From an uncultured Lacinutrix sp. (GTDB lineage Bacteria; Bacteroidota; Bacteroidia; Flavobacteriales; Flavobacteriaceae): 64,000 nt of DNA. The stretch covers positions 33,989 through 97,988 of the forward strand of contig NZ_CANMRQ010000014.1 in NCBI RefSeq assembly GCF_947500325.1, read 5' to 3'. Under the pieces are notes generated by a model. The model saw only the letters and a list, made by a program, of their open reading frames with translations, did not search any database and was not told where the DNA came from. The position numbers and the translations under genes are program-made. This document shows, one piece after another, positions 1-64,000 of the stretch. How positions within the stretch are numbered: position 1 is the first letter of the stretch; every line of letters begins with the position of its first letter.

Positions 1-609
1 ATAGGTTTTTCCTGTAGGTTTTAAATGCTTTACCTGTAGGGACTTATCTGTTTTAATTGTCCAATGATAGTATTGAGCCAATAGTACGTCTATTGTGTCC
101 CATCCAATACTAAGTTTTAAACCATCAATATCTTTAAAGCATTGTTTTCTATAGGCTTTAAATGGACCGCGAACATGGTTCTTGGACGCAATTGTTTCGT
201 AAATCCATTGCTGGCCTTTTTTTATATATGCCAATCCACCAGCAATGCCAACTTTTGGGTCGCTATTAAAAAGCTTTATTAATGATTCTAAATAATTATT
301 AGGTAAAATAATGTCAGCATCAAACTTACAGATAATATCATAATCGTTATCTAGAGTTTCGTAGCCCTTATAGAAGGCATTAATTACTTTACTTCCCGGA
401 ATGTGATCTTTTGAAGATTGAATGCTTATTACATTTAACCATTTATATGTAGAAGATAATTTGTTTGCAATATCGATAGTGGAATCCGTAGAATTATCGT
501 TAACTACAACTACTTTTTTGGGTAGAACGGTTTGTTTGGCTAAGGAATCGAGCATTAAACCAATACAGTCTTCTTCATTATGAGCAGGAATGACAATGTA
601 AAAATTCAT
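1..609 (-). CDS. Glycosyltransferase family 2 (partial, C-terminus outside window)
   Basis: Open frame running from an ATG at 607-609 off the window edge, so only about the first 203 residues are visible. The start has the GT-A nucleotide-sugar-binding pattern: PAHNEE at residues 8-13, the beta-strand VVVVND with Asp38, and a DAD metal-binding triad at 97-99 (KFDADI). GT2 enzymes transfer a sugar from a nucleotide-activated donor to polysaccharide, lipid or protein acceptors at the cytoplasmic membrane. No membrane segment is visible in this part. It lies downstream of a methyltransferase and a ketosynthase on the same strand, which suggests an envelope-glycoconjugate or lipid modification cluster; donor and acceptor cannot be told from sequence. 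Confidence 0.85.
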   Translation of the reverse strand, partial: MNFYIVIPAHNEEDCIGLMLDSLAKQTVLPKKVVVVNDNSTDSTIDIANKLSSTYKWLNVISIQSSKDHIPGSKVINAFYKGYETLDNDYDIICKFDADIILPNNYLESLIKLFNSDPKVGIAGGLAYIKKGQQWIYETIASKNHVRGPFKAYRKQCFKDIDGLKLSIGWDTIDVLLAQYYHWTIKTDKSLQVKHLKPTGKTY

Positions 610-680
610 AAAGACAAATTACAGTAATTAAATTCCAAAATCCAATACAATTGGGAGAGTCTTTTTAGTAATTAAAAATT

Positions 681-1208
681 TCAATTTTTAATTCTCTCTG
701 CGTATACAATATAATAACGCGGTGTAAACCATCTTAAAATTGGGCGTATTCCAATTTTTTTAGTTGGATTGGTCCATTTTTTTGAATCTATTATTTTCCA
801 ACCTGCCTTTTCTAATAACCAATCAAATTGCCAATCTTCAAATTCATGAAAATGTCTATCCCATTTATCTGTTTTGCTTCTGTATGCTGAAGAAAACCAT
901 AAACGCATTGGTATACTTGCGATTAGTTTGTCTGCTTTTATAGATTGTAGTACAGTTAAAGGAGATAATAGATGTTCAAATATTTCAAATGCAGTAACAA
1001 CATCGGCATTAGAATTTTCAATAGCAGAAGAATCAAAGTCTAAATCTTCACCATTGGTGTTCTCTACTTTGAACCCTGCATTTACCATAACTTCTGTAAA
1101 CGGATTAATAACACCTAAATCTAAAATAGATTGTTCTTTAGAGATGTGCTTTTCTAAAAACTCAAAAGTTAATTTATAGCGCTTGTGAGGAAATTTACCT
1201 TCGTACAA
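681..1208 (-). CDS. Class I SAM-dependent methyltransferase
   Basis: 175 residues with a compact Rossmann methyltransferase core: motif I region SILDLGV near residue 30, an acidic strand-2 end (NGEDLDF), and the post-I pattern DVVTAFEIFEHL near residue 70, typical of methyltransf_11/23-type enzymes. Product and acceptor are unknown. The start is odd: the frame holds no usable ATG near the N-terminus, and the best start is a TTG at 1206-1208, only 9 nt after the stop codon of the upstream ketosynthase gene. The TAA of that gene is in the same frame, so translation probably re-initiates or is coupled. The short C-terminal part (RYYIVYAERIKN) is strand-rich, as in the family. Confidence 0.75.
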   Translation of the reverse strand: MYEGKFPHKRYKLTFEFLEKHISKEQSILDLGVINPFTEVMVNAGFKVENTNGEDLDFDSSAIENSNADVVTAFEIFEHLLSPLTVLQSIKADKLIASIPMRLWFSSAYRSKTDKWDRHFHEFEDWQFDWLLEKAGWKIIDSKKWTNPTKKIGIRPILRWFTPRYYIVYAERIKN

Positions 1209-1217
1209 AATGATGAA

Positions 1218-2276
1218 TTAGTATTTATAAACTATAGCGTTAATATGCATTCCGCTACCAACACTTGCAAATATAATAACATCACCTTTTTTTATCTCTT
1301 GATTTTCTAATTTATTATTTCTAATTAGATCAAAAAGTGTTGGTACAGTTGCTACAGAGCTATTTCCAAGCTTATGAATACTCATGGGCATAATGCCTTT
1401 AGGTTCTGGAGTTTTGTATAAGCGATAAAAACGTTTAATAATTGCTTCATCCATTTTTTCATTGGCTTGATGAATCAATATTTTTTTTACGTCTTTTATA
1501 TCAATACCACTTTTGTCTAAACAAGTTTTCATTGCTTGAGGGACATTATTTAATGCGAATTCGTAAATTTTTCTACCATGCATCTTAAGATATCTTACAT
1601 CTGTAGGTAATGTTTGGTTGTTTGAATTTCCATAGAATAAATAATAAGCCTCATCGTATGTATAGCTAGCAGTTTCATGAGCTAAAATGCCTCCTTCATT
1701 GTCTGTAGATTCTATAACAGCAGCTCCAGCGCCATCACTATATATCATTGAATCTCGATCGTGTTTATCTACAACTCGAGATAAAGTTTCGCTACCTACT
1801 ACTAAACATTTTTTTGCTATTCCAGCTTTTATAAATGCTTGAGCCTGTATAACACCTTCAATCCAACCAGGGCAGCCAAATAAAATATCATAGGCAACAC
1901 ATTTAGGGTTTTTTATGCGTAAACTATGTTTAACTCGAGATGCTAAACAGGGTAAAATATCACTTTGAACAGTTTCGTGTTTTACATCTCCAAAATTATG
2001 AGCAACAATAATATAGTCGAGAGTTTCAGGATCTATGTTAGCATTTACAATTGCTTTTTCTGCAGCAAAAAAAGCTAAATCAGATGAGGTTAAATGTGGC
2101 TTAGCATAACGCCTTTCATCTATACCTGTTATAGCTTTAAATTTTTCTACAATAACTTCATTAGAATGGTTAATGGAAGAACCATCAATATTTAAGAATC
2201 TATGTTGATGGAAATCTTCATTTTTTTCAATACCACTAGGAATGTAACTTCCTGTTCCTGTAAACTTAATATTCAT
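1218..2276 (-). CDS. 3-oxoacyl-ACP synthase III family protein (KAS III / FabH-like)
   Basis: 352 residues, the usual length of a FabH-fold ketosynthase. The full Cys-His-Asn catalytic triad is present: Cys135 in ILFGCPGW, His269 in ILIHQAN and Asn305 in LGNSSVA. Such enzymes condense an acyl-CoA or acyl-ACP starter with malonyl-ACP. The context (methyltransferase and glycosyltransferase downstream) fits a specialised acyl chain or lipid rather than the housekeeping fabH, but this is inference. The start ATG at 2274-2276 lies only 8 nt after a strong inverted repeat (2285-2356), so initiation may be affected by RNA structure. Confidence 0.85.
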   Translation of the reverse strand: MNIKFTGTGSYIPSGIEKNEDFHQHRFLNIDGSSINHSNEVIVEKFKAITGIDERRYAKPHLTSSDLAFFAAEKAIVNANIDPETLDYIIVAHNFGDVKHETVQSDILPCLASRVKHSLRIKNPKCVAYDILFGCPGWIEGVIQAQAFIKAGIAKKCLVVGSETLSRVVDKHDRDSMIYSDGAGAAVIESTDNEGGILAHETASYTYDEAYYLFYGNSNNQTLPTDVRYLKMHGRKIYEFALNNVPQAMKTCLDKSGIDIKDVKKILIHQANEKMDEAIIKRFYRLYKTPEPKGIMPMSIHKLGNSSVATVPTLFDLIRNNKLENQEIKKGDVIIFASVGSGMHINAIVYKY

Positions 2277-2284
2277 ATAAAAGG

Positions 2285-2356
2285 ATTTGCCTTTAATTAT
2301 TTGGGGACTTTTTTTGCTAATGTAGCGAATATAAAGTCAAATAATTAAAGGCAAAT
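2285..2356. repeat. Long perfect inverted repeat upstream of the KAS III gene
   Basis: The arms 2285-2303 and 2338-2356 are perfect 19-bp reverse complements (left arm starts ATTTGCCTTTAATT). If three G residues are allowed to bulge, five more pairs (ACTTT/AAAGT) extend the stem inward. It fills most of the 117-nt gap between gcvP and the KAS III gene and reaches to within 8 nt of the latter's ATG. On the minus transcript it could end gcvP transcription (though no U-run follows the stem) or mask the KAS III start. It could also be a small mobile-type repeat. Confidence 0.8.
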
Positions 2357-2393
2357 TTTATTTTATTCTATTTTACGACGTTCAATCGTGGTA

Positions 2394-5243
2394 TTATGCT
2401 TCCATATAGGCTTCAATTGGTGCACATGTACATATTAAATTCCTGTCTCCATAAGCATCATCAACACGACGTACTGTAGGCCAGAATTTATTATCATAGA
2501 CATAATCTAATGGGAAAGCCGCTTTTTCACGTGAATACGGTAATAACCATTCGTCACTAGTAACCATAGCCATTGTATGAGGTGCATTCTTTAAAGGGTT
2601 ATTAGTGTCTTCTTTTGTTGCTTGGTCAATTTCTTGTCTAATAGAAATCATGGCATCACAAAAACGATCCATTTCTGCTTTACTTTCACTTTCGGTAGGT
2701 TCAATCATCATAGTTCCTGCTACTGGAAATGAAACTGTTGGTGCATGAAAACCATAATCCATTAAACGTTTAGCAATATCAACAACTTCGATACCATGTG
2801 CTTTAAATGGACGACAATCTATAATCATTTCATGAGCCGCTCTACCACGTTCACCAGAATATAATGTTTCGAATGAGCCTTGTAATCTTTCTTTAATGTA
2901 ATTTGCATTTAAGATTGCAATCTCTGTAGATTTCTTTAAACCTTTAGCTCCTAACATTTTTATATAGCCATAAGAAATTAAACAAGCTAAAGCAGAACCA
3001 AAAGGAGCTGCAGAAATAGCTGTAATTGCTTTTTCTCCTCCAGTTTTTATTAATGGATTCCCCGGTAAGAATGGTACTAATTGTTTTGCAACACAAATTG
3101 GCCCAACTCCTGGTCCGCCACCACCGTGAGGAATAGCGAAGGTTTTATGTAAGTTTAAGTGGCAAACATCTGCTCCAATATTCCCTGGGTTTGTTAAACC
3201 TACTTGGGCATTCATATTTGCGCCATCCATATATACTTGTCCGCCATTGTCATGAATTAACTGTGTAATTTCTTTAATAGCAGATTCATACACACCATGC
3301 GTAGATGGATAGGTAACCATTAATGCAGCTAAGTTATCTTTGTGTAATTCAGCTTTTTCTCTTAAATCATTAACGTCAATATTACCTTCTTCAGTAGCTT
3401 TTGTTACAACTACTTTCATACCAGCCATTATTGCACTAGCAGGATTTGTACCATGAGCAGATGAAGGTATTAAACAAATGTTTCTATTATAATCACCACG
3501 AGATTCATGATAAGCTCTAATAACCATTAAACCTGCAAATTCTCCTTGAGCGCCTGAGTTAGGTTGTAAAGAAGTACCTGCAAAACCTGTTATTTCTGTT
3601 AATTGATCTTCTAATGCACTTAAAACTGTTTGGTAACCTTTAGCTTGCTCAATTGGAACAAAAGGGTGGATGTTACCCCAATTTGGTGAGCTTAATGGTA
3701 GCATTTCTGAAGCTGCATTAAGTTTCATTGTACAAGATCCTAAAGAAATCATAGAATGATTTAATGATAAATCTTTACGTTCTAATAATTTTATATAACG
3801 CATCAATTCTGTTTCAGAATGATGACTATTAAATACGTCTAATGTTAAAAAATCTGTTTCACGTTGTAATGATTGTTCTATATTGTTAGATTCAGAAATA
3901 GCATCTATACTAAATGAATCCTTATTTGTAGCCTCAGCAAATATTGAAATGATTTCATTAATGTCTGAAACCGTTGTTGTTTCATTAACAGAAATTGTTA
4001 CCGTTTCAGCATTTGGATAATTGAAATTTACTTCATGTTTCTCTGCAATAACCTTTACTGTTGTGGCATTTGCATTTAATTGTATAGTATCGAAAAAGGA
4101 AGTGTTAGTTTGCTCTATGCCTAATTTAACTAAAGCATTTGCTAAAGTTGATGCGGTATTATGAACGCCTTCAGCTATGTGTGTTAAACCTTTTGGGCCA
4201 TGATAAACACCATACATTCCTGCCATAACTGCTAATAGTACTTGAGCTGTACAAATGTTAGAAGTAGCTTTGTCTCTTTTTATATGTTGTTCTCGTGTTT
4301 GTAGAGCCATACGTAAAGCTCTGTTGCCATTCTTATCTTTAGTTACACCAATAATACGACCAGGAATATCTCGTTTGTAAGCTTCTTTTGTAGCAAAATA
4401 GGCTGCATGAGGTCCGCCATAACCTAAAGGGATTCCGAAACGTTGCGTTGTTCCAACAACAACATCTGCACCAAACTTTCCAGGTGATTCAAGTTTTACT
4501 AAACTTAAAATGTCTGCAGCTACAGCTACTTTAATTTGTGCTTCTTTAGCTTTTGCTATAAATGTTTTTATGTCGGTAACTTGTCCGTTTTGACCAGGAT
4601 ATTGTAGAATTGCTCCAAAAAAGTCTGAAGAAAAATCAAAATCAGTTTCATTACCAATAACTAATTCAATACCAATTGGTATAGCACGAGTTTGTAATAA
4701 TGATAAAGTTTGAGGTAAAATAGTTTCAGAAACGAAAAACTTATTTACTCCTGCCTTTTTTTGTGCACGTTCTCTAACAGCAAATAATAAACTCATAGCT
4801 TCTGCTGCAGCAGTACTTTCGTCTAAGAGAGATGCATTTGCTAGCTCCATTCCTGTTAAATCGGTTACCATAGTCTGGAAATTTAGCAAAGCTTCTAAAC
4901 GACCTTGGGCTATTTCTGCTTGGTAAGGTGTATATGCAGTATACCAACCTGGATTTTCTAATATATTACGTTGAATTACTGCTGGTAAAATGGTTGGGTG
5001 ATACCCTAAACCAATATAAGTTTTAAAGATTTTATTTTGTTTAGAGAGTTCGTTTATGTGAGACGAGTACTCAAATTCGCTCATAGCGGTATTTAAGTCT
5101 AAGTCTTGTTTTAAACGAATGTCGTCTGGTACAGTTTCGTATATAAGTTGTTCCATACTGTCTACTCCAAGTGAATTTAACATTTGGTTTTGATCCTCTT
5201 CTCTTGGACCAATATGACGTAGTGCGAAAGACTTTGTATTCAT
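2394..5243 (-). CDS. gcvP: Glycine dehydrogenase (decarboxylating), P-protein
   Basis: 949 residues, full length for the homodimer-type P-protein of the glycine cleavage system. It binds PLP, decarboxylates glycine and passes the aminomethyl group to lipoyl-GcvH. The N-terminal signature RHIGPREEDQ and the PLP-lysine region LHKTFAIPHGGGGPG are present; the Schiff-base lysine is Lys700 (codon 3144-3146). The C-terminal ERNLICTCAP-like ending is also seen (DRNLICTCAPIEAY). gcvT and gcvH are not in the window, as is common in flavobacteria where the genes are scattered. A -7 promoter box lies 26 nt upstream (5270-5277). Confidence 0.97.
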   Translation of the reverse strand: MNTKSFALRHIGPREEDQNQMLNSLGVDSMEQLIYETVPDDIRLKQDLDLNTAMSEFEYSSHINELSKQNKIFKTYIGLGYHPTILPAVIQRNILENPGWYTAYTPYQAEIAQGRLEALLNFQTMVTDLTGMELANASLLDESTAAAEAMSLLFAVRERAQKKAGVNKFFVSETILPQTLSLLQTRAIPIGIELVIGNETDFDFSSDFFGAILQYPGQNGQVTDIKTFIAKAKEAQIKVAVAADILSLVKLESPGKFGADVVVGTTQRFGIPLGYGGPHAAYFATKEAYKRDIPGRIIGVTKDKNGNRALRMALQTREQHIKRDKATSNICTAQVLLAVMAGMYGVYHGPKGLTHIAEGVHNTASTLANALVKLGIEQTNTSFFDTIQLNANATTVKVIAEKHEVNFNYPNAETVTISVNETTTVSDINEIISIFAEATNKDSFSIDAISESNNIEQSLQRETDFLTLDVFNSHHSETELMRYIKLLERKDLSLNHSMISLGSCTMKLNAASEMLPLSSPNWGNIHPFVPIEQAKGYQTVLSALEDQLTEITGFAGTSLQPNSGAQGEFAGLMVIRAYHESRGDYNRNICLIPSSAHGTNPASAIMAGMKVVVTKATEEGNIDVNDLREKAELHKDNLAALMVTYPSTHGVYESAIKEITQLIHDNGGQVYMDGANMNAQVGLTNPGNIGADVCHLNLHKTFAIPHGGGGPGVGPICVAKQLVPFLPGNPLIKTGGEKAITAISAAPFGSALACLISYGYIKMLGAKGLKKSTEIAILNANYIKERLQGSFETLYSGERGRAAHEMIIDCRPFKAHGIEVVDIAKRLMDYGFHAPTVSFPVAGTMMIEPTESESKAEMDRFCDAMISIRQEIDQATKEDTNNPLKNAPHTMAMVTSDEWLLPYSREKAAFPLDYVYDNKFWPTVRRVDDAYGDRNLICTCAPIEAYMEA

Positions 5244-5269
5244 TACAATTTGAGTTATAGTTGTTTGGA

Positions 5270-5277
5270 CAAAAGTA
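5270..5277 (-). promoter_or_regulatory. -7 box of gcvP promoter
   Basis: TACTTTTG on the minus strand matches the Bacteroidota -7 consensus TAnnTTTG, 26 nt before the gcvP ATG. No clear TTG is found at the -33 distance, so the call rests on one box. Confidence 0.45.
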
Positions 5278-5351
5278 AAGAAAACTAATGCTTTTTTTTA
5301 TGTTAAAATTGAAAGTTTTTAACCATTTAAAGTTGTTATTAACAGTTTGAT

Positions 5352-5359
5352 TAACTTTG
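5352..5359 (+). promoter_or_regulatory. -7 box immediately before the UbiA-like gene
   Basis: TAACTTTG fits TAnnTTTG; a TTG at 5333-5335 lies 16 nt upstream, one short of the usual 17-23. Only 4 nt separate the box from the ATG at 5364, which would make the mRNA leaderless or nearly so. Confidence 0.45.
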
Positions 5360-5363
5360 TTTA

Positions 5364-6197
5364 ATGCGATTTTTTAAACAACTATATGATTTTTATCTTA
5401 ATGCTAGTATTCATGTAGCCTTTGCAGTATATGCTTTAACATGGATTACACTTAAAAACTTTAATATTGTATATGATGAGAGTATGTTATATTTTAATTT
5501 CTATGCTACCATTACTGGTTATAATTTTGTAAAGTATTTTGGTATTGCAAAATTTCATCATCGTAGTTTAACAACATGGTTAAAAGTAATTCAAGTATTC
5601 TCTTTTGCTTGTTTTGTTTTAATGTGTTATTATGCTTGGTTTTTAGATAAAAATACTTTGATATGTATTTTTGTTTTTGGTATTATTACGTTTTTATATG
5701 CTATTCCATTTCTGCCAAAAAAAATGTACTTAGATAACCAGCAAAATTTAAGAGATATTAGTGGATTAAAAGTATATGTTGTAGGATTGGTTTGGTCTGG
5801 TGTTACTGTTTTTTTACCATTAATTAATAAAGGTTATGTATTTGATGCTGATGTTTATATTACAGGTTTTCAGCGCTTTATTTTTGTAATTGTTTTAGTC
5901 TTGCCATTTGAAATTAGAGATCTTCAATTTGATAGTTTACGGCTATCTACTATTCCACAAAAAATTGGAATAAAACGAACTAAAATAATTGGAGTATTGT
6001 TATTGTTAGTGTTTTTCTTTTTGGAGTATTTTAAAAATGAGTTAACAAGTAAAAATATTATTATACACTTATTTACGTTTTTAATTACTGCTCTTTTTTT
6101 GATTTTTGCCAACAAAAAAAGGAACCGTTCTTACAGTTCCTTTTGGGTAGAAAGTATTCCTATTTTTATTTTAGTGCTAATTATTATGATTAGCTAG
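5364..6197 (+). CDS. UbiA prenyltransferase-like membrane protein with a degenerate first motif
   Basis: 277 residues with about eight hydrophobic segments. Several UbiA-superfamily marks are visible: the loop LYAIPFLP (111-118), the LRDISGLK stretch followed by VGLVWSG (129-146), and a second aspartate motif EIRDLQFD (183-190) followed by STIPQKIG. The first metal-binding motif of the family, NDxxDxxxD, is replaced by YNFVKYFG around residues 53-60, with an Asn but no aspartates. It therefore either uses the diphosphate site differently or is not a classical prenyltransferase. It is convergent with the anti-sigma gene, and the coding ends overlap by 21 nt. Confidence 0.6.
   Translation: MRFFKQLYDFYLNASIHVAFAVYALTWITLKNFNIVYDESMLYFNFYATITGYNFVKYFGIAKFHHRSLTTWLKVIQVFSFACFVLMCYYAWFLDKNTLICIFVFGIITFLYAIPFLPKKMYLDNQQNLRDISGLKVYVVGLVWSGVTVFLPLINKGYVFDADVYITGFQRFIFVIVLVLPFEIRDLQFDSLRLSTIPQKIGIKRTKIIGVLLLLVFFFLEYFKNELTSKNIIIHLFTFLITALFLIFANKKRNRSYSSFWVESIPIFILVLIIMIS
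6114..6144 (-). terminator. Intrinsic terminator of the sigma/anti-sigma operon, inside the convergent gene
   Basis: On the minus strand a 9-bp stem (AAAAGGAAC / GTTCCTTTT, + positions 6136-6144 with 6117-6125) is followed by a run of seven U (6114-6120). It lies 33 nt beyond the anti-sigma stop codon but within the last codons of the UbiA-like gene on the other strand. Confidence 0.75.
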
Positions 6198-6431
6198 TTC
6201 TTTTTCAAATGTAGACTGTAATTTAGACTTTTCTTTAGTGTCTAATTTAACAGGTTTTTGCTTTACTAGTTTAGTTAATTTAGTATTGTTTTTTGTGTAT
6301 TTTCTGCACGCAGCACAATAAGCTAAATGGATATTTAACTTAATTTTTTCCCACAAAGAAGCTTCTTTATACTGTGTTTTATCACATGTATGATTAGCTT
6401 CGTCACAACTTAAAAATATTTTATTACTCAT
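6177..6431 (-). CDS. Small zinc-type anti-sigma factor candidate
   Basis: 84 residues, cysteine-rich. It contains HxxxCxxC (HLAYCAAC, about residues 35-42) typical of ZAS anti-sigma proteins, plus an N-terminal CDEANHTC pair. No membrane segment is present, so it would be a soluble anti-sigma factor. Its ATG follows the TAA of the sigma gene directly (TAAATG), which points to translational coupling. The function is inferred from this pairing and the ZAS motif. Short proteins like this are easily misannotated because they have few informative positions. Confidence 0.65.
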   Translation of the reverse strand: MSNKIFLSCDEANHTCDKTQYKEASLWEKIKLNIHLAYCAACRKYTKNNTKLTKLVKQKPVKLDTKEKSKLQSTFEKELANHNN

Positions 6432-6995
6432 TTAAAACCAATTTTTTTCTAGACAACCAGCCATAGCAGTTCTTGCTCTATGAATGATTACCCAAAGGTT
6501 AGACGCAGTAATATCCAATTCATTACAAATTGCTTCAGTTTCGTAATTTAAAATTGTTTTCATTTCAAAAACTTGAGCTTGTTTTTTAGGTAACTTGTCT
6601 AAACAATTATGTATAGCAGAACCTAATTCTGTATTTTCTATAGCGTCTTCTGCTGTTTTATCAAAAGGATCTGCAACGCGTTCTTCTAGCCAATCTCCTT
6701 CTGTTTCTGTATCGCTATTATAACTCATTCTAACTTCAGCTTTACCCTTATTAGAATTTATTTTACGGTAATAATCAATGATTTTTCGTTTTAAAATTGA
6801 GATTAACCATGTGCGTTCACTGGCTTCTCCTTTAAAGTTTTTCATTGATTTTAATCCAGCTAAAAAAGTTTCAGATACTAAGTCTTGTGCCATTTCTCTA
6901 TCGCTTACACGAGAAACGGTATAATTAAATAAATAGTCTGAATACAAATTAATCCATTGGTTAGGATCTATTTTGTGATCTGGCATATTTGGCAT
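6432..6995 (-). CDS. ECF-type RNA polymerase sigma factor
   Basis: 187 residues with sigma region 2 (LFNYTVSRVSDREMAQDLVSE, about 28-48, followed by WLISILKRKIIDYYRK) and region 4 (LDKLPKKQAQVFEMK, then a helix-turn-helix ending in LWVIIHRAR). Region 3 is lacking, as in group 4 sigma factors. It directs RNA polymerase to a dedicated regulon; the paired zinc protein downstream is the likely inhibitor, possibly sensing redox or metal state. Two in-frame ATGs exist (6995 and 6986). The second gives a 16-nt leader from the -7 box at 7003-7010, the first only 7 nt. Confidence 0.92.
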   Translation of the reverse strand: MPNMPDHKIDPNQWINLYSDYLFNYTVSRVSDREMAQDLVSETFLAGLKSMKNFKGEASERTWLISILKRKIIDYYRKINSNKGKAEVRMSYNSDTETEGDWLEERVADPFDKTAEDAIENTELGSAIHNCLDKLPKKQAQVFEMKTILNYETEAICNELDITASNLWVIIHRARTAMAGCLEKNWF

Positions 6996-7002
6996 TTTTT
7001 TT

Positions 7003-7010
7003 CAAATGTA
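7003..7010 (-). promoter_or_regulatory. -7 box of the sigma/anti-sigma operon
   Basis: TACATTTG on the minus strand fits TAnnTTTG exactly; no TTG is found at the -33 distance. It looks like a housekeeping promoter rather than an ECF autoregulatory one. Confidence 0.4.
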
Positions 7011-7110
7011 AAGAAAAAAATAATATACTAATGTTATCTGGCTAACTATATTGGTAATTGTTATTGCAGTATATATATGAATTATGACTTATGGTTGTAT
7101 ATCAGTTTTT

Positions 7111-7509
7111 TTATTTATTAAAAAATATAATTAGAAATGTATAGCTAAAATAAACCCAAAATATTGAGAATATAATATGAATTATAGTTTCAAATTTTTT
7201 TCCTTTCCATAGTGAAGGTGAATAAATAAAAAGTTGAAAAAGCAATCTGAAAACCCAAAATACACCTAAACCTAAAGCAATAGTGTTTCCTAATTTAGTA
7301 TTTATAATCTCATTTGATGACGTTAAACAGAATAGCCCCATTAAAAAGATTGTAAGTGCAATAAAAAACGTATGAGTTGTCATCATTTGTTTATTTATAA
7401 GACTTAATGATTTTAATTCTTTATTCCATTTAAAATATTTCGGAAAAAAGATATGGATTAAAGCTAAACAGATTAATAGTATGCCTGTTATTTTTAAATG
7501 AATTTCCAT
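7111..7509 (-). CDS. Small four-helix membrane protein, unknown function
   Basis: From the ATG at 7507-7509 the protein is 132 residues with four hydrophobic helices (ITGILLICLALIHIFF, THTFFIALTIFLMGLF, a third around LGLGVFWVFRLLFQL, and the C-terminal IIHIIFSIFWVYFSY). A longer frame from 7542 would overlap the upstream methyltransferase by 20 nt and adds a polar tail, so the shorter start is preferred. It is the last gene of the GbsR-headed operon. No family was recognised; a role in the membrane with its DoxX-like and DUF2071 neighbours is only suggested by position. Confidence 0.6.
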   Translation of the reverse strand: MEIHLKITGILLICLALIHIFFPKYFKWNKELKSLSLINKQMMTTHTFFIALTIFLMGLFCLTSSNEIINTKLGNTIALGLGVFWVFRLLFQLFIYSPSLWKGKKFETIIHIIFSIFWVYFSYTFLIIFFNK

Positions 7510-7522
7510 GTTTAGTAATTTA

Positions 7523-8272
7523 TTATTGACATTCGAATACAAATATTGACATGAATGGTGTGAATTTGGTTTCTTTAAATGATGAAAACCCTGCAGATTT
7601 AAATGAATTTATCCATGTTTTTCTTGAAAAAAAATGTGTAAAACCAATTGAAAAAGCTAAAAAATTTGATAAATCACGTAAATGCTCAACCATTATTATT
7701 TTTCCATCTGATTTACAAATGCGGCGACATTCTTTTAAAAATTCTACTTTTTCGTTATTCGAGCGTATTTCATGTGCTGTAGATAGTAAAAAAATGAGAT
7801 CTGTAGACTTATCTTTTAATGGTATTTGATCTGTTTTAATTTGTTTTGTTCCAGGATAGACAAGACTAACCTTTCTTGCTCTTACTATTGCAGGTTCTGT
7901 ATGTTTTTTATCATTGTAGAAGTCAAAAGTTTTTATTATTGATTTAGGGAAATGCTCTTCTAAGATGTAGCTAGTTTCATCAAAACCAGCATTAATATTG
8001 ATTATTTTTTTTGATTTACTTAGGTTGTAGTTTTTTAGCCACTTAAAATTATAGTAACCTGAAAAATCATAAACATAAGCAGATACAAGTAAAGGCATAA
8101 TCAATCCATAAATAAATGCAGCAATAATTGCCCAAAACAAAATACTTGGCCATTTAAAAAACACTTGACTTCCAGTTAATAAAGTTAATATGCTTAATCC
8201 AATAACGTAAAAGTGCCTGTTAAAGCTCAAAATATTTAATACGCCTTGAAACTTTTTTCTTTTTATTTCCAT
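7523..8272 (-). CDS. Membrane-anchored class I SAM-dependent methyltransferase
   Basis: 249 residues from the ATG at 8270-8272; a TTG at 8296 would add eight residues but overlaps the upstream gene further. Two N-terminal hydrophobic helices (FYVIGLSILTLLTGSQ and ILFWAIIAAFIYGLI) precede a Rossmann core with the SAM-binding strand IININAGFDE, the motif IV region DLIFLLSTAHEI and a helix ECRRICKSDGKIIMVEH typical of methyltransf_11. The substrate is probably membrane-associated. It overlaps the DUF2071 gene end by 10 nt, consistent with a tight operon. Confidence 0.7.
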   Translation of the reverse strand: MEIKRKKFQGVLNILSFNRHFYVIGLSILTLLTGSQVFFKWPSILFWAIIAAFIYGLIMPLLVSAYVYDFSGYYNFKWLKNYNLSKSKKIININAGFDETSYILEEHFPKSIIKTFDFYNDKKHTEPAIVRARKVSLVYPGTKQIKTDQIPLKDKSTDLIFLLSTAHEIRSNNEKVEFLKECRRICKSDGKIIMVEHLRDLSNFLAFSIGFTHFFSRKTWINSFKSAGFSSFKETKFTPFMSIFVFECQ

Positions 8273-8988
8273 AGTTCTATTCTCCCTTTTTTCCAATAAT
8301 AAGGAATGTTTTCTATTATAAATGCATTAGCTAAGACAGGAGCTTTTAATTGTAGCGTGTCTAAGAATTTAATGTTGTAATTTTCAATATTTATAGGCTT
8401 GGGTTTCCAGTTTTGTCTCACTCCTTCAATTATTAAGACTTCTTTTGTTATTTTATTGTAAGTAAAAGTAAATGGTAATGGACCAGCAAATCGTCTGGCT
8501 TCTTTCCAGTTTTCAAAAGGTGAGTTTTTAGGCAAACAAATAGTGTTGCTTTGATTTTTAATAATAATTTTAAATTTTGATTTTTTAGAACTTATTTCGT
8601 TTTTACAACTATTAATGTCTGTTGTTGTATAATTATAGTGAGTAAAAATATTTCCCATAAAAGCCATTTTCTTTTTATTGGTTTCAGACTTTAAAATATA
8701 TAATCCACGTAGGCGTTTCCCTTTTTTATTTGTGTAACGAACGAATACACGATAACCAATTAAAAAAAAGTCATTGCCTAATATTTTAGGAAAACCTTTT
8801 GGTCTCAGGTTTTTTGTTTGTACCATGGCTAGAGCAACAAAAGCCCATTTATTTTGAAATAAATCTAGACTTAAACATTCCGGAATTAGATCTTCTAGTT
8901 CTTCTTTTGGAACAGCAAATGTTAAGACTAGTGAGCTTTTAAAAAATGCCTCTACTGCAAATGGATGGTTTTTAAGTTTGTTTAGCAT
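8263..8988 (-). CDS. DUF2071 (YqjF-like) protein
   Basis: 241 residues resembling the DUF2071 family of acetoacetate-decarboxylase-fold proteins: an N-terminal VPKEELEDLIPECLSLDLF stretch, a central strand ALAMVQT followed by RPKGFP, and YRVFVRYTNKKGKRLRGLYIL. Family function is unknown; members are often coded next to DoxX-like proteins and dehydrogenases. Here its ATG lies within the end of the DoxX-like gene (7-nt overlap), so the two are co-translated. No signal peptide is seen, so it acts in the cytoplasm. Confidence 0.7.
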   Translation of the reverse strand: MLNKLKNHPFAVEAFFKSSLVLTFAVPKEELEDLIPECLSLDLFQNKWAFVALAMVQTKNLRPKGFPKILGNDFFLIGYRVFVRYTNKKGKRLRGLYILKSETNKKKMAFMGNIFTHYNYTTTDINSCKNEISSKKSKFKIIIKNQSNTICLPKNSPFENWKEARRFAGPLPFTFTYNKITKEVLIIEGVRQNWKPKPINIENYNIKFLDTLQLKAPVLANAFIIENIPYYWKKGRIELWK

Positions 8989-9380
8989 TGTCTTAAGTTG
9001 TTGTTTTTATTGAAACGGAAATTGTTTAAATACACCAATATGATGAATGATATAGCAAATATTATATTAAGTTCTCCCCAAAGCAATAGGTCTGGAACCA
9101 ATATAAACTCAATAATATTCATAGCTAAAACAATTGACATTTGAAGCAAAGCATTTAATTTTTGTTTATAACCAATTATAATCCATATGGCTAAACAAAT
9201 TTCTAATAATCCAATCATGATTGTTATTGTCCTAGAGTAGTCTGTATTTAAAATCCTTGCGACTATTTCTTGATGCCTTGGTACTTGGTTTAATATTTTG
9301 CAATAAAGACCATTAATGAACCAAACTAAGGCTATTATTAGGTTTATAGTTTTATAAGCAATTTTAGGTTTCATTATCAT
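8982..9380 (-). CDS. DoxX-like membrane protein
   Basis: 132 residues with four hydrophobic helices and the pattern of the DoxX_3 group: a first helix IALVWFINGLYCKIL, then RHQEIVARIL, a helix MIGLLEICLAIWIIIGY, and PDLLLWGELNI before the last helix. Function of the group is not settled; some relatives bind quinones or accompany redox enzymes. Two ATGs at 9380 and 9374 are both possible. It is the middle gene of the GbsR-headed operon, 5 nt after the methyltransferase stop. Confidence 0.75.
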   Translation of the reverse strand: MIMKPKIAYKTINLIIALVWFINGLYCKILNQVPRHQEIVARILNTDYSRTITIMIGLLEICLAIWIIIGYKQKLNALLQMSIVLAMNIIEFILVPDLLLWGELNIIFAISFIILVYLNNFRFNKNNNLRQC

Positions 9381-9385
9381 AAAAA

Positions 9386-10261
9386 TTATTTAGTACAGCT
9401 TATAATATAGTAACCAAAGCTTTTTATATGTAATCCAGATAATAGAGCATAGAATGAGCCTTTAAGATTATGTAAGCTTTCTCTTTTTAAGAGATTATTT
9501 GAAAATATTTTTTTTATAATAAATCCAAGGATGGCAAATGGAACATGTAAAACAGAAGGCGCTACTCTAAAAGAAACATCTTCTACTTTAATATTTTTAA
9601 AACCTAATATTTTTAAATCATTTTCAATATTCTCTATTAACCCCAAATTACTTAAACTCCAATGTGAGCAAAGTTTCCTGTACGCGTAATTTGAGCCATA
9701 GCATAATTCTTTTTCTTCTTTTTTCAAGAAGGCATCAGCAATAACGAACCTTCCGTTAGGTTTTAATATACGATAGGCTTCTTTTAAAGATTTTTTATTA
9801 TGACCATCGTGACATAAGCTTTCAATAGCTAAAGCCGCATCAAAAGTATTTGGTTTAAACGAAGTGTTATTGTAATTTTTATTTAATATAGTACCATTCT
9901 TACCTCTTAGTAATTGGTTGCCTTTTTCTACTTGAAAGCTTGAAAGTGTTACTCCAAAAACAGATATGTTTTTGATTTTTTTTAAAGCATATCTCATTGT
10001 GCCTCCAGCACCGCAACCCAAATCTATAAGATTATTTTTTTTGTTTTTTAGATTTAATCGCTTAAGTACTTGATTATTCATTTCGTTAAGCATAGTATTT
10101 CTTTTAAAGAGACTGTTTTTAAAAGGCGAGTAATAACCAAAATGCATATTTAAATCTTTACTCCAAAATTCATAATCTTCAGTAGCAACATTGTAGAAAT
10201 CTATCATTTCTATTTTGTCTTTTTTTAATTTTTTTTGCTGATTAAGTAGTATTGATTTCAT
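9386..10261 (-). CDS. SAM-dependent methyltransferase (methyltransf_11/25-type)
   Basis: 291 residues with a textbook motif I, LIDLGCGAGGTMRYAL (about residues 78-93), motif post-I ISVFGVTLSSFQV, and motif IV ALAIESLCHDG followed by EAYRILKPNGRFVIAD. The N-terminal part (FYNVATEDYEFWSKDLNMHFGYY) resembles enzymes of the cyclopropane-fatty-acid-synthase and sterol/tocopherol methyltransferase type, which act on lipids. The C-terminal third contains a hydrophobic segment (VPFAILGFIIKKIF). Lipid or quinone methylation is a guess supported by the membrane-rich neighbourhood. Confidence 0.8.
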   Translation of the reverse strand: MKSILLNQQKKLKKDKIEMIDFYNVATEDYEFWSKDLNMHFGYYSPFKNSLFKRNTMLNEMNNQVLKRLNLKNKKNNLIDLGCGAGGTMRYALKKIKNISVFGVTLSSFQVEKGNQLLRGKNGTILNKNYNNTSFKPNTFDAALAIESLCHDGHNKKSLKEAYRILKPNGRFVIADAFLKKEEKELCYGSNYAYRKLCSHWSLSNLGLIENIENDLKILGFKNIKVEDVSFRVAPSVLHVPFAILGFIIKKIFSNNLLKRESLHNLKGSFYALLSGLHIKSFGYYIISCTK

Positions 10262-10273
10262 AATTGTTTAATC

Positions 10274-10648
10274 TTAAATGTTTAGCAATAGTTCACTCTT
10301 TTTTTCTAGATAATATTCTTTTGTAACACTATCTAAAAGGGTAATAAAATATACAGAAATAGATAATGGAATAATTATTAGACCAATTACAAATCCAAAT
10401 GTGTTTTCTAAAGAGTTTGGCCATGGAATTAACCAACCAATCCAATATATTACTACAAAAGACCAATAATTGAACAGTTTGTTTTTATTTTTTTTAGATG
10501 TAGATTTCCAATAAAAAATAAGAATTAAAGACGTTAAAACTTGAGTTACACCTAGTACTACTTGAGCATATAATCCCAATATTACAGTTAAATAAAGTAT
10601 AGCTGTCGTTATGATGATAAATAGGTTGATGTTGTTTAAATATTTCAT
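10274..10648 (-). CDS. Small membrane protein, unknown function
   Basis: 124 residues with four predicted helices (LFIIITTAILYLTVILGLY, VTQVLTSLILIFYW, YWSFVVIYWIGWLIPW, and FGFVIGLIIIPLSISVYF). No recognised domain. It is the first gene after the second copy of the GbsR palindrome (10665-10690), which ends 16 nt before its ATG, so it opens the effector part of the operon and is probably the first target of repression. Confidence 0.65.
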   Translation of the reverse strand: MKYLNNINLFIIITTAILYLTVILGLYAQVVLGVTQVLTSLILIFYWKSTSKKNKNKLFNYWSFVVIYWIGWLIPWPNSLENTFGFVIGLIIIPLSISVYFITLLDSVTKEYYLEKKSELLLNI

Positions 10649-10664
10649 AATTTTTAATTGTTTT

Positions 10665-10690
10665 AAACTTTCAGAAAAAATTGAAAGTTT
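10665..10690. promoter_or_regulatory. Second GbsR-type operator (imperfect palindrome)
   Basis: 26 bp with arms AAACTTTCA and TTGAAAGTTT, the same length and arm sequence as the perfect palindrome at 11231-11256; only the central bases differ. It lies between the gbsR-like gene and the first membrane-protein gene. Confidence 0.75.
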
Positions 10691-10703
10691 TATTTAAATT
10701 TTT

Positions 10704-11207
10704 TTATTTAAAAAGTTTAAGAACAGATTTTGTTATCCAGTTTTGTTTTTGATTTACTAGTTTGTTTATCATAGCATCTGCTGTCTCGGTTAATTCATGT
10801 AATGCTTTAGTTTGTTTAATTAATTCTTTAGTTTTTGCTGTGCCATCGTTTTTAATAGAAGACACTTCGTCTAGTACTTTAATTACTGGTTTTATTTCTC
10901 TTCGACTTCTTTCTTTTGCTACAATTCTTGCTAATTCTTGTACGTCTTTTTCTGTAGTGAAAAATTCTTTTCTTTCTCCAGCAACAAATGTTTTAGTGAC
11001 GATACCCCAATCCATTAATTGTCTTAAATTCATAGAAGTATTACCTCTAGAAATTTTTAAATCTTCCATTATCTCTTCCATAGATAATGGTTTTGTAGAA
11101 ATAAAAAGTAACGCTTGAATTTGTGCCATAGCTTTATTAATGCCCCAAAGAGAACCTAAGCTTCCCCAGGTACTAATGAATTTTATTTTTGCTTCTTTGT
11201 ATTCCAT
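10704..11207 (-). CDS. GbsR/MarR family transcriptional repressor
   Basis: 167 residues. The N-terminus (FISTWGSLGSLWGINKAMAQ) and the winged helix (KPLSMEEIMEDLKISRGNTS, then NLRQLMDWGIV) match the GbsR branch of MarR-like regulators, whose Bacillus member represses glycine-betaine genes. A C-terminal coiled region (about 100-165) probably dimerises. Because its start lies just beyond a promoter whose -33 element is inside a perfect 26-bp palindrome, and a second copy precedes the next gene, autoregulation and control of the operon to 7111 is a strong inference. The ligand is unknown. Confidence 0.88.
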   Translation of the reverse strand: MEYKEAKIKFISTWGSLGSLWGINKAMAQIQALLFISTKPLSMEEIMEDLKISRGNTSMNLRQLMDWGIVTKTFVAGERKEFFTTEKDVQELARIVAKERSRREIKPVIKVLDEVSSIKNDGTAKTKELIKQTKALHELTETADAMINKLVNQKQNWITKSVLKLFK

Positions 11208-11211
11208 GGTT

Positions 11212-11240
11212 CAAATATACAATAATTTTTAAACTTTCAA
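11212..11240 (-). promoter_or_regulatory. Promoter of the gbsR-like gene
   Basis: On the minus strand TTG (11238-11240), an 18-nt spacer and TATATTTG (11212-11219) match the Bacteroidota consensus fully. The TTG lies inside the palindrome. Only 4 nt separate the -7 box from the ATG, so the transcript is probably leaderless. Confidence 0.75.
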
Positions 11241-11256
11241 TAATTATTGAAAGTTT
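11231..11256. promoter_or_regulatory. Perfect 26-bp palindromic operator of the GbsR-like repressor
   Basis: Arms AAACTTTCAATAA and TTATTGAAAGTTT are exact reverse complements. It covers the -33 element of the gbsR promoter and touches the stop codon of the next upstream gene. A bound dimer would block RNA polymerase. Confidence 0.8.
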
Positions 11257-12067
11257 ATTTTATTTGTAAATGAATATGATCATCATGTCTTACTGCTTTA
11301 CAACCATGAAACCTTATTTTATTGTAGCGGTTTAATTTTAGTTCTGTTTTTAAATAAGGTTCAATAAATATTTTTTGAGTTGCGGATTTTGATAGAAAAG
11401 TTGTAATAATTTTTTTAGTGGCATTTGCATCAAAATCTAAATTGTTTATTGTGCCAAGAGTAAGGTATTTAGGGAAATCATATTGCCAATAGCCTTTTTC
11501 TATGCAATTTTTAGTTGCTATATTTTCTTTTTTTACATAAACACCATAGCCAGATATAGATGGCTTTTTATTTGTTGATAGCCCATTTTTAGTTTTATAC
11601 ATAAAACAGATGTCAATTTTTTTGCCATCATTATGACTTCTATGCGGGAGTAGAGGAAATCCATCATAAAATGGGAAGTTTGCGTCTAAATAAGTGATTT
11701 TTATGTTGTCTTGTTCTATTAAAGATAAAGCAGAATCTTCTAATAGTTTTTTTAATTTGGGTTTTACATAATTTCTAAAAAGAATAGGATAGGTAATGTT
11801 TTTACATTTTAGACCTTGTTTAGAAATAGGAAGTCTTACTCTTCCAAAATAGTTAGCTATAGGAGGAATAATAACTGCATTGAAAAGTAAATATAGAGCT
11901 ATAAAAACATATCTTTTTTTCCATTGTTTTAATTTACATAGTATTAAGGTAAGGACCCAAATAAAGCCTCCAACTTGTGTTAAAGCGGTAAGTAAAATAA
12001 TCCATACAATATGAGTTATTATTTTAAATACGTTTTTAATAGACATGCAAAAGGCGTTAGATATCAT
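11255..12067 (-). CDS. Putative LAS-type (M15/M74-like) zinc peptidase, membrane-anchored
   Basis: 270 residues. Two N-terminal hydrophobic helices (VWIILLTALTQVGGFIWVL and YVFIALYLLFNAVII) precede a soluble domain whose spaced motifs look like murein endopeptidases of the LAS group: PHRSHNDGKKIDI (141-153, ligands His145 and Asp152) and RHDDHIHLQI at the extreme C-terminus (His261, His264, His266). In MepA-like enzymes the matching motifs bind zinc and cut peptidoglycan cross-bridges. The overall sequence is otherwise divergent, so the call depends on these two motifs. A second ATG at 12046 would escape the hairpin at 12052-12077. Confidence 0.5.
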   Translation of the reverse strand: MISNAFCMSIKNVFKIITHIVWIILLTALTQVGGFIWVLTLILCKLKQWKKRYVFIALYLLFNAVIIPPIANYFGRVRLPISKQGLKCKNITYPILFRNYVKPKLKKLLEDSALSLIEQDNIKITYLDANFPFYDGFPLLPHRSHNDGKKIDICFMYKTKNGLSTNKKPSISGYGVYVKKENIATKNCIEKGYWQYDFPKYLTLGTINNLDFDANATKKIITTFLSKSATQKIFIEPYLKTELKLNRYNKIRFHGCKAVRHDDHIHLQIK

Positions 12068-12077
12068 TCCAACGCCT
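12049..12077 (-). terminator. Possible terminator after the M3 peptidase gene
   Basis: On the minus strand AGGCGTT and AACGCCT form a 7-bp stem followed by TTTT. It spans the annotated start of the LAS-peptidase gene, so it may instead act on translation. Confidence 0.35.
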
Positions 12078-12106
12078 ATATATTATATTTATTTTAAAAA
12101 AGAATC

Positions 12107-14137
12107 TTATTTAATTAAACCTGCGCGTTTTAATAAAGCTTCAGGTTTTGGTGCTTGACCTCTAAAACGTTTATATAAAACCATTGGGTTTTCTGTGCCA
12201 CCTTGAGACAATACATGCTCTTTAAACTTAGTAGCTATTTCTTTATTGAATATGCCTTCTTGTTTAAAATAATCAAATGCATCAGCATCTAAAACTTCTG
12301 CCCATTTGTAGCTATAATAACCGGAAGAATAACCACCTTGAAATATATGTGAAAACGCTGTGCTCATACAGTTTTCTTCTACATCTGGGTATAAGTTAGT
12401 GTTTTTAAAAGTTTCTTTTTCATAAGACTTAACATTGTCAATATGTGTAGGGTTTTTGCCATGCCAAGACATGTCTAGTAAGCCAAAACTAATTTGTCTT
12501 AATGTTTGCATACCTTCATGAAATGTTGCAGATTCCTTTATTTTATTAACTAAGTCCATTGGTATAATTTCTCCAGTTTCATAGTGTTTAGCAAATAGCT
12601 CTAAAGCTTCTTTTTCATAACACCAATTTTCCATAACCTGACTAGGTAATTCTACAAAATCCCAGAATACGCTTGTTCCAGATAAACTAGGATAAGTTGT
12701 GTTTGCTAGTATACCATGTAATGCATGACCAAACTCATGGAATAAAGTAGTGACTTCATTAAAAGTTAATAAAGAAGGTTTACTTTTTGTAGGCTTGGTA
12801 AAATTGCAAACTATTGAAACATGTGGTCTTTCTTCTTCATTGTTTTTAACAAACTGAGATTTGTAAGATGTCATCCATGCGCCATTACGTTTTCCTTTTC
12901 TTGGGAAGAAATCAGCATAAAAAAGAGATGTGAAACCGCCATTTTCATTAGTAACTTTATAAGTTAGAACATCTTCATGGTACTTATCTACATCATTAAT
13001 TTCTTCAAAAGATAAACCAAAAAGTTTTTTAGCTACTATAAAAGCGCCATTTATAACATTTTCTAATTTAAAGTATGGTTTTAATAATTCGTCATCTAAG
13101 CTAAAAAGTTTTTGTTTTAACTTTTCAGAATAATAAGCGGCATCCCATTTTTCTAGTCTGTCAATTTTGTCTATGTCTTTTGCAAAATTTTCAAGGTTTT
13201 TAAATTCATTTTCTGCTGCAGGTTTGGCTTTTAGTAGTAAATCGTTTAAAAAGTTTAAAACAGTTTCTGGAGTTTCGGCCATGCGTTCTTCTAATATAAA
13301 ATGTGCATGTGTTTTATAACCTAAAATATTGGCACGTTCAAAACGTAAATTTGCAATATCTAAAACAATATTTTGATTGTCTAGCTTATCTTCCTTAAAG
13401 GCTTTGCTTCCTGCAGCTTTAGAGAGTGTCTCACGGAGTTTGCGATTATCGGCATACGTCATGAATGGTATATAACTTGGGTAGTCTAAAGTGATTAGCC
13501 AACCTTGCTTGTTTTTACTTTCAGCTAATTGTTTTGCTGCTTCTTTAGCACCATCTGGTAGGCCAGATAGTTGATCTTCATTAGTAATTAATAGCTCGTA
13601 CTTATTTGTTTCTGCTAAGACATTTTCTCCAAATTGTAATTTAAGTTTAGAGAGTTTTTTATCTATTTCTCTAAGTTTTTGTTTTTCTATAGTATTTAAA
13701 TTGGCTCCATTCCTAGAAAAACTTTTATATTTTTTATCTAATAGCGTGTTTTGTTCTGTAGAAAGATTTAAATTTTGTTTGTTTTCATATACAGCCTTTA
13801 CGCGTAGAAATAATTCTTCATTCAAGGTGATATCATTTGAAAACTCAGATAATATGGGTGATATATCTTGAGCTATTTTTTGAATATCTTCATTAGTCTC
13901 AGCAGAATTTAAATTGAAAAAAATACTTGTTACACGGTTTAATTGTTGTCCGGAAAACTCTAAAGCTTCAATTGTATTTTCAAAAGTAGCAGACTCAGTA
14001 TTGCTAGTAATTACGTTAATTTCTGCTTTAGTAGATTCAATTAACTTAAGAATTGCAGGCTTGAAATCTTCATTTTTTATTTGAGTGAATGGAGATGAAT
14101 TGTATTTCGTCGAAAAGTTTTTTGTTAAAGTACTCAT
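12107..14137 (-). CDS. M3 family metallopeptidase (oligopeptidase A / dipeptidyl carboxypeptidase type)
   Basis: 676 residues, normal for the M3A oligopeptidases. The zinc motif HEFGH is at His467-His471 (LFHEFGHALHG), with the third ligand expected in the downstream helix around WDFVELPSQVMENW. No signal peptide is seen, so it is a cytoplasmic enzyme that degrades short peptides, including cleaved signal peptides in relatives. The C-terminal block GGYSSGYYSYKWAEVLDADAF is a family hallmark shared by PrlC and Dcp; the two cannot be separated confidently here. Confidence 0.93.
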   Translation of the reverse strand: MSTLTKNFSTKYNSSPFTQIKNEDFKPAILKLIESTKAEINVITSNTESATFENTIEALEFSGQQLNRVTSIFFNLNSAETNEDIQKIAQDISPILSEFSNDITLNEELFLRVKAVYENKQNLNLSTEQNTLLDKKYKSFSRNGANLNTIEKQKLREIDKKLSKLKLQFGENVLAETNKYELLITNEDQLSGLPDGAKEAAKQLAESKNKQGWLITLDYPSYIPFMTYADNRKLRETLSKAAGSKAFKEDKLDNQNIVLDIANLRFERANILGYKTHAHFILEERMAETPETVLNFLNDLLLKAKPAAENEFKNLENFAKDIDKIDRLEKWDAAYYSEKLKQKLFSLDDELLKPYFKLENVINGAFIVAKKLFGLSFEEINDVDKYHEDVLTYKVTNENGGFTSLFYADFFPRKGKRNGAWMTSYKSQFVKNNEEERPHVSIVCNFTKPTKSKPSLLTFNEVTTLFHEFGHALHGILANTTYPSLSGTSVFWDFVELPSQVMENWCYEKEALELFAKHYETGEIIPMDLVNKIKESATFHEGMQTLRQISFGLLDMSWHGKNPTHIDNVKSYEKETFKNTNLYPDVEENCMSTAFSHIFQGGYSSGYYSYKWAEVLDADAFDYFKQEGIFNKEIATKFKEHVLSQGGTENPMVLYKRFRGQAPKPEALLKRAGLIK

Positions 14138-14215
14138 TTACAGTGTTATAAATTTTTAAAAGCTTAAAAGTTACTGGCTTTGTGTTAAATATATGTCAAA
14201 TATTAGTTAAATTCG

Positions 14216-14312
14216 CCTCAGATTTTTTCTCGAGAGTTGGTTACTCTCTTAAAAATTATTGATTAATAGCGATGAAAAGCCTCAAATTTATTTGGGGCTT
14301 TTTTTTATCTCT
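14216..14312 (+). ncRNA. RNA element copy 1 (small RNA candidate with terminator)
   Basis: The gap between the M3 peptidase and purE has no ORF. On the plus strand there is a 6-bp hairpin GAGAGT-TGGTT-ACTCTC (14231-14247), the conserved box GATTAATAGCGAT (14260-14272), then a GC-rich stem AAGCCTCAAAT / ATTTGGGGCTT followed by eight U. This order is repeated in copy 2 about 220 nt downstream. The U-rich end points to an intrinsic terminator and thus to a plus-strand transcript of roughly 90 nt. Function unknown. Confidence 0.45.
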
Positions 14313-14351
14313 TATAGTTTAAATTGAGAAGGAATACGTATTAAAATTACT

Positions 14352-14380
14352 TTTCATCGATTATTTATGCATTTCGTCTA
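14352..14380 (+). promoter_or_regulatory. TTTCGTCTA-type direct-repeat site before RNA copy 2
   Basis: TTTCATCGA (14352-14360) and TTTCGTCTA (14372-14380) are direct repeats offset by 20 nt with TATGCA between. A very similar arrangement lies upstream of the LamG gene at 59856-59884. The 20-nt offset is that of a regulator bound on one DNA face, as for LytTR proteins. Confidence 0.35.
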
Positions 14381-14437
14381 AACTTTTATTTTTTTTAAGC
14401 TCAATTCTTCTGTTTGAGATCTATTTAAGAGATTTGC

Positions 14438-14520
14438 TATAAGTTTTTTTGATGTGAGTAAAACTCATATATAGAAGATTAATAGCGATTGAAAGCCCAG
14501 GAGACTGGGCTTTCTTAATT
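14438..14520 (+). ncRNA. RNA element copy 2 (small RNA candidate)
   Basis: The same order as copy 1: a U-rich stretch, a short hairpin GAGT-AAA-ACTC (14456-14466), the identical box GATTAATAGCGAT (14477-14489), and a stem GAAAGCCCAG-GAGA-CTGGGCTTTC (14491-14514). The U-run after the stem is weaker than in copy 1. Flanking bases ATTYGC before the U-rich stretch are shared too. It lies 5 nt beyond the purE stop and might also end purE transcription. Confidence 0.4.
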
Positions 14521-14524
14521 TATA

Positions 14525-15007
14525 TTATTTAAGTTTTTTAGAAGCTGTTTCTACTTTCAATTTTAATCCTTCTTTATAAGCCAAGATCTTATCTAAAACA
14601 CATTTGTCGCTAGATCCAATTATTTGAGCAGCTAATATCCCAGCATTTTTTGCACCATCTAAAGCAACGGTAGCAACTGGTACGCCACCTGGCATTTGTA
14701 ATATAGATAAGATAGAATCCCATCCATCTATAGAGTTTCTACTTTTTACTGGTACTCCAATAACAGGTAAAGGAGACATAGATGCAACCATTCCAGGTAA
14801 ATGCGCAGCTCCACCAGCTCCTGCAACAATTACAGATATTCCACGTGTATGTGCATTTTTGCTATAGTCAAATAGTTTCTCTGGTGTTCTATGTGCAGAT
14901 ACAATATCTACTTCAACTTCAATATCAAAACCTTTTAAAATATCTATTGCCTCTTGCATTATTGGAAGATCACTATCACTTCCCATTATTACGCCAACTT
15001 TACTCAT
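14525..15007 (-). CDS. purE: 5-(carboxyamino)imidazole ribonucleotide mutase
   Basis: 160 residues, class I PurE. The N-terminus GVIMGSDSDLPIM binds the phosphate, SAHRTPE holds the catalytic histidine, and AGGAAHLPG plus GVPVKS complete the site. It converts N5-CAIR to CAIR in de novo purine synthesis. It follows purK by 3 nt, so the two steps are made together, which is useful because N5-CAIR is unstable. Confidence 0.97.
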   Translation of the reverse strand: MSKVGVIMGSDSDLPIMQEAIDILKGFDIEVEVDIVSAHRTPEKLFDYSKNAHTRGISVIVAGAGGAAHLPGMVASMSPLPVIGVPVKSRNSIDGWDSILSILQMPGGVPVATVALDGAKNAGILAAQIIGSSDKCVLDKILAYKEGLKLKVETASKKLK

Positions 15008-15010
15008 AAT

Positions 15011-16165
15011 TTATTTACTTATAACTTTTATGGTGTTTTTTACTTTTTCAGCAATTTGCCTTGCTATATTTAAATCTTCATTAACAATGGTTACATGTCC
15101 CATTTTGCGAAATGGACGTGTTTGTTTCTTGCCATAGATATGAGGTGTTACACCTTCCATTTTCATAATACTATCTATGTTTTTATAAATAACACCTCCT
15201 GTATGACCTTCAGCTCCAACTAAATTTACCATAATACCACCAACTTTACTTTCGGTCTTACCTAATGGTAAATTTAAAATAGCTCTAATATGTTGTTCAA
15301 ACTGCGAAGTGTAACTCGCTTCAATGGTTTGATGTCCTGAGTTATGAGGTCTTGGAGCAACTTCATTTATTAATATTTCGTCATTTTGTGTTTGAAATAA
15401 CTCTACAGCTAATAAACCAACATGGTTAAATGTTCTGGAAACGTTAAGAGCCACTTCTTGAGCTTTTTTAGCAACTTCATTAGAAATACGTGCTGGACAA
15501 ATAACATACTCTACTTGATTTGCTTCAGGATGAAATTCCATTTCAACTACTGGATATGTTTTTATTTCTCCATTTGAATTTCGTGCTACTATTACAGCTA
15601 ATTCATTTTTGAAATCTACTAACTGTTCGGCAATACATTCGCCTTTGGGTAGGCCATCTAAATCTTTAAGAGAACGAACAATTTTTACACCAGTTCCATC
15701 ATAACCAAATTGAGCACTCTTCCATACAAATGGAAATTGTAATCCGCCATTTAGAACAGTCTCTTTTATTTCTGATAGGTAAGCGAAACGAGAAAATGCC
15801 GATGTTGGTAATTTATGATCTAAATAGAATAATTTTTGCTTAGCCTTATTTTGAATAATCCTTAAATTCTGAGACGAAGGAAATACTTTTACTCCTTCTT
15901 TTTCTAGTTTTTCAAGAGCATCTACGTTTACATTTTCAATTTCGAAAGTGAGAATATCAACACGTTTCCCAAAATTGTAAACGGTATCAAAATCCATTAA
16001 ATCTCCTTTTGTAAATTGATTACATGCTATTTTGCATGGTGCTTCATCACTTGAATCTAAAACATGAGTCGTAATATCAAATGTTCTAGTAACATTAAGC
16101 ATCATTTTACCTAATTGGCCACCGCCTAAAATTCCTAATTTAAATTGCGAAGAAAAGTAATTCAT
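15011..16165 (-). CDS. purK: 5-(carboxyamino)imidazole ribonucleotide synthase
   Basis: 384 residues with an ATP-grasp fold: N-terminal LGILGGGQLGKMM dinucleotide-like loop, FPFVWKSAQFGYDGTG ATP-binding lysine region, EQLVDFKNELAVIVAR, and the metal-binding INEVAPRPHNSGH. It uses ATP and bicarbonate to make N5-CAIR for PurE. It is first in a two-gene operon; a -7 box (16185-16192) lies 19 nt upstream. Confidence 0.97.
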   Translation of the reverse strand: MNYFSSQFKLGILGGGQLGKMMLNVTRTFDITTHVLDSSDEAPCKIACNQFTKGDLMDFDTVYNFGKRVDILTFEIENVNVDALEKLEKEGVKVFPSSQNLRIIQNKAKQKLFYLDHKLPTSAFSRFAYLSEIKETVLNGGLQFPFVWKSAQFGYDGTGVKIVRSLKDLDGLPKGECIAEQLVDFKNELAVIVARNSNGEIKTYPVVEMEFHPEANQVEYVICPARISNEVAKKAQEVALNVSRTFNHVGLLAVELFQTQNDEILINEVAPRPHNSGHQTIEASYTSQFEQHIRAILNLPLGKTESKVGGIMVNLVGAEGHTGGVIYKNIDSIMKMEGVTPHIYGKKQTRPFRKMGHVTIVNEDLNIARQIAEKVKNTIKVISK

Positions 16166-16184
16166 TAAAATGATTGATTTGGTA

Positions 16185-16192
16185 CAAAAATA
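16185..16192 (-). promoter_or_regulatory. -7 box of purKE promoter
   Basis: TATTTTTG on the minus strand matches TAnnTTTG, 19 nt before the purK ATG. No TTG at the -33 position. No guanine-riboswitch or PurR-like site was recognised. Confidence 0.45.
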
Positions 16193-16256
16193 CGTTTAAA
16201 AATGAAAAGAAAGCTATAAAAATTTGATGAAAATCGCATATCGATTAACAAATCCT

Positions 16257-16264
16257 TATCTTTG
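16257..16264 (+). promoter_or_regulatory. -7 box of the HPRT-ADK gene
   Basis: TATCTTTG followed by C, a strong match to TAnnTTTG, 21 nt before the ATG at 16286. The purK promoter is divergent, so both lie in the same 120-nt gap. Confidence 0.5.
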
Positions 16265-16285
16265 CAGCTTTCATAAAAATAAGCC

Positions 16286-17395
16286 ATGATAAAGCTTCAC
16301 GATAAATATTTTAAACCGTTTATATCTGAACAAGAAATAAGCGATACTGTTTCTAGAATGGCAGCAGAGGTTGCTAACGATTTAGGTGATGAAGTGCCTG
16401 TTTTTATTGGTATTTTGAATGGTTCATTTATGTTTGTAAGTGATTTTGTAAAAAAATACCCCAAACCTTGCGAGGTCACATTTATAAAATTAGCATCTTA
16501 TGAAGGGGTTAAGTCGACTGAAGATATCCAGAGACTTATTGGATTAACACAAGATTTAACAAATAGAACTGTTGTAATTCTTGAAGATATAATAGATTCT
16601 GGAAACACACTGCATGAAGTACACCGTATCTTTAAAAATGAAAATGTAAAGCAACTACTTATTGCTACATTGTTTTACAAACCAAATGCATATAAAAAAG
16701 ACTTTAAATTACATTATGTTGGTATAGAGATTCCTAATAAATTCATAGTTGGTTATGGATTAGATTATGATGGTCTAGGAAGAGATTTACCAGCAGTTTA
16801 TCAAATAAAAACAACACAACACATGACTAATTTAGTATTATTTGGTCCTCCAGGAGCAGGTAAAGGCACGCAAGCTAATTTTTTAAAAGAAAAGTATAAT
16901 TTGGTACACATTTCTACTGGAGATGTTTTTCGTTTTAATATGAAAAATGGCACAGCATTGGGGAATTTAGCACAGTCTTATATAGATAAAGGCGACTTAG
17001 TTCCAGATCAAGTTACAATAGATATGCTAGAAGCTGAAGTTGAAAAAAATGCAGATGCTCAAGGTTTTATATTTGATGGGTTTCCAAGAAATGAATTTCA
17101 AGCCAAAGCTTTAGATAGAATTATGGATAGTAAAGATTCTAAAGTTAATGCTATGATCGCTTTAGAAGTAGAAGATGAGGTTTTGGTTAAGCGATTGTTA
17201 GAACGTGGTAAAACTAGTGGTCGTAAAGATGATTCTGATGAAAATATTATTAGAAACAGAATCGCAGTATATTATGACGAAACAGCTATTTTAAAAGACT
17301 ATTATTCTGGACAAGATAAATATTTTGGAGTTGATGGCTTTGGAAGTATAGAAGATATTACTGGACGTTTATGTGAGGTAATAGATAAATTATAA
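16286..17395 (+). CDS. Hypoxanthine phosphoribosyltransferase-adenylate kinase fusion
   Basis: 369 residues forming two complete enzymes in one frame. Residues 1-175 are a type I phosphoribosyltransferase with the PRPP motif VVILEDIIDSGNT (acidic pair Glu100-Asp101) and the flexible-loop part KLASYEG. Residues 180-369 are adenylate kinase: P-loop GPPGAGKGT (187-195), STGDVFR, GFPRN, and a short lid (GKTSGRKDDSDENIIRNR) without zinc cysteines. An internal Met180 begins the kinase half, so separate translation from an internal start is possible. Hypoxanthine salvage gives IMP, while the kinase balances AMP, ADP and ATP; physical coupling would tie salvage to energy state. Linker is only about five residues. 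Confidence 0.93.
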   Translation: MIKLHDKYFKPFISEQEISDTVSRMAAEVANDLGDEVPVFIGILNGSFMFVSDFVKKYPKPCEVTFIKLASYEGVKSTEDIQRLIGLTQDLTNRTVVILEDIIDSGNTLHEVHRIFKNENVKQLLIATLFYKPNAYKKDFKLHYVGIEIPNKFIVGYGLDYDGLGRDLPAVYQIKTTQHMTNLVLFGPPGAGKGTQANFLKEKYNLVHISTGDVFRFNMKNGTALGNLAQSYIDKGDLVPDQVTIDMLEAEVEKNADAQGFIFDGFPRNEFQAKALDRIMDSKDSKVNAMIALEVEDEVLVKRLLERGKTSGRKDDSDENIIRNRIAVYYDETAILKDYYSGQDKYFGVDGFGSIEDITGRLCEVIDKL

Positions 17396-17474
17396 TTTTA
17401 TTCCTGTTTATTAAGGAATGATAATACTAAGTAAGTCCAAGAGATGTTAACTCTTACACTTATAACAAAAAACA

Positions 17475-18476
17475 ATGACTGAAGGAAATTTTGTAGACTA
17501 CGTAAAAATGCATGTGTCTTCTGGTAAAGGAGGGAAAGGATCAACACACTTACATCGTGAAAAATACATAGCAAAAGGCGGACCAGATGGTGGAGATGGA
17601 GGTCGTGGTGGACATGTTATTTTAAAAGGAAATTCTAACCTTTGGACATTATTACATCTAAAATTTAAACGCCATATTAAAGCTGGACACGGAGCTCATG
17701 GAAGTAGTGGCAGAAGTACTGGTGCCGATGGAGAAGATAGATACATAGACGTGCCTTTAGGAACTGTTGTACGTGATACCGAAACTAATGAGATTCTTTT
17801 TGAAATTACCGATGATGGTGAAGAAAGAATTGTTGCAGAAGGAGGAAAAGGAGGTCGTGGAAACTGGCATTTTAAAAGCTCTACGAACCAAACACCACGT
17901 TATGCACAGCCAGGGATTCCTTTAGAAGAAAAAGATATTACTTTAGAACTAAAGGTCTTGGCAGATGTTGGTTTGGTTGGTTTTCCTAATGCAGGAAAAT
18001 CTACATTATTATCAGTAATTACATCTGCAAAGCCCAAAATTGCCGATTATGAATTCACCACTTTAAAGCCTAATTTAGGAATTGTAAAGTATAGAGATTT
18101 TCAAACTTTTGTAATGGCAGATATCCCTGGAATTATTGAAGGAGCTGCTGAAGGTAAGGGTTTAGGATATTATTTTTTGCGTCATATAGAACGTAATTCT
18201 ATTTTGTTATTTTTAATACCAGCTGATGCTCCAGATATTAAAAAACAATATGATATTCTTTTAGATGAATTACGCCGCTACAATCCTGAAATGTTAGATA
18301 AAGAGCGCTTAATTGCTATCTCTAAATGTGATATGTTAGACGATGAATTAAAAGCAGAATTAAAAACGGAACTGGATAACGAATTACCAATTCCGTATTT
18401 GTTTATCTCTTCGGTTGCGCAACAAGGGTTAACAGAATTGAAAGATGTACTATGGAAAACGTTAAATGATGATTAA
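17475..18476 (+). CDS. obgE: GTPase Obg/CgtA
   Basis: 333 residues. The glycine-rich Obg domain (1-158, e.g. [14 protein letters not shown]) is followed by the GTPase core: G1 GFPNAGKST (169-177), G2 threonine in [10 protein letters not shown]3 [15 protein letters not shown]4 SKCD and G5 SSVAQ. The variable C-terminal OCT domain of Bacillus Obg is absent, as usual in Bacteroidota. The protein binds the 50S subunit and helps ribosome maturation and growth control. It lies 79 nt after the HPRT-ADK gene, the common adk-obg neighbourhood. Confidence 0.96.
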
Positions 18477-19561
18477 AAACGTTTTAAAATCCAGTCTTTT
18501 ATAATAACTAATGCTCTTGGAGAGAAGGTTTCTTCTATTTTAGCGTATTCTTGCCCACTACCAGTTTCAGCAGTTTGAAATAAATGGTTCAAACCTTCTA
18601 ATTGTTTTATTGTGACGTCTTTGTTGCCAGCTTTCTTTAAAGCTATTTCTATGGCTTCTAAATTTAGTTTTGGCAGTACTTGATAATCTTTACTGCCATT
18701 TAAGGCTAGAATTGGACATGTAGTTCTTGATAAATAATCCTTAGGATCAGTTTTTATAAATGTTTGAAGCCAAGAAGATTTAACTGCATTTGCTTGTTGT
18801 TCTATAAAAGCATCAGTTATTAAAGAAGCATATTGTGAGTTTGGGTTTTCAACTTTAAATGCTTTTAAGCCTGAAGATACTTCTGCTTTAATATTTTCAA
18901 AAGTATCATGTTTTTGTACAGCTCCATATATAATATTGGTTAGTTTTTCATTTTCATCTATGGCGCTTTTTGGAGCGCCAACAAGTTCTGCGGCACGACG
19001 TGTTTGGGTTTCCAAAATTATTTTTCCATCTACACCAGTTCCGGCAAGGGATATTAAAAAGGCAATGTCTTTATTTCTAGAAGCAACTATAGGAGCGATT
19101 AAGCCACCTTCGCTATGACCTATTAAACCAATTTTAGATATGTCAATATCATTTCTAGTTTTTAAATAGGTTACGGCAGCTTCAGTGTCTGTAGCAAAAT
19201 CAAATGTAGTTGCAGACATGAAGTCTCCTTCAGATTTAGCAGTTCCTCTATCATCGTATCGTAATATAGCGATGCCGTTATTGGTTAAGTAATCGGCTAA
19301 TACTAAAAACGGTTTGTGTCCAGCTAAACTTTCATTACGATCTTGCGGTCCAGATCCACTTATTAAAATGGCAACTGCAGGTTTTTTTACATTTTTAGGT
19401 AATGTAAGTGTACCTGCTAATTTTATGTTTTCCGCTTTTGTATTTGTAAAGCTTATATCTTCAATTGTATAATTAAATGGCTCTTTAGGTTCTTGTGGTC
19501 TATTTTGTGAGAAGATTGCGCATGTAAAGAATAGAATTATAGTTGTTATTGTAAGTTTCAT
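18473..19561 (-). CDS. Exported alpha/beta hydrolase
   Basis: 362 residues with an N-terminal signal peptide (about 1-18, ending FTCAIFSQ). The fold is shown by the oxyanion strand [13 protein letters not shown], the nucleophile elbow GHSEGG (Ser150), the acid in LNGSKDYQV and His in LEGLNHLFQ. This group of secreted S9-like hydrolases acts on esters or peptides; the substrate is unknown. The last four bases overlap the obgE stop on the other strand, so both genes end together without a clear terminator. Confidence 0.85.
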
Positions 19562-19582
19562 TATGTGTTGATTTTTAATTGA

Positions 19583-20230
19583 TTAATGTGATGTTTCTAT
19601 TTTTTTAAATAATAAATAAGAATATACTATAGGTATTATGGTTAGAATGCTAGTAATGACTATAAAGAGTATTAAGTTTAATTTTTTGTCTAATAATAAA
19701 CTTAATACTATTATCAATAACCCTCCAAAAAACCAATATTTTCCAGCCATATTATGTGTTCTTTTCCATACAGTTTCATTTTCTAAAGCCCAAGGCGTTC
19801 TAATACCAATAAAGTAGTTAGGTTTAAATGTTTTCATGTAATTTCCAAGAACAACATACAGTAAACCTATTAATAATATTATAATATTAGGGTTTGTAAA
19901 TGTTTGAGATTTTGAACTATATAATATAAATAATGCTAGAATCGACATGAAAAGAGTTAACAAAAACTTAATGTTGTAAAACTTATTACTCTTAGCATCT
20001 ATTTTCTTTTTAGGGTCTATTTTTGGAATTACAGTAAGCAGTACATAGATTAATACAGGTAAAAGAAAAGGAATTAATAATAGCGTATTTTTTGATGACC
20101 AACCATCAATCTCTCCACTAGCATTCCAATGTGTAGGTACAGTTTCTGGCAAAGCATTCCATATGTAGGCTAAATAAATAAAAGGAATGAGAACAATAAG
20201 TAATAACGGAAGTTCTTTTTTTAAAGACAT
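19583..20230 (-). CDS. SdpI-type immunity/membrane protein
   Basis: 215 residues with a first helix, the DUF1648 signature PTHWNASGEIDGWSSK (about 34-49) and a C-terminal SdpI domain (GNYMKTFKPNYFIGIRTPWALENE then TVWKRTHNMAGK). About six hydrophobic helices. In Bacillus SdpI confers immunity to the SdpC toxin and traps the repressor SdpR at the membrane. Here the ArsR-type gene directly upstream (4-nt gap) reproduces that pair, but no sdpABC toxin genes are present, so it may answer another envelope signal. Confidence 0.88.
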   Translation of the reverse strand: MSLKKELPLLLIVLIPFIYLAYIWNALPETVPTHWNASGEIDGWSSKNTLLLIPFLLPVLIYVLLTVIPKIDPKKKIDAKSNKFYNIKFLLTLFMSILALFILYSSKSQTFTNPNIIILLIGLLYVVLGNYMKTFKPNYFIGIRTPWALENETVWKRTHNMAGKYWFFGGLLIIVLSLLLDKKLNLILFIVITSILTIIPIVYSYLLFKKIETSH

Positions 20231-20234
20231 AATT

Positions 20235-20489
20235 TTATTTTTTTAAAGTTAGAATCCATTGTAACACATCTTCTAAAATAGTAGTGTTAATGGAGTATTC
20301 AACAAATTGACCTTTCTTTTCGCTATTAACTAAATCTGCCCTTTTTAATATGTCTAAATGATGAGAAATACTTGGTTTAGAAATATTAAAAGCATTTGCT
20401 ATTTCTCCAGCAGTAAGATCTTTTTCTTTAAGCAATTCCAAAATCTGCCGTCTAGTATCATCATTTAATGCTTTAAATAAAAGGTTCAT
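20235..20489 (-). CDS. ArsR-family autorepressor, SdpR type
   Basis: 84 residues, a compact winged helix: FKALNDDTRRQILELLKEKD, the recognition part ISKPSISHHLDILKRADLV and wing SEKKGQFVEYSIN. No metal-binding cysteines, so it is not an arsenic or zinc sensor. A palindrome with arms AAATATCTA/TAGATATTT lies 18 nt upstream of its ATG, which fits autorepression of the two-gene operon. Confidence 0.9.
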   Translation of the reverse strand: MNLLFKALNDDTRRQILELLKEKDLTAGEIANAFNISKPSISHHLDILKRADLVNSEKKGQFVEYSINTTILEDVLQWILTLKK

Positions 20490-20507
20490 GTATTTAGTTA
20501 TTTAGAC

Positions 20508-20533
20508 AAATATCTAAATATATGTAGATATTT
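20508..20533. promoter_or_regulatory. Operator palindrome of the SdpR-type repressor
   Basis: Perfect 9-bp arms AAATATCTA (20508-20516) and TAGATATTT (20525-20533) with an 8-nt AT spacer. Near TAnnTTTG-like sequence overlaps it (GATATTTG on the minus strand), so binding would occlude the promoter. Confidence 0.65.
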
Positions 20534-20584
20534 CAAAATTTTTGTTACATAAGCTCATTAAAATTATATAATGAAACTTCGAAT

Positions 20585-20657
20585 TTCCGTTTAAATAAAT
20601 CATTTTACCATTCATCATAATTTAGACTTTAAGACTTTAAATAGGATGTATATTTAC
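20585..20657 (+). promoter_or_regulatory. LytTR-type activator site plus promoter, copy 1
   Basis: A 35-bp block (20585-20619) holds the boxes TCCGTTTAA and ACCATTCAT offset by 21 nt (12-nt spacer). Each is close to the known AgrA/LytTR half-site pattern. A -7-like box TATATTTAC follows at 20649-20657, with 29 nt between block and box. The same block with three transitions, and the same distance to an identical box, occurs at 23830-23902. Confidence 0.75.
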
Positions 20658-20667
20658 AGTATCAATT

Positions 20668-20707
20668 AAAAAACAAACAGTATAACAATCATCAAAAAAC
20701 AAACAGT
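20668..20707 (+). repeat. Short direct repeat in the leader of the small ORF
   Basis: AAAAAACAAACAGT occurs at 20668-20681 and again at 20694-20707 (offset 26), the second copy ending just before the ATG of the 19-codon ORF. May be a duplicated translation-enhancing A-rich tract. Confidence 0.6.
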
Positions 20708-20708
20708 T

Positions 20709-20768
20709 ATGTTTAATTTAGTAAAAGTAGTCGTGGAAGTATTAATTGCAGTATTAACGACTATGTAA
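20709..20768 (+). CDS. Hydrophobic small ORF (19 residues)
   Basis: ATG at 20709, stop TAA at 20766-20768. The peptide MFNLVKVVVEVLIAVLTTM is a single amphipathic or membrane helix. It is the first ORF after the copy-1 LytTR promoter, at about the same distance (89 nt) as the first gene after copy 2 (83 nt). Its size and composition recall the short membrane peptides annotated as smalltalk proteins in Bacteroides, but the similarity is loose. It could be a signal, a regulator of the histidine kinase, or a leader peptide for the next gene 110 nt on. Confidence 0.45.
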   Translation: MFNLVKVVVEVLIAVLTTM

Positions 20769-20878
20769 GATTTAATCAATCAATTTATACTAACCAACCA
20801 AAATAACCAAAACAAAATTTACTTACCAATATACCTTGTATTCCCATAGTAATACAAAACAAAAAACTTTAAGGATCT

Positions 20879-21895
20879 ATGAGAAAGATACTAGTATTGT
20901 CGTTATTATTAATATTTGCTTCTTGTAAGAATGAAAAGAAAGAAATAGTTATAAAAGAACCAACAGCAGAGCAAAAAGCTAAATATGCCGAATTAAAAAA
21001 CGAAGCTTGGAATCTTTATGAAAAGAAAGATTTCTTGAAATCGGCACAGAAATATTCTGAAGCTTTTAGGGCTACTGAAGGAAAAAGTAATACTACGGAT
21101 AGATATAATGCTGCTTGTTCATGGGCTTTAGCAAAAGAAATTGACTCTTCATTTGTTCAATTATATAGAATAGCAAACAAAGGAGCTTATTCTAATTATG
21201 GTCATATAACGACAGACGTAGATTTGTCAAATTTGCATTCAGATAAGCGATGGAATAAATTACTAGACGTAGTTAAATTAAATAAAGAAAAGGCTGAAGC
21301 AAATTTTGATAAACCATTGGTAGCTATTTTAGATACTATCTATCAAGACGATCAAGGTTTAAGAAGAGAAATAAAAGATGTAGAAGAAAAATATGGTAGA
21401 GATTCTGATGAAATGAAAGCGCATTGGAAAACCATAGCAGAGAAAGATTCAATTAATCTTATTAAAATTCAAAAAATATTAGATGAACGTGGTTGGCTAG
21501 GTCAAGATAAAATTGGAGGTAGAGGGAATTCTACATTGTTTTTAGTAATTCAACATTCTCCACTAGAAGTACAGGAAAAGTATTTGCCTATGATGCGTGA
21601 AGCTGTAAAGAAAAATAATGCTAGAGCGAGCAGTCTAGCCTTACTGGAAGATAGGATAGCAATGAGAAAAGGTGAAAAACAAATTTATGGTAGTCAAATT
21701 ATGAGAGATCAAGAAACAGGAAAATATTACGTGTCTCCGTTAATTGATCCTGAAAACGTAGATAAAAGAAGAGCAGAAGTTGGACTTGCACCTTTAACCG
21801 ACTATGTAAGCATGTGGAATATTACTTGGGATGTTGAAAAACATAAAGCAATGGCAGAAAAGTTAGAATCTGAAAAAAATAAAAACATGCAATAA
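20879..21895 (+). CDS. Lipoprotein with TPR-like start and DUF6624 domain
   Basis: 338 residues. A signal peptide with lipobox (LIFASC, Cys16) places it in the outer or inner membrane. Residues 30-110 look like a TPR-type helical pair (AWNLYEKKDFLKSAQKYSEAF). The C-terminal part from about 170 matches DUF6624: FLVIQHSPLEVQEKYLP, LALLEDRIAMRKGEKQIYGSQ and KRRAEVGLAPLTDY. DUF6624 function is unknown; it is often found on exported proteins of Bacteroidota. It stands directly before the LytS/LytTR pair and behind a likely LytTR target promoter, so it is probably part of the signalling circuit. Confidence 0.75.
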   Translation: MRKILVLSLLLIFASCKNEKKEIVIKEPTAEQKAKYAELKNEAWNLYEKKDFLKSAQKYSEAFRATEGKSNTTDRYNAACSWALAKEIDSSFVQLYRIANKGAYSNYGHITTDVDLSNLHSDKRWNKLLDVVKLNKEKAEANFDKPLVAILDTIYQDDQGLRREIKDVEEKYGRDSDEMKAHWKTIAEKDSINLIKIQKILDERGWLGQDKIGGRGNSTLFLVIQHSPLEVQEKYLPMMREAVKKNNARASSLALLEDRIAMRKGEKQIYGSQIMRDQETGKYYVSPLIDPENVDKRRAEVGLAPLTDYVSMWNITWDVEKHKAMAEKLESEKNKNMQ

Positions 21896-21977
21896 AAATT
21901 ATAAGTGCATTAGAAATTGTATTAGATATAGAAGTGCGATATTTTAGTTTAAATTGCACAAGTTTAAAGTACAACAA

Positions 21978-23039
21978 ATGAAATTATCTCTAAATAAATA
22001 TTATCTCATTTTTAGTTTAATAGGTTGGGTGTTTCTTTTTTTTATTACACTAGCACTTAGAAAAATGATTGGTGTAGAAACCTCACCAGAGCGTGTTAAA
22101 TATTTAATTGCAGAATCTGTTGCTTGTGGGATATTAGCTTACTTAACAACATTTATAGTCTCTCTACATATAGACTATAAAATAGATTTTAATAATATTA
22201 AGCGCCTAGATATCTATAAGGTAATAGGATTATTTATTATTATACAATTAATATATTCATGGTTACTCTGGCCATTATTAGATATGGTTGATTTCTGGGG
22301 AGGTAGTAGAGGTAAGTCTGGAGATATGACCTTTATACCGCTTTTATATAATGCTATATATTTTGCTACACTATATATTATATGGCTTTTTGTGTTTTTA
22401 ACTATTAAAATGTATCATCATTTAAACGTTGTGAAAGTAAAACAACTCCAGTTAGAAAGTAACTTAAAAGAATCTCAATTAAATACTTTAAAAGGCCAAA
22501 TTAATCCACACTTTATGTTTAATACTTTAAATAATATTCGTGGTTTAATGCTTGAAGATGTAAGTAAGGCTAGAAATATGTTAACAAATTTATCTGAAAC
22601 ATTACGATATTCACTTACCAAAAGTGACGTAGATTCGATAGCTTTAGAAGATGAATTAGAAATGGTAGAGAATTATATAGCGATTTCTAAAATTCAATTA
22701 GAAGAACGTTTACAATTTCAAACCGAAATAGATCCAAATACTTTAAGTAAACAAATACCTCCAATGATTATACAAATGTTAATTGAAAATGCAATTAAGC
22801 ATGGTATTTCTAATCTAAAAACGGGAGGTATATTAAGTTTAAATACACATATTAACAATAATGTTTTAGAAATAGTAGTAGCAAATCCTGGGCAATTAAA
22901 AGAAACAAAAAATACGACTAGATTAGGTTTGAAAAATATTAAACGACGTCTTGAATTACTTTATGGCGATAGTGCTATATTTAATTTAAAAGAAGTAGAT
23001 GCTAGAGTAATTGCAACTGTTAAAATTCCATTAGCGTAA
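21978..23039 (+). CDS. LytS-type sensor histidine kinase
   Basis: From the ATG at 21978 the protein has 353 residues; a TTG at 21954 could add eight. Four membrane helices (about 10-150) with a short loop between helices 3 and 4 (FWGGSRGKSGDMTF) form the sensor. The His_kinase domain has the phospho-acceptor in INPHFMFNTLNNIRG (His178) and the ATPase N-box MLIENAIKHGIS with a glycine-rich RLGLKNIKRRL. It should phosphorylate the LytTR regulator whose ATG overlaps its stop (TAATG). No periplasmic ligand domain, so it may sense membrane state or a membrane peptide. Confidence 0.93.
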   Translation: MKLSLNKYYLIFSLIGWVFLFFITLALRKMIGVETSPERVKYLIAESVACGILAYLTTFIVSLHIDYKIDFNNIKRLDIYKVIGLFIIIQLIYSWLLWPLLDMVDFWGGSRGKSGDMTFIPLLYNAIYFATLYIIWLFVFLTIKMYHHLNVVKVKQLQLESNLKESQLNTLKGQINPHFMFNTLNNIRGLMLEDVSKARNMLTNLSETLRYSLTKSDVDSIALEDELEMVENYIAISKIQLEERLQFQTEIDPNTLSKQIPPMIIQMLIENAIKHGISNLKTGGILSLNTHINNNVLEIVVANPGQLKETKNTTRLGLKNIKRRLELLYGDSAIFNLKEVDARVIATVKIPLA

Positions 23040-23764
23040 TGAAGTTAAAAGCTGTCATAGTAGAGGATTCACGTTTAGCCAGAAATGAGTTGAAAGAACT
23101 TATGAAAGTACATCCAGAGATTGAACTTATTGGTGAAGCAGAAAATGTAGATGAAGGTTATAAACTTATTAATAAATCTAATCCAGATTTGTTGTTTCTA
23201 GATATAAATATGCCCGAAAAAGATGGTTTTGAATTATTAGAAATGTTAGATGAGGTGCCAACAACCATTTTTACTACTGCTTTTGATGAATACGCTATTA
23301 AATCTTTTGAGTATAATGCTTTTGATTATTTGTTAAAACCAATTAACCAAAAACGATTTTCGGCTACAATAAAAAAAGTTTTTGAAAATGCAACTGCTGC
23401 ACCTTCTAATATTTCTAATAAAGATGTTTTAGCATTAGATAAAAAAATCTTTATTAAAGATGGAGAAAAATGTTGGTTAGTAAAAATTCAAGATATTTCT
23501 CTTTTTGAAATAGTAGGTAATTATACACGTGTGTATTTTGAAGAAAATCAACCACTTATATATAAGTCATTAGTGCAAATAGAAGAGAAATTACCCCAAG
23601 ATGTTTTTTTTAGAGCTAATAGACAGCAAATAATAAATATTAACCATGTAAATAAAGTAGTATCATGGTTTAACGGTAAGTTAAAAATAGAAATGCATTC
23701 TGGTGATGAAATCGAAATTTCAAGAAGGCAATCTTATATTTTTAAAGACCAATTAAGTTTCTAA
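23039..23764 (+). CDS. LytTR-family response regulator
   Basis: 241 residues. The receiver domain (1-120) has acidic pocket VIVEDSR, phospho-acceptor Asp55 (LLFLDINMP), and the lysine in LLKPINQ. The C-terminal LytTR DNA-binding domain (about 140-241) shows EIVGNYTRVYF, FFRANRQQIININHV and HSGDEIEISRRQS. LytTR proteins bind two direct repeats about 21 bp apart; exactly such pairs lie upstream of 20709 and 23948, bracketing this gene, so they are its probable targets. Confidence 0.94.
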   Translation: MKLKAVIVEDSRLARNELKELMKVHPEIELIGEAENVDEGYKLINKSNPDLLFLDINMPEKDGFELLEMLDEVPTTIFTTAFDEYAIKSFEYNAFDYLLKPINQKRFSATIKKVFENATAAPSNISNKDVLALDKKIFIKDGEKCWLVKIQDISLFEIVGNYTRVYFEENQPLIYKSLVQIEEKLPQDVFFRANRQQIININHVNKVVSWFNGKLKIEMHSGDEIEISRRQSYIFKDQLSF

Positions 23765-23829
23765 TTTAGAAATTATAAGTATTATTATTTCTATTAGTAA
23801 ATAAAAATTTCCAAGTTAAAATTATTTTA

Positions 23830-23902
23830 TTCCGTTTAGATAAATCATTTTGCCATTCGTCATATTTTTTATGTTCAATGTCTGCCTCTAATATATATTT
23901 AC
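23830..23902 (+). promoter_or_regulatory. LytTR-type activator site plus promoter, copy 2
   Basis: The 35-bp block 23830-23864 equals copy 1 except for three A-to-G changes; boxes are TCCGTTTAG and GCCATTCGT, 21 nt apart. TATATTTAC lies at 23894-23902, with the same 29-nt gap as in copy 1. It drives the 23948-27061 pair. Confidence 0.75.
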
Positions 23903-23947
23903 GACTGTAAATTGAACCTTAATCAATCAACTATATAAATCAAAAAA

Positions 23948-25081
23948 ATGAAAACAATTAAATGTATTATTCTTACATGCCTGCTAAGTATTGCAACACA
24001 TGCTCAAAAAGAAGTTAAAGAAATCTCAAGGGATTGGACCTCTTTTAGTCAATTTTTAGATATAGAATCTAAGACAAAAAAGAAATTTAAAGTTATTGCT
24101 TCTGTAAAAGTTGACACTGAAGATAAACAAGCTTGGGCAGGAGTTTGGGCAAGGGTAGACAATAAAGAAGAAACCGGGTTTTTTGATAATATGGGAGATA
24201 GACCAGTGAAAATTAATGAATGGAAGTCTTATACTGTAGAAGGTGTTATAGATGAAAATTCTAAACGATTAAATTTTGGAGGGTTATGTTTAATGAATGG
24301 CAAATTCTATTTTGATAATTATAAATTATTTATAGAAAACGATAAAGGAGTGTTAGAAGAAGTTCCTGTAGATAATTTCAGTTTTGAAACTTCATTTTCT
24401 AATAATGTAATTCCAAAATGGAATCAAGGTATTTCTAAAGGTAAAACTGTAAAAGTTAAAGAGTATAAGGTAACCACTACAGCAGATGCAGTAGAAGGTA
24501 ATTCTGCATTGTTAATAGAAGGAAGTGGTATTAAGCCAACCTCAGATGGTACTATAGGAAATGTGGAAGGCGCTTCGCCTCAAATTGCAGCGATGATCTC
24601 TATGTTAGAAGATTTAAAAGAGCGAGTAGAAAGAAGAGTAAAGAATATGTCTCAATATGAGATAGATCATTTACATGATGAAAAAGCAAATAGAATTGGG
24701 GCTTTAATTATGCATTTAGCTGCAGCTGAAAAATTTTATCAAGTATTTACTTTTGAAGGAAGAATGTTTAATGAAGAAGAGAAAAAGAAATGGGATGTAG
24801 CTTTAAATTTAGATCAAGGCGGAAGAGATGAGTTTAAAGGTCATGATGTACAGTATTACTTAGATATTTATAATGAAGTAAGAGCAAAAACGATAGAAGA
24901 GTTAAAAAAGAGAGATGATAAATGGTTTCAAGAAATACAGCCAGCTTATGGTTGGAGTAATCATTATTGTTGGTTCCATGTTATGGAACATCAATCTAGT
25001 CATTTAGGACAAATTTTATTTTTAGCAAAAAGAATTCCACCAGAGGCAGAGTTGAAACTACCAGAAAACATTAAAGATTAA
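23948..25081 (+). CDS. Exported fusion: beta-rich ligand-binding module plus DinB domain
   Basis: 377 residues with signal peptide (about 1-19, ending LSIATHAQ). Residues 20-200 form a module with EISRDWTSFSQ, GVWARVDNKEE, GFFDNMGDRP and LNFGGLCLMNGKFYFDN, similar to galactose-binding-like modules seen at the ends of regulators and hydrolases. Residues 210-377 are a DinB four-helix domain with histidines in LIMHLAAAEKFYQ and WFHVMEHQSSHLGQI that could form a metal site. DinB enzymes usually work in the cytosol as thiol transferases; an exported one is unusual. First gene after the copy-2 LytTR promoter. Confidence 0.75.
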   Translation: MKTIKCIILTCLLSIATHAQKEVKEISRDWTSFSQFLDIESKTKKKFKVIASVKVDTEDKQAWAGVWARVDNKEETGFFDNMGDRPVKINEWKSYTVEGVIDENSKRLNFGGLCLMNGKFYFDNYKLFIENDKGVLEEVPVDNFSFETSFSNNVIPKWNQGISKGKTVKVKEYKVTTTADAVEGNSALLIEGSGIKPTSDGTIGNVEGASPQIAAMISMLEDLKERVERRVKNMSQYEIDHLHDEKANRIGALIMHLAAAEKFYQVFTFEGRMFNEEEKKKWDVALNLDQGGRDEFKGHDVQYYLDIYNEVRAKTIEELKKRDDKWFQEIQPAYGWSNHYCWFHVMEHQSSHLGQILFLAKRIPPEAELKLPENIKD

Positions 25082-25096
25082 TATAATATTATTAAA

Positions 25097-27061
25097 ATGA
25101 AGAAATTATATTTCATACTATTTGCGATTCTAATTAGCTTTTCTCTATCTGGACAGACAGTAAAAGAAATTTCTAGAGATTGGGTTTCGTTTAGCCAAAA
25201 AATAGAGGTTAAAACAGACTCTATAAAAAAGTTTAAAGTCATTGCATCTGTAAAAGTAGAAGGAATTGATGAAAAGTCTAGAGCAGGAATTTGGGCAAGA
25301 GTAGATAATAAACCAGAGCAAGGAAGAGGTTTTTTTGATAATATGGGAAATAGACCCATAACTGCTAATAAATGGGAGTCATATACAATTGTAGGTAGAA
25401 TAGATTCTAAATCTGAAGAGATAAATTTTGGAGCTATTTGCTATAATAATGGCAAGTTTTACTTTGATAAATTTGAACTCTATATAGAAGATGATAATGG
25501 AGAATATCAACCTGTAAAATTAGATAACGCTAGTTTTGAAAATAAAGTAGTAAATAGTGCTATTCCTAATTGGAGTAATGGTATAGGTCGCGCCGAACCT
25601 ACAAGAATAAGAGAATTTACTTTCAATGCGAGTGAAGATGCAATAGATGGGGCATATGCTATAGTAATAGAAGGTAGTGGGATTGATAATAATACCGGTA
25701 CTATTAAACCGTTTTATCCAAATATAGGAATATACATAGCTATACTATTTCTGTTAATATTTGTATTAACATTAATAACTAATATCTCATCAACTGAAGA
25801 GGATAAGTGGTCTAAGCTAGGGAGTTTTGGCTTTAGGTTTTCATTTATTTACTTTGGGTTAATTATTTTCTTTCAAAATAATGGGGCTTATCCATTTTTT
25901 GATTTTCTAGCTAAAAAACCACTGGAGTTAATGCAAAAATTCGCACCTTGGTTTGGAGAGCATGTTCTCGGAATTCCTTTTAAAATAGCTACAGGACCTA
26001 ATGGTAGTGGAGATACAACCTTTGATTATCTAGTTGTACTTATAATTTTTATTACAGCAGTATTAGGTGCTTTAATTTGGTCAGTTATAGATAGAAAGCG
26101 AACAAGTTACAAGAAACTATATTATTGGCTAACAACAGCAATGCGTTACTATGTTGGTTTAATGCTTATTAGTTATGGCTTAGTAAAAGTTATCCAACTA
26201 CAATTTCCAGAACCTAGTTTTTACAGATTATTACAACCTTATGGTGAATCTTCTCCTATGGGATTAGCTTGGACTTTTTTAGGTTTTTCAGAAGGTTATA
26301 ATATGTTTATGGGTATTGCAGAAGTGTTAGCTGGTTTGTTATTGTTTAGAAGAACTCAAACATTAGGAGCGATCATCACTTTAATGACTGCTATGAATGT
26401 GATGGCAGTTAATTACTTTTTCGATGTGCCTGTTAAGATATTATCTACTCATTTAGTGTTAATGACGTTGTTCTTGTTGTCTCGAGATATTAAGAAAGTA
26501 ATGCAGTTTTTATTAACCAATAATCCTGTTGAAAGATTAACAGTAATAAAGCGTCCCAAGCTAAAAAAATGGCTAGATGTTAGTCTTAAAGTGTTGAAGG
26601 GTTTAGTTATAGCCTATGCCTTAGGATATGGTTTCTACAATGTTCTAGATATGAATAAGCAATATAATCCAGATGTGCCTAAACCAGAATTATATGGTGT
26701 TTATAAGGTGAAAAATTATGTCATTAATAATGATACCATAACCAATTATAAAAATGATAGACTTTGGAAAACTATTATGTTTGAAAGAACAGGTTCTGTA
26801 CAAATTGAAACAATGAATGAGAAAAGAATTTCTTATAAAGTTGAAATAGATTCAATAACTAAAAAAATGAAATTTTCTAAATCTGGTGATCAATCAGATG
26901 CTTTTGATTTTAATTATACAAAGACAGGTGCTAATTTAGATTTTAACTTTATCACAGAGAATGATACAATTTCTGGAAAGACCAAACGTATGAATGATGA
27001 TGCTCTTTTATTAATCAATAGAGGTTTTAATTGGATTAGTGAACGTCCTTATAACAGATAA
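25097..27061 (+). CDS. Same exported module fused to a DoxX-like membrane domain
   Basis: 654 residues with signal peptide (1-19). Residues 20-205 repeat the module of the preceding gene (EISRDWVSFSQ, GIWARVDNK, GFFDNMGNRP). Then a membrane part of about seven helices follows (IYIAILFLLIFVLTLI, then 280-480), including a DoxX-like core with AMRYYVGLMLISYGLVKVIQLQFP, GFSEGYNMFMGIAEVLAGLLLFRR and LLSRDIKKVMQFLL. The C-terminal tail (about 530-654) is a soluble strand-rich domain. The paralogous module shared by both genes suggests that they bind the same ligand or each other. Only 15 nt separates the two genes. Confidence 0.75.
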   Translation: MKKLYFILFAILISFSLSGQTVKEISRDWVSFSQKIEVKTDSIKKFKVIASVKVEGIDEKSRAGIWARVDNKPEQGRGFFDNMGNRPITANKWESYTIVGRIDSKSEEINFGAICYNNGKFYFDKFELYIEDDNGEYQPVKLDNASFENKVVNSAIPNWSNGIGRAEPTRIREFTFNASEDAIDGAYAIVIEGSGIDNNTGTIKPFYPNIGIYIAILFLLIFVLTLITNISSTEEDKWSKLGSFGFRFSFIYFGLIIFFQNNGAYPFFDFLAKKPLELMQKFAPWFGEHVLGIPFKIATGPNGSGDTTFDYLVVLIIFITAVLGALIWSVIDRKRTSYKKLYYWLTTAMRYYVGLMLISYGLVKVIQLQFPEPSFYRLLQPYGESSPMGLAWTFLGFSEGYNMFMGIAEVLAGLLLFRRTQTLGAIITLMTAMNVMAVNYFFDVPVKILSTHLVLMTLFLLSRDIKKVMQFLLTNNPVERLTVIKRPKLKKWLDVSLKVLKGLVIAYALGYGFYNVLDMNKQYNPDVPKPELYGVYKVKNYVINNDTITNYKNDRLWKTIMFERTGSVQIETMNEKRISYKVEIDSITKKMKFSKSGDQSDAFDFNYTKTGANLDFNFITENDTISGKTKRMNDDALLLINRGFNWISERPYNR

Positions 27062-27122
27062 TACAAGACACAAAACAAGCTTAATTGAAACCTCATTTTT
27101 TAGTTAAGTTTGTGTTAATTCG

Positions 27123-27153
27123 TTGATATTGAAAGTTTTAGGTTGTATTTTTG
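27123..27153 (+). promoter_or_regulatory. Promoter of the DinB gene
   Basis: TTG (27123-27125), 20-nt spacer, TATTTTTG (27146-27153), a full consensus match. It argues against the in-frame TTG at 27151 as start, because that codon lies inside the -7 box. Confidence 0.7.
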
Positions 27154-27174
27154 AGAACAGTCAAAAATCGAACA

Positions 27175-27735
27175 ATGAAAAAATCAATTTTAATTACAAT
27201 TCTGTTAATGATTTGCTTTTTTGTAAATGGACAAAATTTAATTAAACCAGAAAAAGGGTTTACTAACGATATTGGTAACCTAGTATCTATGCTTAATGAT
27301 TTAAAAGCAAGAGTAACAAGATCTGTTGAAGGAATGAGTCAATATGAGGCAGACTATTTATTAGACGACAATGCAAATAGAATAGGTGCAATGATTATGC
27401 ACTTGGCAGCAACTGAAGCCTACTATCAAGTTTATACTTTTGAAAACAGGGGTTTTAATAAAGATGAACAAAAGAAATGGAGTGTTGCTTTAAATCTTGG
27501 AGATAATGGTAGAGAAAAATTGCAAGGAAAACCAATAGAATACTATTTAGATATTTATAAAGAAGTAAGAGCTAAAACATTGAAGCTTTTAAAAACAAAA
27601 GATGATAAATGGTTAAAGGAGAAAAATAGTGCAGGGACAATGAACAACCATTGGGCTTGGTATCATGTTATGGAACATCAAGCTAATCATATGGGGCAAA
27701 TACGGTTTTTAGCTAAACGAATTCCAAAAGAATAG
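27175..27735 (+). CDS. Exported DinB-family protein
   Basis: 186 residues from ATG 27175, with signal peptide (about 1-19, FFVNGQ). The rest is a DinB domain closely resembling the C-terminal half of the 23948 gene: MSQYEADYLLDDNANRIG, IMHLAATEAYYQVYTF, YYLDIYKEVRAKT and WYHVMEHQANHMGQIRFL. Three histidine positions match the metal-binding pattern of DinB proteins. It has its own promoter and a strong terminator, so it can be made apart from the LytTR genes. Clearly a duplicate of the neighbouring domain. Confidence 0.85.
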   Translation: MKKSILITILLMICFFVNGQNLIKPEKGFTNDIGNLVSMLNDLKARVTRSVEGMSQYEADYLLDDNANRIGAMIMHLAATEAYYQVYTFENRGFNKDEQKKWSVALNLGDNGREKLQGKPIEYYLDIYKEVRAKTLKLLKTKDDKWLKEKNSAGTMNNHWAWYHVMEHQANHMGQIRFLAKRIPKE

Positions 27736-27765
27736 AAAAAGGCTTCCAAATATGGAAGCCTTTTT
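27736..27765. terminator. Bidirectional intrinsic terminator
   Basis: A 12-bp perfect stem (AAAAAGGCTTCC / GGAAGCCTTTTT) with a 6-nt loop; U-runs form on both strands. It begins at the base after the DinB stop and serves the convergent DoxX gene too. Confidence 0.9.
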
Positions 27766-27787
27766 CATTACAGTTAGTTATAGATAG

Positions 27788-28159
27788 TTAGTTCAATAAG
27801 TCACTGTATTTGTTTTTATAGCCTATAAGTACAGCAATATTTAATATTAATAAAACAGCTGCACCACCAATTCCTCCAGGATCTAATACAGCATGAAATA
27901 ATACCGCATTTATAGATACACTCATTAGAATTAATGCCGATAAGGCGCCAAATTTGTTAAAAATTAAGGCTAAACCAGCTATTATTTCCACTAAAGCAAC
28001 TAGTACCATTGTTTTAGAATTTGTTAATGCTCCAAAATAGGCACCTGCATCTGCAGATAACTCTGGCATTGGTAAAAAATCAGCAAATTTGTTAACTCCG
28101 AAGACTAAAACAAAGATTCCAAGTAAAATTCTTAGAACCATAAATACTTTTGGATTCAT
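27788..28159 (-). CDS. DoxX family membrane protein
   Basis: 123 residues with four helices: VLRILLGIFVLVFGVNKF, TMVLVALVEIIAGLALIF, ALSALILMSVSINAVLFH and GAAVLLILNIAVLIGYK. The FGVNKFADFLPMPEL segment and VEIIAGLAL pattern are typical of DoxX. Convergent with the DinB gene and related in fold to the membrane part of the 25097 gene. Cellular role unknown. Confidence 0.82.
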   Translation of the reverse strand: MNPKVFMVLRILLGIFVLVFGVNKFADFLPMPELSADAGAYFGALTNSKTMVLVALVEIIAGLALIFNKFGALSALILMSVSINAVLFHAVLDPGGIGGAAVLLILNIAVLIGYKNKYSDLLN

Positions 28160-28296
28160 AATTTTTTTGTTTTTGGTTAGTACTTAAAGATAGGAAATAT
28201 ATTCCATGTAATTAATTTCCTTGGTCGTAAACCAGAATTATACCTTTCATTATCAGTATATTGTAATTGTAAAGAGTCAAGTAGGTAATAACAATA

Positions 28297-31200
28297 TTAC
28301 TCAACTGTTATGCGAGTACCTTCACTATGACTACTAAACTCTGGAGCATACATACTTTGTATAGTAGTAATGCCATTACTCATATTACCAGCATTACTAA
28401 CACGTAAATCGTATTCAAAAACATAAACCCCTTTTGGTAAATAATCGAAAAAGAAGTTTGTTGAAGCATCTTTTGTTGCTTCATAATATCCTAAACCATC
28501 TTGAGTTTTATATCTAGATATAACATTTATAGGTTCTAAGCCGGCAGCTCTCATATCTTTCATATGTACAAATTCCATAGCGCGATCACTACGTAATTCT
28601 ATACGTACTCTTACTAAATCTCCTACTTCTAGTTTGGTGTTTTTTGTAATATCTGTAATCACTTCACCTTTGTCTGTATTTGTCTTTTTAAATAGTTTTT
28701 TCTTAAGTTTTAAAGGCGTTTCGGCAGAAGTAATTTTGTCTAAGTCTTCAAAATATTGCCAGTATAAACTTCCCCAAGCAATACCTTTACCTGTTTTCGT
28801 GATTTTTATTTCGCTCATTGCAGGTGTAATTTCAGTGCCAGTCCAATTTGTTTTATAATAACCAGTACCAGCTTCTACTTTTACAGCTTCTAGTTTTGAT
28901 GGGGCAATAGGTTGGTTACCAATAACTACTTCTACCATGTCTGTAACGCTTAACCAATCGCTACCTTGAAGTAGTAAAGCATAAATAGCTTCTGTTGTTG
29001 CTTTTGTTGTTTTCCAACGATTAGTTTGTTTATTTTTTAATAACCAGATTTTAAGTTCATCTATAGTTTTAGTATCATTTTCAATTTCAGAGAACGCTTC
29101 AATCATCAGGGCTTGTGTTTCTATAGGTGCTTGATACCAATACCAAGAATTGGTGTTTTCTTTCCAATACATTCCTAACTCTTCACTGGTGATACTATTT
29201 TCTTTTAATGATTTTAAAATCTTACTTGAGGTCGAATTATCATTCATTCTATGTGTTACTAATGCCATCATACCTTTTGCATATAAGGCACGTTTAGTCC
29301 AGTAATTTTTAATTTGAGAATGGTAATAATCCATAATTTCTTTTACTTCTTTATTGGGTTTGTTTTCTGGGAAAAAACTACGCATGTATAAATAATGTAA
29401 TTGAGTATAGCTTAATCGATCTAGATTTAAATCGGCTTTTTCGTCGTATTTTCTAATGTCTTTATATTCTTTTATGAATTGAGTATCTAAATATGGTAAT
29501 GCTTTATTAATCATAGTATTTTCTATGTCACTTAGTTTAACATTAAGCTGCTTTAAATGTCCAAAACCAGTAATGATATGTTGTGTGATATAGCGGTTCG
29601 CTCTATAATCTCCAAACCAAGACCAAGCACCATTAGACATTTGGTTTCTTTTAAGTTTGTTTTTTGCTTTAGATAATTCGTTATTCATTTTATTTAAATC
29701 GAATAACAAGGCGATACGTTTTTTCTGTTCAGTTTCACTTTGCGCATCACGTAACCAAGGTGTTTCTTGAATTAAAATAGATTTTAATTCTTGATTCTTT
29801 TCTAAGTTACTTAATAAAGCATCTGTGTTCTTCCATTGGTTAAATACGTCTTGAATTCTTGGATTAGAATTTGCAATATGACTTGCTAAAGTATTAGCAT
29901 AATAACGGGAGAAGGTTTGCTCGTTACACTCGTAAGGATATTCCATTAAATATGGTAATGCTTGTACAGCATACCATGCTGGATTACTTGTCATTTCAAG
30001 CGTTAACTTATGGTTTTTAAGCGTTGTTGAGGTGTTTGTTTTTAGTTTATCTAAAGTGAAAGTTTTGGTTTGATTACTACGAATCCACATTGGTAACGAT
30101 TCTGTTACCAACATACGATTAGTTAAAACTGGTAATGCATTTTGCTCACCATCGCTATAATCTCCAGACTTCGCTATTATTTTATATTGTACAGCTTGTA
30201 CATCGTCTGTTACATCTATATTCCAAGTTACACTAGTATTCCCTTTTGCATCTACAGTAAAACCAAGGTCATTATACGCATTAGATAATTTTTGGTCTAT
30301 AGCTTTACCCGTTAAAGCATTAAACAATTGAAGTATAGCTACACCAGATAGTTTTTTATCTGTTAGGTTTGAAATTTTGGTGCTAATTTTTATGTTATCG
30401 CCTTCACGTAAAAAACGTGGTGCGTTAGGTAACACCATTAATTCTTTTTGTGTAACAGTAGTTAACGATGTTGTAGCATGTTCTAATGTTTTAGTATGTG
30501 CTAATAATTGTAATTTCCATTTAGTTAATGCTTCTGGTGTTGTAAAGCTAAACAAAACATTTCCGTTACTATCTGTTTCTAATTGGGGAAAGAAAAAGGC
30601 AGTTTCCTGAAGGTTTTTTCGAATTTTTACAGTATCAAAATTTGCGTTTGGATTATTTTTGGTTGTAATAATTACAACCCCATTTTTGCCTTTTTCTCCA
30701 TAGGCTGCAATGGCTTCATTACCTTTTAACACATTCATAGATAATATGTCATTTTGATTTATGTTTGTTATTTCTCCAGCAGTCATAGGTACTCCATCAA
30801 CTACATATAAAACGTCTTTATTATCACTTAAAGATGAAACACCTTTTAGTGTGATTTTATTATTTGCTCCTGGTTGTACATTACTAGTAGTTATATTTAA
30901 CCCAGCAACTTGTCCTTCTAATGTTTGAGCAAATCCAGCATTAGTTTTTCTTTTTGATCTAGATTCATCAGAAACCATCATAGCCATTGGAGCTTCACTT
31001 TCCATTGCTTCAACTACAATTTCGTCTAAAGAGTTATTATCTTCAGCTAAATAAATAGAAAATGAATTGTTCTTATCAATAGTTATACTTTCGGTTTTAA
31101 AACCTATCATGCTAATATCTAAAACTTCTCCTTTCAATACTTTAAGAGAAAAACGGCCGTTAATATCTGTTACTGTTCCAGTAGTTGTGCCTTTAACAAT

Positions 31201-34200
31201 AATATTTACGCCAGGTAATGGCGAATTGTTTTCATCGTAGATAATTCCAGAAACAGTACCAGATTTGACGCTTTTATCGTACCTCGATTTAGTATTATTA
31301 ATGCGAATACCTCTTAAATAGCGTTGGTATTGCCAACGGTTATTATTTAAACTAAAACCAAACCAATTTAATTGGTCATACATTTGTTCTTTAGGGTAAC
31401 TTGGATATAGTCTATTGCGTTTTACACTAAAATTTGCTTGCCCAAAACTTCTATTAGCATTACGGCTTAGACTAGAGTAGTAGGTAGAACGATAGATAGG
31501 ATTAAAACTCCAATTGTGTGTTTTAAATTCGTCTAAAGACGCATCGTACATACTTGCTAATAATTCGGCCGAAGCTTTGTCTCCTTTTGGACCTTTTATT
31601 TTAAATTTCCATGTTTCATCACTTCCTGGCTGTAGTTTGTCTCTAAACGTTAACGTTTCAATTTCCAAATCGGTTTTTGGATAAGGGACATTAATTTGTA
31701 ATGTGCCATTTTTAAAACTATTGTAAGCCGCAAAACTATAATGTACAGCAAAACCGCCTAAGTCTTCTTTAGTTACTGGTATACGAATAGTTTTTTTGTT
31801 AGCTTTTAAGTTAACAATGTATGTGTTAATAATCTCATTGTTTTTTTCAACAGCAATAGTTACTGTTAAGTCTTTAGCAGCGGTAGCAAGTATAATTTCT
31901 GCAGTATCGTTAGTTTCATACTGCATTTTATTGGTAGTAATACTAAATAATTGATTATCTGCTAATAGTTCATCTTTTGCACTATATAATGTGGTTTTGG
32001 CTTCGTCTTTTACGGCTTGGCCAAATTTATCTTTAGAGTCTAGAACTATAATATATTCACCAGATTCCCATCGTTTTATGTTTTTTAAGTCAAGCTCTTT
32101 AGATACTTCGGTATTAAAAGTTTTATCGTAAACTAGTTCGCCTTTTTCCTTATGTTCACTTTTATCTTCATTAGTATAAGCATCATGAGGAAAACGGTTT
32201 TTAAAATCGGTTTTGGTAAAGTTTATATAATCTGGTGCTTTCCAAGGTCTCGGTCGTAATACATTATCTGGTGCATTTAACTTATAAATTTTAAGTGTGC
32301 CTTTTGCAGGAACAAATTCACCATTTAAATTACGCGTATCTATAGTAATTTTATGATCTTTTTTAGTTTTATCTAAAGCGTTATCAATAGAAATAGTGGC
32401 TGTTAATGCATGATAACCAACATTTACTATTGTTTTTGTACTTCTGGTTTCTCCATTAATATCTGTAACATCTGCAGTAATCTCATATTTAAAAACAGGA
32501 AGACTAGATTTGTCTACACTTTCATCGGGAATAGCTTTAAAAGTAATATTATAATTACCATTAGCATCTGTAACTGTTTCACCTTGGGTTATTTCTTGTC
32601 CTTGATCTCGAAATGTTGGACGTCTCCAATAAAACCAACGCGGATATTCTACATTTCTTTTAACACGATATACCACTTTAGCATCAGAAATTGTTGAACC
32701 AGCAAAAGCAAGTGCTTCTCCTTTTACGGTTATACTATCGTTTACTTTTATGGTTTCGGTAATGGGTTTAAAGTTGGTTTCAAACTTTGGACGTTTATAT
32801 TCTTCCACCGAAATATTAGTATAAGCACTTAGGTCTTTATTATCATTTAATCTTATACTAAAATTACCTGTTAATCCACTATTGGGTAATATAAATTCGC
32901 CAGCTACAGAACCATATTCATTTGTTTTTAAATTAAGCTCTTTTACTTTTTCACCATTTACATTGTTTAATACAACAGTGACAGAACGATTAGGTATAAC
33001 TTCAGATTTATTGTCTTTAGTTTTCATACTAATACCTTTAAAATATACAGTTTGTCCAGGTCTATAAATACTTCGGTCTGTAAACAAAAAGGCATTGTAT
33101 CTTGTTTTGTTATCGTTATTACGGTTTCTGTAATAATTATAAATATATATGTCATCAAAGTGAGCGACATCATCTTTAGATAACACTGTAATATTTAAGC
33201 GTCGTCGGTCTCGCTTACGTTTTTTTATAAATGTTTTACCCTTAGAACTAGTAGTCGTTGTAAAAGTTTCACTTACTTCATTATCGTATAAATATTGAAA
33301 TTGAATTTTAGTATTCTCAATTGGGTTACCATTATTTCTATCTATAAATTGAAAGTATTTCTTTTCAGAATCTTCATATTCTACTAAAGCAATATTTGTG
33401 ATTTGCACCAATGTATGTGCTTTAAAATTTTCATCTAAAGCAGCCGTTTTAGCTGTTATAATATAACGTCCATTATTTAAAGCAGGCAAAGAAATTTCTG
33501 TAGTATGTAACTGAAAATCATTTTCATTTTTTAGTGAAGTATCCCAGTTTTTTGTAGGGTCAAGTTTAGCTATAAAATCCTGTTGTTCATTCTCTCTATA
33601 TAGTTTTTTAAACTTTTTATATTGTTTTTCGGTAAGCTTATAAGCAGAAAGATTTAACGCTTCTAGGTTTTTGTAGGTTACTAGTATCCTAGATTCTGTA
33701 TTAACAGGGATTAATTTTTCTGCTGTTAACTGTAATGTAGGATTGGTTATGTATTGTTTTAAAACACGACATTGTTCGGCACCTTTACTCAAAGGGAATT
33801 TTGTAATAGTAGTATCGCAAACTGCAATGGCCTCTTTAATTTTCCAACGAACTTCAGGTTTTGTTTCGTAATTATATTGTCCTCCTAGATTATTATATAA
33901 ACCAGCAAGTTTAAAGTTATATAATGCCGATACTTCATGTTCTTCATGTTTTTTGCTTTCAGATTTAATAGTGTTTATAAAAACGTTCTCTTTATCGTTA
34001 AATGTTGCGTATTGATTTACAAAATCTAATCGATCTATATTAACAGCGGTAAGCGCATATGGCTCTTTATCTTTTGCATGGAACTTAGTGAGCTCTTGAT
34101 AAAGTTTTAAAGCATTTAAAGCTAATGAAGACGTGTCTTTTGATACTATTTTTAACTTAGAAAATGTTTCAGATTCTCCAAGAAATTCTGGGTTGTCTAT

Positions 34201-34866
34201 TAAAAACTTATAGGCAGGTTTGTTAATTCTATTCTCTTGATGTTTGTAAAACACTAAGGCATTATGTGCTAAAAAATCAAAAAGCGTTGGTCTATATCTT
34301 TTAGATTCGTTTTGTAAGGATAAAAGAATGTCAAAATCTACTAATTTAGTTTGCTGTAAAATAAGTCCATTATTTAAAGAGCTTTTATAATGAAAATGAA
34401 TCTCTTCGAATAAAGTCTCTAAATCCCATGTTCTAAAATCTTTAGTGTCTACTTTGTCTTTAGTTTTTGTACGATTATAGAATTTATAGCGATTTTGTTG
34501 AAAGTACTGCCAATACAAAGTAGCTAATACATTTTGTAAAACATTCTTTGTTGGTGATTCACTTTTACTAATTTCTGCCTTAAAATCATTAATAATTTTA
34601 AGTTGTGCATTTTCTTCAAGTAATAAAGCGAACTTACTTTTAAATAATAATACCTTAATTTGCTGAGGTGAGTTATTGTCTTTTTTTGCTTTTAATTCAA
34701 TAGTTTCAACAATTTCTAATGCCGATTTAGGCAAACCTTCAACTTCAAGTTTTTCAACTTGACTCCAAAGTTCGGAATAGTTATTGTTTTGAGATAAAGC
34801 TGTATTAGCAAAAAGAATAATCATTAATATTGAGAGAAATTTATTCATTATAATTAATTTTTTCAT
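28297..34866 (-). CDS. Alpha-2-macroglobulin-like protein with inserted carboxypeptidase-like and TonB-plug-like domains
   Basis: 2189 residues with signal peptide. A second ATG at 34848 gives a more usual signal (ILFANTALSQ). The N-terminal 500 residues are helical; MG-type beta domains follow, including TDRSIYRPGQTVYFKG near residue 600. The thioester motif CNEQ is at 1647-1650 (YECNEQTFSRYY), then the alpha-helical thioester domain (about 1600-1950) and a receptor-binding-like end. Between these, residues about 1200-1285 form a carboxypeptidase-regulatory-like domain (GIIYDENNSPLPGVNI) and 1310-1405 a TonB-plug-like one (VLYVVDGVPM, GVVIITTKN). Bacterial relatives trap proteases at the envelope. 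The signal peptide has no lipobox cysteine. Confidence 0.88.
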   Translation of the reverse strand: MKKLIIMNKFLSILMIILFANTALSQNNNYSELWSQVEKLEVEGLPKSALEIVETIELKAKKDNNSPQQIKVLLFKSKFALLLEENAQLKIINDFKAEISKSESPTKNVLQNVLATLYWQYFQQNRYKFYNRTKTKDKVDTKDFRTWDLETLFEEIHFHYKSSLNNGLILQQTKLVDFDILLSLQNESKRYRPTLFDFLAHNALVFYKHQENRINKPAYKFLIDNPEFLGESETFSKLKIVSKDTSSLALNALKLYQELTKFHAKDKEPYALTAVNIDRLDFVNQYATFNDKENVFINTIKSESKKHEEHEVSALYNFKLAGLYNNLGGQYNYETKPEVRWKIKEAIAVCDTTITKFPLSKGAEQCRVLKQYITNPTLQLTAEKLIPVNTESRILVTYKNLEALNLSAYKLTEKQYKKFKKLYRENEQQDFIAKLDPTKNWDTSLKNENDFQLHTTEISLPALNNGRYIITAKTAALDENFKAHTLVQITNIALVEYEDSEKKYFQFIDRNNGNPIENTKIQFQYLYDNEVSETFTTTTSSKGKTFIKKRKRDRRRLNITVLSKDDVAHFDDIYIYNYYRNRNNDNKTRYNAFLFTDRSIYRPGQTVYFKGISMKTKDNKSEVIPNRSVTVVLNNVNGEKVKELNLKTNEYGSVAGEFILPNSGLTGNFSIRLNDNKDLSAYTNISVEEYKRPKFETNFKPITETIKVNDSITVKGEALAFAGSTISDAKVVYRVKRNVEYPRWFYWRRPTFRDQGQEITQGETVTDANGNYNITFKAIPDESVDKSSLPVFKYEITADVTDINGETRSTKTIVNVGYHALTATISIDNALDKTKKDHKITIDTRNLNGEFVPAKGTLKIYKLNAPDNVLRPRPWKAPDYINFTKTDFKNRFPHDAYTNEDKSEHKEKGELVYDKTFNTEVSKELDLKNIKRWESGEYIIVLDSKDKFGQAVKDEAKTTLYSAKDELLADNQLFSITTNKMQYETNDTAEIILATAAKDLTVTIAVEKNNEIINTYIVNLKANKKTIRIPVTKEDLGGFAVHYSFAAYNSFKNGTLQINVPYPKTDLEIETLTFRDKLQPGSDETWKFKIKGPKGDKASAELLASMYDASLDEFKTHNWSFNPIYRSTYYSSLSRNANRSFGQANFSVKRNRLYPSYPKEQMYDQLNWFGFSLNNNRWQYQRYLRGIRINNTKSRYDKSVKSGTVSGIIYDENNSPLPGVNIIVKGTTTGTVTDINGRFSLKVLKGEVLDISMIGFKTESITIDKNNSFSIYLAEDNNSLDEIVVEAMESEAPMAMMVSDESRSKRKTNAGFAQTLEGQVAGLNITTSNVQPGANNKITLKGVSSLSDNKDVLYVVDGVPMTAGEITNINQNDILSMNVLKGNEAIAAYGEKGKNGVVIITTKNNPNANFDTVKIRKNLQETAFFFPQLETDSNGNVLFSFTTPEALTKWKLQLLAHTKTLEHATTSLTTVTQKELMVLPNAPRFLREGDNIKISTKISNLTDKKLSGVAILQLFNALTGKAIDQKLSNAYNDLGFTVDAKGNTSVTWNIDVTDDVQAVQYKIIAKSGDYSDGEQNALPVLTNRMLVTESLPMWIRSNQTKTFTLDKLKTNTSTTLKNHKLTLEMTSNPAWYAVQALPYLMEYPYECNEQTFSRYYANTLASHIANSNPRIQDVFNQWKNTDALLSNLEKNQELKSILIQETPWLRDAQSETEQKKRIALLFDLNKMNNELSKAKNKLKRNQMSNGAWSWFGDYRANRYITQHIITGFGHLKQLNVKLSDIENTMINKALPYLDTQFIKEYKDIRKYDEKADLNLDRLSYTQLHYLYMRSFFPENKPNKEVKEIMDYYHSQIKNYWTKRALYAKGMMALVTHRMNDNSTSSKILKSLKENSITSEELGMYWKENTNSWYWYQAPIETQALMIEAFSEIENDTKTIDELKIWLLKNKQTNRWKTTKATTEAIYALLLQGSDWLSVTDMVEVVIGNQPIAPSKLEAVKVEAGTGYYKTNWTGTEITPAMSEIKITKTGKGIAWGSLYWQYFEDLDKITSAETPLKLKKKLFKKTNTDKGEVITDITKNTKLEVGDLVRVRIELRSDRAMEFVHMKDMRAAGLEPINVISRYKTQDGLGYYEATKDASTNFFFDYLPKGVYVFEYDLRVSNAGNMSNGITTIQSMYAPEFSSHSEGTRITVE

Positions 34867-35025
34867 GCAATGTAATTGCGTTGCCCGTTTTATAAAACAC
34901 TAAATGAGTTACCATGGCGTTTCAATGAGTAAACAAAGCTTCACTAAAAGTAAAGCTTTTATTTTCAACTTAAAATCAAAAACAATACCAATAGATTATT
35001 ATTTTAGCATTAACATCAATTTATT

Positions 35026-35979
35026 ATGAGATTAGCAGTTTTTTTATTTTTATTTCCGTTGCTTATTTGGGGGCAAAATATCCCTGATCAAGCAAGGCAA
35101 TTAATAGCAGGAAAGCAGTTTAATAAAGCTGAAAAAATATTGAAACCCTTTGTAGATTCTAATGCAGAAAATTTAGTGGCTTTAGAGTTATTAGGTGATG
35201 CTTTTGGGCATCAAAAAAAATGGGATAATGCCATTATTTACTATAAGAAGTTAGTTGATATGCAACCAAATACGGCTAATTTTCATTATAAATATGGTGG
35301 CGCTTTGGGTATGAAAGCACTATCGATAAATAAGTTTAAAGCGTTAGGTATAATTGGAGATGTAAAAGACTCTTTTTTAAAAGCTGCAGAGCTTGACCCT
35401 AATCATATAGACACACGCTGGGCTTTGGTGGAATTATACATGCAATTACCAGGCATTATTGGTGGAAGTAAAAAGAAAAGTTTTAAATATGCAAATGAAC
35501 TTCAAAAGCTGTCTACTGTAGATGGTTATTTAGCAAAAGGTTACATTTATGAATATGATGATGAACCAGAATTAGCCGAAAAATTCTACAAACTAGCAAT
35601 AAAAGAAGGTGGTTCTATTACTTGTTATAATAAGTTGACAAAGTTTTATGAAAAAGAAGGTAAATCTCATGAAGCGATTGCTAATCTTGAGGCTGCAAGT
35701 AAAAAACATAAACGTAATGCTATGCATTATCAAATAGGTAAAGTCTGTGCAGATTATAATGTGCAACTAGAAAAAGGATTAACCTGTTTAAAAAGTTATA
35801 TAGAAAACCACAGCGCAAAAGACGGTGTACCTAAACCATGGGCTTATTATCGCTTGGCACAAATTTATAAGCATCAAAAAAATAAGAAAGAAGCTATAAA
35901 ATGGATTGATAAAGCCATTACTGGATTACCTAAAATTAAGGTGTTTAAAGAAGAAAAGGAAAGGATTAATAATCTTTAA
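35026..35979 (+). CDS. Exported TPR-repeat protein
   Basis: 317 residues with signal peptide (FLFPLLIWGQ, about 1-16). TPR helices fill the chain: ALELLGDAFGHQKKWDNAIIYYKKL, NFHYKYGGALG, GYIYEYDDEPELAEKFYKLAI, and WAYYRLAQIYKHQKNKKEAIKWIDKAI. Such proteins are periplasmic scaffolds. No partner can be assigned; the gene stands alone between the divergent macroglobulin gene and mpl. Confidence 0.8.
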   Translation: MRLAVFLFLFPLLIWGQNIPDQARQLIAGKQFNKAEKILKPFVDSNAENLVALELLGDAFGHQKKWDNAIIYYKKLVDMQPNTANFHYKYGGALGMKALSINKFKALGIIGDVKDSFLKAAELDPNHIDTRWALVELYMQLPGIIGGSKKKSFKYANELQKLSTVDGYLAKGYIYEYDDEPELAEKFYKLAIKEGGSITCYNKLTKFYEKEGKSHEAIANLEAASKKHKRNAMHYQIGKVCADYNVQLEKGLTCLKSYIENHSAKDGVPKPWAYYRLAQIYKHQKNKKEAIKWIDKAITGLPKIKVFKEEKERINNL

Positions 35980-36083
35980 TTTTACATAGGTCTATCTAAA
36001 TAAACTACCCTTGCATAGATTTTTTTGCGACTTTATAGAATTCATATTTCTATTCTTATATTTACACCTCATTAAATATTTCT

Positions 36084-37439
36084 ATGAACGTACATTTTAT
36101 AGCTATTGGAGGTAGTGCAATGCATAATCTCGCTTTAGCATTACATAATAAAGGATATAAAGTTACAGGAAGTGACGATACTATTTTCGAGCCATCAAAA
36201 TCACGATTAGAAGCTAAAGGTTTGTTACCAGAAACATTTGGATGGTTTCCTGAGAAAATAACATCAAATTTAGATGCTATTGTTTTAGGTATGCATGCTA
36301 AAGAAGATAATCCAGAATTACTAAAAGCTCAAGCATTAAGCTTAAAAATATATAGTTACCCTGAGTTTTTATACGAGCAATCTAAGCATAAAACGAGAGT
36401 TGTTATAGGTGGAAGTCATGGTAAAACAACTATTACTTCTATGATTTTGCATGTTATGCATTATCATGATCGCGATGTGGATTATATGGTTGGTGCGCAA
36501 TTAGAAGGTTTTGATGTGATGGTGAAACTAACCGAGGATAATGATTTTATTGTTTTAGAAGGTGACGAATATTTAAGCTCACCAATAGACAGACGACCAA
36601 AGTTTCATTTATATAAGCCTAATATTGCTTTATTAAGTGGTATCGCTTGGGACCATATTAATGTATTTCCAACCTACGAGAATTACGTTGAGCAGTTTAG
36701 CATTTTTGTAGATAGTATTGTCAATGGCGGAAGCATTAATTATAATGAAGAAGACACTGAGGTAAAAAGAGTAGTAGAAGCTAGTGAAAACACAATACGT
36801 AAATTACCATATAAAACACCAGAATATACTGTTGAAAACGGACAAACATTATTAGAAACTCCAGAAGGCGAATTGCCAATAGAAGTGTTTGGTAAGCATA
36901 ACCTAAACAACTTAGCAGGAGCAAAATGGATTTGCCAACACATGGGCATTGATGAAGACGATTTTTATGAAGCGATTTCTACTTTTAAAGGCGCGAGTAA
37001 ACGTCTTGAGAAGATTGCAGAAAGTAGCAAAAGTGTTGCTTACAAAGATTTTGCACACTCGCCAAGTAAGGTTGAAGCCACTACAAAAGCGGTAAAAGAA
37101 CAATACGAAAACAGAACATTAATGGCGTGTTTAGAATTACATACATATAGTAGTTTAAATGCTGAGTTTTTAAAAGAATACAAAGGCGCTTTAGATGCTG
37201 CAGATGTAGCTGTAGTTTTTTATTCGCCTCATGCTGTAGAAATTAAAAAACTAGAAGAAGTAACACACGAACAAATAGCGACCGCTTTTGAGCGTGACGA
37301 TTTAATTATTTATACGAATCCTGAAGCATTTAAAACATTTTTATTCTCTCAGGATTTTGATGACAAAGCCTTACTATTAATGAGTTCTGGTAATTATGGT
37401 GGTTTAGATTTTGACGCTATTAAGGGATTGATTGGGTAA
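36084..37439 (+). CDS. mpl: UDP-N-acetylmuramate:L-alanyl-gamma-D-glutamyl-meso-diaminopimelate ligase
   Basis: 451 residues, a Mur-ligase three-domain layout: N-terminal FIAIGGSAMHNLALAL substrate-binding loop, P-loop GGSHGKTT (109-116), central VLEGDEYLSSPID motif typical of Mpl, NLNNLAGAKW, and C-terminal DFAHSPSKV. It reattaches the tripeptide recovered from cell-wall turnover to UDP-MurNAc, saving synthesis steps. Downstream comes a repeat-rich gap. Confidence 0.92.
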   Translation: MNVHFIAIGGSAMHNLALALHNKGYKVTGSDDTIFEPSKSRLEAKGLLPETFGWFPEKITSNLDAIVLGMHAKEDNPELLKAQALSLKIYSYPEFLYEQSKHKTRVVIGGSHGKTTITSMILHVMHYHDRDVDYMVGAQLEGFDVMVKLTEDNDFIVLEGDEYLSSPIDRRPKFHLYKPNIALLSGIAWDHINVFPTYENYVEQFSIFVDSIVNGGSINYNEEDTEVKRVVEASENTIRKLPYKTPEYTVENGQTLLETPEGELPIEVFGKHNLNNLAGAKWICQHMGIDEDDFYEAISTFKGASKRLEKIAESSKSVAYKDFAHSPSKVEATTKAVKEQYENRTLMACLELHTYSSLNAEFLKEYKGALDAADVAVVFYSPHAVEIKKLEEVTHEQIATAFERDDLIIYTNPEAFKTFLFSQDFDDKALLLMSSGNYGGLDFDAIKGLIG

Positions 37440-37453
37440 TATTATGGGGGGAT

Positions 37454-38320
37454 TTCGTTCAACGGTTTGTGTAATTGCAAAAGGAAACCGAACCTTAGGA
37501 AAATCCGAAGGATTTTCCTAGTAACACTAAACCGAGTAATTAATTATAAACGGTGTTAAGTGTAGTTTTTTTACCAGAATTTCCAAAATGGCTTTTTCTT
37601 TTCTACTTTTTTAGTTGGCGTATGATACTTTTCAATTATAGAAAAAACTCTACTGTAATTGTAGTCAGTATTATCATAAGCTTTTTTCCAAACAATGCTC
37701 TTTATTTCAATTCTCGTATCTAATGAGCCATTCCATTCTGTTTTAAATCCGTTTTCTTTTAATAATTCAATAATTCTGTTGGCAATTTCAAATGCGATTC
37801 CGTCATTCTGTTCATTGCTGTCATAACCGATAAATAACATTCCATTATCTTCTATTGCTCTTTCCAAATCTTGAGAATGGTAGTAGCAATACCCTTTTGC
37901 TTTTATTCCAATAGCTTCCAGTTCCTCTATTATTTCTCTGCAATCTTCTTCACTATCTTGTCTTGTGTGTCCAGCTTTATGCAAACTCACAATTTTTTCT
38001 TTATTCAGTTGGTCAAAAACTTTTACAAGTCTTTCGAAATCGGTAGGTTTTTTCCAATTTTCGCTACTTTTTAGATGAGAAGAAAATCGTTTTTCAATTT
38101 CTGTCTTAAACCAATCATTGTCAAAATCATCTTCATTATAAAATAGCTCGCTTATACTTTCAAAAAGGTCGTCTTTACTTTCAAATCCGAAAAGAATATC
38201 CCTTTCCAAATGCTCAATAGCTTCTGTTTTTACTTTTTGTTTCACAAAAGTTCTTTTTAATTACACGAAATGTTCCGTAGATAAAAAACGTTTCAATGTT
38301 TTTATCAGGCGTTGAACGAA
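37454..38320. repeat. Inverted repeats flanking the DUF6891-like gene
   Basis: TTCGTTCAACG at 37454-37464 and its exact reverse complement CGTTGAACGAA at 38310-38320 bracket one gene. Just inside the left copy is a perfect 11-bp hairpin (37496-37520, stem TAGGAAAATCC, 3-nt loop). The left flank resembles AACGGTTTGTGTAA-type intergenic repeats common in flavobacteria. No transposase is present. Confidence 0.6.
37571..38245 (-). CDS. DUF6891-like cytoplasmic protein
   Basis: 224 residues, no signal peptide or membrane helix. The stretch LHKAGHTRQDSEEDC (about 95-109) followed by KGYCYYHSQDLERAIE and MLFIGYDSNEQND resembles DUF6891, an uncharacterised family. The C-terminus ends in a basic-aromatic tail (KKVEKKKPFWKFW). 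The gene sits alone between inverted repeats and is opposite in strand to both neighbours, so it may have been acquired. Assignment depends on remembered family motifs and is moderate. Confidence 0.5.
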   Translation of the reverse strand: MKQKVKTEAIEHLERDILFGFESKDDLFESISELFYNEDDFDNDWFKTEIEKRFSSHLKSSENWKKPTDFERLVKVFDQLNKEKIVSLHKAGHTRQDSEEDCREIIEELEAIGIKAKGYCYYHSQDLERAIEDNGMLFIGYDSNEQNDGIAFEIANRIIELLKENGFKTEWNGSLDTRIEIKSIVWKKAYDNTDYNYSRVFSIIEKYHTPTKKVEKKKPFWKFW

Positions 38321-38337
38321 GTTCGTCTATTTTTTTA

Positions 38338-38398
38338 AGAAAGTCAAGCTTGTACAATAAACCGCATTTATTCTAGTAGATTCGTTACTTGACTTTCT
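38338..38398. repeat. 11-bp inverted repeat with 39-nt loop
   Basis: AGAAAGTCAAG (38338-38348) and CTTGACTTTCT (38388-38398) are exact reverse complements. They lie between the DUF6891-like gene and the next membrane-protein gene, outside the other pair of repeats. Confidence 0.6.
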
Positions 38399-38465
38399 AT
38401 TTAATAAAAATGATTCTGTAACGAAATACTTAATCTTAATACTCATTTAGTATAACTAATCATTT

Positions 38466-39878
38466 ATGAAAATCAGCCATCAATTTTATGATTCAACCCT
38501 AAGCTTTGAAAATTTTTCAATACGGCGTATCATAATTTCTGTCATAATTGGTTTACTATCAGCATTCGCAATATATTCAGTCTTTTATATTTTTAGAGAA
38601 TCTTTTAGGTTAATGTCTTTCATGGGTAAAATGGTTCCAAACATTTTCACAGAGAAAGGACGATGGATTTCAAATCTGTTTTTTGCTTATTTGTCTCTAA
38701 TATTTGGGAATTCTATAGCTATAAGTCTTTTATTTAGTAGTCCACAAAAAGTCTTCTCACGCAGAAACATTAAGAGGAGAAAAATATTAAATGAACAAGC
38801 GCTGCTAAATCTTAATTTCGTGTATTGGTTTGGGCAAATTGGATTAACTTTTGGAATTATGACAATAAGTATTATGGATTTTCAGTTTTTCCCAGAATAT
38901 TATATCCCTTTTGTATTGTTGATTTTAGTAATGTATCTAGAAACATTTAAAACACTGCTTCAGGTTATTAAGAGAAAGAAACATTTGTATCTATTTTTTC
39001 ATTTTTTAATTCTTTCTTTTGTTGCTTTTGGTTTCTCTATGATAGATATAGTAGATTATAAAAAACTTGATGAAAACATTTTAAGTAATAACCCTGTGAT
39101 AAATTTACCTAAATCTTTCTACCACGAAAATGATGAAATGTATAAAAGAAATCAAAAAGTACATTTTAGGCTAACTACAGATGAAAATGATGAATTAGTT
39201 ATTTTTTATGAAGGTTATAAAAAAGTTGGATTAGAAGAAATTCACTCTTTAATATTAACAGAACAATTAAATTATCCTGATTATTATAAATACAGAATGT
39301 TGGTAAATATAGCTGCAAATGATAATTTGAAACTAAAACACATTAAAATATTTGAAGCTGAAATTTATTCCATTGGAAAAAGAAAAGTGAGATACGATGT
39401 CTTAAATGAGGATGTTAGAACATACCGTTTTACATCTTATGGTTTTAATAAACATCTTAATTCATCGATTTTAGAACATAAAGTTGATTATGGGATTCCA
39501 CCATTACCACCACTACCAATACCAGAGTATTTAGAAGGACTAACATTTAAAGATACTATTAGTATAATTATTGATAATGAAATTAAATTTAATAATCATT
39601 ATGTTAAAGAAAATAACTTAGTAAAGTTATTTGAAAAAGAGATTGATAGTAGTACATTGTTTTTATACGAGATTAATATTGAAACTTCATATCAAAACTA
39701 TATAACATTAATTTCTGCACATAATAGAGCTGTTTATAATTTAAGACAGAAGAACACAATACTAGATTTTGATTTTTTTAAACGTGATTATAGGCTTACT
39801 GAAGAAGAAAAACAAGAGTTAAATAGATTAAAAGAACAATTTCCTATATATCAACAAGAAATTTATTTAAACAAATAA
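38466..39878 (+). CDS. Hypothetical membrane protein with large soluble C-terminal domain
   Basis: 470 residues. Five hydrophobic helices in the first 200 residues (IIISVIIGLLSAFAIYSVFY, LFFAYLSLIFGNSIAISLLF, a third near VYWFGQIGLTFGIMTI, YIPFVLLILVMYL and FFHFLILSFVAFGFSM). The remaining 270 residues are soluble, with beta-rich charged sequence, a proline run PPLPPLPIPEY near 350 and a C-terminal QELNRLKEQFP helix. The C-terminal domain would be on one side of the membrane, probably the periplasm. No known family was recognised. Confidence 0.55.
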   Translation: MKISHQFYDSTLSFENFSIRRIIISVIIGLLSAFAIYSVFYIFRESFRLMSFMGKMVPNIFTEKGRWISNLFFAYLSLIFGNSIAISLLFSSPQKVFSRRNIKRRKILNEQALLNLNFVYWFGQIGLTFGIMTISIMDFQFFPEYYIPFVLLILVMYLETFKTLLQVIKRKKHLYLFFHFLILSFVAFGFSMIDIVDYKKLDENILSNNPVINLPKSFYHENDEMYKRNQKVHFRLTTDENDELVIFYEGYKKVGLEEIHSLILTEQLNYPDYYKYRMLVNIAANDNLKLKHIKIFEAEIYSIGKRKVRYDVLNEDVRTYRFTSYGFNKHLNSSILEHKVDYGIPPLPPLPIPEYLEGLTFKDTISIIIDNEIKFNNHYVKENNLVKLFEKEIDSSTLFLYEINIETSYQNYITLISAHNRAVYNLRQKNTILDFDFFKRDYRLTEEEKQELNRLKEQFPIYQQEIYLNK

Positions 39879-39988
39879 ATTCTCTAATAATAAATTTATT
39901 TTCTAATCGTTATAATCTAAACTAACCAATACCATTTTACCATAGCAACATAATTACGTTTTATTAATTCAATCAAATAACCACATTT

Positions 39989-40630
39989 ATGAAACGTATT
40001 ATTTTCTCATTATGCATTATTGCATTTGCTTTTTCTTGTTCTACAGACTCAACTACACAAACGCAACAACCACCAGAATCTAATTTTTATGCCTTAACAG
40101 TAGGTAATTCCTGGGTTTACAAAAACTACAGGTATAATCCTGATACAGAAGAATATGACGATACCGGCGTAGTAGATTCTATTAGTATTGTTGGAACAGA
40201 AGATCTTTTTGGAGTCACTTATTTTAAATTTAGAAGGTTAACTACAGGTAATGAGGAAGGCATTACATTTTGTAATGCTAATGGAGAGCATTTTGAGTAC
40301 TTAAGAGAATACCAAGGTGCTTTAATTAGAGATGATGGTACAGTGAAGTACGTAAATAACGATTTTAGTGAGCGAGAGTTAGTTAATGCTGGTTGGGGAA
40401 TTATTTATGAAGCATTACAAGAAGGAACGCAAAATGTAACTGTAGAATCTGGTGTCTTTGAATGCTTAGATGCACAGCGTTATGCAAGAGATTCAGATAA
40501 TAATACATTGCCAGCTATAGATCACCACATGTATTCAGATGGAATAGGTTTGGTTTATGATACATCTTCTTTTGTGTCTTCTTCAACTCATAGTATAGAA
40601 AGACGACTAGATTCTTATAATGTACAATAG
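39989..40630 (+). CDS. Hypothetical lipoprotein
   Basis: 213 residues with lipobox AFAFSC (Cys17), so a membrane-anchored lipoprotein. The mature part starts with a short Ser/Thr/Gln linker and then FYALTVGNSWVYKNYRY, a pattern seen in many exported Bacteroidota proteins of unknown function with a beta-sandwich fold. Its stop codon abuts that of the convergent hydrolase gene. Confidence 0.65.
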   Translation: MKRIIFSLCIIAFAFSCSTDSTTQTQQPPESNFYALTVGNSWVYKNYRYNPDTEEYDDTGVVDSISIVGTEDLFGVTYFKFRRLTTGNEEGITFCNANGEHFEYLREYQGALIRDDGTVKYVNNDFSERELVNAGWGIIYEALQEGTQNVTVESGVFECLDAQRYARDSDNNTLPAIDHHMYSDGIGLVYDTSSFVSSSTHSIERRLDSYNVQ

Positions 40631-41374
40631 CTAAAGTGTGTCTTTAAACCAGTTTAATATTGCTTTTTGTAATTTTAGATTATCTCTTAGTATAAAAGAA
40701 CCATGTTTGTTACCAGAAGCAATTTTAATTTTTTTAGACTCTTTAGTTTTAGAAAATAACTCTTTGGCCCATATAGCTCTTTTGCCATCTTGCTCTTCTT
40801 TTGAAGCAATATGAAAAGCATTTTTTAAAACTAAATCATTTTTAGAGCCGCTTAAATTTTGAGCGGCTTCTGTTTTTGAAGAAATAGAAACTACAGATTG
40901 TATATTATAGTCTTTTGAAGCCGAAGCAACACAGGCTAAATTAGCTCCAATTGAAGCGCCAATAATACCTATACGATTCTTGTCGATTCCTTTTTGGTTT
41001 TCAAGGAATTTAATAGCAGCTAAAAGGTCTAAAGGTGCACGGTTTGGGTTTTTGAATAAATTATAAATACCGCCTTTGTCTTTTTCAGAAGCGCCATGAA
41101 TTCTAATATCATAAGCTAAAAGCGCATAACCTTTAGTTAATAATTTATTCCATAATTCTAATTGTTTCCATTCATTCCTGTCCGATCCGCCTTGATGTAT
41201 AAGTATTATAGCAGGAATACTTTTTTTATTAGTTTTTGGTATTTCAAGAGTACCTTTAATGCTAATGCTATCTTTTGTAATAAAAGTTACTTCTTGTGAT
41301 TTTGCTTTGGTTTGAGAGAAAGTATTAGATGTAAATAAAATTACTGTTAGTATAATGTAGAATGCATTTTTCAT
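40631..41374 (-). CDS. Exported dienelactone-hydrolase-like alpha/beta hydrolase
   Basis: 247 residues with signal peptide (1-20). The core strand AIILIHQGGSDRNEW, the nucleophile elbow GASIGAN (Ser141) and a late histidine in GNKHGSF are visible. Relatives cleave esters or lactones; no substrate can be named. It lies 12 nt after rodA, so it may ride on the rod-shape operon's transcript. Confidence 0.8.
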   Translation of the reverse strand: MKNAFYIILTVILFTSNTFSQTKAKSQEVTFITKDSISIKGTLEIPKTNKKSIPAIILIHQGGSDRNEWKQLELWNKLLTKGYALLAYDIRIHGASEKDKGGIYNLFKNPNRAPLDLLAAIKFLENQKGIDKNRIGIIGASIGANLACVASASKDYNIQSVVSISSKTEAAQNLSGSKNDLVLKNAFHIASKEEQDGKRAIWAKELFSKTKESKKIKIASGNKHGSFILRDNLKLQKAILNWFKDTL

Positions 41375-41386
41375 TGTTTTAGACTA

Positions 41387-42661
41387 TTACCATTCGTTAA
41401 TTCTGTTAGAATCTAATTTAATAAATATAAAAAGTAGTATAGTAAAGCCCCATAATCCAGAGCCACCATAACTAAAAAAGGGTAAAGGAATACCTATTGT
41501 TGGTACTAATCCCATAACCATGCCAATATTAATCATAAAGTGAATAAAAAATATTGCAGCTACAGAATAACCATAAACACGACTAAACTGTGATTTTTGT
41601 AATTCTGCAAGATGTAATAATCTAAGAATTAGAATAACAAAAACTAATACTACTGCAAAACTTCCTATAAATCCCCATTCTTCACCAACTGTACTAAAAA
41701 TATAATCGGTATCCTGTTCAGGAACAAACTTTCCTGTTGTACGTGTGCCCTCTAAAAATCCCTTTCCTTTAAAGCCACCTGAACTAATAGCTTTTTCAGA
41801 TTCATTAAGGTTATAGGCAAATGTTTTTTTCATTTTTTCTAGCTTTGCAGGGTCTTTTTCAAGGCGTAACCATAAACTTATACGATCTTGTTGATGCGGT
41901 TTTAGTATACTATTATAAAAAAACTTTACACTAAAAGTAAGACAAACGCATAGTAAAAGTAAACCTATAGGTTGAATGAGTTTCATTTTCTTTCTTCTCA
42001 AGAAATAAAAACCAAATAACAAAACACTAGAAACTAAAACTGTTGGTAAAACTCCAAATTTTAATGCAGAGACCGAAACAATAACTATAAATAGTATTAT
42101 CCATAAATAATATTTAGGTAAGCCTTCTCGATATAAGACAAAGAAAAAAGTGCCATAAACCAGCATGCTTCCAGTATCATTTTGTAATAAAATTAAAATA
42201 GCAGGAATAGCTATAATAATTATAGTTTTTATTTGATCTTCAAACTTCTTTATGTCTGTATTTAAGTCACTAATGTACTTTGCTACGGCTAATGCAGTTG
42301 CGGCTTTAACAAATTCACTAGGCTGTAAAGTCATTGGGCCTATAGCATACCAGGAAGTCGCACCATTTATTGTTTTACCAAAAATAAGCACACCAACTAA
42401 TAGTACTAATCCAAAGATGTAAATAATACTGGAAAAGCGTTCATAGAATTTAGCATCAATAGCTAGAATTAATAAGATTAAAATGCAAGTCAACCCAATA
42501 AAAACAAGCTGTTTGCCATAAGAATTTGTGAAGTTAAAATACTCTATTACTTCTCCAGATTGAGATGCAGATAAAATATTTAACCATCCAAAGCTTACTA
42601 AAAGAAAGAAAAGGAAAATAGTAATCCAATCGAACTTGTAATACCTATCAGTTTGTCTCAT
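41387..42661 (-). CDS. rodA: Peptidoglycan glycosyltransferase RodA
   Basis: 424 residues, SEDS family, about ten helices. Characteristic parts are GATSWYAIGPMTLQPSEFVK, the conserved region FVPEQDTDYIFSTVGEEWGFIG and the C-terminal GIPLPFFSYGGSG. It polymerises lipid II into glycan strands during elongation, working with the transpeptidase coded just before it; the two genes overlap by 14 nt. Confidence 0.96.
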   Translation of the reverse strand: MRQTDRYYKFDWITIFLFFLLVSFGWLNILSASQSGEVIEYFNFTNSYGKQLVFIGLTCILILLILAIDAKFYERFSSIIYIFGLVLLVGVLIFGKTINGATSWYAIGPMTLQPSEFVKAATALAVAKYISDLNTDIKKFEDQIKTIIIIAIPAILILLQNDTGSMLVYGTFFFVLYREGLPKYYLWIILFIVIVSVSALKFGVLPTVLVSSVLLFGFYFLRRKKMKLIQPIGLLLLCVCLTFSVKFFYNSILKPHQQDRISLWLRLEKDPAKLEKMKKTFAYNLNESEKAISSGGFKGKGFLEGTRTTGKFVPEQDTDYIFSTVGEEWGFIGSFAVVLVFVILILRLLHLAELQKSQFSRVYGYSVAAIFFIHFMINIGMVMGLVPTIGIPLPFFSYGGSGLWGFTILLFIFIKLDSNRINEW

Positions 42662-44552
42662 AATCAGCTGGCATTGGGATTACTTGTAATTTCGTTTCTC
42701 TATTAATTTTAAAAGGCTCACCAGAATAGGGTTTAGCATATTCGTCTTCTAAACTATGTGTTAATAGCCAACGTTCTAAATCCTTACGTGTTATTGTATT
42801 ATTTACATATTTTTCTATCATTAAACTGGCGATTTTTCCTGCAAATCTATTTCCAAAATATCCATTTTCAACAAAAACGGCTAAAGCAATTTTGGGATTG
42901 TCTTTTGGAGCAAAAGCAACAAAAATAGAATGATCTGTTAACTGTGTTTTTACACTATCTATTATAACAAAATTTTCAACAGTTCCAGTTTTTCCACATA
43001 TTTCAAGATCTTTTACTCGTAAATACTTGGCGGTCCCTTTTTCGTAAACCTGATGCATACCCTCAATTACAGGTTCAAAATGTTTTTTGTCTATAGTGGT
43101 ATATTTAGGTGTTGTAAATTTACTTGGCAACGTTTCGCCTTCAATAGATTTTATAATATGTGGTGTATAATAATAGCCACGATTTGCTATTGCTGCAGTC
43201 ATATTTGCTAATTGAATAGGCGTTGTAACTACTTCTCCTTGTCCAATAGCATTAGAAATAGTGTATGTAGAATAAAATCGTTCAGGATATGCTCTTTTGT
43301 AGTAGGCTTTATCTGGAATTCTTCCTTTTTCTCCTACTGCTAAATCGTTATTTAAAAAGTTACCTAAACCAAAACTTTTAGCATGATTACTCCATAATTC
43401 TACACCTTCTCTAGCGTTTCCAGGTTTATCTAAAATGCGTTTGTAAGTTGTAGCGAAATAAGCGTTGCAAGATTCTTGTATTCCAAGAACTACATCATTA
43501 CGCTTTCCATAGCTGCAGTGGCATTTCATAAAACGATTCCCATATTTATAACCTGTGTAGCAGGTTACTTTTTCATCAGGAGAAATAATACCTTCTTGTA
43601 AACCAATTAAAGCATTCATGAGTTTAAATGGAGAGCCAGGAGCGTAAAGACCTTTTAGACTTCTATTGAAAAGAGGTCTAGAAATTGTATCATTATATAG
43701 TTTTGTGAAGTTTTTAGAGCGTATTCTTCCAACCAAAAGATTAGGGTCGTATGTAGGAGCAGCTATCATTGCTAAAATTTCTCCAGAACTTGGTTCAATA
43801 GCAATAACTCCGCCGCGTTTGTTTTGCATTAACCATTCTCCATAAGCTTGTAAATCGTAGTCTATTGTGATCTTAATATCTTTTCCTGATTTTGGTAATG
43901 TGTCTAAGTCACCGTTTTTGTATGGTCCAATATTACGATTGAAACGATCTTTTTGAATGAATTTTATACCTTTTCTACCTCTTAAAGTTTTCTCATAAGA
44001 CTTTTCTACACCTTGTAAACCAATTAAATCTCCTTTTTTATAATAAGCATCTTTGTTAATTATAGAATTATTTACTTCTCCTATGTCCCCTAAAACATTA
44101 GCGCCAATTGTAGTTTCGTATTGTCTTAATGAACGTTTCTGGATGTAAAATCCATCATACTTTCGCATTTTTTCTTGAAGAATGGCATAATCTTCTTTAG
44201 ATAAATTTGAAACAAAAACAGAAGGTAATCGCCAGGAGTAATTTTTAGCCTTTTCTAACTGTTTAGTAAAACTTGTCTTGTTAATTTTTAAAAGAGAACA
44301 AAACTCTAAAGTGTCTAAAGGTTCAACTTCACGTGGAATAACCATAACATCATAAGATGGTTGATTTGATACTAAAAGTTTACCATTTCTATCGTATACA
44401 AAGCCACGTTTAGGGTAGTCGTATACTTTTCTTATAGCATTGTCTTCATAAATGCTATCAGAGTTTGAAGTGTAGATTTGCAAATAGAAAAGCCTCGCTG
44501 TAAAAACGATACCTACAACAATCACGCAAAGGAAGAGTAAAAATTGTCTCAT
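42648..44552 (-). CDS. mrdA: Penicillin-binding protein 2
   Basis: 634 residues. An N-terminal membrane anchor, the pedestal region and a transpeptidase domain with SxxK (Ser308-Lys311, GSPFKL), SCN (QESCNAYF) and KTGT (CGKTGTVEN). The final PGEP-like tail is polar. The enzyme cross-links peptidoglycan in the elongasome and forms the active pair with RodA. Overlaps mreD by 4 nt. Confidence 0.96.
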   Translation of the reverse strand: MRQFLLFLCVIVVGIVFTARLFYLQIYTSNSDSIYEDNAIRKVYDYPKRGFVYDRNGKLLVSNQPSYDVMVIPREVEPLDTLEFCSLLKINKTSFTKQLEKAKNYSWRLPSVFVSNLSKEDYAILQEKMRKYDGFYIQKRSLRQYETTIGANVLGDIGEVNNSIINKDAYYKKGDLIGLQGVEKSYEKTLRGRKGIKFIQKDRFNRNIGPYKNGDLDTLPKSGKDIKITIDYDLQAYGEWLMQNKRGGVIAIEPSSGEILAMIAAPTYDPNLLVGRIRSKNFTKLYNDTISRPLFNRSLKGLYAPGSPFKLMNALIGLQEGIISPDEKVTCYTGYKYGNRFMKCHCSYGKRNDVVLGIQESCNAYFATTYKRILDKPGNAREGVELWSNHAKSFGLGNFLNNDLAVGEKGRIPDKAYYKRAYPERFYSTYTISNAIGQGEVVTTPIQLANMTAAIANRGYYYTPHIIKSIEGETLPSKFTTPKYTTIDKKHFEPVIEGMHQVYEKGTAKYLRVKDLEICGKTGTVENFVIIDSVKTQLTDHSIFVAFAPKDNPKIALAVFVENGYFGNRFAGKIASLMIEKYVNNTITRKDLERWLLTHSLEDEYAKPYSGEPFKINRETKLQVIPMPADYETN

Positions 44553-45058
44553 TTTTTTTCGTTTCTGCTAAAAATAATAGTGACTAAAACACATAAAATA
44601 ATTGTAAATATACTAGAGAATAACGTGTTTTTGAGTACTAAAATTATTTTTGAAAAGTTAAATATTTCAAGCGAAAACAAAATAAAATGATGAATAACTG
44701 TTAGTATAGTAATGTATGTAATACGTTGTCCGAAATCTATGGAACTAAATTTTACAGCTTGATGTTCATAAACAGCACCAAAGCTAAACTTTAAAGCAGC
44801 AGGTCTTATAAAAGCTATAGTTACAGAAGCTGCAGCATGAATACCACCCGAATCTAAAAACATATCTATAAGTAAGCCTAATAAGAAACTTAGTAATATA
44901 AAAATTAGTCTGTTGTTTTTAATTGGAAACAATATGATAAAGAGAATATATAAATACGGATTAATATACCCCATGAAGTTAATGTGACTTAGTATTAGTA
45001 CTTGTACCAATAACAGAACAATAAAACGTATAGTATGTATTGAAAAAATACTAGTCAT
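44549..45058 (-). CDS. mreD: Rod shape-determining protein MreD
   Basis: 169 residues, about five hydrophobic helices. Typical MreD pattern: YINPYLYILFIILFPIK, then LLSFLLGLLIDMFLDSGGIHAAASV. It links MreB/MreC to the wall synthases. ATG overlaps the end of mreC by 8 nt. Confidence 0.9.
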   Translation of the reverse strand: MTSIFSIHTIRFIVLLLVQVLILSHINFMGYINPYLYILFIILFPIKNNRLIFILLSFLLGLLIDMFLDSGGIHAAASVTIAFIRPAALKFSFGAVYEHQAVKFSSIDFGQRITYITILTVIHHFILFSLEIFNFSKIILVLKNTLFSSIFTIILCVLVTIIFSRNEKK

Positions 45059-45872
45059 TTATAGAATTTATTAAGTTTTCTATTATTTGCTTGTCTTTGT
45101 TTTCTATAATATATACATGCTCAATATTTGTCATATCATTGAAAAGGGTTACATTAATTTCATAATAGTTTTCAGCATTATCCAATTTAAAATTTGAAAC
45201 GGTTCCAATTGGAACACCTTTAGGAAAAATAGCCGAGCGCCCAGAAGTTATTATTGTATCTCCTTTCGCTATAGGAGCAATTTTTGGGATTTCAGTAAGT
45301 TGTATTTCTCTTGGAGAAATAGCATTCCAACTTAAAGATCCAAAATGATTTGTTTTTTTTAGTTGCGCACTTATACGACTGGTAGTATTTAAGATGGATA
45401 AAACTGTTGAATAGTTTTTTCCAGTGTCTTCAATTATTCCTAATATGCCTTTTGATGTTATGACACCAAAATCTTGAGTAATACTATCTTTTTTTCCACG
45501 ATTAACAAGTAACACGTTATTTGTAGACGAATAACTGTTTTTAATAACTAACCCTGGAGTGAATTTGTAATTCTTCCCAAATTGTAAACTATCTATAAAT
45601 GCAGACTTTAAATTGTTTTCAGAATTATATAGAATATTTTTTAGTTTATTATTCTCCTCTTGTAATAGCGTATTTTGTTTTTTTAAATTAAAATACTCGC
45701 TAATTGAATTTGAAGTATTGTAAATGCCTCCGCTTAAAAAATTTGCAGAATTTATAAATCGACTTCTATGATAATTATGCGACTGGATAGTCAGCATTAA
45801 TGATATAAAAAGCAAAAAGGCAAATAGTAGAAACGTTTTGTTTCGTAGAATAAAATTTACTATTTGTTGCAT
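45051..45872 (-). CDS. mreC: Rod shape-determining protein MreC
   Basis: 273 residues: one N-terminal helix (TFLLFAFLLFISLML), a coiled coil (NLKKQNTLLQEENNKLKNIL, about 60-80) and the beta-rich periplasmic domain with GVITSKGILGII, ISAQLKKTNHFGSLSW and GRSAIFPKGVPIG. It scaffolds the elongasome by contacting penicillin-binding protein 2. Confidence 0.94.
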   Translation of the reverse strand: MQQIVNFILRNKTFLLFAFLLFISLMLTIQSHNYHRSRFINSANFLSGGIYNTSNSISEYFNLKKQNTLLQEENNKLKNILYNSENNLKSAFIDSLQFGKNYKFTPGLVIKNSYSSTNNVLLVNRGKKDSITQDFGVITSKGILGIIEDTGKNYSTVLSILNTTSRISAQLKKTNHFGSLSWNAISPREIQLTEIPKIAPIAKGDTIITSGRSAIFPKGVPIGTVSNFKLDNAENYYEINVTLFNDMTNIEHVYIIENKDKQIIENLINSIND

Positions 45873-45886
45873 TTATTAGAGCTAAA

Positions 45887-46915
45887 TTATTTTATCAATA
45901 CACTTTTATATTTTGGAATGTTTTTAAGTGTTATTCCAGTACCTCTTACTACGGCACGTAGAGGATCTTCTGCAATATATACGGGTAAATCTGTTTTTTG
46001 AGATAAACGTTTATCTAAGCCTCTTAACATAGAGCCTCCGCCCGCTAAATAAATCCCAGTATTATATATATCCGCAGCTAATTCAGGTGGTGTTTGAGAT
46101 AAAGTTTCCATTACTGCATCTTCAATTCTAAGAATAGATTTATCTAATGCTTTAGCAATTTCTCTATACGAAATTTGTACTTGCTTAGGTTTTCCAGTTA
46201 ATAGGTCACGTCCTTGAACACTCATATCTTCAGGAGGTAAATCTAAATCTTCAGTAGCAGCACCTATTTGAATTTTTATTTTTTCAGCAGTGCGTTCTCC
46301 AACATATAAATTATGTTGAGTTCTCATATAGTAAATAATATCATTTGTAAATACGTCACCAGCAATTTTAACAGATTTATCACAAACAATACCTCCTAAA
46401 GCTATCACAGCAATTTCTGTAGTACCACCTCCAATATCAACAATCATGTTTCCTTTTGGTTGCATAATGTCTACGCCAATACCAATAGCAGCAGCCATTG
46501 GTTCATGAATTAGGTAAACTTCTTTTCCATTTACACGTTCAGCACTTTCTTTTACAGCTCGCATTTCTACTTCTGTAATACCAGATGGAATACAAATAAC
46601 CATTCGCAAAGCAGGAGTAAATAATTTCTTCTTTAATGCTGGAATATTTTTAATAAACATACTAATCATTTGCTCGGATGCATCAAAATCTGCAATTACA
46701 CCATCTTTTAATGGTCGAATTGTTTTAATGTTTTCGTGTGTTTTTCCTTGCATCATGTTAGCTTCTTGACCAACTGCAATTATTTTTCCTGAAATACGAT
46801 CTCTTGCAACAATTGAAGGAGCATCTACGACAACTTTGTCATTATGAATAATAAGTGTGTTAGCTGTTCCTAAATCGATTGCGATTTCTTCAGTTAGGAA
46901 GTCAAAAAATCCCAT
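45887..46915 (-). CDS. mreB: Actin-like rod shape protein MreB
   Basis: 342 residues, actin fold with phosphate-1 DLGTANTLI, the helix EPMAAAIGIGVD, phosphate-2 MIVDIGGGTTEIAVI and adenosine loop LAGGGSMLRGL. It forms membrane filaments that organise lateral wall growth. First gene of the operon to rodA. In many flavobacteria purH is the next gene upstream; here a 4.8-kb repeat-protein gene lies between them. Confidence 0.97.
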   Translation of the reverse strand: MGFFDFLTEEIAIDLGTANTLIIHNDKVVVDAPSIVARDRISGKIIAVGQEANMMQGKTHENIKTIRPLKDGVIADFDASEQMISMFIKNIPALKKKLFTPALRMVICIPSGITEVEMRAVKESAERVNGKEVYLIHEPMAAAIGIGVDIMQPKGNMIVDIGGGTTEIAVIALGGIVCDKSVKIAGDVFTNDIIYYMRTQHNLYVGERTAEKIKIQIGAATEDLDLPPEDMSVQGRDLLTGKPKQVQISYREIAKALDKSILRIEDAVMETLSQTPPELAADIYNTGIYLAGGGSMLRGLDKRLSQKTDLPVYIAEDPLRAVVRGTGITLKNIPKYKSVLIK

Positions 46916-47210
46916 GCGTTAAGTGTAATTATAGTAGTTATTATATGAGTTGCTGTAAATGTAATAAAAGTAAATAATATATTGGGGTTAAAAGGAATGC
47001 ATATTTAATTAAAATCAATACAAAATTTTATATACGTTTCTATGTGCGTTTTTAGACTTCTTAAGTTTGTAATATTTTTAGTTAAAACCTAACTAGACAA
47101 ATAAAGTATAATAATAAATTTTATATAGTGTTAGCTAGCTAACAATTTTTCATATTCATTGTTTTTAATTTTGGTTATTAATTTAATAAAAAGAACTAAA
47201 AAAAGAAACG

Positions 47211-50200
47211 ATGAAAAAAGAATTACTATTTAAAGATTTAAAAAGATGGTCTTTATTACTGCTTTGCTTCTTGATATCTATATTAGAAACAGAGGCAAGT
47301 AATGCCATTTTTGATTATAGTTTTGAGACTACTAATACTATCCAAGCCATTGGAGGACCTGAAGCAGGTAGTATTCAAATAGCAGGTACAACAGATACAG
47401 CAACAAGTATTTGTGTAGGAGAAGGTACAGACGATTTAATTGCAGTAGAATTTGTAGATCCAAATGTATTAAATGGAACTAACAGTACTTATGTAATTAC
47501 CGATAATGCTACAGGTAACATCTTAGGCTTACCAGCCGCAGGACCATTTAATTTAGAAGGCGCACCAACAGGTGTTTGCGATATTTGGTACTTGCGTTAC
47601 GAAAATGGCTTAACCGGCTTAGCTGTAGGCCAAAATGTATCAGGTTTAGTTGGTATTTATGATTTTTCTAATGCAATCTCAGTAACCCGTTCAGCAGTAA
47701 ATGGTGGAGAGATTCAAATAGCAGGTACAACAGATACAGCGACAAGTATTTGTGTAGGAGAAGGCACAGATGATTTAATTGCTGTAGAATTTACAATGGC
47801 CTCAACAACAAGTGGTACTAACGGTACATATGTAATTACCGATAACGCTACAGGTAACATCTTAGGCTTACCAGCCGCAGGACCATTTAATTTAGAAGGC
47901 GCACCAACAGGTGTTTGTGATATATGGTACTTACGTTACGAAGATGGTTTAACTGGGTTAACAGTAGGCCAAAATATATCAAACTTAGTAGGTTGTTATG
48001 ATTTTTCTAATGCAATCTCAGTAACACGTTCAGCAGTAAATGGCGGTGAGATTCAAATAGCAGGTACAACAGATACAACAACAAGCATTTGTGTAGGAGA
48101 AGGCACAGATGATTTAATTGCGGTAGAATTTACAATGGCCTCAACAACAAGTGGCACTAATGGTACTTATGTAATTACCGATAATGCCACAGGTAACATT
48201 TTAGGCTTACCAGCCGCAGGACCATTTAATTTAGAAGGCGCACCAACAGGTGTTTGTGATATTTGGTACTTACGTTACGAAGATGGTTTAACAGGATTAG
48301 CAGTAGGTCAAAATGTATCAAACCTAGTTGGTTGTTATGATTTTTCAAATGCAATTTCAGTAACCCGTTCAGCAGTAAATGGTGGTGAGATTCAAATAGC
48401 AGGTACAACAGATACAGTAACAAGCATTTGTGTAGGAGAAGGCACAGATGATTTAATTGCTGTAGAATTTACAATGGCCTCAACAACAAGTGGTACTAAT
48501 GGTACTTATGTAATTACGGATAACGCTACAGGTAACATCTTAGGCTTACCAGCCGCAGGACCATTTAATTTAGAAGGCGCACCAACAGGTGTTTGTGATA
48601 TTTGGTACTTACGTTACGAAGATGGTTTAACTGGGTTAACAGTAGGCCAAAATATATCAAACTTAGTAGGTTGTTATGATTTTTCTAATGCAATCTCAGT
48701 AACCCGTTCAGCAGTAAATGGTGGTGAGATTCAAATAGCGGGTACAACAGACACAGCAACAAGTATTTGTGTAGGAGAAGGTACAGATGATTTAATTGCT
48801 GTAGAATTTACAATGGCCTCAACAACAAGTGGTACTAATGGTACTTATGTAATTACCGATAATGCCACAGGTAACATTTTAGGCTTACCAGCCGCAGGAC
48901 CATTTAATTTAGAAGGTGCACCAACTGGTGTTTGTGATATTTGGTACTTACGTTACGAAGATGGCTTAACAGGTTTAGCTGTAGGTCAAAATGTATCAAA
49001 CTTAGTTGGTTGTTATGATTTTTCAAATGCAATTTCAGTAACCCGTTCAGCAGTAAATGCAGGAGGCATCGAGATAACAGGAACTGGCGAAACAGCAACA
49101 AGTATTTGTGTAGATGGAGTTGCAGATCCAATAGCAGTTACTATGACAGGAATGTCAAGTGGCAGTAATAGTGGTTGGCTAATAACAGATACAGCAACAG
49201 GACAAATCTTAGGTTTACCAGCCGCAGGACCATTTGATTTAGATGGAGCAGGTGCAGGCGAATGTAGTATTTGGTATATCGCATATGAAACAGGACTAAC
49301 AGGTTTAACTGTAGGTCAAAATGTATCAGGCTTAATGGGTTGTTATGATTTATCGAATGAGATTGTGGTGACAAGAAATGCACCAGATGGTGGAGAGATT
49401 CAAATAGCAGGTACAACAGATACAGCAACAAGCATCTGTGTAGGAGAAGGTACAGATGATTTAATTGCGGTAGAATTTACAATGGCCTCAACAACAAGTG
49501 GTACTAACGGTACTTATGTAATTACGGATAACGCTACAGGTAACATCTTAGGCTTACCAGCCGCAGGACCATTTAATTTAGAAGGCGCACCAACAGGTGT
49601 TTGCGATATTTGGTACTTACGTTACGAAGATGGCTTAACAGGTTTAGCAGTAGGTCAAAATGTATCAAACCTAGTTGGTTGTTATGATTTTTCAAATGCA
49701 ATTTCAGTAACCCGTTCAGCAGTAAATGGCGGTGAGATTCAAATAGCAGGTACAACAGATACAGCAACAAGTATTTGTGTAGGAGAAGGCACAGATGATT
49801 TAATTGCTGTAGAATTTACAATGGCCTCAACAACAAGTGGTACTAATGGTACTTATGTAATTACCGATAATGCCACAGGCAACATCTTAGGCTTACCAGC
49901 CGCAGGACCATTTAATTTAGAAGGCGCACCAACAGGTGTTTGTGATATTTGGTACTTACGTTACGAAGATGGTTTAACTGGGTTAACAGTAGGCCAAAAT
50001 GTATCAAACCTAGTTGGTTGTTATGATTTTTCAAATGCAATTTCAGTAACCCGTTCAGCAGTAAATGGCGGTGAGATTCAAATAGCAGGTACAACAGATA
50101 CAGCAACAAGTATTTGTGTAGGAGAAGGCACAGATGATTTAATTGCTGTAGAATTTACAATGGCCTCAACAACAAGTGGTACTAATGGTACTTATGTAAT

Positions 50201-52046
50201 TACCGATAATGCCACAGGCAACATCTTAGGCTTACCAGCCGCAGGACCATTTAATTTAGAAGGCGCACCATCAGGTGTTTGCGATATTTGGTACTTACGT
50301 TACGAAGATGGTTTAACTGGGTTAACAGTAGGTCAAAATGTATCAAACTTAGTAGGTTGTTATGATTTTTCTAATGCAATTTCAGTAACCCGTTCAGCAG
50401 TAAATGGTGGTGAGATTCAAATAGCAGGTACAACAGATACAACGACAAGTATTTGTGTAGGAGAAGGCACAGATGATTTAATTGCTGTAGAATTTACAAT
50501 GGCCTCAACAACAAGTGGCACTAATGGTACTTATGTAATTACAGATAACGCTACAGGTAACATCTTAGGCTTACCAGCCGCAGGACCATTTAATTTAGAA
50601 GGCGCACCAACAGGTGTTTGCGATATTTGGTATTTACGTTACGAAGATGGTTTAACAGGGTTAACAGTAGGCCAAAATGTATCAAACTTAGTAGGTTGTT
50701 ATGATTTTTCGAATGCAATCTCAGTAACTCGTTCAGCAGTAAATGGCGGTGAGATTCAAATAGCAGGTACAACAGATACAACAACAAGCATTTGTGTAGG
50801 AGAAGGCACAGATGATTTAATTGCTGTAGAATTTACAATGGCCTCAACAACAAGTGGTACTAATGGTACTTATGTAATTACCGATAACGCTACAGGTAAC
50901 ATCTTAGGCTTACCAGCCGCAGGACCATTTAATTTAGAAGGCGCACCAACAGGTGTTTGTGATATTTGGTACTTACGTTACGAAGATGGCTTAACAGGTT
51001 TAGCAGTAGGTCAAAATGTATCAAACTTAGTAGGTTGTTATGATTTTTCGAATGCAATTTCAGTAACTCGTTCAGCAGTAAATGGCGGTGAGATTCAAAT
51101 AGCAGGTACAACAGATACAGCAACAAGCATTTGTGTAGGAGAAGGCACAGATGATTTAATTGCTGTAGAATTTACAATGGCCTCAACAACAAGTGGTACT
51201 AATGGTACTTATGTAATTACCGATAACGCTACAGGTAACATCTTAGGCTTACCAGCCGCAGGACCATTTAATTTAGAAGGCGCACCAACAGGTGTTTGTG
51301 ATATTTGGTACTTACGTTACGAAGATGGCTTAACAGGTTTAGCAGTAGGTCAAAATGTATCAAACTTAGTAGGTTGTTATGATTTTTCGAATGCAATTTC
51401 AGTAACTCGTTCAGCAGTAAATGGCGGTGAGATTCAAATAGCAGGTACAACAGATACAGCAACAAGTATTTGTGTAGGAGAAGGCATCGATGATTTAATT
51501 GCCGTAGAATTTACAGTAGCTTCTGTTACTAGTGGTACTAATGGTACTTATGTAATTACCGATAACGCTACAGGTAACATTTTAGGCTTACCAGCTGCAG
51601 GACCATTTAACTTAGAAGGCGCACCAGCAGGTGTTTGTGACATTTGGTACTTACGTTATGAAACTGGTTTAACAGGTTTAGCTATGGGGATGAATATATC
51701 TGGTCTATCTGGATGTTTTGATTTATCTAATGCAATTTCTGTTACGAGATTAACAGGAACAGATTGTGATGTTTTAAGTGTTGATGATTTCGCTGCAGAT
51801 TTTAATTTCAGTGTATATCCAAATCCAACTAGTGATTCTGTTAATATTAAATATAATGGCAATAGAAACTTAACATTAGATGTTCAGATTATAGATATGT
51901 TAGGGAAACAAATTTCTAATATTACTTTATCTACCGAAAATAATATGACATTAGACTTAAGTAGATTGACTAATGGAACGTATTTCTTAAATATATTAGA
52001 TAATAGTTCTGGTAACAGAATTGTTAAAAGAGTGATTAAAAACTAG
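47211..52046 (+). CDS. Giant repeat-type surface protein with type IX sorting domain
   Basis: 1611 residues. A signal peptide with a long N-region (ends near LETEASN) leads into thirteen tandem repeats (113 residues each, one of 110), then an 80-residue type A C-terminal sorting domain (FSVYPNPTSDSVNI to FLNILDNSSGNRIVKRVIKN). Each repeat carries TSICVGEG, YVITDNATGNILGLPAAGPF, GVCDIWYLRYE and VGCYDFSNAISVTR, with three cysteines (first repeat two) and no charged cluster. Type IX cargo of this sort is secreted and attached to the cell surface; an adhesin or matrix role is inferred. The gene interrupts the usual purH-mreB order. Confidence 0.9.
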   Translation: MKKELLFKDLKRWSLLLLCFLISILETEASNAIFDYSFETTNTIQAIGGPEAGSIQIAGTTDTATSICVGEGTDDLIAVEFVDPNVLNGTNSTYVITDNATGNILGLPAAGPFNLEGAPTGVCDIWYLRYENGLTGLAVGQNVSGLVGIYDFSNAISVTRSAVNGGEIQIAGTTDTATSICVGEGTDDLIAVEFTMASTTSGTNGTYVITDNATGNILGLPAAGPFNLEGAPTGVCDIWYLRYEDGLTGLTVGQNISNLVGCYDFSNAISVTRSAVNGGEIQIAGTTDTTTSICVGEGTDDLIAVEFTMASTTSGTNGTYVITDNATGNILGLPAAGPFNLEGAPTGVCDIWYLRYEDGLTGLAVGQNVSNLVGCYDFSNAISVTRSAVNGGEIQIAGTTDTVTSICVGEGTDDLIAVEFTMASTTSGTNGTYVITDNATGNILGLPAAGPFNLEGAPTGVCDIWYLRYEDGLTGLTVGQNISNLVGCYDFSNAISVTRSAVNGGEIQIAGTTDTATSICVGEGTDDLIAVEFTMASTTSGTNGTYVITDNATGNILGLPAAGPFNLEGAPTGVCDIWYLRYEDGLTGLAVGQNVSNLVGCYDFSNAISVTRSAVNAGGIEITGTGETATSICVDGVADPIAVTMTGMSSGSNSGWLITDTATGQILGLPAAGPFDLDGAGAGECSIWYIAYETGLTGLTVGQNVSGLMGCYDLSNEIVVTRNAPDGGEIQIAGTTDTATSICVGEGTDDLIAVEFTMASTTSGTNGTYVITDNATGNILGLPAAGPFNLEGAPTGVCDIWYLRYEDGLTGLAVGQNVSNLVGCYDFSNAISVTRSAVNGGEIQIAGTTDTATSICVGEGTDDLIAVEFTMASTTSGTNGTYVITDNATGNILGLPAAGPFNLEGAPTGVCDIWYLRYEDGLTGLTVGQNVSNLVGCYDFSNAISVTRSAVNGGEIQIAGTTDTATSICVGEGTDDLIAVEFTMASTTSGTNGTYVITDNATGNILGLPAAGPFNLEGAPSGVCDIWYLRYEDGLTGLTVGQNVSNLVGCYDFSNAISVTRSAVNGGEIQIAGTTDTTTSICVGEGTDDLIAVEFTMASTTSGTNGTYVITDNATGNILGLPAAGPFNLEGAPTGVCDIWYLRYEDGLTGLTVGQNVSNLVGCYDFSNAISVTRSAVNGGEIQIAGTTDTTTSICVGEGTDDLIAVEFTMASTTSGTNGTYVITDNATGNILGLPAAGPFNLEGAPTGVCDIWYLRYEDGLTGLAVGQNVSNLVGCYDFSNAISVTRSAVNGGEIQIAGTTDTATSICVGEGTDDLIAVEFTMASTTSGTNGTYVITDNATGNILGLPAAGPFNLEGAPTGVCDIWYLRYEDGLTGLAVGQNVSNLVGCYDFSNAISVTRSAVNGGEIQIAGTTDTATSICVGEGIDDLIAVEFTVASVTSGTNGTYVITDNATGNILGLPAAGPFNLEGAPAGVCDIWYLRYETGLTGLAMGMNISGLSGCFDLSNAISVTRLTGTDCDVLSVDDFAADFNFSVYPNPTSDSVNIKYNGNRNLTLDVQIIDMLGKQISNITLSTENNMTLDLSRLTNGTYFLNILDNSSGNRIVKRVIKN
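47364..51761 (+). repeat. Thirteen tandem 339-bp coding repeats
   Basis: Unit starts at 47364, 47703, 48042, 48381, 48720, 49059 (330 bp), 49389, 49728, 50067, 50406, 50745, 51084 and 51423. Units 2-5 and 7-12 are nearly identical in DNA, including synonymous sites; units 1, 6 and 13 are diverged. Units 2 and 4 share variants absent from 3 and 5, a sign that a two-unit block was duplicated. Confidence 0.95.
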
Positions 52047-52067
52047 GTTGTTTTTAATTGATTAGCG

Positions 52068-52098
52068 AAAAAAGGGTGTCATTATGATACCCTTTTTT
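52068..52098. terminator. Terminator after the repeat-protein gene
   Basis: A stem AAAAAAGGGT / ACCCTTTTTT with further inner pairs; the U-run favours the plus strand. It begins 22 nt after the stop codon. Confidence 0.85.
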
Positions 52099-52116
52099 AT
52101 TGTGGTTTTAAGGGAT

Positions 52117-52148
52117 AAAAAAAGCTTCAGTTTAACTGAAGCTTTTTT
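52117..52148. terminator. Terminator after purH
   Basis: A 13-bp perfect stem (AAAAAAGCTTCAG / CTGAAGCTTTTTT) with a 5-nt loop, 20 nt beyond the purH stop. Works in both directions. Confidence 0.88.
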
Positions 52149-52168
52149 CTATTTATTAAATTAAATTT

Positions 52169-53701
52169 TTAGTGTTTAAAATGACGCGTGCCTGTAAATA
52201 CCATAGCAACATCATTGTCATTACAATAATCTATACTTAATTGATCTTTTATAGAGCCGCCAGGTTGGATCACTGCAGATATACCTGCATTGTTTGCTAT
52301 CTCTACACAATCAGGAAATGGAAAAAAAGCATCACTTGCCATAACGCTACCTTTTAAATCAAAATTAAAAGATTGTGCTTTATGTATAGCTTGATTTAAC
52401 GCGTCTACACGACTGGTTTGTCCTGTTCCACTAGCGCATAACTGTTTCCCTTTCACTAAAACAATAGTATTAGATTTGGTGTGTTTACAAATTTTAGATG
52501 CAAAAATTAAATCATCTAACTCGGTATCTGTAGGTGCTTTATTAGTTGCTTTTGTAGTATTTTCCTTTTTATCTGTTAAGTTATTTCTGTCCTGTACTAG
52601 TACACCATTTAAACATGTTCTAACTGTTGTTTGAGCCAATTCAGCATCTTTTAAAACAAGTAATATCCTGTTTTTCTTTCCTTTTAAAACTGTTTCAGCT
52701 TCAGATGAAAAAGAAGGAGCGATAACAACTTCGCAAAATAACTTGTGAATTTCTTCAGCAGTAGCTAAATCAATTTCAGAATTTGAAATTAAAACACCTC
52801 CAAAAGCAGAGACAGGATCGCCAGCTAGAGCATCAGTGTAGGCTTGATGTATCGTATTTCTTTGCGCTAAACCACAGGCGTTATTATGTTTTAAAATAGC
52901 GAAAGTTGGAGCGTCATTTTTAAATTCATCCATTAAATTTACCGCAGCATCGACATCTAAAAGATTATTATAACTTAATTCTTTTCCATGAAGTTTTGTG
53001 AAAATTTCATCAAAATTCCCAAAGAAGAAACCTCGTTGATGTGGGTTTTCTCCATAGCGTAAAACTTTTCCGTTGGTTTCAGAAATTTTTAAAGTGGCAA
53101 TATCATGATTTGCATTAAAGTAATTAAAGATAGCGGAGTCATAATGTGACGATACATTAAACGCTTTGGCTGCAAAGCGTTTTCTGTCATCTTCAGATAA
53201 ATCACCTTTCTTGTCTGTTATTAATTCTAAAAACTCAGCGTAATCATCTACAGAAGATACACAAATAACATCAGCATAGTTTTTTGCTGCAGCTCTTATT
53301 AAAGAAATACCTCCAATATCAATTTTTTCTATAATATCTTGATTGCTAGCTTCAGAAGCAACTGTTTTTTCAAAAGGGTATAAATCGACAATTACTACAT
53401 CAATTTGCGGGATATTAAATGCTTCCATTTCGGCTACATCACCATCATGATTTTGACGATTTAATATACCGCCAAAAACTTTTGGATGCAATGTTTTTAC
53501 ACGACCCCCAAGAATTGAAGGATAAGATGTGACGTCCTCAACAGGAACGACATTTATTCCTAAATCGTTTATAAATTTTTCTGTACCACCGGTAGAATAT
53601 ATAGTGACACCTTGTGCGTTTAATTCTTTAACAATTGGTTCTAAACCATCTTTGCTAAATACAGAAATTAATGCAGATTTAATTGTTTTGTTGTTGCTCA
53701 T
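52169..53701 (-). CDS. purH: Bifunctional AICAR transformylase / IMP cyclohydrolase
   Basis: 510 residues. The N-terminal cyclohydrolase part has ALISVFSKDGLEPI, STGGTEKFI and VKTLHPKVFGGIL; the C-terminal transformylase has LRYGENPHQRG, KHNNACG and the final KDQLSIDYCNDNDVAMVFTG-type end. It does the last two steps of IMP synthesis. A -7 box lies 23 nt upstream (53725-53732). Confidence 0.97.
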   Translation of the reverse strand: MSNNKTIKSALISVFSKDGLEPIVKELNAQGVTIYSTGGTEKFINDLGINVVPVEDVTSYPSILGGRVKTLHPKVFGGILNRQNHDGDVAEMEAFNIPQIDVVIVDLYPFEKTVASEASNQDIIEKIDIGGISLIRAAAKNYADVICVSSVDDYAEFLELITDKKGDLSEDDRKRFAAKAFNVSSHYDSAIFNYFNANHDIATLKISETNGKVLRYGENPHQRGFFFGNFDEIFTKLHGKELSYNNLLDVDAAVNLMDEFKNDAPTFAILKHNNACGLAQRNTIHQAYTDALAGDPVSAFGGVLISNSEIDLATAEEIHKLFCEVVIAPSFSSEAETVLKGKKNRILLVLKDAELAQTTVRTCLNGVLVQDRNNLTDKKENTTKATNKAPTDTELDDLIFASKICKHTKSNTIVLVKGKQLCASGTGQTSRVDALNQAIHKAQSFNFDLKGSVMASDAFFPFPDCVEIANNAGISAVIQPGGSIKDQLSIDYCNDNDVAMVFTGTRHFKH

Positions 53702-53724
53702 TACTAGTTGTGTTAATAAGCAAG

Positions 53725-53732
53725 CAAATGTA
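53725..53732 (-). promoter_or_regulatory. -7 box of purH
   Basis: TACATTTG on the minus strand fits TAnnTTTG; no TTG at -33. Confidence 0.45.
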
Positions 53733-53876
53733 GTTATTTTGAAACTTTTTTGTTATATAAAAATAGTCGTTTTTTTAACTAAAAATAGATGTTGTTAACA
53801 TTTTCATAATTAATAGACGCAACCTTATCCTTATAATTGTATCTATATAATATATAGGCTATTAAATATAAAAGTT

Positions 53877-54287
53877 ATGAAAGTGAAATTGTTTATACTA
53901 TTGATTTTTGTTATGGGTTGTCAAAACAACGATATAGATAGTAGTGAAAATCTGACTGACACAATTAATGGGACTTGGAATTTAAAAAATGTTTATGGAG
54001 GGCTTATGCCTATAGATATAGATTATAATATAGGCGAAGTTAAATGGACTTTTAATGATGCAAATGGAAATGTAATTGTAGAAAACAACATTATTACTAC
54101 TGGGCCAGAAGATGTTTATTCTGGTTTAGATAGTGGAACGTATACCTATGAAATTCAAATTATTAATAATATTGAGGTGTTGTATGTTAATAATGCAGAA
54201 ATGGGAGTCTTACAACTTCTAAATAATAATTTAGATATAGACAACGGTTTGGCTTCCGATGGTTATATTACTAGTTTTAAAAGGTGA
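53877..54287 (+). CDS. Small lipocalin-like lipoprotein
   Basis: 136 residues. Signal peptide with lipobox FVMGC (Cys15). The mature part begins INGTWNLKNVYGG and continues with alternating strands (VKWTFNDANGNVIVEN, YEIQIINNIEVLYV), the pattern of lipocalin-like proteins common in Bacteroidota. Function not known. Convergent with the sulfoxide reductase gene, ends 4 nt apart. Confidence 0.65.
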   Translation: MKVKLFILLIFVMGCQNNDIDSSENLTDTINGTWNLKNVYGGLMPIDIDYNIGEVKWTFNDANGNVIVENNIITTGPEDVYSGLDSGTYTYEIQIINNIEVLYVNNAEMGVLQLLNNNLDIDNGLASDGYITSFKR

Positions 54288-54291
54288 TTTC

Positions 54292-54747
54292 TTAAAGTAT
54301 TTCTGAAACTTTAGAGCAAATAAATTCTAAGAAACGTTCGTCTGCTTCAGTAAATGGATCAGGAGTATTAGAATCTATATCAATTTGTCCAATATTTTCT
54401 CCATTTACAAAAATAGGAATTACAATTTCTGCTTTTACAGTAATGCTACATGCTATATAATTATCTTGAGCGGCAACATCTGGCACTACAAAGTTTTCAT
54501 TGCTAACTGCTACTTGTCCGCAAATTCCTTTTCCAAAAGGAATAATAGTATGGTCTGTTGGTTCTCCAACATATGGACCAAGTTTTAATTCGTTTTTATC
54601 TCCATTTTTAAAATAGAAACCTACCCAGTTATAATATTTTATATTAGCTTCTAATATTTCGCAAGTTTCCATTAAACGCTCGTTAACGGTTTTTTTGTTA
54701 TTAGAAAGTATAGCTTCAACTTGAGGTTTTAATGTTTCAAAAATCAT
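54292..54747 (-). CDS. GAF-domain free methionine-(R)-sulfoxide reductase
   Basis: 151 residues, a single GAF domain of the fRMsr type: YNWVGFYF, GPYVGEP, GKGICGQVA (Cys76), VVPDVAAQDNYIACS (Cys100), EIVIPIFVNGENIGQIDIDS. The two cysteines at these places match those needed for sulfoxide reduction in studied members; no third cysteine is seen between them. It repairs free oxidised methionine in the cytosol. A promoter with TTG-N18-TACTTTTA precedes it. Confidence 0.85.
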   Translation of the reverse strand: MIFETLKPQVEAILSNNKKTVNERLMETCEILEANIKYYNWVGFYFKNGDKNELKLGPYVGEPTDHTIIPFGKGICGQVAVSNENFVVPDVAAQDNYIACSITVKAEIVIPIFVNGENIGQIDIDSNTPDPFTEADERFLEFICSKVSEIL

Positions 54748-54764
54748 GGTAATAAAAATTTTGG

Positions 54765-54793
54765 TAAAAGTATTTAAAAAGACGTAATTTCAA
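54765..54793 (-). promoter_or_regulatory. Promoter of the methionine-sulfoxide reductase gene
   Basis: On the minus strand TTG (54791-54793), 18 nt, TACTTTTA (54765-54772), one mismatch to TAnnTTTG. 17 nt before the ATG. Confidence 0.6.
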
Positions 54794-54825
54794 CCTTTCT
54801 AAAGATTAAAATTTTCTAAAAATAA

Positions 54826-55383
54826 TTGAAAGAACTCATAATAAAATATAAGTCTGTAATAAAATTTATCCTTACATTTTTGTTGGTATATACTGTGCTT
54901 TCTTTTACTTATAAACTATATTTAGATAATTCAAATGACTCTGAATATTATCCAGATTTTATAACACATGTTGTTGCTAAGCAAACCAATACTTTAGTAA
55001 ATGTTTTTGGTTACGAATCTCAAGTAATTAAACATCCAGATGAACCTTCAATGAAAATGGTTGTACGAGGTAAATACTTAGCAAGAGTTATTGAAGGTTG
55101 TAATGCACTAAGTGTTATTATTTTATTTGTTTCGTTTATAATTGCTTTTAAAGGCGGATTGAAAAAAACGCTGCTTTTTATTTTGTTTGGGACCATTATT
55201 ATTTATTTGTCAAATATTATAAGAATTGCACTATTATCCATTGGTTTGTATCATTATCCACAATACACAGATTTAATGCATTCTGTTGTTTTTCCTTCTA
55301 TTATTTACGGATTGGTATTTGTACTTTGGATGCTTTGGGTAAATCGTTATTCTAACACAGGAAAGAATAATGGGACGTTATAA
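54826..55383 (+). CDS. xrtF: Exosortase family protein XrtF
   Basis: 185 residues beginning at a TTG (54826); no earlier ATG fits. Multi-helix membrane protein with the exosortase catalytic trio: Cys92 in VIEGCNALS, Arg133 in LSNIIRIALL and His152 in LMHSVVFP. XrtF is the flavobacterial exosortase, thought to cleave and sort exported proteins with a C-terminal anchor. Its substrate is not in the window. The next gene overlaps it by 14 nt and codes its usual partner. Confidence 0.9.
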   Translation: MKELIIKYKSVIKFILTFLLVYTVLSFTYKLYLDNSNDSEYYPDFITHVVAKQTNTLVNVFGYESQVIKHPDEPSMKMVVRGKYLARVIEGCNALSVIILFVSFIIAFKGGLKKTLLFILFGTIIIYLSNIIRIALLSIGLYHYPQYTDLMHSVVFPSIIYGLVFVLWMLWVNRYSNTGKNNGTL

Positions 55384-55801
55384 AAAAAATATATGGCTAG
55401 CTTTCCTTTTTGGATTACTAATTTTAATTAGGTTTTTTGAACATGAAATATTCTATGATCCTTATTTGAAGTTTTTTAATAAAGACTATCTCTATATAGA
55501 TTCGCCGCGTTTTGAACTATTAAAATTAGTAGTGTCTACAAGTCTTAGATTTTTAATTAATACTGCTATTTCATTAGTAATATTGTTTGTGTTTTTTAAG
55601 GATATCAGTATTGTGAAATTTTCAGTTCTAATCTATACGATAAGCTATATAATCTTACTTGTTTTGTTTTTATACTTTGTTATAAACCCTAAGCAGGAAG
55701 ATTATTATATGTTTTTTAATATTAGACGTTTTCTTATACAGCCAATTATGTTATTACTCTTATTGCCAGCTTTTTATTACCAAAGAAAAGGTGCCAAATA
55801 A
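55370..55801 (+). CDS. Exosortase F system-associated membrane protein
   Basis: 143 residues with four helices (IWLAFLFGLLILIRFFE, FLINTAISLVILFVFF, LIYTISYIILLVLFLYFVI, LIQPIMLLLLLPAFYY). The pattern FEHEIFYDPYLKFFNKDY and the C-terminal FYMFFNIRRFLIQP-like region are those of the conserved protein that always follows xrtF. Function in the system is not established; the 14-nt overlap indicates coupled translation. Confidence 0.85.
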   Translation: MGRYKKNIWLAFLFGLLILIRFFEHEIFYDPYLKFFNKDYLYIDSPRFELLKLVVSTSLRFLINTAISLVILFVFFKDISIVKFSVLIYTISYIILLVLFLYFVINPKQEDYYMFFNIRRFLIQPIMLLLLLPAFYYQRKGAK

Positions 55802-55845
55802 ACGTTAAAGAAGTTTTTGAAAGAGAATAGTATTTCTTTTTTTTG

Positions 55846-55853
55846 TAATTTTG
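55846..55853 (+). promoter_or_regulatory. -7 box before the metal operon
   Basis: TAATTTTG fits TAnnTTTG. Only 4 nt lie between it and the GTG start at 55858; the best TTTG (55816-55819) is 26 nt upstream, a little too far. Confidence 0.4.
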
Positions 55854-55857
55854 TAAT

Positions 55858-56271
55858 GTGAAAACAAAGGTATTACATAGCGTTTTTTCTGTAACAATGA
55901 CTTTTTTAGTGTTGTTTTCAACATTATCTTTTACTGTTGAGTCGCATTATTGTGGCCCTACATTAATAGATGTGTCTATATTTACTGAAGTTGAGAAATG
56001 TACAATGGAAGCTTTTGAAAAAGAGCAAGAACGTATTACAAAAAAGAGTTGTTGTAAAGATGAAGTAGAAGTTGTCGAAGGCCAAAAGGAATTAAAACAA
56101 AATAATTTTGATGACTTAAACTTTAATCAGCAGTTAGTTTTTACCTCTTTTTTATACTCTTATATTAATCTATATGAGAGTTTGCCTAAACAAACTATAC
56201 CACACAAAGATTATTCACCTCCAAACCTCATTATAGATATACAGGTTTTAGATGAAACTTTCTTGATTTGA
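55858..56271 (+). CDS. HYC_CC_PP family exported protein
   Basis: 137 residues from a GTG start. Signal peptide (about 1-28), then the three marks of the family in order: SHYCG (30-34), KKSCCKDE and SPPNL near the C-terminus. Family members stand next to metal-transport genes; the cysteines suggest metal binding in the periplasm. First of four genes that read in the same direction to 59646. Confidence 0.82.
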   Translation: MKTKVLHSVFSVTMTFLVLFSTLSFTVESHYCGPTLIDVSIFTEVEKCTMEAFEKEQERITKKSCCKDEVEVVEGQKELKQNNFDDLNFNQQLVFTSFLYSYINLYESLPKQTIPHKDYSPPNLIIDIQVLDETFLI

Positions 56272-56341
56272 TTTATTATTTCTTTTTCATTTCCGCGTAG
56301 ACGGAATCTTAAATTAAGAATTAATAAATTAAAAAATATTC

Positions 56342-57055
56342 ATGATACATAAATATACAGTTACAGGTATGACCTGTAATGGTTGTAAGGCATCAGTTGA
56401 AAAACATTTGAATGCTTTAGATAATGTAATAGATACTTCGGTTGACTTAAGTGAAGCAGAAGCGATTATTAAAATGTCTCAATACATTTCAATTGAAAAA
56501 TTACAAAAAGGATTACCAGAAAAATTTTCTATTTCTGAAAAACAGATTCACAAACAATCTATAAAAGAAGAAAAAAACAACCTCCAACAATTAAAACCAT
56601 TATTTATAATTTTCGGTTATATTAGTATGGCTTCAGTTTTACTGCATTATGAAAATTGGGATTGGAATAGCTTTATGCTCGATTTTATGGGGCTGTTTTA
56701 TATTGTATTTAGTTTTTTTAAAATTATAGATATAAAAGGGTTTTCAGAATCTTTTAAAATGTATGATCCATTGGCTAATACGATTCCGTTGTATGCTAAA
56801 ATATACTCTTTTATAGAACTAATTTTAGGGCTATTATTTTTAATGAGAATTCAAATTCCTATTGCTTTAATAGCTACTATTATTATTCTAGGAATAACTA
56901 CTATTGGAGTAACAAAAGCGCTTTTAGACAAAAAAGTAATACAATGTGCTTGCTTAGGTACTGCTTTGAAATTACCAATGACCAAGGCCACTTTTATTGA
57001 AAATAGTATTATGATAATTATGGCAATTATTATGCTAATTAAAATGTATATATAA
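56342..57055 (+). CDS. Heavy-metal-associated domain fused to MauE/DoxX-like membrane domain
   Basis: 237 residues. Residues 1-68 are an HMA ferredoxin-like domain with GMTCNGC (Cys12, Cys15). After a polar linker come four or five helices (IIFGYISMASVLLHY, DFMGLFYIVFSFFKIID, YSFIELILGLLFLMRI, ALIATIIILGITTIGVTKALL) with a Cys pair in KVIQCACLGT. MauE-type proteins help with disulfide or metal transfer. Stop overlaps the next ATG by one base (TAATG), so translation is coupled to the receptor gene. Confidence 0.85.
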   Translation: MIHKYTVTGMTCNGCKASVEKHLNALDNVIDTSVDLSEAEAIIKMSQYISIEKLQKGLPEKFSISEKQIHKQSIKEEKNNLQQLKPLFIIFGYISMASVLLHYENWDWNSFMLDFMGLFYIVFSFFKIIDIKGFSESFKMYDPLANTIPLYAKIYSFIELILGLLFLMRIQIPIALIATIIILGITTIGVTKALLDKKVIQCACLGTALKLPMTKATFIENSIMIIMAIIMLIKMYI

Positions 57056-59283
57056 TGAAGAGATTGATATACATATTTGTGTTGTTACCTTTTTTGGGGC
57101 TAACACAAACGCAGTTAAAAGGAGTGGTTTTTGAAGATGAAAATAAGCAAATAGAACTACCAGGAGCCAATGTTTATTGGTTAAATACAACAATTGGTGC
57201 GGTTACAGATCTTGATGGGAAATTCTCTTTGCCTTATAAAGAGGAATATAAGACTTTAATTATTAGTTATGTTGGTTACAAAACGGATACAATAACAGTA
57301 GCTGAGAATAAATATATAAAGCATAGTTTAAAACCGACAAGTACTTTAGATGAAGTGAGTATTACTTCTAGAAAACAAGCGACTGCCAAGTCGTATTTAC
57401 AAGCGCAAAATGTTCTTACCATTAATAGTGATGAATTATTAAAAGCTGCTTGTTGTAACCTTTCTGAAAGTTTTGAAACCAATCCTTCTATCGATGTTAA
57501 TTTTGCAGATGCTGTTACAGGTACAAGACAAATAAAAATGTTAGGTTTAACGAGTCCATACTTATTAATTGCGACAGAAAATATCCCATCAATTAGAGGC
57601 GCATCTCAAGCTTTTGGGTTAAGTTTTATTCCTGGTACTTGGGTAGAAAGTATTCAAATAACTAAAGGAGCAGGAAGTGTTGTTAATGGGTATGAAAGTA
57701 TTGCTGGGCAAATAAATGCAGAATTAGTAAAACCAAGTAAAGATAATAAGCTGTTTATAAATGCTTATGGAGCGGCAAATGGTAGATTAGAGTTAAATAC
57801 GCATATAAATACTAAGGTTAGCGATAAATGGGATACTGGGTTGTATTTACATGGTAATTCTAGAACACAGAAGTTTGATAGAAATAACGATTTGTTTTTA
57901 GATATTCCATTAGCAAAACAAGTAAATGTTATGAACCGTTGGCAGTATACAAACCCTGAAAAAGGTTTTGTAAGTTTTATTAATTTGAAATACTTAAATG
58001 ATCAAAAACAAGCAGGTCAAATTGATTTTAATCCTAAGAGAGATAAAGGCACAACTAATTTTTGGGGAAGTGAAATTGATACCGAGCGTTATGAAGTTTC
58101 TGCTAAGTTGGGCTATGTTAATTCAGAATTGCCTTGGCAAAGTTTAGGTGTTCAAAGTGCTTTTAGTAGCCATAGACAAGAATCTTATTTTGGTTTAAAT
58201 CTATATAATATTAAACATAATAGTTTATATGCCAATGTGATATATAATTCTATAATTAGTGATTCAAGACATAAAGTAAAAACAGGAATAAGTTACACCT
58301 ATGATAATTATAAGGAATTAGTTAATGCTTCAGATTTTAATAGAAATGAAAATGCTATTGGAGCTTTTTTTGAATACAACTTTGATAATTTAGATAAGCT
58401 TAATTTAACTGCAGGAGTAAGATTAGATCATCATAACTTATTAGGCACATTTGTTACACCTCGTATACATGCAAGATATACAGCCTGGGAAAAGGGCGTG
58501 TTTAGAGCTTCTGTTGGAAGAGGAAAACGCAGTGCAAATATTTTTGCTGAAAATCAAAAGTTATTCTCAACATCGAGATCAATAAATATTTTAGATACTG
58601 AAGGTAGAATATATGGTTTAGATCCAGAAATTGCATGGAACTATGGTGTCTCTTTTTTACAAGGATTTAGATTGTTTGATAGAAAAGGAGATGTAACAGT
58701 AGATTTTTATCGTACTAATTTTAAAAATCAAGTTGTTGTAGATTATGAAAATGCTCAAGAAGTAAACTTTTATAATTTAGAAGGAGACAGTTATGCTAAT
58801 AGTTTACAAATTGAATTTAATTATGAGCTTTTCGAACATTTAGATATGCGTTTAGCTTATAAAAATTATGATGTAAAAACGAAGTATAATTCTGGTAAAT
58901 TAGAAAAACCATTAACACCTAAACATCGGTTTTTTGCTAATCTATCCTATGAGACAGATATTCGAAATAATTCTCAATGGAAATTTGATGCTACCTATAA
59001 TTGGTTAGGTGCTCAACGGTTTTCTTCAACAGAGGGAAACCCTGTAGAATTACAGTTGCCAGAGTATTCTCCTAATATAAGTACATTAAATGCTCAGGTA
59101 ACAAAAGTGTTTTCACCAAAATTTGAAGTATATTTAGGAACAGAAAATTTAACTAATACAAAACAAAACAATCCTATTTTAGGAGCTAATGATCCATTTG
59201 GCTCAAGTTTTGATAGTACGTTTGTATATGGGCCAATTTTTGGAACAAGTTATTATACAGGATTAAGATTTAAATTAAAATAA
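57055..59283 (+). CDS. TonB-dependent outer-membrane receptor, metal-operon type
   Basis: 742 residues. Signal peptide (LPFLGLTQT), a carboxypeptidase-like domain (20-90: LKGVVFEDENKQIELPGANV), a plug with the unusual double cysteine AACCNLSESFETNPSI (Cys133-Cys134) and ITKGAGSVVNGYESIAGQIN, then a 22-strand barrel ending FGTSYYTGLRFKLK. It imports a bulky substrate through the outer membrane. Because HMA proteins flank it, a copper- or other metal-chelate is likely; the plug cysteines support this. Confidence 0.9.
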   Translation: MKRLIYIFVLLPFLGLTQTQLKGVVFEDENKQIELPGANVYWLNTTIGAVTDLDGKFSLPYKEEYKTLIISYVGYKTDTITVAENKYIKHSLKPTSTLDEVSITSRKQATAKSYLQAQNVLTINSDELLKAACCNLSESFETNPSIDVNFADAVTGTRQIKMLGLTSPYLLIATENIPSIRGASQAFGLSFIPGTWVESIQITKGAGSVVNGYESIAGQINAELVKPSKDNKLFINAYGAANGRLELNTHINTKVSDKWDTGLYLHGNSRTQKFDRNNDLFLDIPLAKQVNVMNRWQYTNPEKGFVSFINLKYLNDQKQAGQIDFNPKRDKGTTNFWGSEIDTERYEVSAKLGYVNSELPWQSLGVQSAFSSHRQESYFGLNLYNIKHNSLYANVIYNSIISDSRHKVKTGISYTYDNYKELVNASDFNRNENAIGAFFEYNFDNLDKLNLTAGVRLDHHNLLGTFVTPRIHARYTAWEKGVFRASVGRGKRSANIFAENQKLFSTSRSINILDTEGRIYGLDPEIAWNYGVSFLQGFRLFDRKGDVTVDFYRTNFKNQVVVDYENAQEVNFYNLEGDSYANSLQIEFNYELFEHLDMRLAYKNYDVKTKYNSGKLEKPLTPKHRFFANLSYETDIRNNSQWKFDATYNWLGAQRFSSTEGNPVELQLPEYSPNISTLNAQVTKVFSPKFEVYLGTENLTNTKQNNPILGANDPFGSSFDSTFVYGPIFGTSYYTGLRFKLK

Positions 59284-59289
59284 TATAAA

Positions 59290-59646
59290 ATGAAAAAATC
59301 AATAATATTAGTATTTGTAATACTTTTAAGCGTAACTGCATTTTCGCAAAATAAAAATGCAAAAGCATCAATAGAAGTTGATGGCGTTTGTATGATGTGT
59401 AAAAAGCGTATTGAGAAAGCGAGTTTAAATACAAAAGGAGTGAAATCTGCAATTTGGAACATTGAAACACATGAACTCAAGTTAATATATGATGAGCGTA
59501 AAACAAATCTTGACCTTATTAGAAAAAAGATAACATCAGTAGGTCATGATACTAAAACACTTAAGGCAACAGATGAAGCTTATAATACTGTTCATCCTTG
59601 TTGTAAATATAGAGATGAAGAAATAATAGAAGATCATAAGAATTAA
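59290..59646 (+). CDS. Exported heavy-metal-associated domain protein
   Basis: 118 residues with signal peptide (1-20). HMA fold with metal-binding CMMC (Cys34, Cys37) inside VDGVCMMCKKRIEKA and a second cysteine pair HPCCKYRDEE near the C-terminus. Probably a periplasmic metal carrier for the receptor coded 6 nt upstream. Confidence 0.87.
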   Translation: MKKSIILVFVILLSVTAFSQNKNAKASIEVDGVCMMCKKRIEKASLNTKGVKSAIWNIETHELKLIYDERKTNLDLIRKKITSVGHDTKTLKATDEAYNTVHPCCKYRDEEIIEDHKN

Positions 59647-59687
59647 AGTCTTGTAGTGTAGAATATTACATTCTTAAAGAATAGCGT

Positions 59688-59726
59688 AAAAAGCAGTATT
59701 TTTAAAACATAAAAATGCTGTTTTTT
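59688..59726. terminator. Terminator of the metal operon
   Basis: A 16-bp stem AAAAAGCAGTATTTTT / AAAAATGCTGTTTTTT with two G-U pairs and a 7-nt loop, followed by U. It lies 41 nt after the last gene. Between here and 60010 no ORF is seen. Confidence 0.7.
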
Positions 59727-59855
59727 GCATTTTATCTATGATTTTATATAATAAACCGAATAATATTTAATATAGAGTTGTTTGGTTAATTTTATTCACC
59801 TTGATTATAAGTGTGTTAACAGTTATTTAAACTGGTTTTTTTGCATTTATGTGTA

Positions 59856-59884
59856 TTTTGTCTGATATATATGCGTTTCGTCTA
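59856..59884 (+). promoter_or_regulatory. TTTCGTCTA-type direct-repeat site before the LamG gene
   Basis: TTTTGTCTG (59856-59864) and TTTCGTCTA (59876-59884), offset 20 nt, with TATGCG between. A TTTGC box follows 54 nt later (59939-59943). The same layout lies at 14352-14380, with the TTTGC 52 nt on. Confidence 0.4.
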
Positions 59885-60010
59885 TAAAAATAATTTCATA
59901 AAGTAATATTCCCCTACATTAGCTTTTCAATATGTTACTTTGCTTAAAATAACCTATTTAACCTAATATTAATTAGAAGTAAAATATTGACCCGCAAATC
60001 AATTTAACCT

Positions 60011-63000
60011 ATGAAAAAATCTACCTTTTTTTCGCATGTACTAGTATGTACAATTTCTATATTTTTTTCTATACACTCTTTTGCTCAAGTAGCAGATTTC
60101 GATAATGATGGTATTACAGATTATCGTGATGTGGATGATGATAATGATGGTATAAGAGATACAGTAGAATGTCCGGCAATTTCAGGAGCAGCTTCTCCAG
60201 AATCTGATGAGATATCATGGTCAAAGTATGGTTATGATGTTTATACTATTGGAGCTAATACAAATGGCTTAGGCTATCAGGAATCTGGATTTGAAGAAGC
60301 AGTGTATGCTAAAGGGCAACCATTAACAGTGTTAAATGGTAGTTCAGATTATAGTTTTCCTGCCTCATCATGGGTAGCAGGATCTGCGACTAGTAGTATA
60401 GGTACATTTGCTAATGGGACTATGGACTTTGAGCATAATTATCTATATAGAGCTTTCGAAATACATCAATTTAGAACAACAACCTCTGGCGGTTTTACTT
60501 CCGGTGGAGGAACAGATTATGGGGTATATGTTTATCCTGAAGTTGGTGCGCAAGTGGGCGATTATTATACGGTTAATGTTAATTTTACTGAGCCTGTTGG
60601 GTCTTTTAGTTTTGATTTTGTCGATGCTTTCGATACAAATCCTGATGCTTCAACAATGAATTATGAAGTTTATGCAGATGGCAATTTAATTGCATATTTT
60701 AGTGGTACATATATTGGTGATGATGCTACTGGCAATGTAAATCTGTATGATGCAGATGGTGTTTTGCAAGGTGCTGTATCTATGGGGCAAAATATAGAAA
60801 ACACAATAGGTTTTGTAACAGACGATCCCGTAACTACTGTATCAATACGACATATAGTTACTGCTGGTGGTTTAGCTGCTGCTACGCACGATCCTCATGG
60901 TTTAGATACCTTTGCTTATAGTTTTATATGTCAAGCACAAGTGGATATTGATGTAGATAATGATGGTATACCAGATAATATTGAGGCACAATCTACAGCA
61001 GCTTATATAGTGCCAAGTGGTAGTGTGAGAACAACAGGTGGAAATATTGGTATGTGGACCAATTATGGAGCAGGAGTTACGCCAATAAACTCTTTTGGAG
61101 CTGATGCTCCAGATTATTTAGATACAGATACAGATGATGATGGTATTTTAGATATTGATGAAAATGGACAATCTAGTACACTTAGTGGTAATGATACTGA
61201 TAAAGATGGTTTAGATGATAATCTTGATTTTGTTAATGCTTCCTTTGATACTAATGATGAGGTTTCTGTTGGGGATTTAGCAGATAGAATTAACTCTTTT
61301 GGAGATTTTGATGGAGATGCTGCTACAGGTGGAGATTTAGATTTTAGAGATGCTAGTTCTTCTGTAAGCGGAGACTATACAATAGATTTTGATGGTGTAG
61401 ATGATTATGTTATAGCAGCGAGTTTACAATTAAGCGGTTGGCAAAATGCTACTATGATGGCATGGGTGAAACTGGATGCAACTTTTAACTCAGAAGGATA
61501 TATTTTTGGACAGGATATGTTTAAAATATGGGTTGATGCTTCTGGAGGTGTACAAGCTAGTATTATAAAAGATGGAAGTCCTACTTCGTATAGTTTATCT
61601 GCTTCAGCTCTAACTAAAAATGAATGGCATCACGTGACATTATCTTTTTCTGGTATTACTGGAGATTTTAAATTATATGTTGATGGTGAATTAGAAAATA
61701 ATAGTTCTATTTCTTCAGGAATGATATCTACTACAGCTACATACACAAATCCTGATTTCTCTATTGGAAGATCTGAGAGGTTTGGAAATTCGTATTTTAA
61801 AGGCGCTATAGATGAAGTTAGAATATTTAATGTTGAGCTAACTGAGAGTCAGATACAACAAATGGTGTATCAAGAAATAGAAGAAAATAGTTCTAATGTT
61901 AAGGGAGGTTCTGTTCCAAAAGATATAGCAGATGTCATTACGGATAGTAAAATAAGCTGGGCTAATCTACAAGCTTATTTTCCAATGACCACTATCTCTA
62001 ATAACATAACCAATGATGAATCATTATATTCTAATAATGCAACATTATTCAATATTGAGTCAATGCAAGGGCAAACCGCTCCAATGCCCTATACTGCAAA
62101 TAATACAGGAAATTGGACTACACAAGGAACATGGGAGCATGGTAATGTGTGGGATATTGAAAACTTACCAAATAAAGATTGGGCAATTGTTCAAGTAAGT
62201 AATAATGCAGAAGTATCAACTACCGCAAGTCATAATATAATGGGGTTAATTGTTGATGCTGGAGCAGAGCTAAAAGTTCAAAGCAATCAATTACTTTACA
62301 ATACTAATTATTTAGAATTAGATGGAACAATTGATTTAGAAGGTGATTCGCAATTGATACAAAATGAAAAAAGTGATTTAGCGCTTACTAGTGCAGGGAA
62401 AATACTAAGACGCCAGCAAGGTCAAAGTAGTTTTCATAGATATAATTTTTGGAGCTCACCAGTTAGTACACAAAGTGCATCATCAAATAACTTAGGGTTT
62501 AGGTTAGATATGCTTAAGGATGGTAGTGGAAATATACAGTTTACTACAAGTAATAATCCAACTGCTACAACACCAGCTTCTATTAGTACAAATTGGACGT
62601 ATACATTTCAAAATAATATAGATTATTATGATTGGAATCATATAACGCAATCGACTTTAATAGATTCTGGAGTTGGGTATACTCAAAAAGGAACAGGGCA
62701 ATCTACTCAATTTATATTTGAAGGAAAGCCTAATAATGGAGATATTGATATAGTAGCAGTAGATAACGGAGGTGCGGGTTCAGTAGAAGGAACAACAAAA
62801 ACAGAGTATTTGTTAGGAAACCCTTATCCATCTGCAATAGATGTGCATGAATTTATAGATGATAATGCTTCGGTTATTGGCGGAGAGATATATTTTTGGG
62901 AACAATGGGCAGGAGATACTCATGTTGCCGAAGATTATCAAGGTGGTTATGCAATGGTTAATAAAACAGCTGGAGTTAGAGCATATCAACATTTAGGTGA

Positions 63001-63901
63001 ATTTGGTAATAACGGTTCTCAAGATGGAACTAAAACACCATCAAGATACATACCTGTAGGTCAAGGTTTCTTTACAGAAATAGAAAATAAAGGTACTGTT
63101 ATATTTAGAAATGATCAGAGGATTTTTAAGAAGGAAGCTGATGCAGATGGGACATATGCTAATGGATCTGTATTTCTTAGAACTGGGAACGATTCAAATG
63201 AAACAAACGAAGATTTAATTCAAAAAATAAGATTACAATTTACTGTGTCTAATGGTTTAAGCCGTGAATTGGTTTTAGGGTTTAGTAATCAAACAACAGA
63301 TGGTTTTGACTATGGATATGATTCAAATATTAATGATTTTAACCCTAATGACCTAGCTACAATACTTAATGGAGATAAGTACATTATACAAGCTTTCTCT
63401 CCAATTACTATAGATAAAGAAGTGGATTTAGTATTAAACAGTGATTCTAACTTTAATTATAGTATTTCACTAGCAGGATTAGAAAATATTAACGAGTCAC
63501 AGGCCTTGTACTTGTGGGATACTCAAGAAAATGTATACCACGATTTAAGAGAGAGCGGTGATTATAATTTTACAGCAGATGCAGGAGAAGATGCTACTCG
63601 TTTTAAGGTCGTGTTTAATAATGGATCTACATTAAGTACAGAAGATGATTTTGAATTAGAAAATGTTTTAATCTATGCAAATAATATTGAAGATAATATT
63701 TATATCAAGGGATTAAAAGACGATGTGAAATCTATTAATTTAATTAATATGTTAGGTCAGAATGTGATGACCTTACATGATCAAACAATCCAACAATTAA
63801 GTTCTGGAATATCAACAGTAAATTTAAGTTCGGGAGTTTATATTATAGACATGACTTTAGAAACTGGAAGCAAAATAATTAAGAAGATTACGCTTAATTA
63901 G
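60011..63901 (+). CDS. LamG-containing type IX secreted protein with calcium-binding repeats
   Basis: 1296 residues. Signal peptide (1-25, HSFAQ). Thrombospondin type 3-like acidic repeats (DFDNDGITDYRDVDDDNDGI at about 29-48, DVDNDGIPDN, DTDTDDDGILDIDENG) can bind calcium. Residues about 458-620 are a LamG/concanavalin-like domain (YTIDFDGVDDYV, EWHHVTLSFSG, FKGAIDEVRIFN). A central part (about 700-1200) is typical of large adhesins, and the C-terminus (LINMLGQNVMTL to SGVYIIDMTLETGSKIIKKITLN) is a type A sorting domain. A surface polysaccharide- or host-binding protein is likely. Confidence 0.88.
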   Translation: MKKSTFFSHVLVCTISIFFSIHSFAQVADFDNDGITDYRDVDDDNDGIRDTVECPAISGAASPESDEISWSKYGYDVYTIGANTNGLGYQESGFEEAVYAKGQPLTVLNGSSDYSFPASSWVAGSATSSIGTFANGTMDFEHNYLYRAFEIHQFRTTTSGGFTSGGGTDYGVYVYPEVGAQVGDYYTVNVNFTEPVGSFSFDFVDAFDTNPDASTMNYEVYADGNLIAYFSGTYIGDDATGNVNLYDADGVLQGAVSMGQNIENTIGFVTDDPVTTVSIRHIVTAGGLAAATHDPHGLDTFAYSFICQAQVDIDVDNDGIPDNIEAQSTAAYIVPSGSVRTTGGNIGMWTNYGAGVTPINSFGADAPDYLDTDTDDDGILDIDENGQSSTLSGNDTDKDGLDDNLDFVNASFDTNDEVSVGDLADRINSFGDFDGDAATGGDLDFRDASSSVSGDYTIDFDGVDDYVIAASLQLSGWQNATMMAWVKLDATFNSEGYIFGQDMFKIWVDASGGVQASIIKDGSPTSYSLSASALTKNEWHHVTLSFSGITGDFKLYVDGELENNSSISSGMISTTATYTNPDFSIGRSERFGNSYFKGAIDEVRIFNVELTESQIQQMVYQEIEENSSNVKGGSVPKDIADVITDSKISWANLQAYFPMTTISNNITNDESLYSNNATLFNIESMQGQTAPMPYTANNTGNWTTQGTWEHGNVWDIENLPNKDWAIVQVSNNAEVSTTASHNIMGLIVDAGAELKVQSNQLLYNTNYLELDGTIDLEGDSQLIQNEKSDLALTSAGKILRRQQGQSSFHRYNFWSSPVSTQSASSNNLGFRLDMLKDGSGNIQFTTSNNPTATTPASISTNWTYTFQNNIDYYDWNHITQSTLIDSGVGYTQKGTGQSTQFIFEGKPNNGDIDIVAVDNGGAGSVEGTTKTEYLLGNPYPSAIDVHEFIDDNASVIGGEIYFWEQWAGDTHVAEDYQGGYAMVNKTAGVRAYQHLGEFGNNGSQDGTKTPSRYIPVGQGFFTEIENKGTVIFRNDQRIFKKEADADGTYANGSVFLRTGNDSNETNEDLIQKIRLQFTVSNGLSRELVLGFSNQTTDGFDYGYDSNINDFNPNDLATILNGDKYIIQAFSPITIDKEVDLVLNSDSNFNYSISLAGLENINESQALYLWDTQENVYHDLRESGDYNFTADAGEDATRFKVVFNNGSTLSTEDDFELENVLIYANNIEDNIYIKGLKDDVKSINLINMLGQNVMTLHDQTIQQLSSGISTVNLSSGVYIIDMTLETGSKIIKKITLN

Positions 63902-63970
63902 ATTAAGTGTTACTTATAATAACTGAGTCGTCCTAAAATAGGTTGACAGATTATAAAATAATTAATTACT

Positions 63971-64000
63971 ATCCTGTGAAGCTAGCTTCACAGGATTTTT
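63971..64000 (+). terminator. Terminator after the LamG gene
   Basis: A 26-bp perfect palindrome (arm ATCCTGTGAAGCT) followed by at least four U at the window end. Upstream, 63923-63951 has a sequence that resembles the end of an IS3-type element. Confidence 0.8.

Follow-up and report, generated by a model that had tools for sequence, protein, structure and literature searches.

In a 64-kb stretch of DNA from an uncultured Lacinutrix sp. (the window), two near-identical 35-bp blocks bracket a gene for a LytTR response regulator (RR). Are these blocks the operators of that regulator and, if so, what kind of circuit do they serve?

Twin blocks and their predicted promoters

Read directly, the blocks at 20585-20619 and 23830-23864 differ by three mismatches, each an A in block 1 and a G in block 2. 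Both hold a pair of boxes 21 nt apart (CCGTTTA at 20587 and 23832; CCATTC[A/G] at 20608 and 23853), and TATATTTAC follows at 20649-20657 and 23894-23902, exactly 29 nt 3' of each block. With the RR gene (23039-23764) sitting between them, the arrangement is the one that the first-pass annotation had described. Following PMC6847099, the -7 consensus is TAnnTTTG and the -7 box is taken as -12 to -5. The features of the locus are as follows.

20585-20619, + strand: predicted operator 1, two boxes with a 21-nt offset, 5' of the predicted two-component system (TCS) operon
20649-20656, + strand: predicted -7 element (TATATTTA) of promoter P1, 41 nt from the CC of the second box
20709-20768, + strand: micropeptide ORF, 19 aa (MFNLVKVVVEVLIAVLTTM), first ORF after P1
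20879-21895, + strand: lipoprotein-like protein with a DUF6624 domain
21978-23039, + strand: LytS-type histidine kinase (PF06580, E = 2.4e-25), four predicted transmembrane (TM) segments before the kinase domain
23039-23764, + strand: LytTR RR (PF00072, E = 3.1e-20; PF04397, E = 8.7e-23)
23830-23864, + strand: predicted operator 2, 5' of MST/DinB-type genes
23894-23901, + strand: predicted -7 element (TATATTTA) of promoter P2
23948-25081, + strand: predicted P2 target gene, MST/DinB-like C-terminal domain (PF04978)
25097-27061, + strand: predicted P2 target operon gene, 654 aa, hydrophobic in parts beyond the N-terminus
27172-27735, + strand: predicted P2 target operon gene, MST/DinB family

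The RR combines a receiver with a LytTR DNA-binding domain, and the kinase shows four hydropathy peaks followed by PF06580, as in the LytS type. Downstream of P2, the N-terminus of the 654-aa protein is 45% identical to the product of 23948-25081; the protein had no Pfam match up to an E value of 0.1. An Rfam scan of 19500-28000 matched nothing.

Within the window, the blocks are unique. Allowing up to three mismatches, a 32-base core matched only the two blocks in 64 kb and gave no match in 100 shuffles. A matrix based on 81 sites, all of them outside the window and from other genomes, scored the blocks at 52.5 and 46.2 bits, while the next place on either strand scored -11.9 and the best of six shuffles (+ strand only) -10.8. 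Of the three positions that differ between the blocks, logo position 7 is free, position 20 is mostly A, and position 27 is A or G.

The spacing to the -7 region had also been read as that expected of a class II activator. In classical class II activation, the site is centred near -41.5 and overlaps the -35 element. With the -7 box set at -12 to -5, the boxes here begin near -74 and -53, the closer one reaching to about -41, and the site is centred near -58, all relative to predicted start sites. A centre near -58 departs from classical class II spacing, and we refined that part of the reading. An AgrA-like placement (about -58) fits better; according to PMC4227749, AgrA sites serve two promoters and consist of direct repeats centred near -60.

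The predicted operators among relatives

The same predicted layout, a directly repeated pair of boxes close to a promoter and separated by about two turns of the helix, was conserved across orthologous loci. Among 117 unique ortholog loci, 96 had a site followed at 39 to 43 nt by a -7-like box, and in 94 the distance from the second box was exactly 41 nt; on the opposite strands of these spans, one site had such a box. Counted by site, the -7 box lay at 41 nt in 133 of 139. Stricter sites from 47 loci, scanned from 30 to 59 nt, had 37 boxes at 41 nt, one at 40 nt, and two at 35 nt, and the offset between boxes was 21 nt in 10 of 10. Two or more sites per locus were frequent. A candidate with its -7 box in place was lacking in 21 of the 117 loci, and six loci had no candidate site at all, although L200, L207, and L208 have the peptide ORF despite having no candidate site. 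A -7 box was missing from 35 of 174 candidate sites. Some of these were near-misses and others probably arose by chance, since an equally loose threshold turned up 26 candidates on the reverse strands of 22 loci. A looser tally, in which 111 of 117 loci had a candidate, includes such chance matches, and 96 of 117 is the figure after the reverse-strand control. Sister RR paralogues had no site at 41-nt spacing in the 16 loci fetched (25 places listed); one loose candidate (L117) had a spacing of 38 nt and lay on the other strand. By these sequence comparisons, the layout and spacing of the predicted operators is an evolutionary footprint.

The first-pass annotation had proposed a genome-wide motif search and a two-promoter regulon. 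Although LytTR-domain matches number 27 in the 4.57-Mb genome, only the two window sites exceeded 20 bits (49.8 and 43.3 with motif R1, which includes the window sites; 150 of 14,196 first-look candidates were scored). A third match (C24:4286, 19.6 bits) had two boxes but lacked a -7 box at the required spacing, and we took it as chance. Across other genomes, with 113 to 150 first-look candidates scored in each, R1 matches (E up to 0.001) occurred in all 42 genomes that have the RR and in 5 of 42 that lack it; at 29 bits or more, the figures were 38 of 42 versus 0 of 42, a co-occurrence that is partly by construction because R1 was trained partly on RR-positive genomes. Most R1 matches (65 of 69) adjoin the RR gene, within about 7 kb. 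The five RR-less genomes with a match were G002, G004, G018, G102, and G410, the last three with weak matches. In G002 and G004 the site has been kept where the TCS is missing, and G004 retains a remnant resembling the end of the RR. Off-locus matches in G112 (27.8 and 22.3 bits) and G086 (26.3 bits) were weaker, stood in other gene settings, and had no micropeptide; one precedes a 782-aa ORF and another a 996-aa ORF. A further match (G229:C30, 42.8 bits) lies upstream of ankyrin-type genes like those under sites at other loci, and we kept it as a real off-locus exception. As far as predicted sites can tell, site and regulator travel together and the regulon is local. Footprint, own-genome matches, and co-occurrence support a local regulon of two promoters around the LytTR gene.

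Could the sites instead serve another regulator, with the LytTR gene between them by chance? The genome has 26 further LytTR-domain matches, and binding by this RR is a prediction. However, site presence tracks the RR orthologue and not its sister paralogue (0 of 16 fetched loci), and the two strongest matches among RR-less genomes lie at the vacated locus, making this reading highly unlikely. A different doubt concerns the second site. The spacer common to both blocks lacks conservation elsewhere in the family, pointing to recent duplication or conversion of roughly 35 bp, and the second site might be a functionless copy of the first. Yet its -7 box also lies at 41 nt while the flanks otherwise differ, relatives often have two or more sites per locus, and relatives of the 25097-27061 gene stand between the site and the kinase gene in L075 and L085. 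We regard a functionless copy as very improbable.

A conserved micropeptide ORF at the head of the predicted operon

The predicted operon of the regulator begins with the micropeptide ORF at 20709-20768, which was absent from the first-pass annotation. Of 117 loci, 97 had a relative of the ORF; 12 of these were accepted by eye, on resemblance, from 32 loci viewed more widely, where the lists also hold many chance ORFs. The other 20 loci had no peptide, and a circuit of this kind therefore need not include it. An automatic rule recovered the peptide in 79 of 108 TCS-proximal leaders (29 failed) versus 2 of 47 other sites; over all leaders, it succeeded in 81 of 155, compared with a mean of 1.14 and a maximum of 5 in 50 shuffles. 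The peptide pattern occurred 84 times in the leader region, compared with a single occurrence in the rest of 3.28 Mb of strand sequence, and was absent from the 16 sister-paralog loci. No recurring small ORF was noticed by eye after the target promoters.

The peptide is short (17 to 19 aa in 79 of 87 ORFs), and in loci found by the automatic rule its ORF starts 22 to 55 nt past the -7 box. Both dN/dS (0.18; 72 close pairs) and pN/pS (0.23; 26 disjoint pairs; Fisher P = 1e-24) were low, and on these ratios the micropeptide is under purifying selection. Its helical moment was 0.33 versus 0.18 for shuffled peptides (shuffled maximum, 0.21). Lys6 was present in 77 of 85 unique ORFs, a set free of the filter behind the 87, which retained an ORF only if position 6 was K, R, I, V, or L, and a polar stripe runs through positions 3, 6, 10, and 14. 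A spurious ORF from L202 (starting MK) is included in the helical-moment and 87-ORF sets and left out of the pN/pS and Lys6 sets. The peptide is predicted to form an amphipathic, membrane-hugging helix.

Our preferred reading is that the micropeptide likely acts as a feedback ligand of the kinase. Alternatively, it could be an output, a membrane-active amphipathic helix made when the TCS is on, while the kinase senses something else. AgrA-controlled phenol-soluble modulins are in kind such helices, and the peptide here is short and amphipathic, lacks a visible leader or signal, and stands behind a predicted LytTR promoter. This remains a minority possibility, set against the way the peptide accompanies kinase and regulator genes and is rare at other sites (2 of 47). 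Nor did a significant family match emerge among the seven peptides of at least 20 aa that were scanned: the best E value was 0.37 in NCBIfam with none in Pfam, and one of the seven matched a modulin model at E = 2, which is chance level. It is also conceivable that the ORF is a regulatory leader, acting by translation coupling or attenuation, and that the peptide itself is inert. Its position, first in the leader and close behind the -7 box, would suit that role, which we nevertheless judge unlikely: amino acids are conserved above DNA, Lys6 and the polar stripe are maintained, downstream genes and their distances vary among loci, and four loci (L099, L171, L183, and L188) carry a related ORF at a position farther downstream, which in L171 and L183 can be seen to follow a different small ORF.

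A proposed circuit and its relatives

Operator layout and spacing, their footprint, co-occurrence with the RR, the local character of the regulon, and the selection acting on the peptide can all be read from sequence. We think it probable that the LytTR RR binds both operators, one before the TCS operon with the micropeptide first and the other before the MST/DinB genes, giving a local, self-amplifying switch-on. The four-TM kinase would sense a membrane-borne cue. Phosphorylated RR would dimerize on the two boxes (starting near -74 and -53) and activate RNA polymerase at promoters whose -33 element is weak. The micropeptide would most likely enter the inner membrane and feed back on the kinase encoded by the neighbouring gene, presumably by contact. 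The P2 genes would be the output; in relatives they encode predicted exported S9-type peptidases or hydrolases, or ankyrin proteins.

Parts of this design have parallels. E. coli YpdA is a PF06580-type kinase, and YpdA/YpdB resembles the pair here in joining such a kinase to a LytTR regulator. The likeness to YpdB extends to tandem direct boxes with the 21-nt offset of the window sites, as counted between two GGCATTTCAT repeats in the oligonucleotide of PMC4847170. Unlike YpdA/YpdB, which targets transporters, the system here has predicted hydrolase, ankyrin, or MST/DinB targets, a four-TM kinase, and a TCS operon that carries a site and starts with a micropeptide. In some species, according to PMC5552118, LytS/LytTR systems have a target gene near the TCS. 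S. aureus agr shares two promoters (P2/P3) with direct repeats near -60 (PMC4227749), but belongs to a different phylum and promoter type. In contrast to agr, the peptide here has no visible precursor parts, and a scan of ten window proteins matched neither AgrB nor AgrD. In ComCDE-type operons, the gene for a short peptide is grouped with those for the kinase and the LytTR regulator, all preceded by a site of their own. Quorum sensing of the ComCDE or Agr type has a secreted peptide that acts on the kinase from the outside, with an exporter or maturase gene nearby. The 97 loci with a peptide gene (including those found by eye) resemble them in a predicted operon, although the peptide here has no recognizable leader. 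No exporter or maturase gene was recognized among the same ten proteins, and in this respect the locus falls short of a quorum-sensing system. MgrB, a small membrane regulator of a kinase, is likewise a tiny peptide under TCS control, and the micropeptide, predicted to be membrane bound, resembles it; unlike MgrB, it is shorter, amphipathic, and adjoins the TCS genes.

A literature search at the level of titles and abstract openings found no LytTR operator or peptide-linked LytTR operon in Bacteroidota. Tentatively, these loci may represent an unrecognized family of LytTR circuits in Flavobacteriaceae, in which an operon-made amphipathic micropeptide of 17 to 19 aa would be the signal for a four-TM kinase, within or between cells, in a ComCDE/Agr-like loop without precursor, maturase, or dedicated exporter. 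The conserved gene family falls below the 40-aa minimum of a large protein search. With a precise predicted operator, its -7 spacing, and a natural reporter now available, whether membrane micropeptides tune or trigger LytTR kinases in Bacteroidota becomes a directly testable question.

Two predicted operators in the window and the genome

To describe the regulatory region, we list the features around the two sites in order. Operators 1 and 2 are the 35-bp blocks, and P1 and P2 are the predicted promoters that follow them.

19583-20489, minus strand: ArsR-type repressor and SdpI-family gene, divergent from P1
20585-20619: operator 1
20709-20768: micropeptide ORF (19 aa), first ORF after P1
P1 side, after the micropeptide ORF: DUF6624 lipoprotein-like gene
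P1 side, before the response regulator gene: PF06580 kinase with four predicted transmembrane segments
23039-23764: LytTR response regulator (RR) gene, between the operators
23830-23864: operator 2
First after P2: MST/DinB-type gene
P2 side, second: 654-aa gene, its N terminus 45% identical to the preceding MST/DinB-type gene
P2 side, third: second MST/DinB gene
28297-34866, minus strand: alpha-2-macroglobulin-like gene (2,189 aa; name assigned by eye)

Judged by spacing and strand alone, the gene sets after P1 and P2 are predicted operons. The ArsR/SdpI pair stands between the two-component system (kinase plus RR) and a hydrolase gene; in the same-genus genomes G001 and G007, relatives of this hydrolase lie directly under the site. 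The alpha-2-macroglobulin-like gene has an apparent insert, a carboxypeptidase-regulatory/TonB-plug stretch, and its relatives adjoin the two-component system in many loci.

The first-pass annotation had described two blocks with equally spaced boxes ahead of identical promoters. Direct reading of the sequence confirmed both, with boxes offset by 21 nt and a 29-nt gap up to TATATTTAC. The block core had no further match in the window. When the window was scored with a position matrix trained on 81 sites, all from other genomes, the two blocks came out on top by a wide margin (52.5 and 46.2; next place, -11.9); the best score in six plus-strand shuffles was -10.8. The proposed two-promoter regulon was also supported genome-wide. 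With R1, a sequence model of the site whose training included the window sites, the two blocks were the only matches above 20 bits in the 4.57-Mb genome, where 150 of 14,196 first-look candidates were scored. A third match (19.6 bits) was rejected, having no -7 box (a promoter element) at the right distance. The same genome has 27 LytTR-domain matches and two motif sites, and the motif is therefore not a general LytTR motif in this genome.

Conservation and spacing of the site

The same site occurs ahead of hydrolase-kinase-RR gene sets in G001 and G007. Among 397 family genomes drawn, 67 had an RR match with an E value no higher than 1e-55; in 45 of these it was a strong orthologue (E < 1e-116), and the remaining 22 had just a sister paralogue. 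After adding G001, G007, and 80 named loci (Winogradskyella, Gillisia, Tenacibaculum, Cellulophaga, Allomuricauda, Flagellimonas, Kordia, and others), we retained 127 loci with RR identity of at least 60%, or 117 after removal of 10 duplicates. A loose scan (up to three mismatches) gave candidate sites in 111 of the 117, a count that includes chance matches. Because the reverse-strand control yielded 26 candidates in 22 loci, we report instead the 96 of 117 loci with a site and a -7-like box at 39 to 43 nt (exactly 41 nt in 94); reverse strands held one such site. This correction does not shift our odds: neither the 41-nt rule nor the co-occurrence nor the tests on the peptide depend on the looser count.

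Counted per site, the -7-like box lay at 41 nt in 133 of 139. A distance test less bound to a preset range (stricter sites in 47 loci, 30 to 59 nt scanned) gave 41 nt for 37 sites, 40 nt for one, and 35 nt for two; in the stricter site test, the box offset was 21 nt in 10/10. A logo of 53 sites from 39 of the 47 loci, picked for having boxes, CAT, and -7, lengthened the second box to about CCRYTBRTCATAWTT. In the -33 region it retained a TTT trend alone, a weakness that would be expected of an activator-dependent promoter. According to PMC6847099, the Flavobacterium johnsoniae -7 element spans -12 to -5. On that numbering, the two boxes would begin at about -74 and -53, with the site centered near -58, close to the position of about -60 given for AgrA in PMC4227749.

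R1 matches (E up to 0.001) were found in 42/42 genomes with the RR versus 5/42 without, and at 29 bits or more in 38/42 versus 0/42, with about 113 candidates scored per genome and many RR-positive genomes already in the training set. The RR-positive genomes were 42 of 47 then known (all except G007, G212, G303, G406, and the window's own genome, which was searched separately); the negatives were chosen among genomes without the RR. The two strongest matches without the RR came from two genomes of this genus, G002 and G004, at the old locus with the two-component system missing. These loci (L242 and L243, respectively) are remnants that keep the operator, and in G004 a short 3' remnant after it resembles, by eye, the RR gene end. 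In genomes with the RR, 65 of 69 matches lay within about 7 kb of its gene; one of the four off-locus matches, in G229, precedes ankyrin-type genes like those that sites control in position at other loci, lying directly after them. In a comparison with L031 and L032, the window RR is nearer to Winogradskyella-type RRs than to those of G001 and G007, which suggests, for one locus, either a replacement or ancient paralogy.

A micropeptide ORF beside the kinase gene, and the predicted regulon

By an automatic rule, a hydrophobic ORF of 17 to 24 aa follows 79 of 108 TCS-proximal sites and 2 of 47 other sites, or 81 of 155 leaders overall (50 shuffles averaged 1.14 and gave 5 at most). A broader inspection brought the tally to 97 of 117 loci, 12 of them accepted by resemblance; the peptides of L099, L171, L183, and L188 have no Lys6 and lie further downstream. 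Lys6 is present in 77 of 85 unique ORFs. Polar residues recur at positions 3, 6, 10, and 14, and the helical moment is 0.33 versus 0.18 when shuffled. Substitutions are mostly synonymous (dN/dS of 0.31 for the full set of pairs and 0.18 for 72 close ones; pN/pS of 0.23 in 26 disjoint pairs).

Beyond the leader region, the peptide pattern, derived from these same peptides, occurred once in 3.28 Mb of strand sequence. It was absent from 16 sister-paralogue loci, and the window peptide matched only itself in its own genome. On a midpoint-rooted RR tree with bootstrap not settled, the peptide label needed 4 changes versus a shuffled mean of 18.8; loci without it were one 13-locus clade, five Tenacibaculum loci, L160, and L147. 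Other small ORFs were seen nearby: an extra single-TM-like ORF of 40 to 48 aa near the promoters of L084, L086, L111, and L171, and, in many loci, membrane-protein-like ORFs of 60 to 80 or about 150 to 190 aa after the micropeptide. In L073, promoter, micropeptide, and the next membrane-protein gene are duplicated in tandem, the micropeptides differing by one residue.

Among the genes that peptide-less sites precede, 34 form an alpha/beta hydrolase-like cluster (Peptidase_S9 in the two that were scanned), 9 are of ankyrin type (one of them scanned), and 3, all from Tenacibaculum, encode putative Zn-protease lipoproteins (again one scanned). From their N termini, judged by eye, the target proteins are probably exported. 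The 654-aa gene of the window has a relative in L075 and L085 that is flanked by the site and the kinase gene; this supports counting the P2 genes as genuine members of the predicted regulon.

The micropeptide could be an output peptide, or its ORF an inert leader. Because the peptide accompanies the kinase and not the targets, we favor a third reading, in which it is a feedback ligand of the kinase, a protein that would have little part outside the membrane. The titles and abstract openings of the literature surveyed held nothing on this operator or peptide; subscription literature was outside this scope. Our best reading is a LytTR circuit that would amplify itself locally, its operon yielding a putative membrane-seeking micropeptide.
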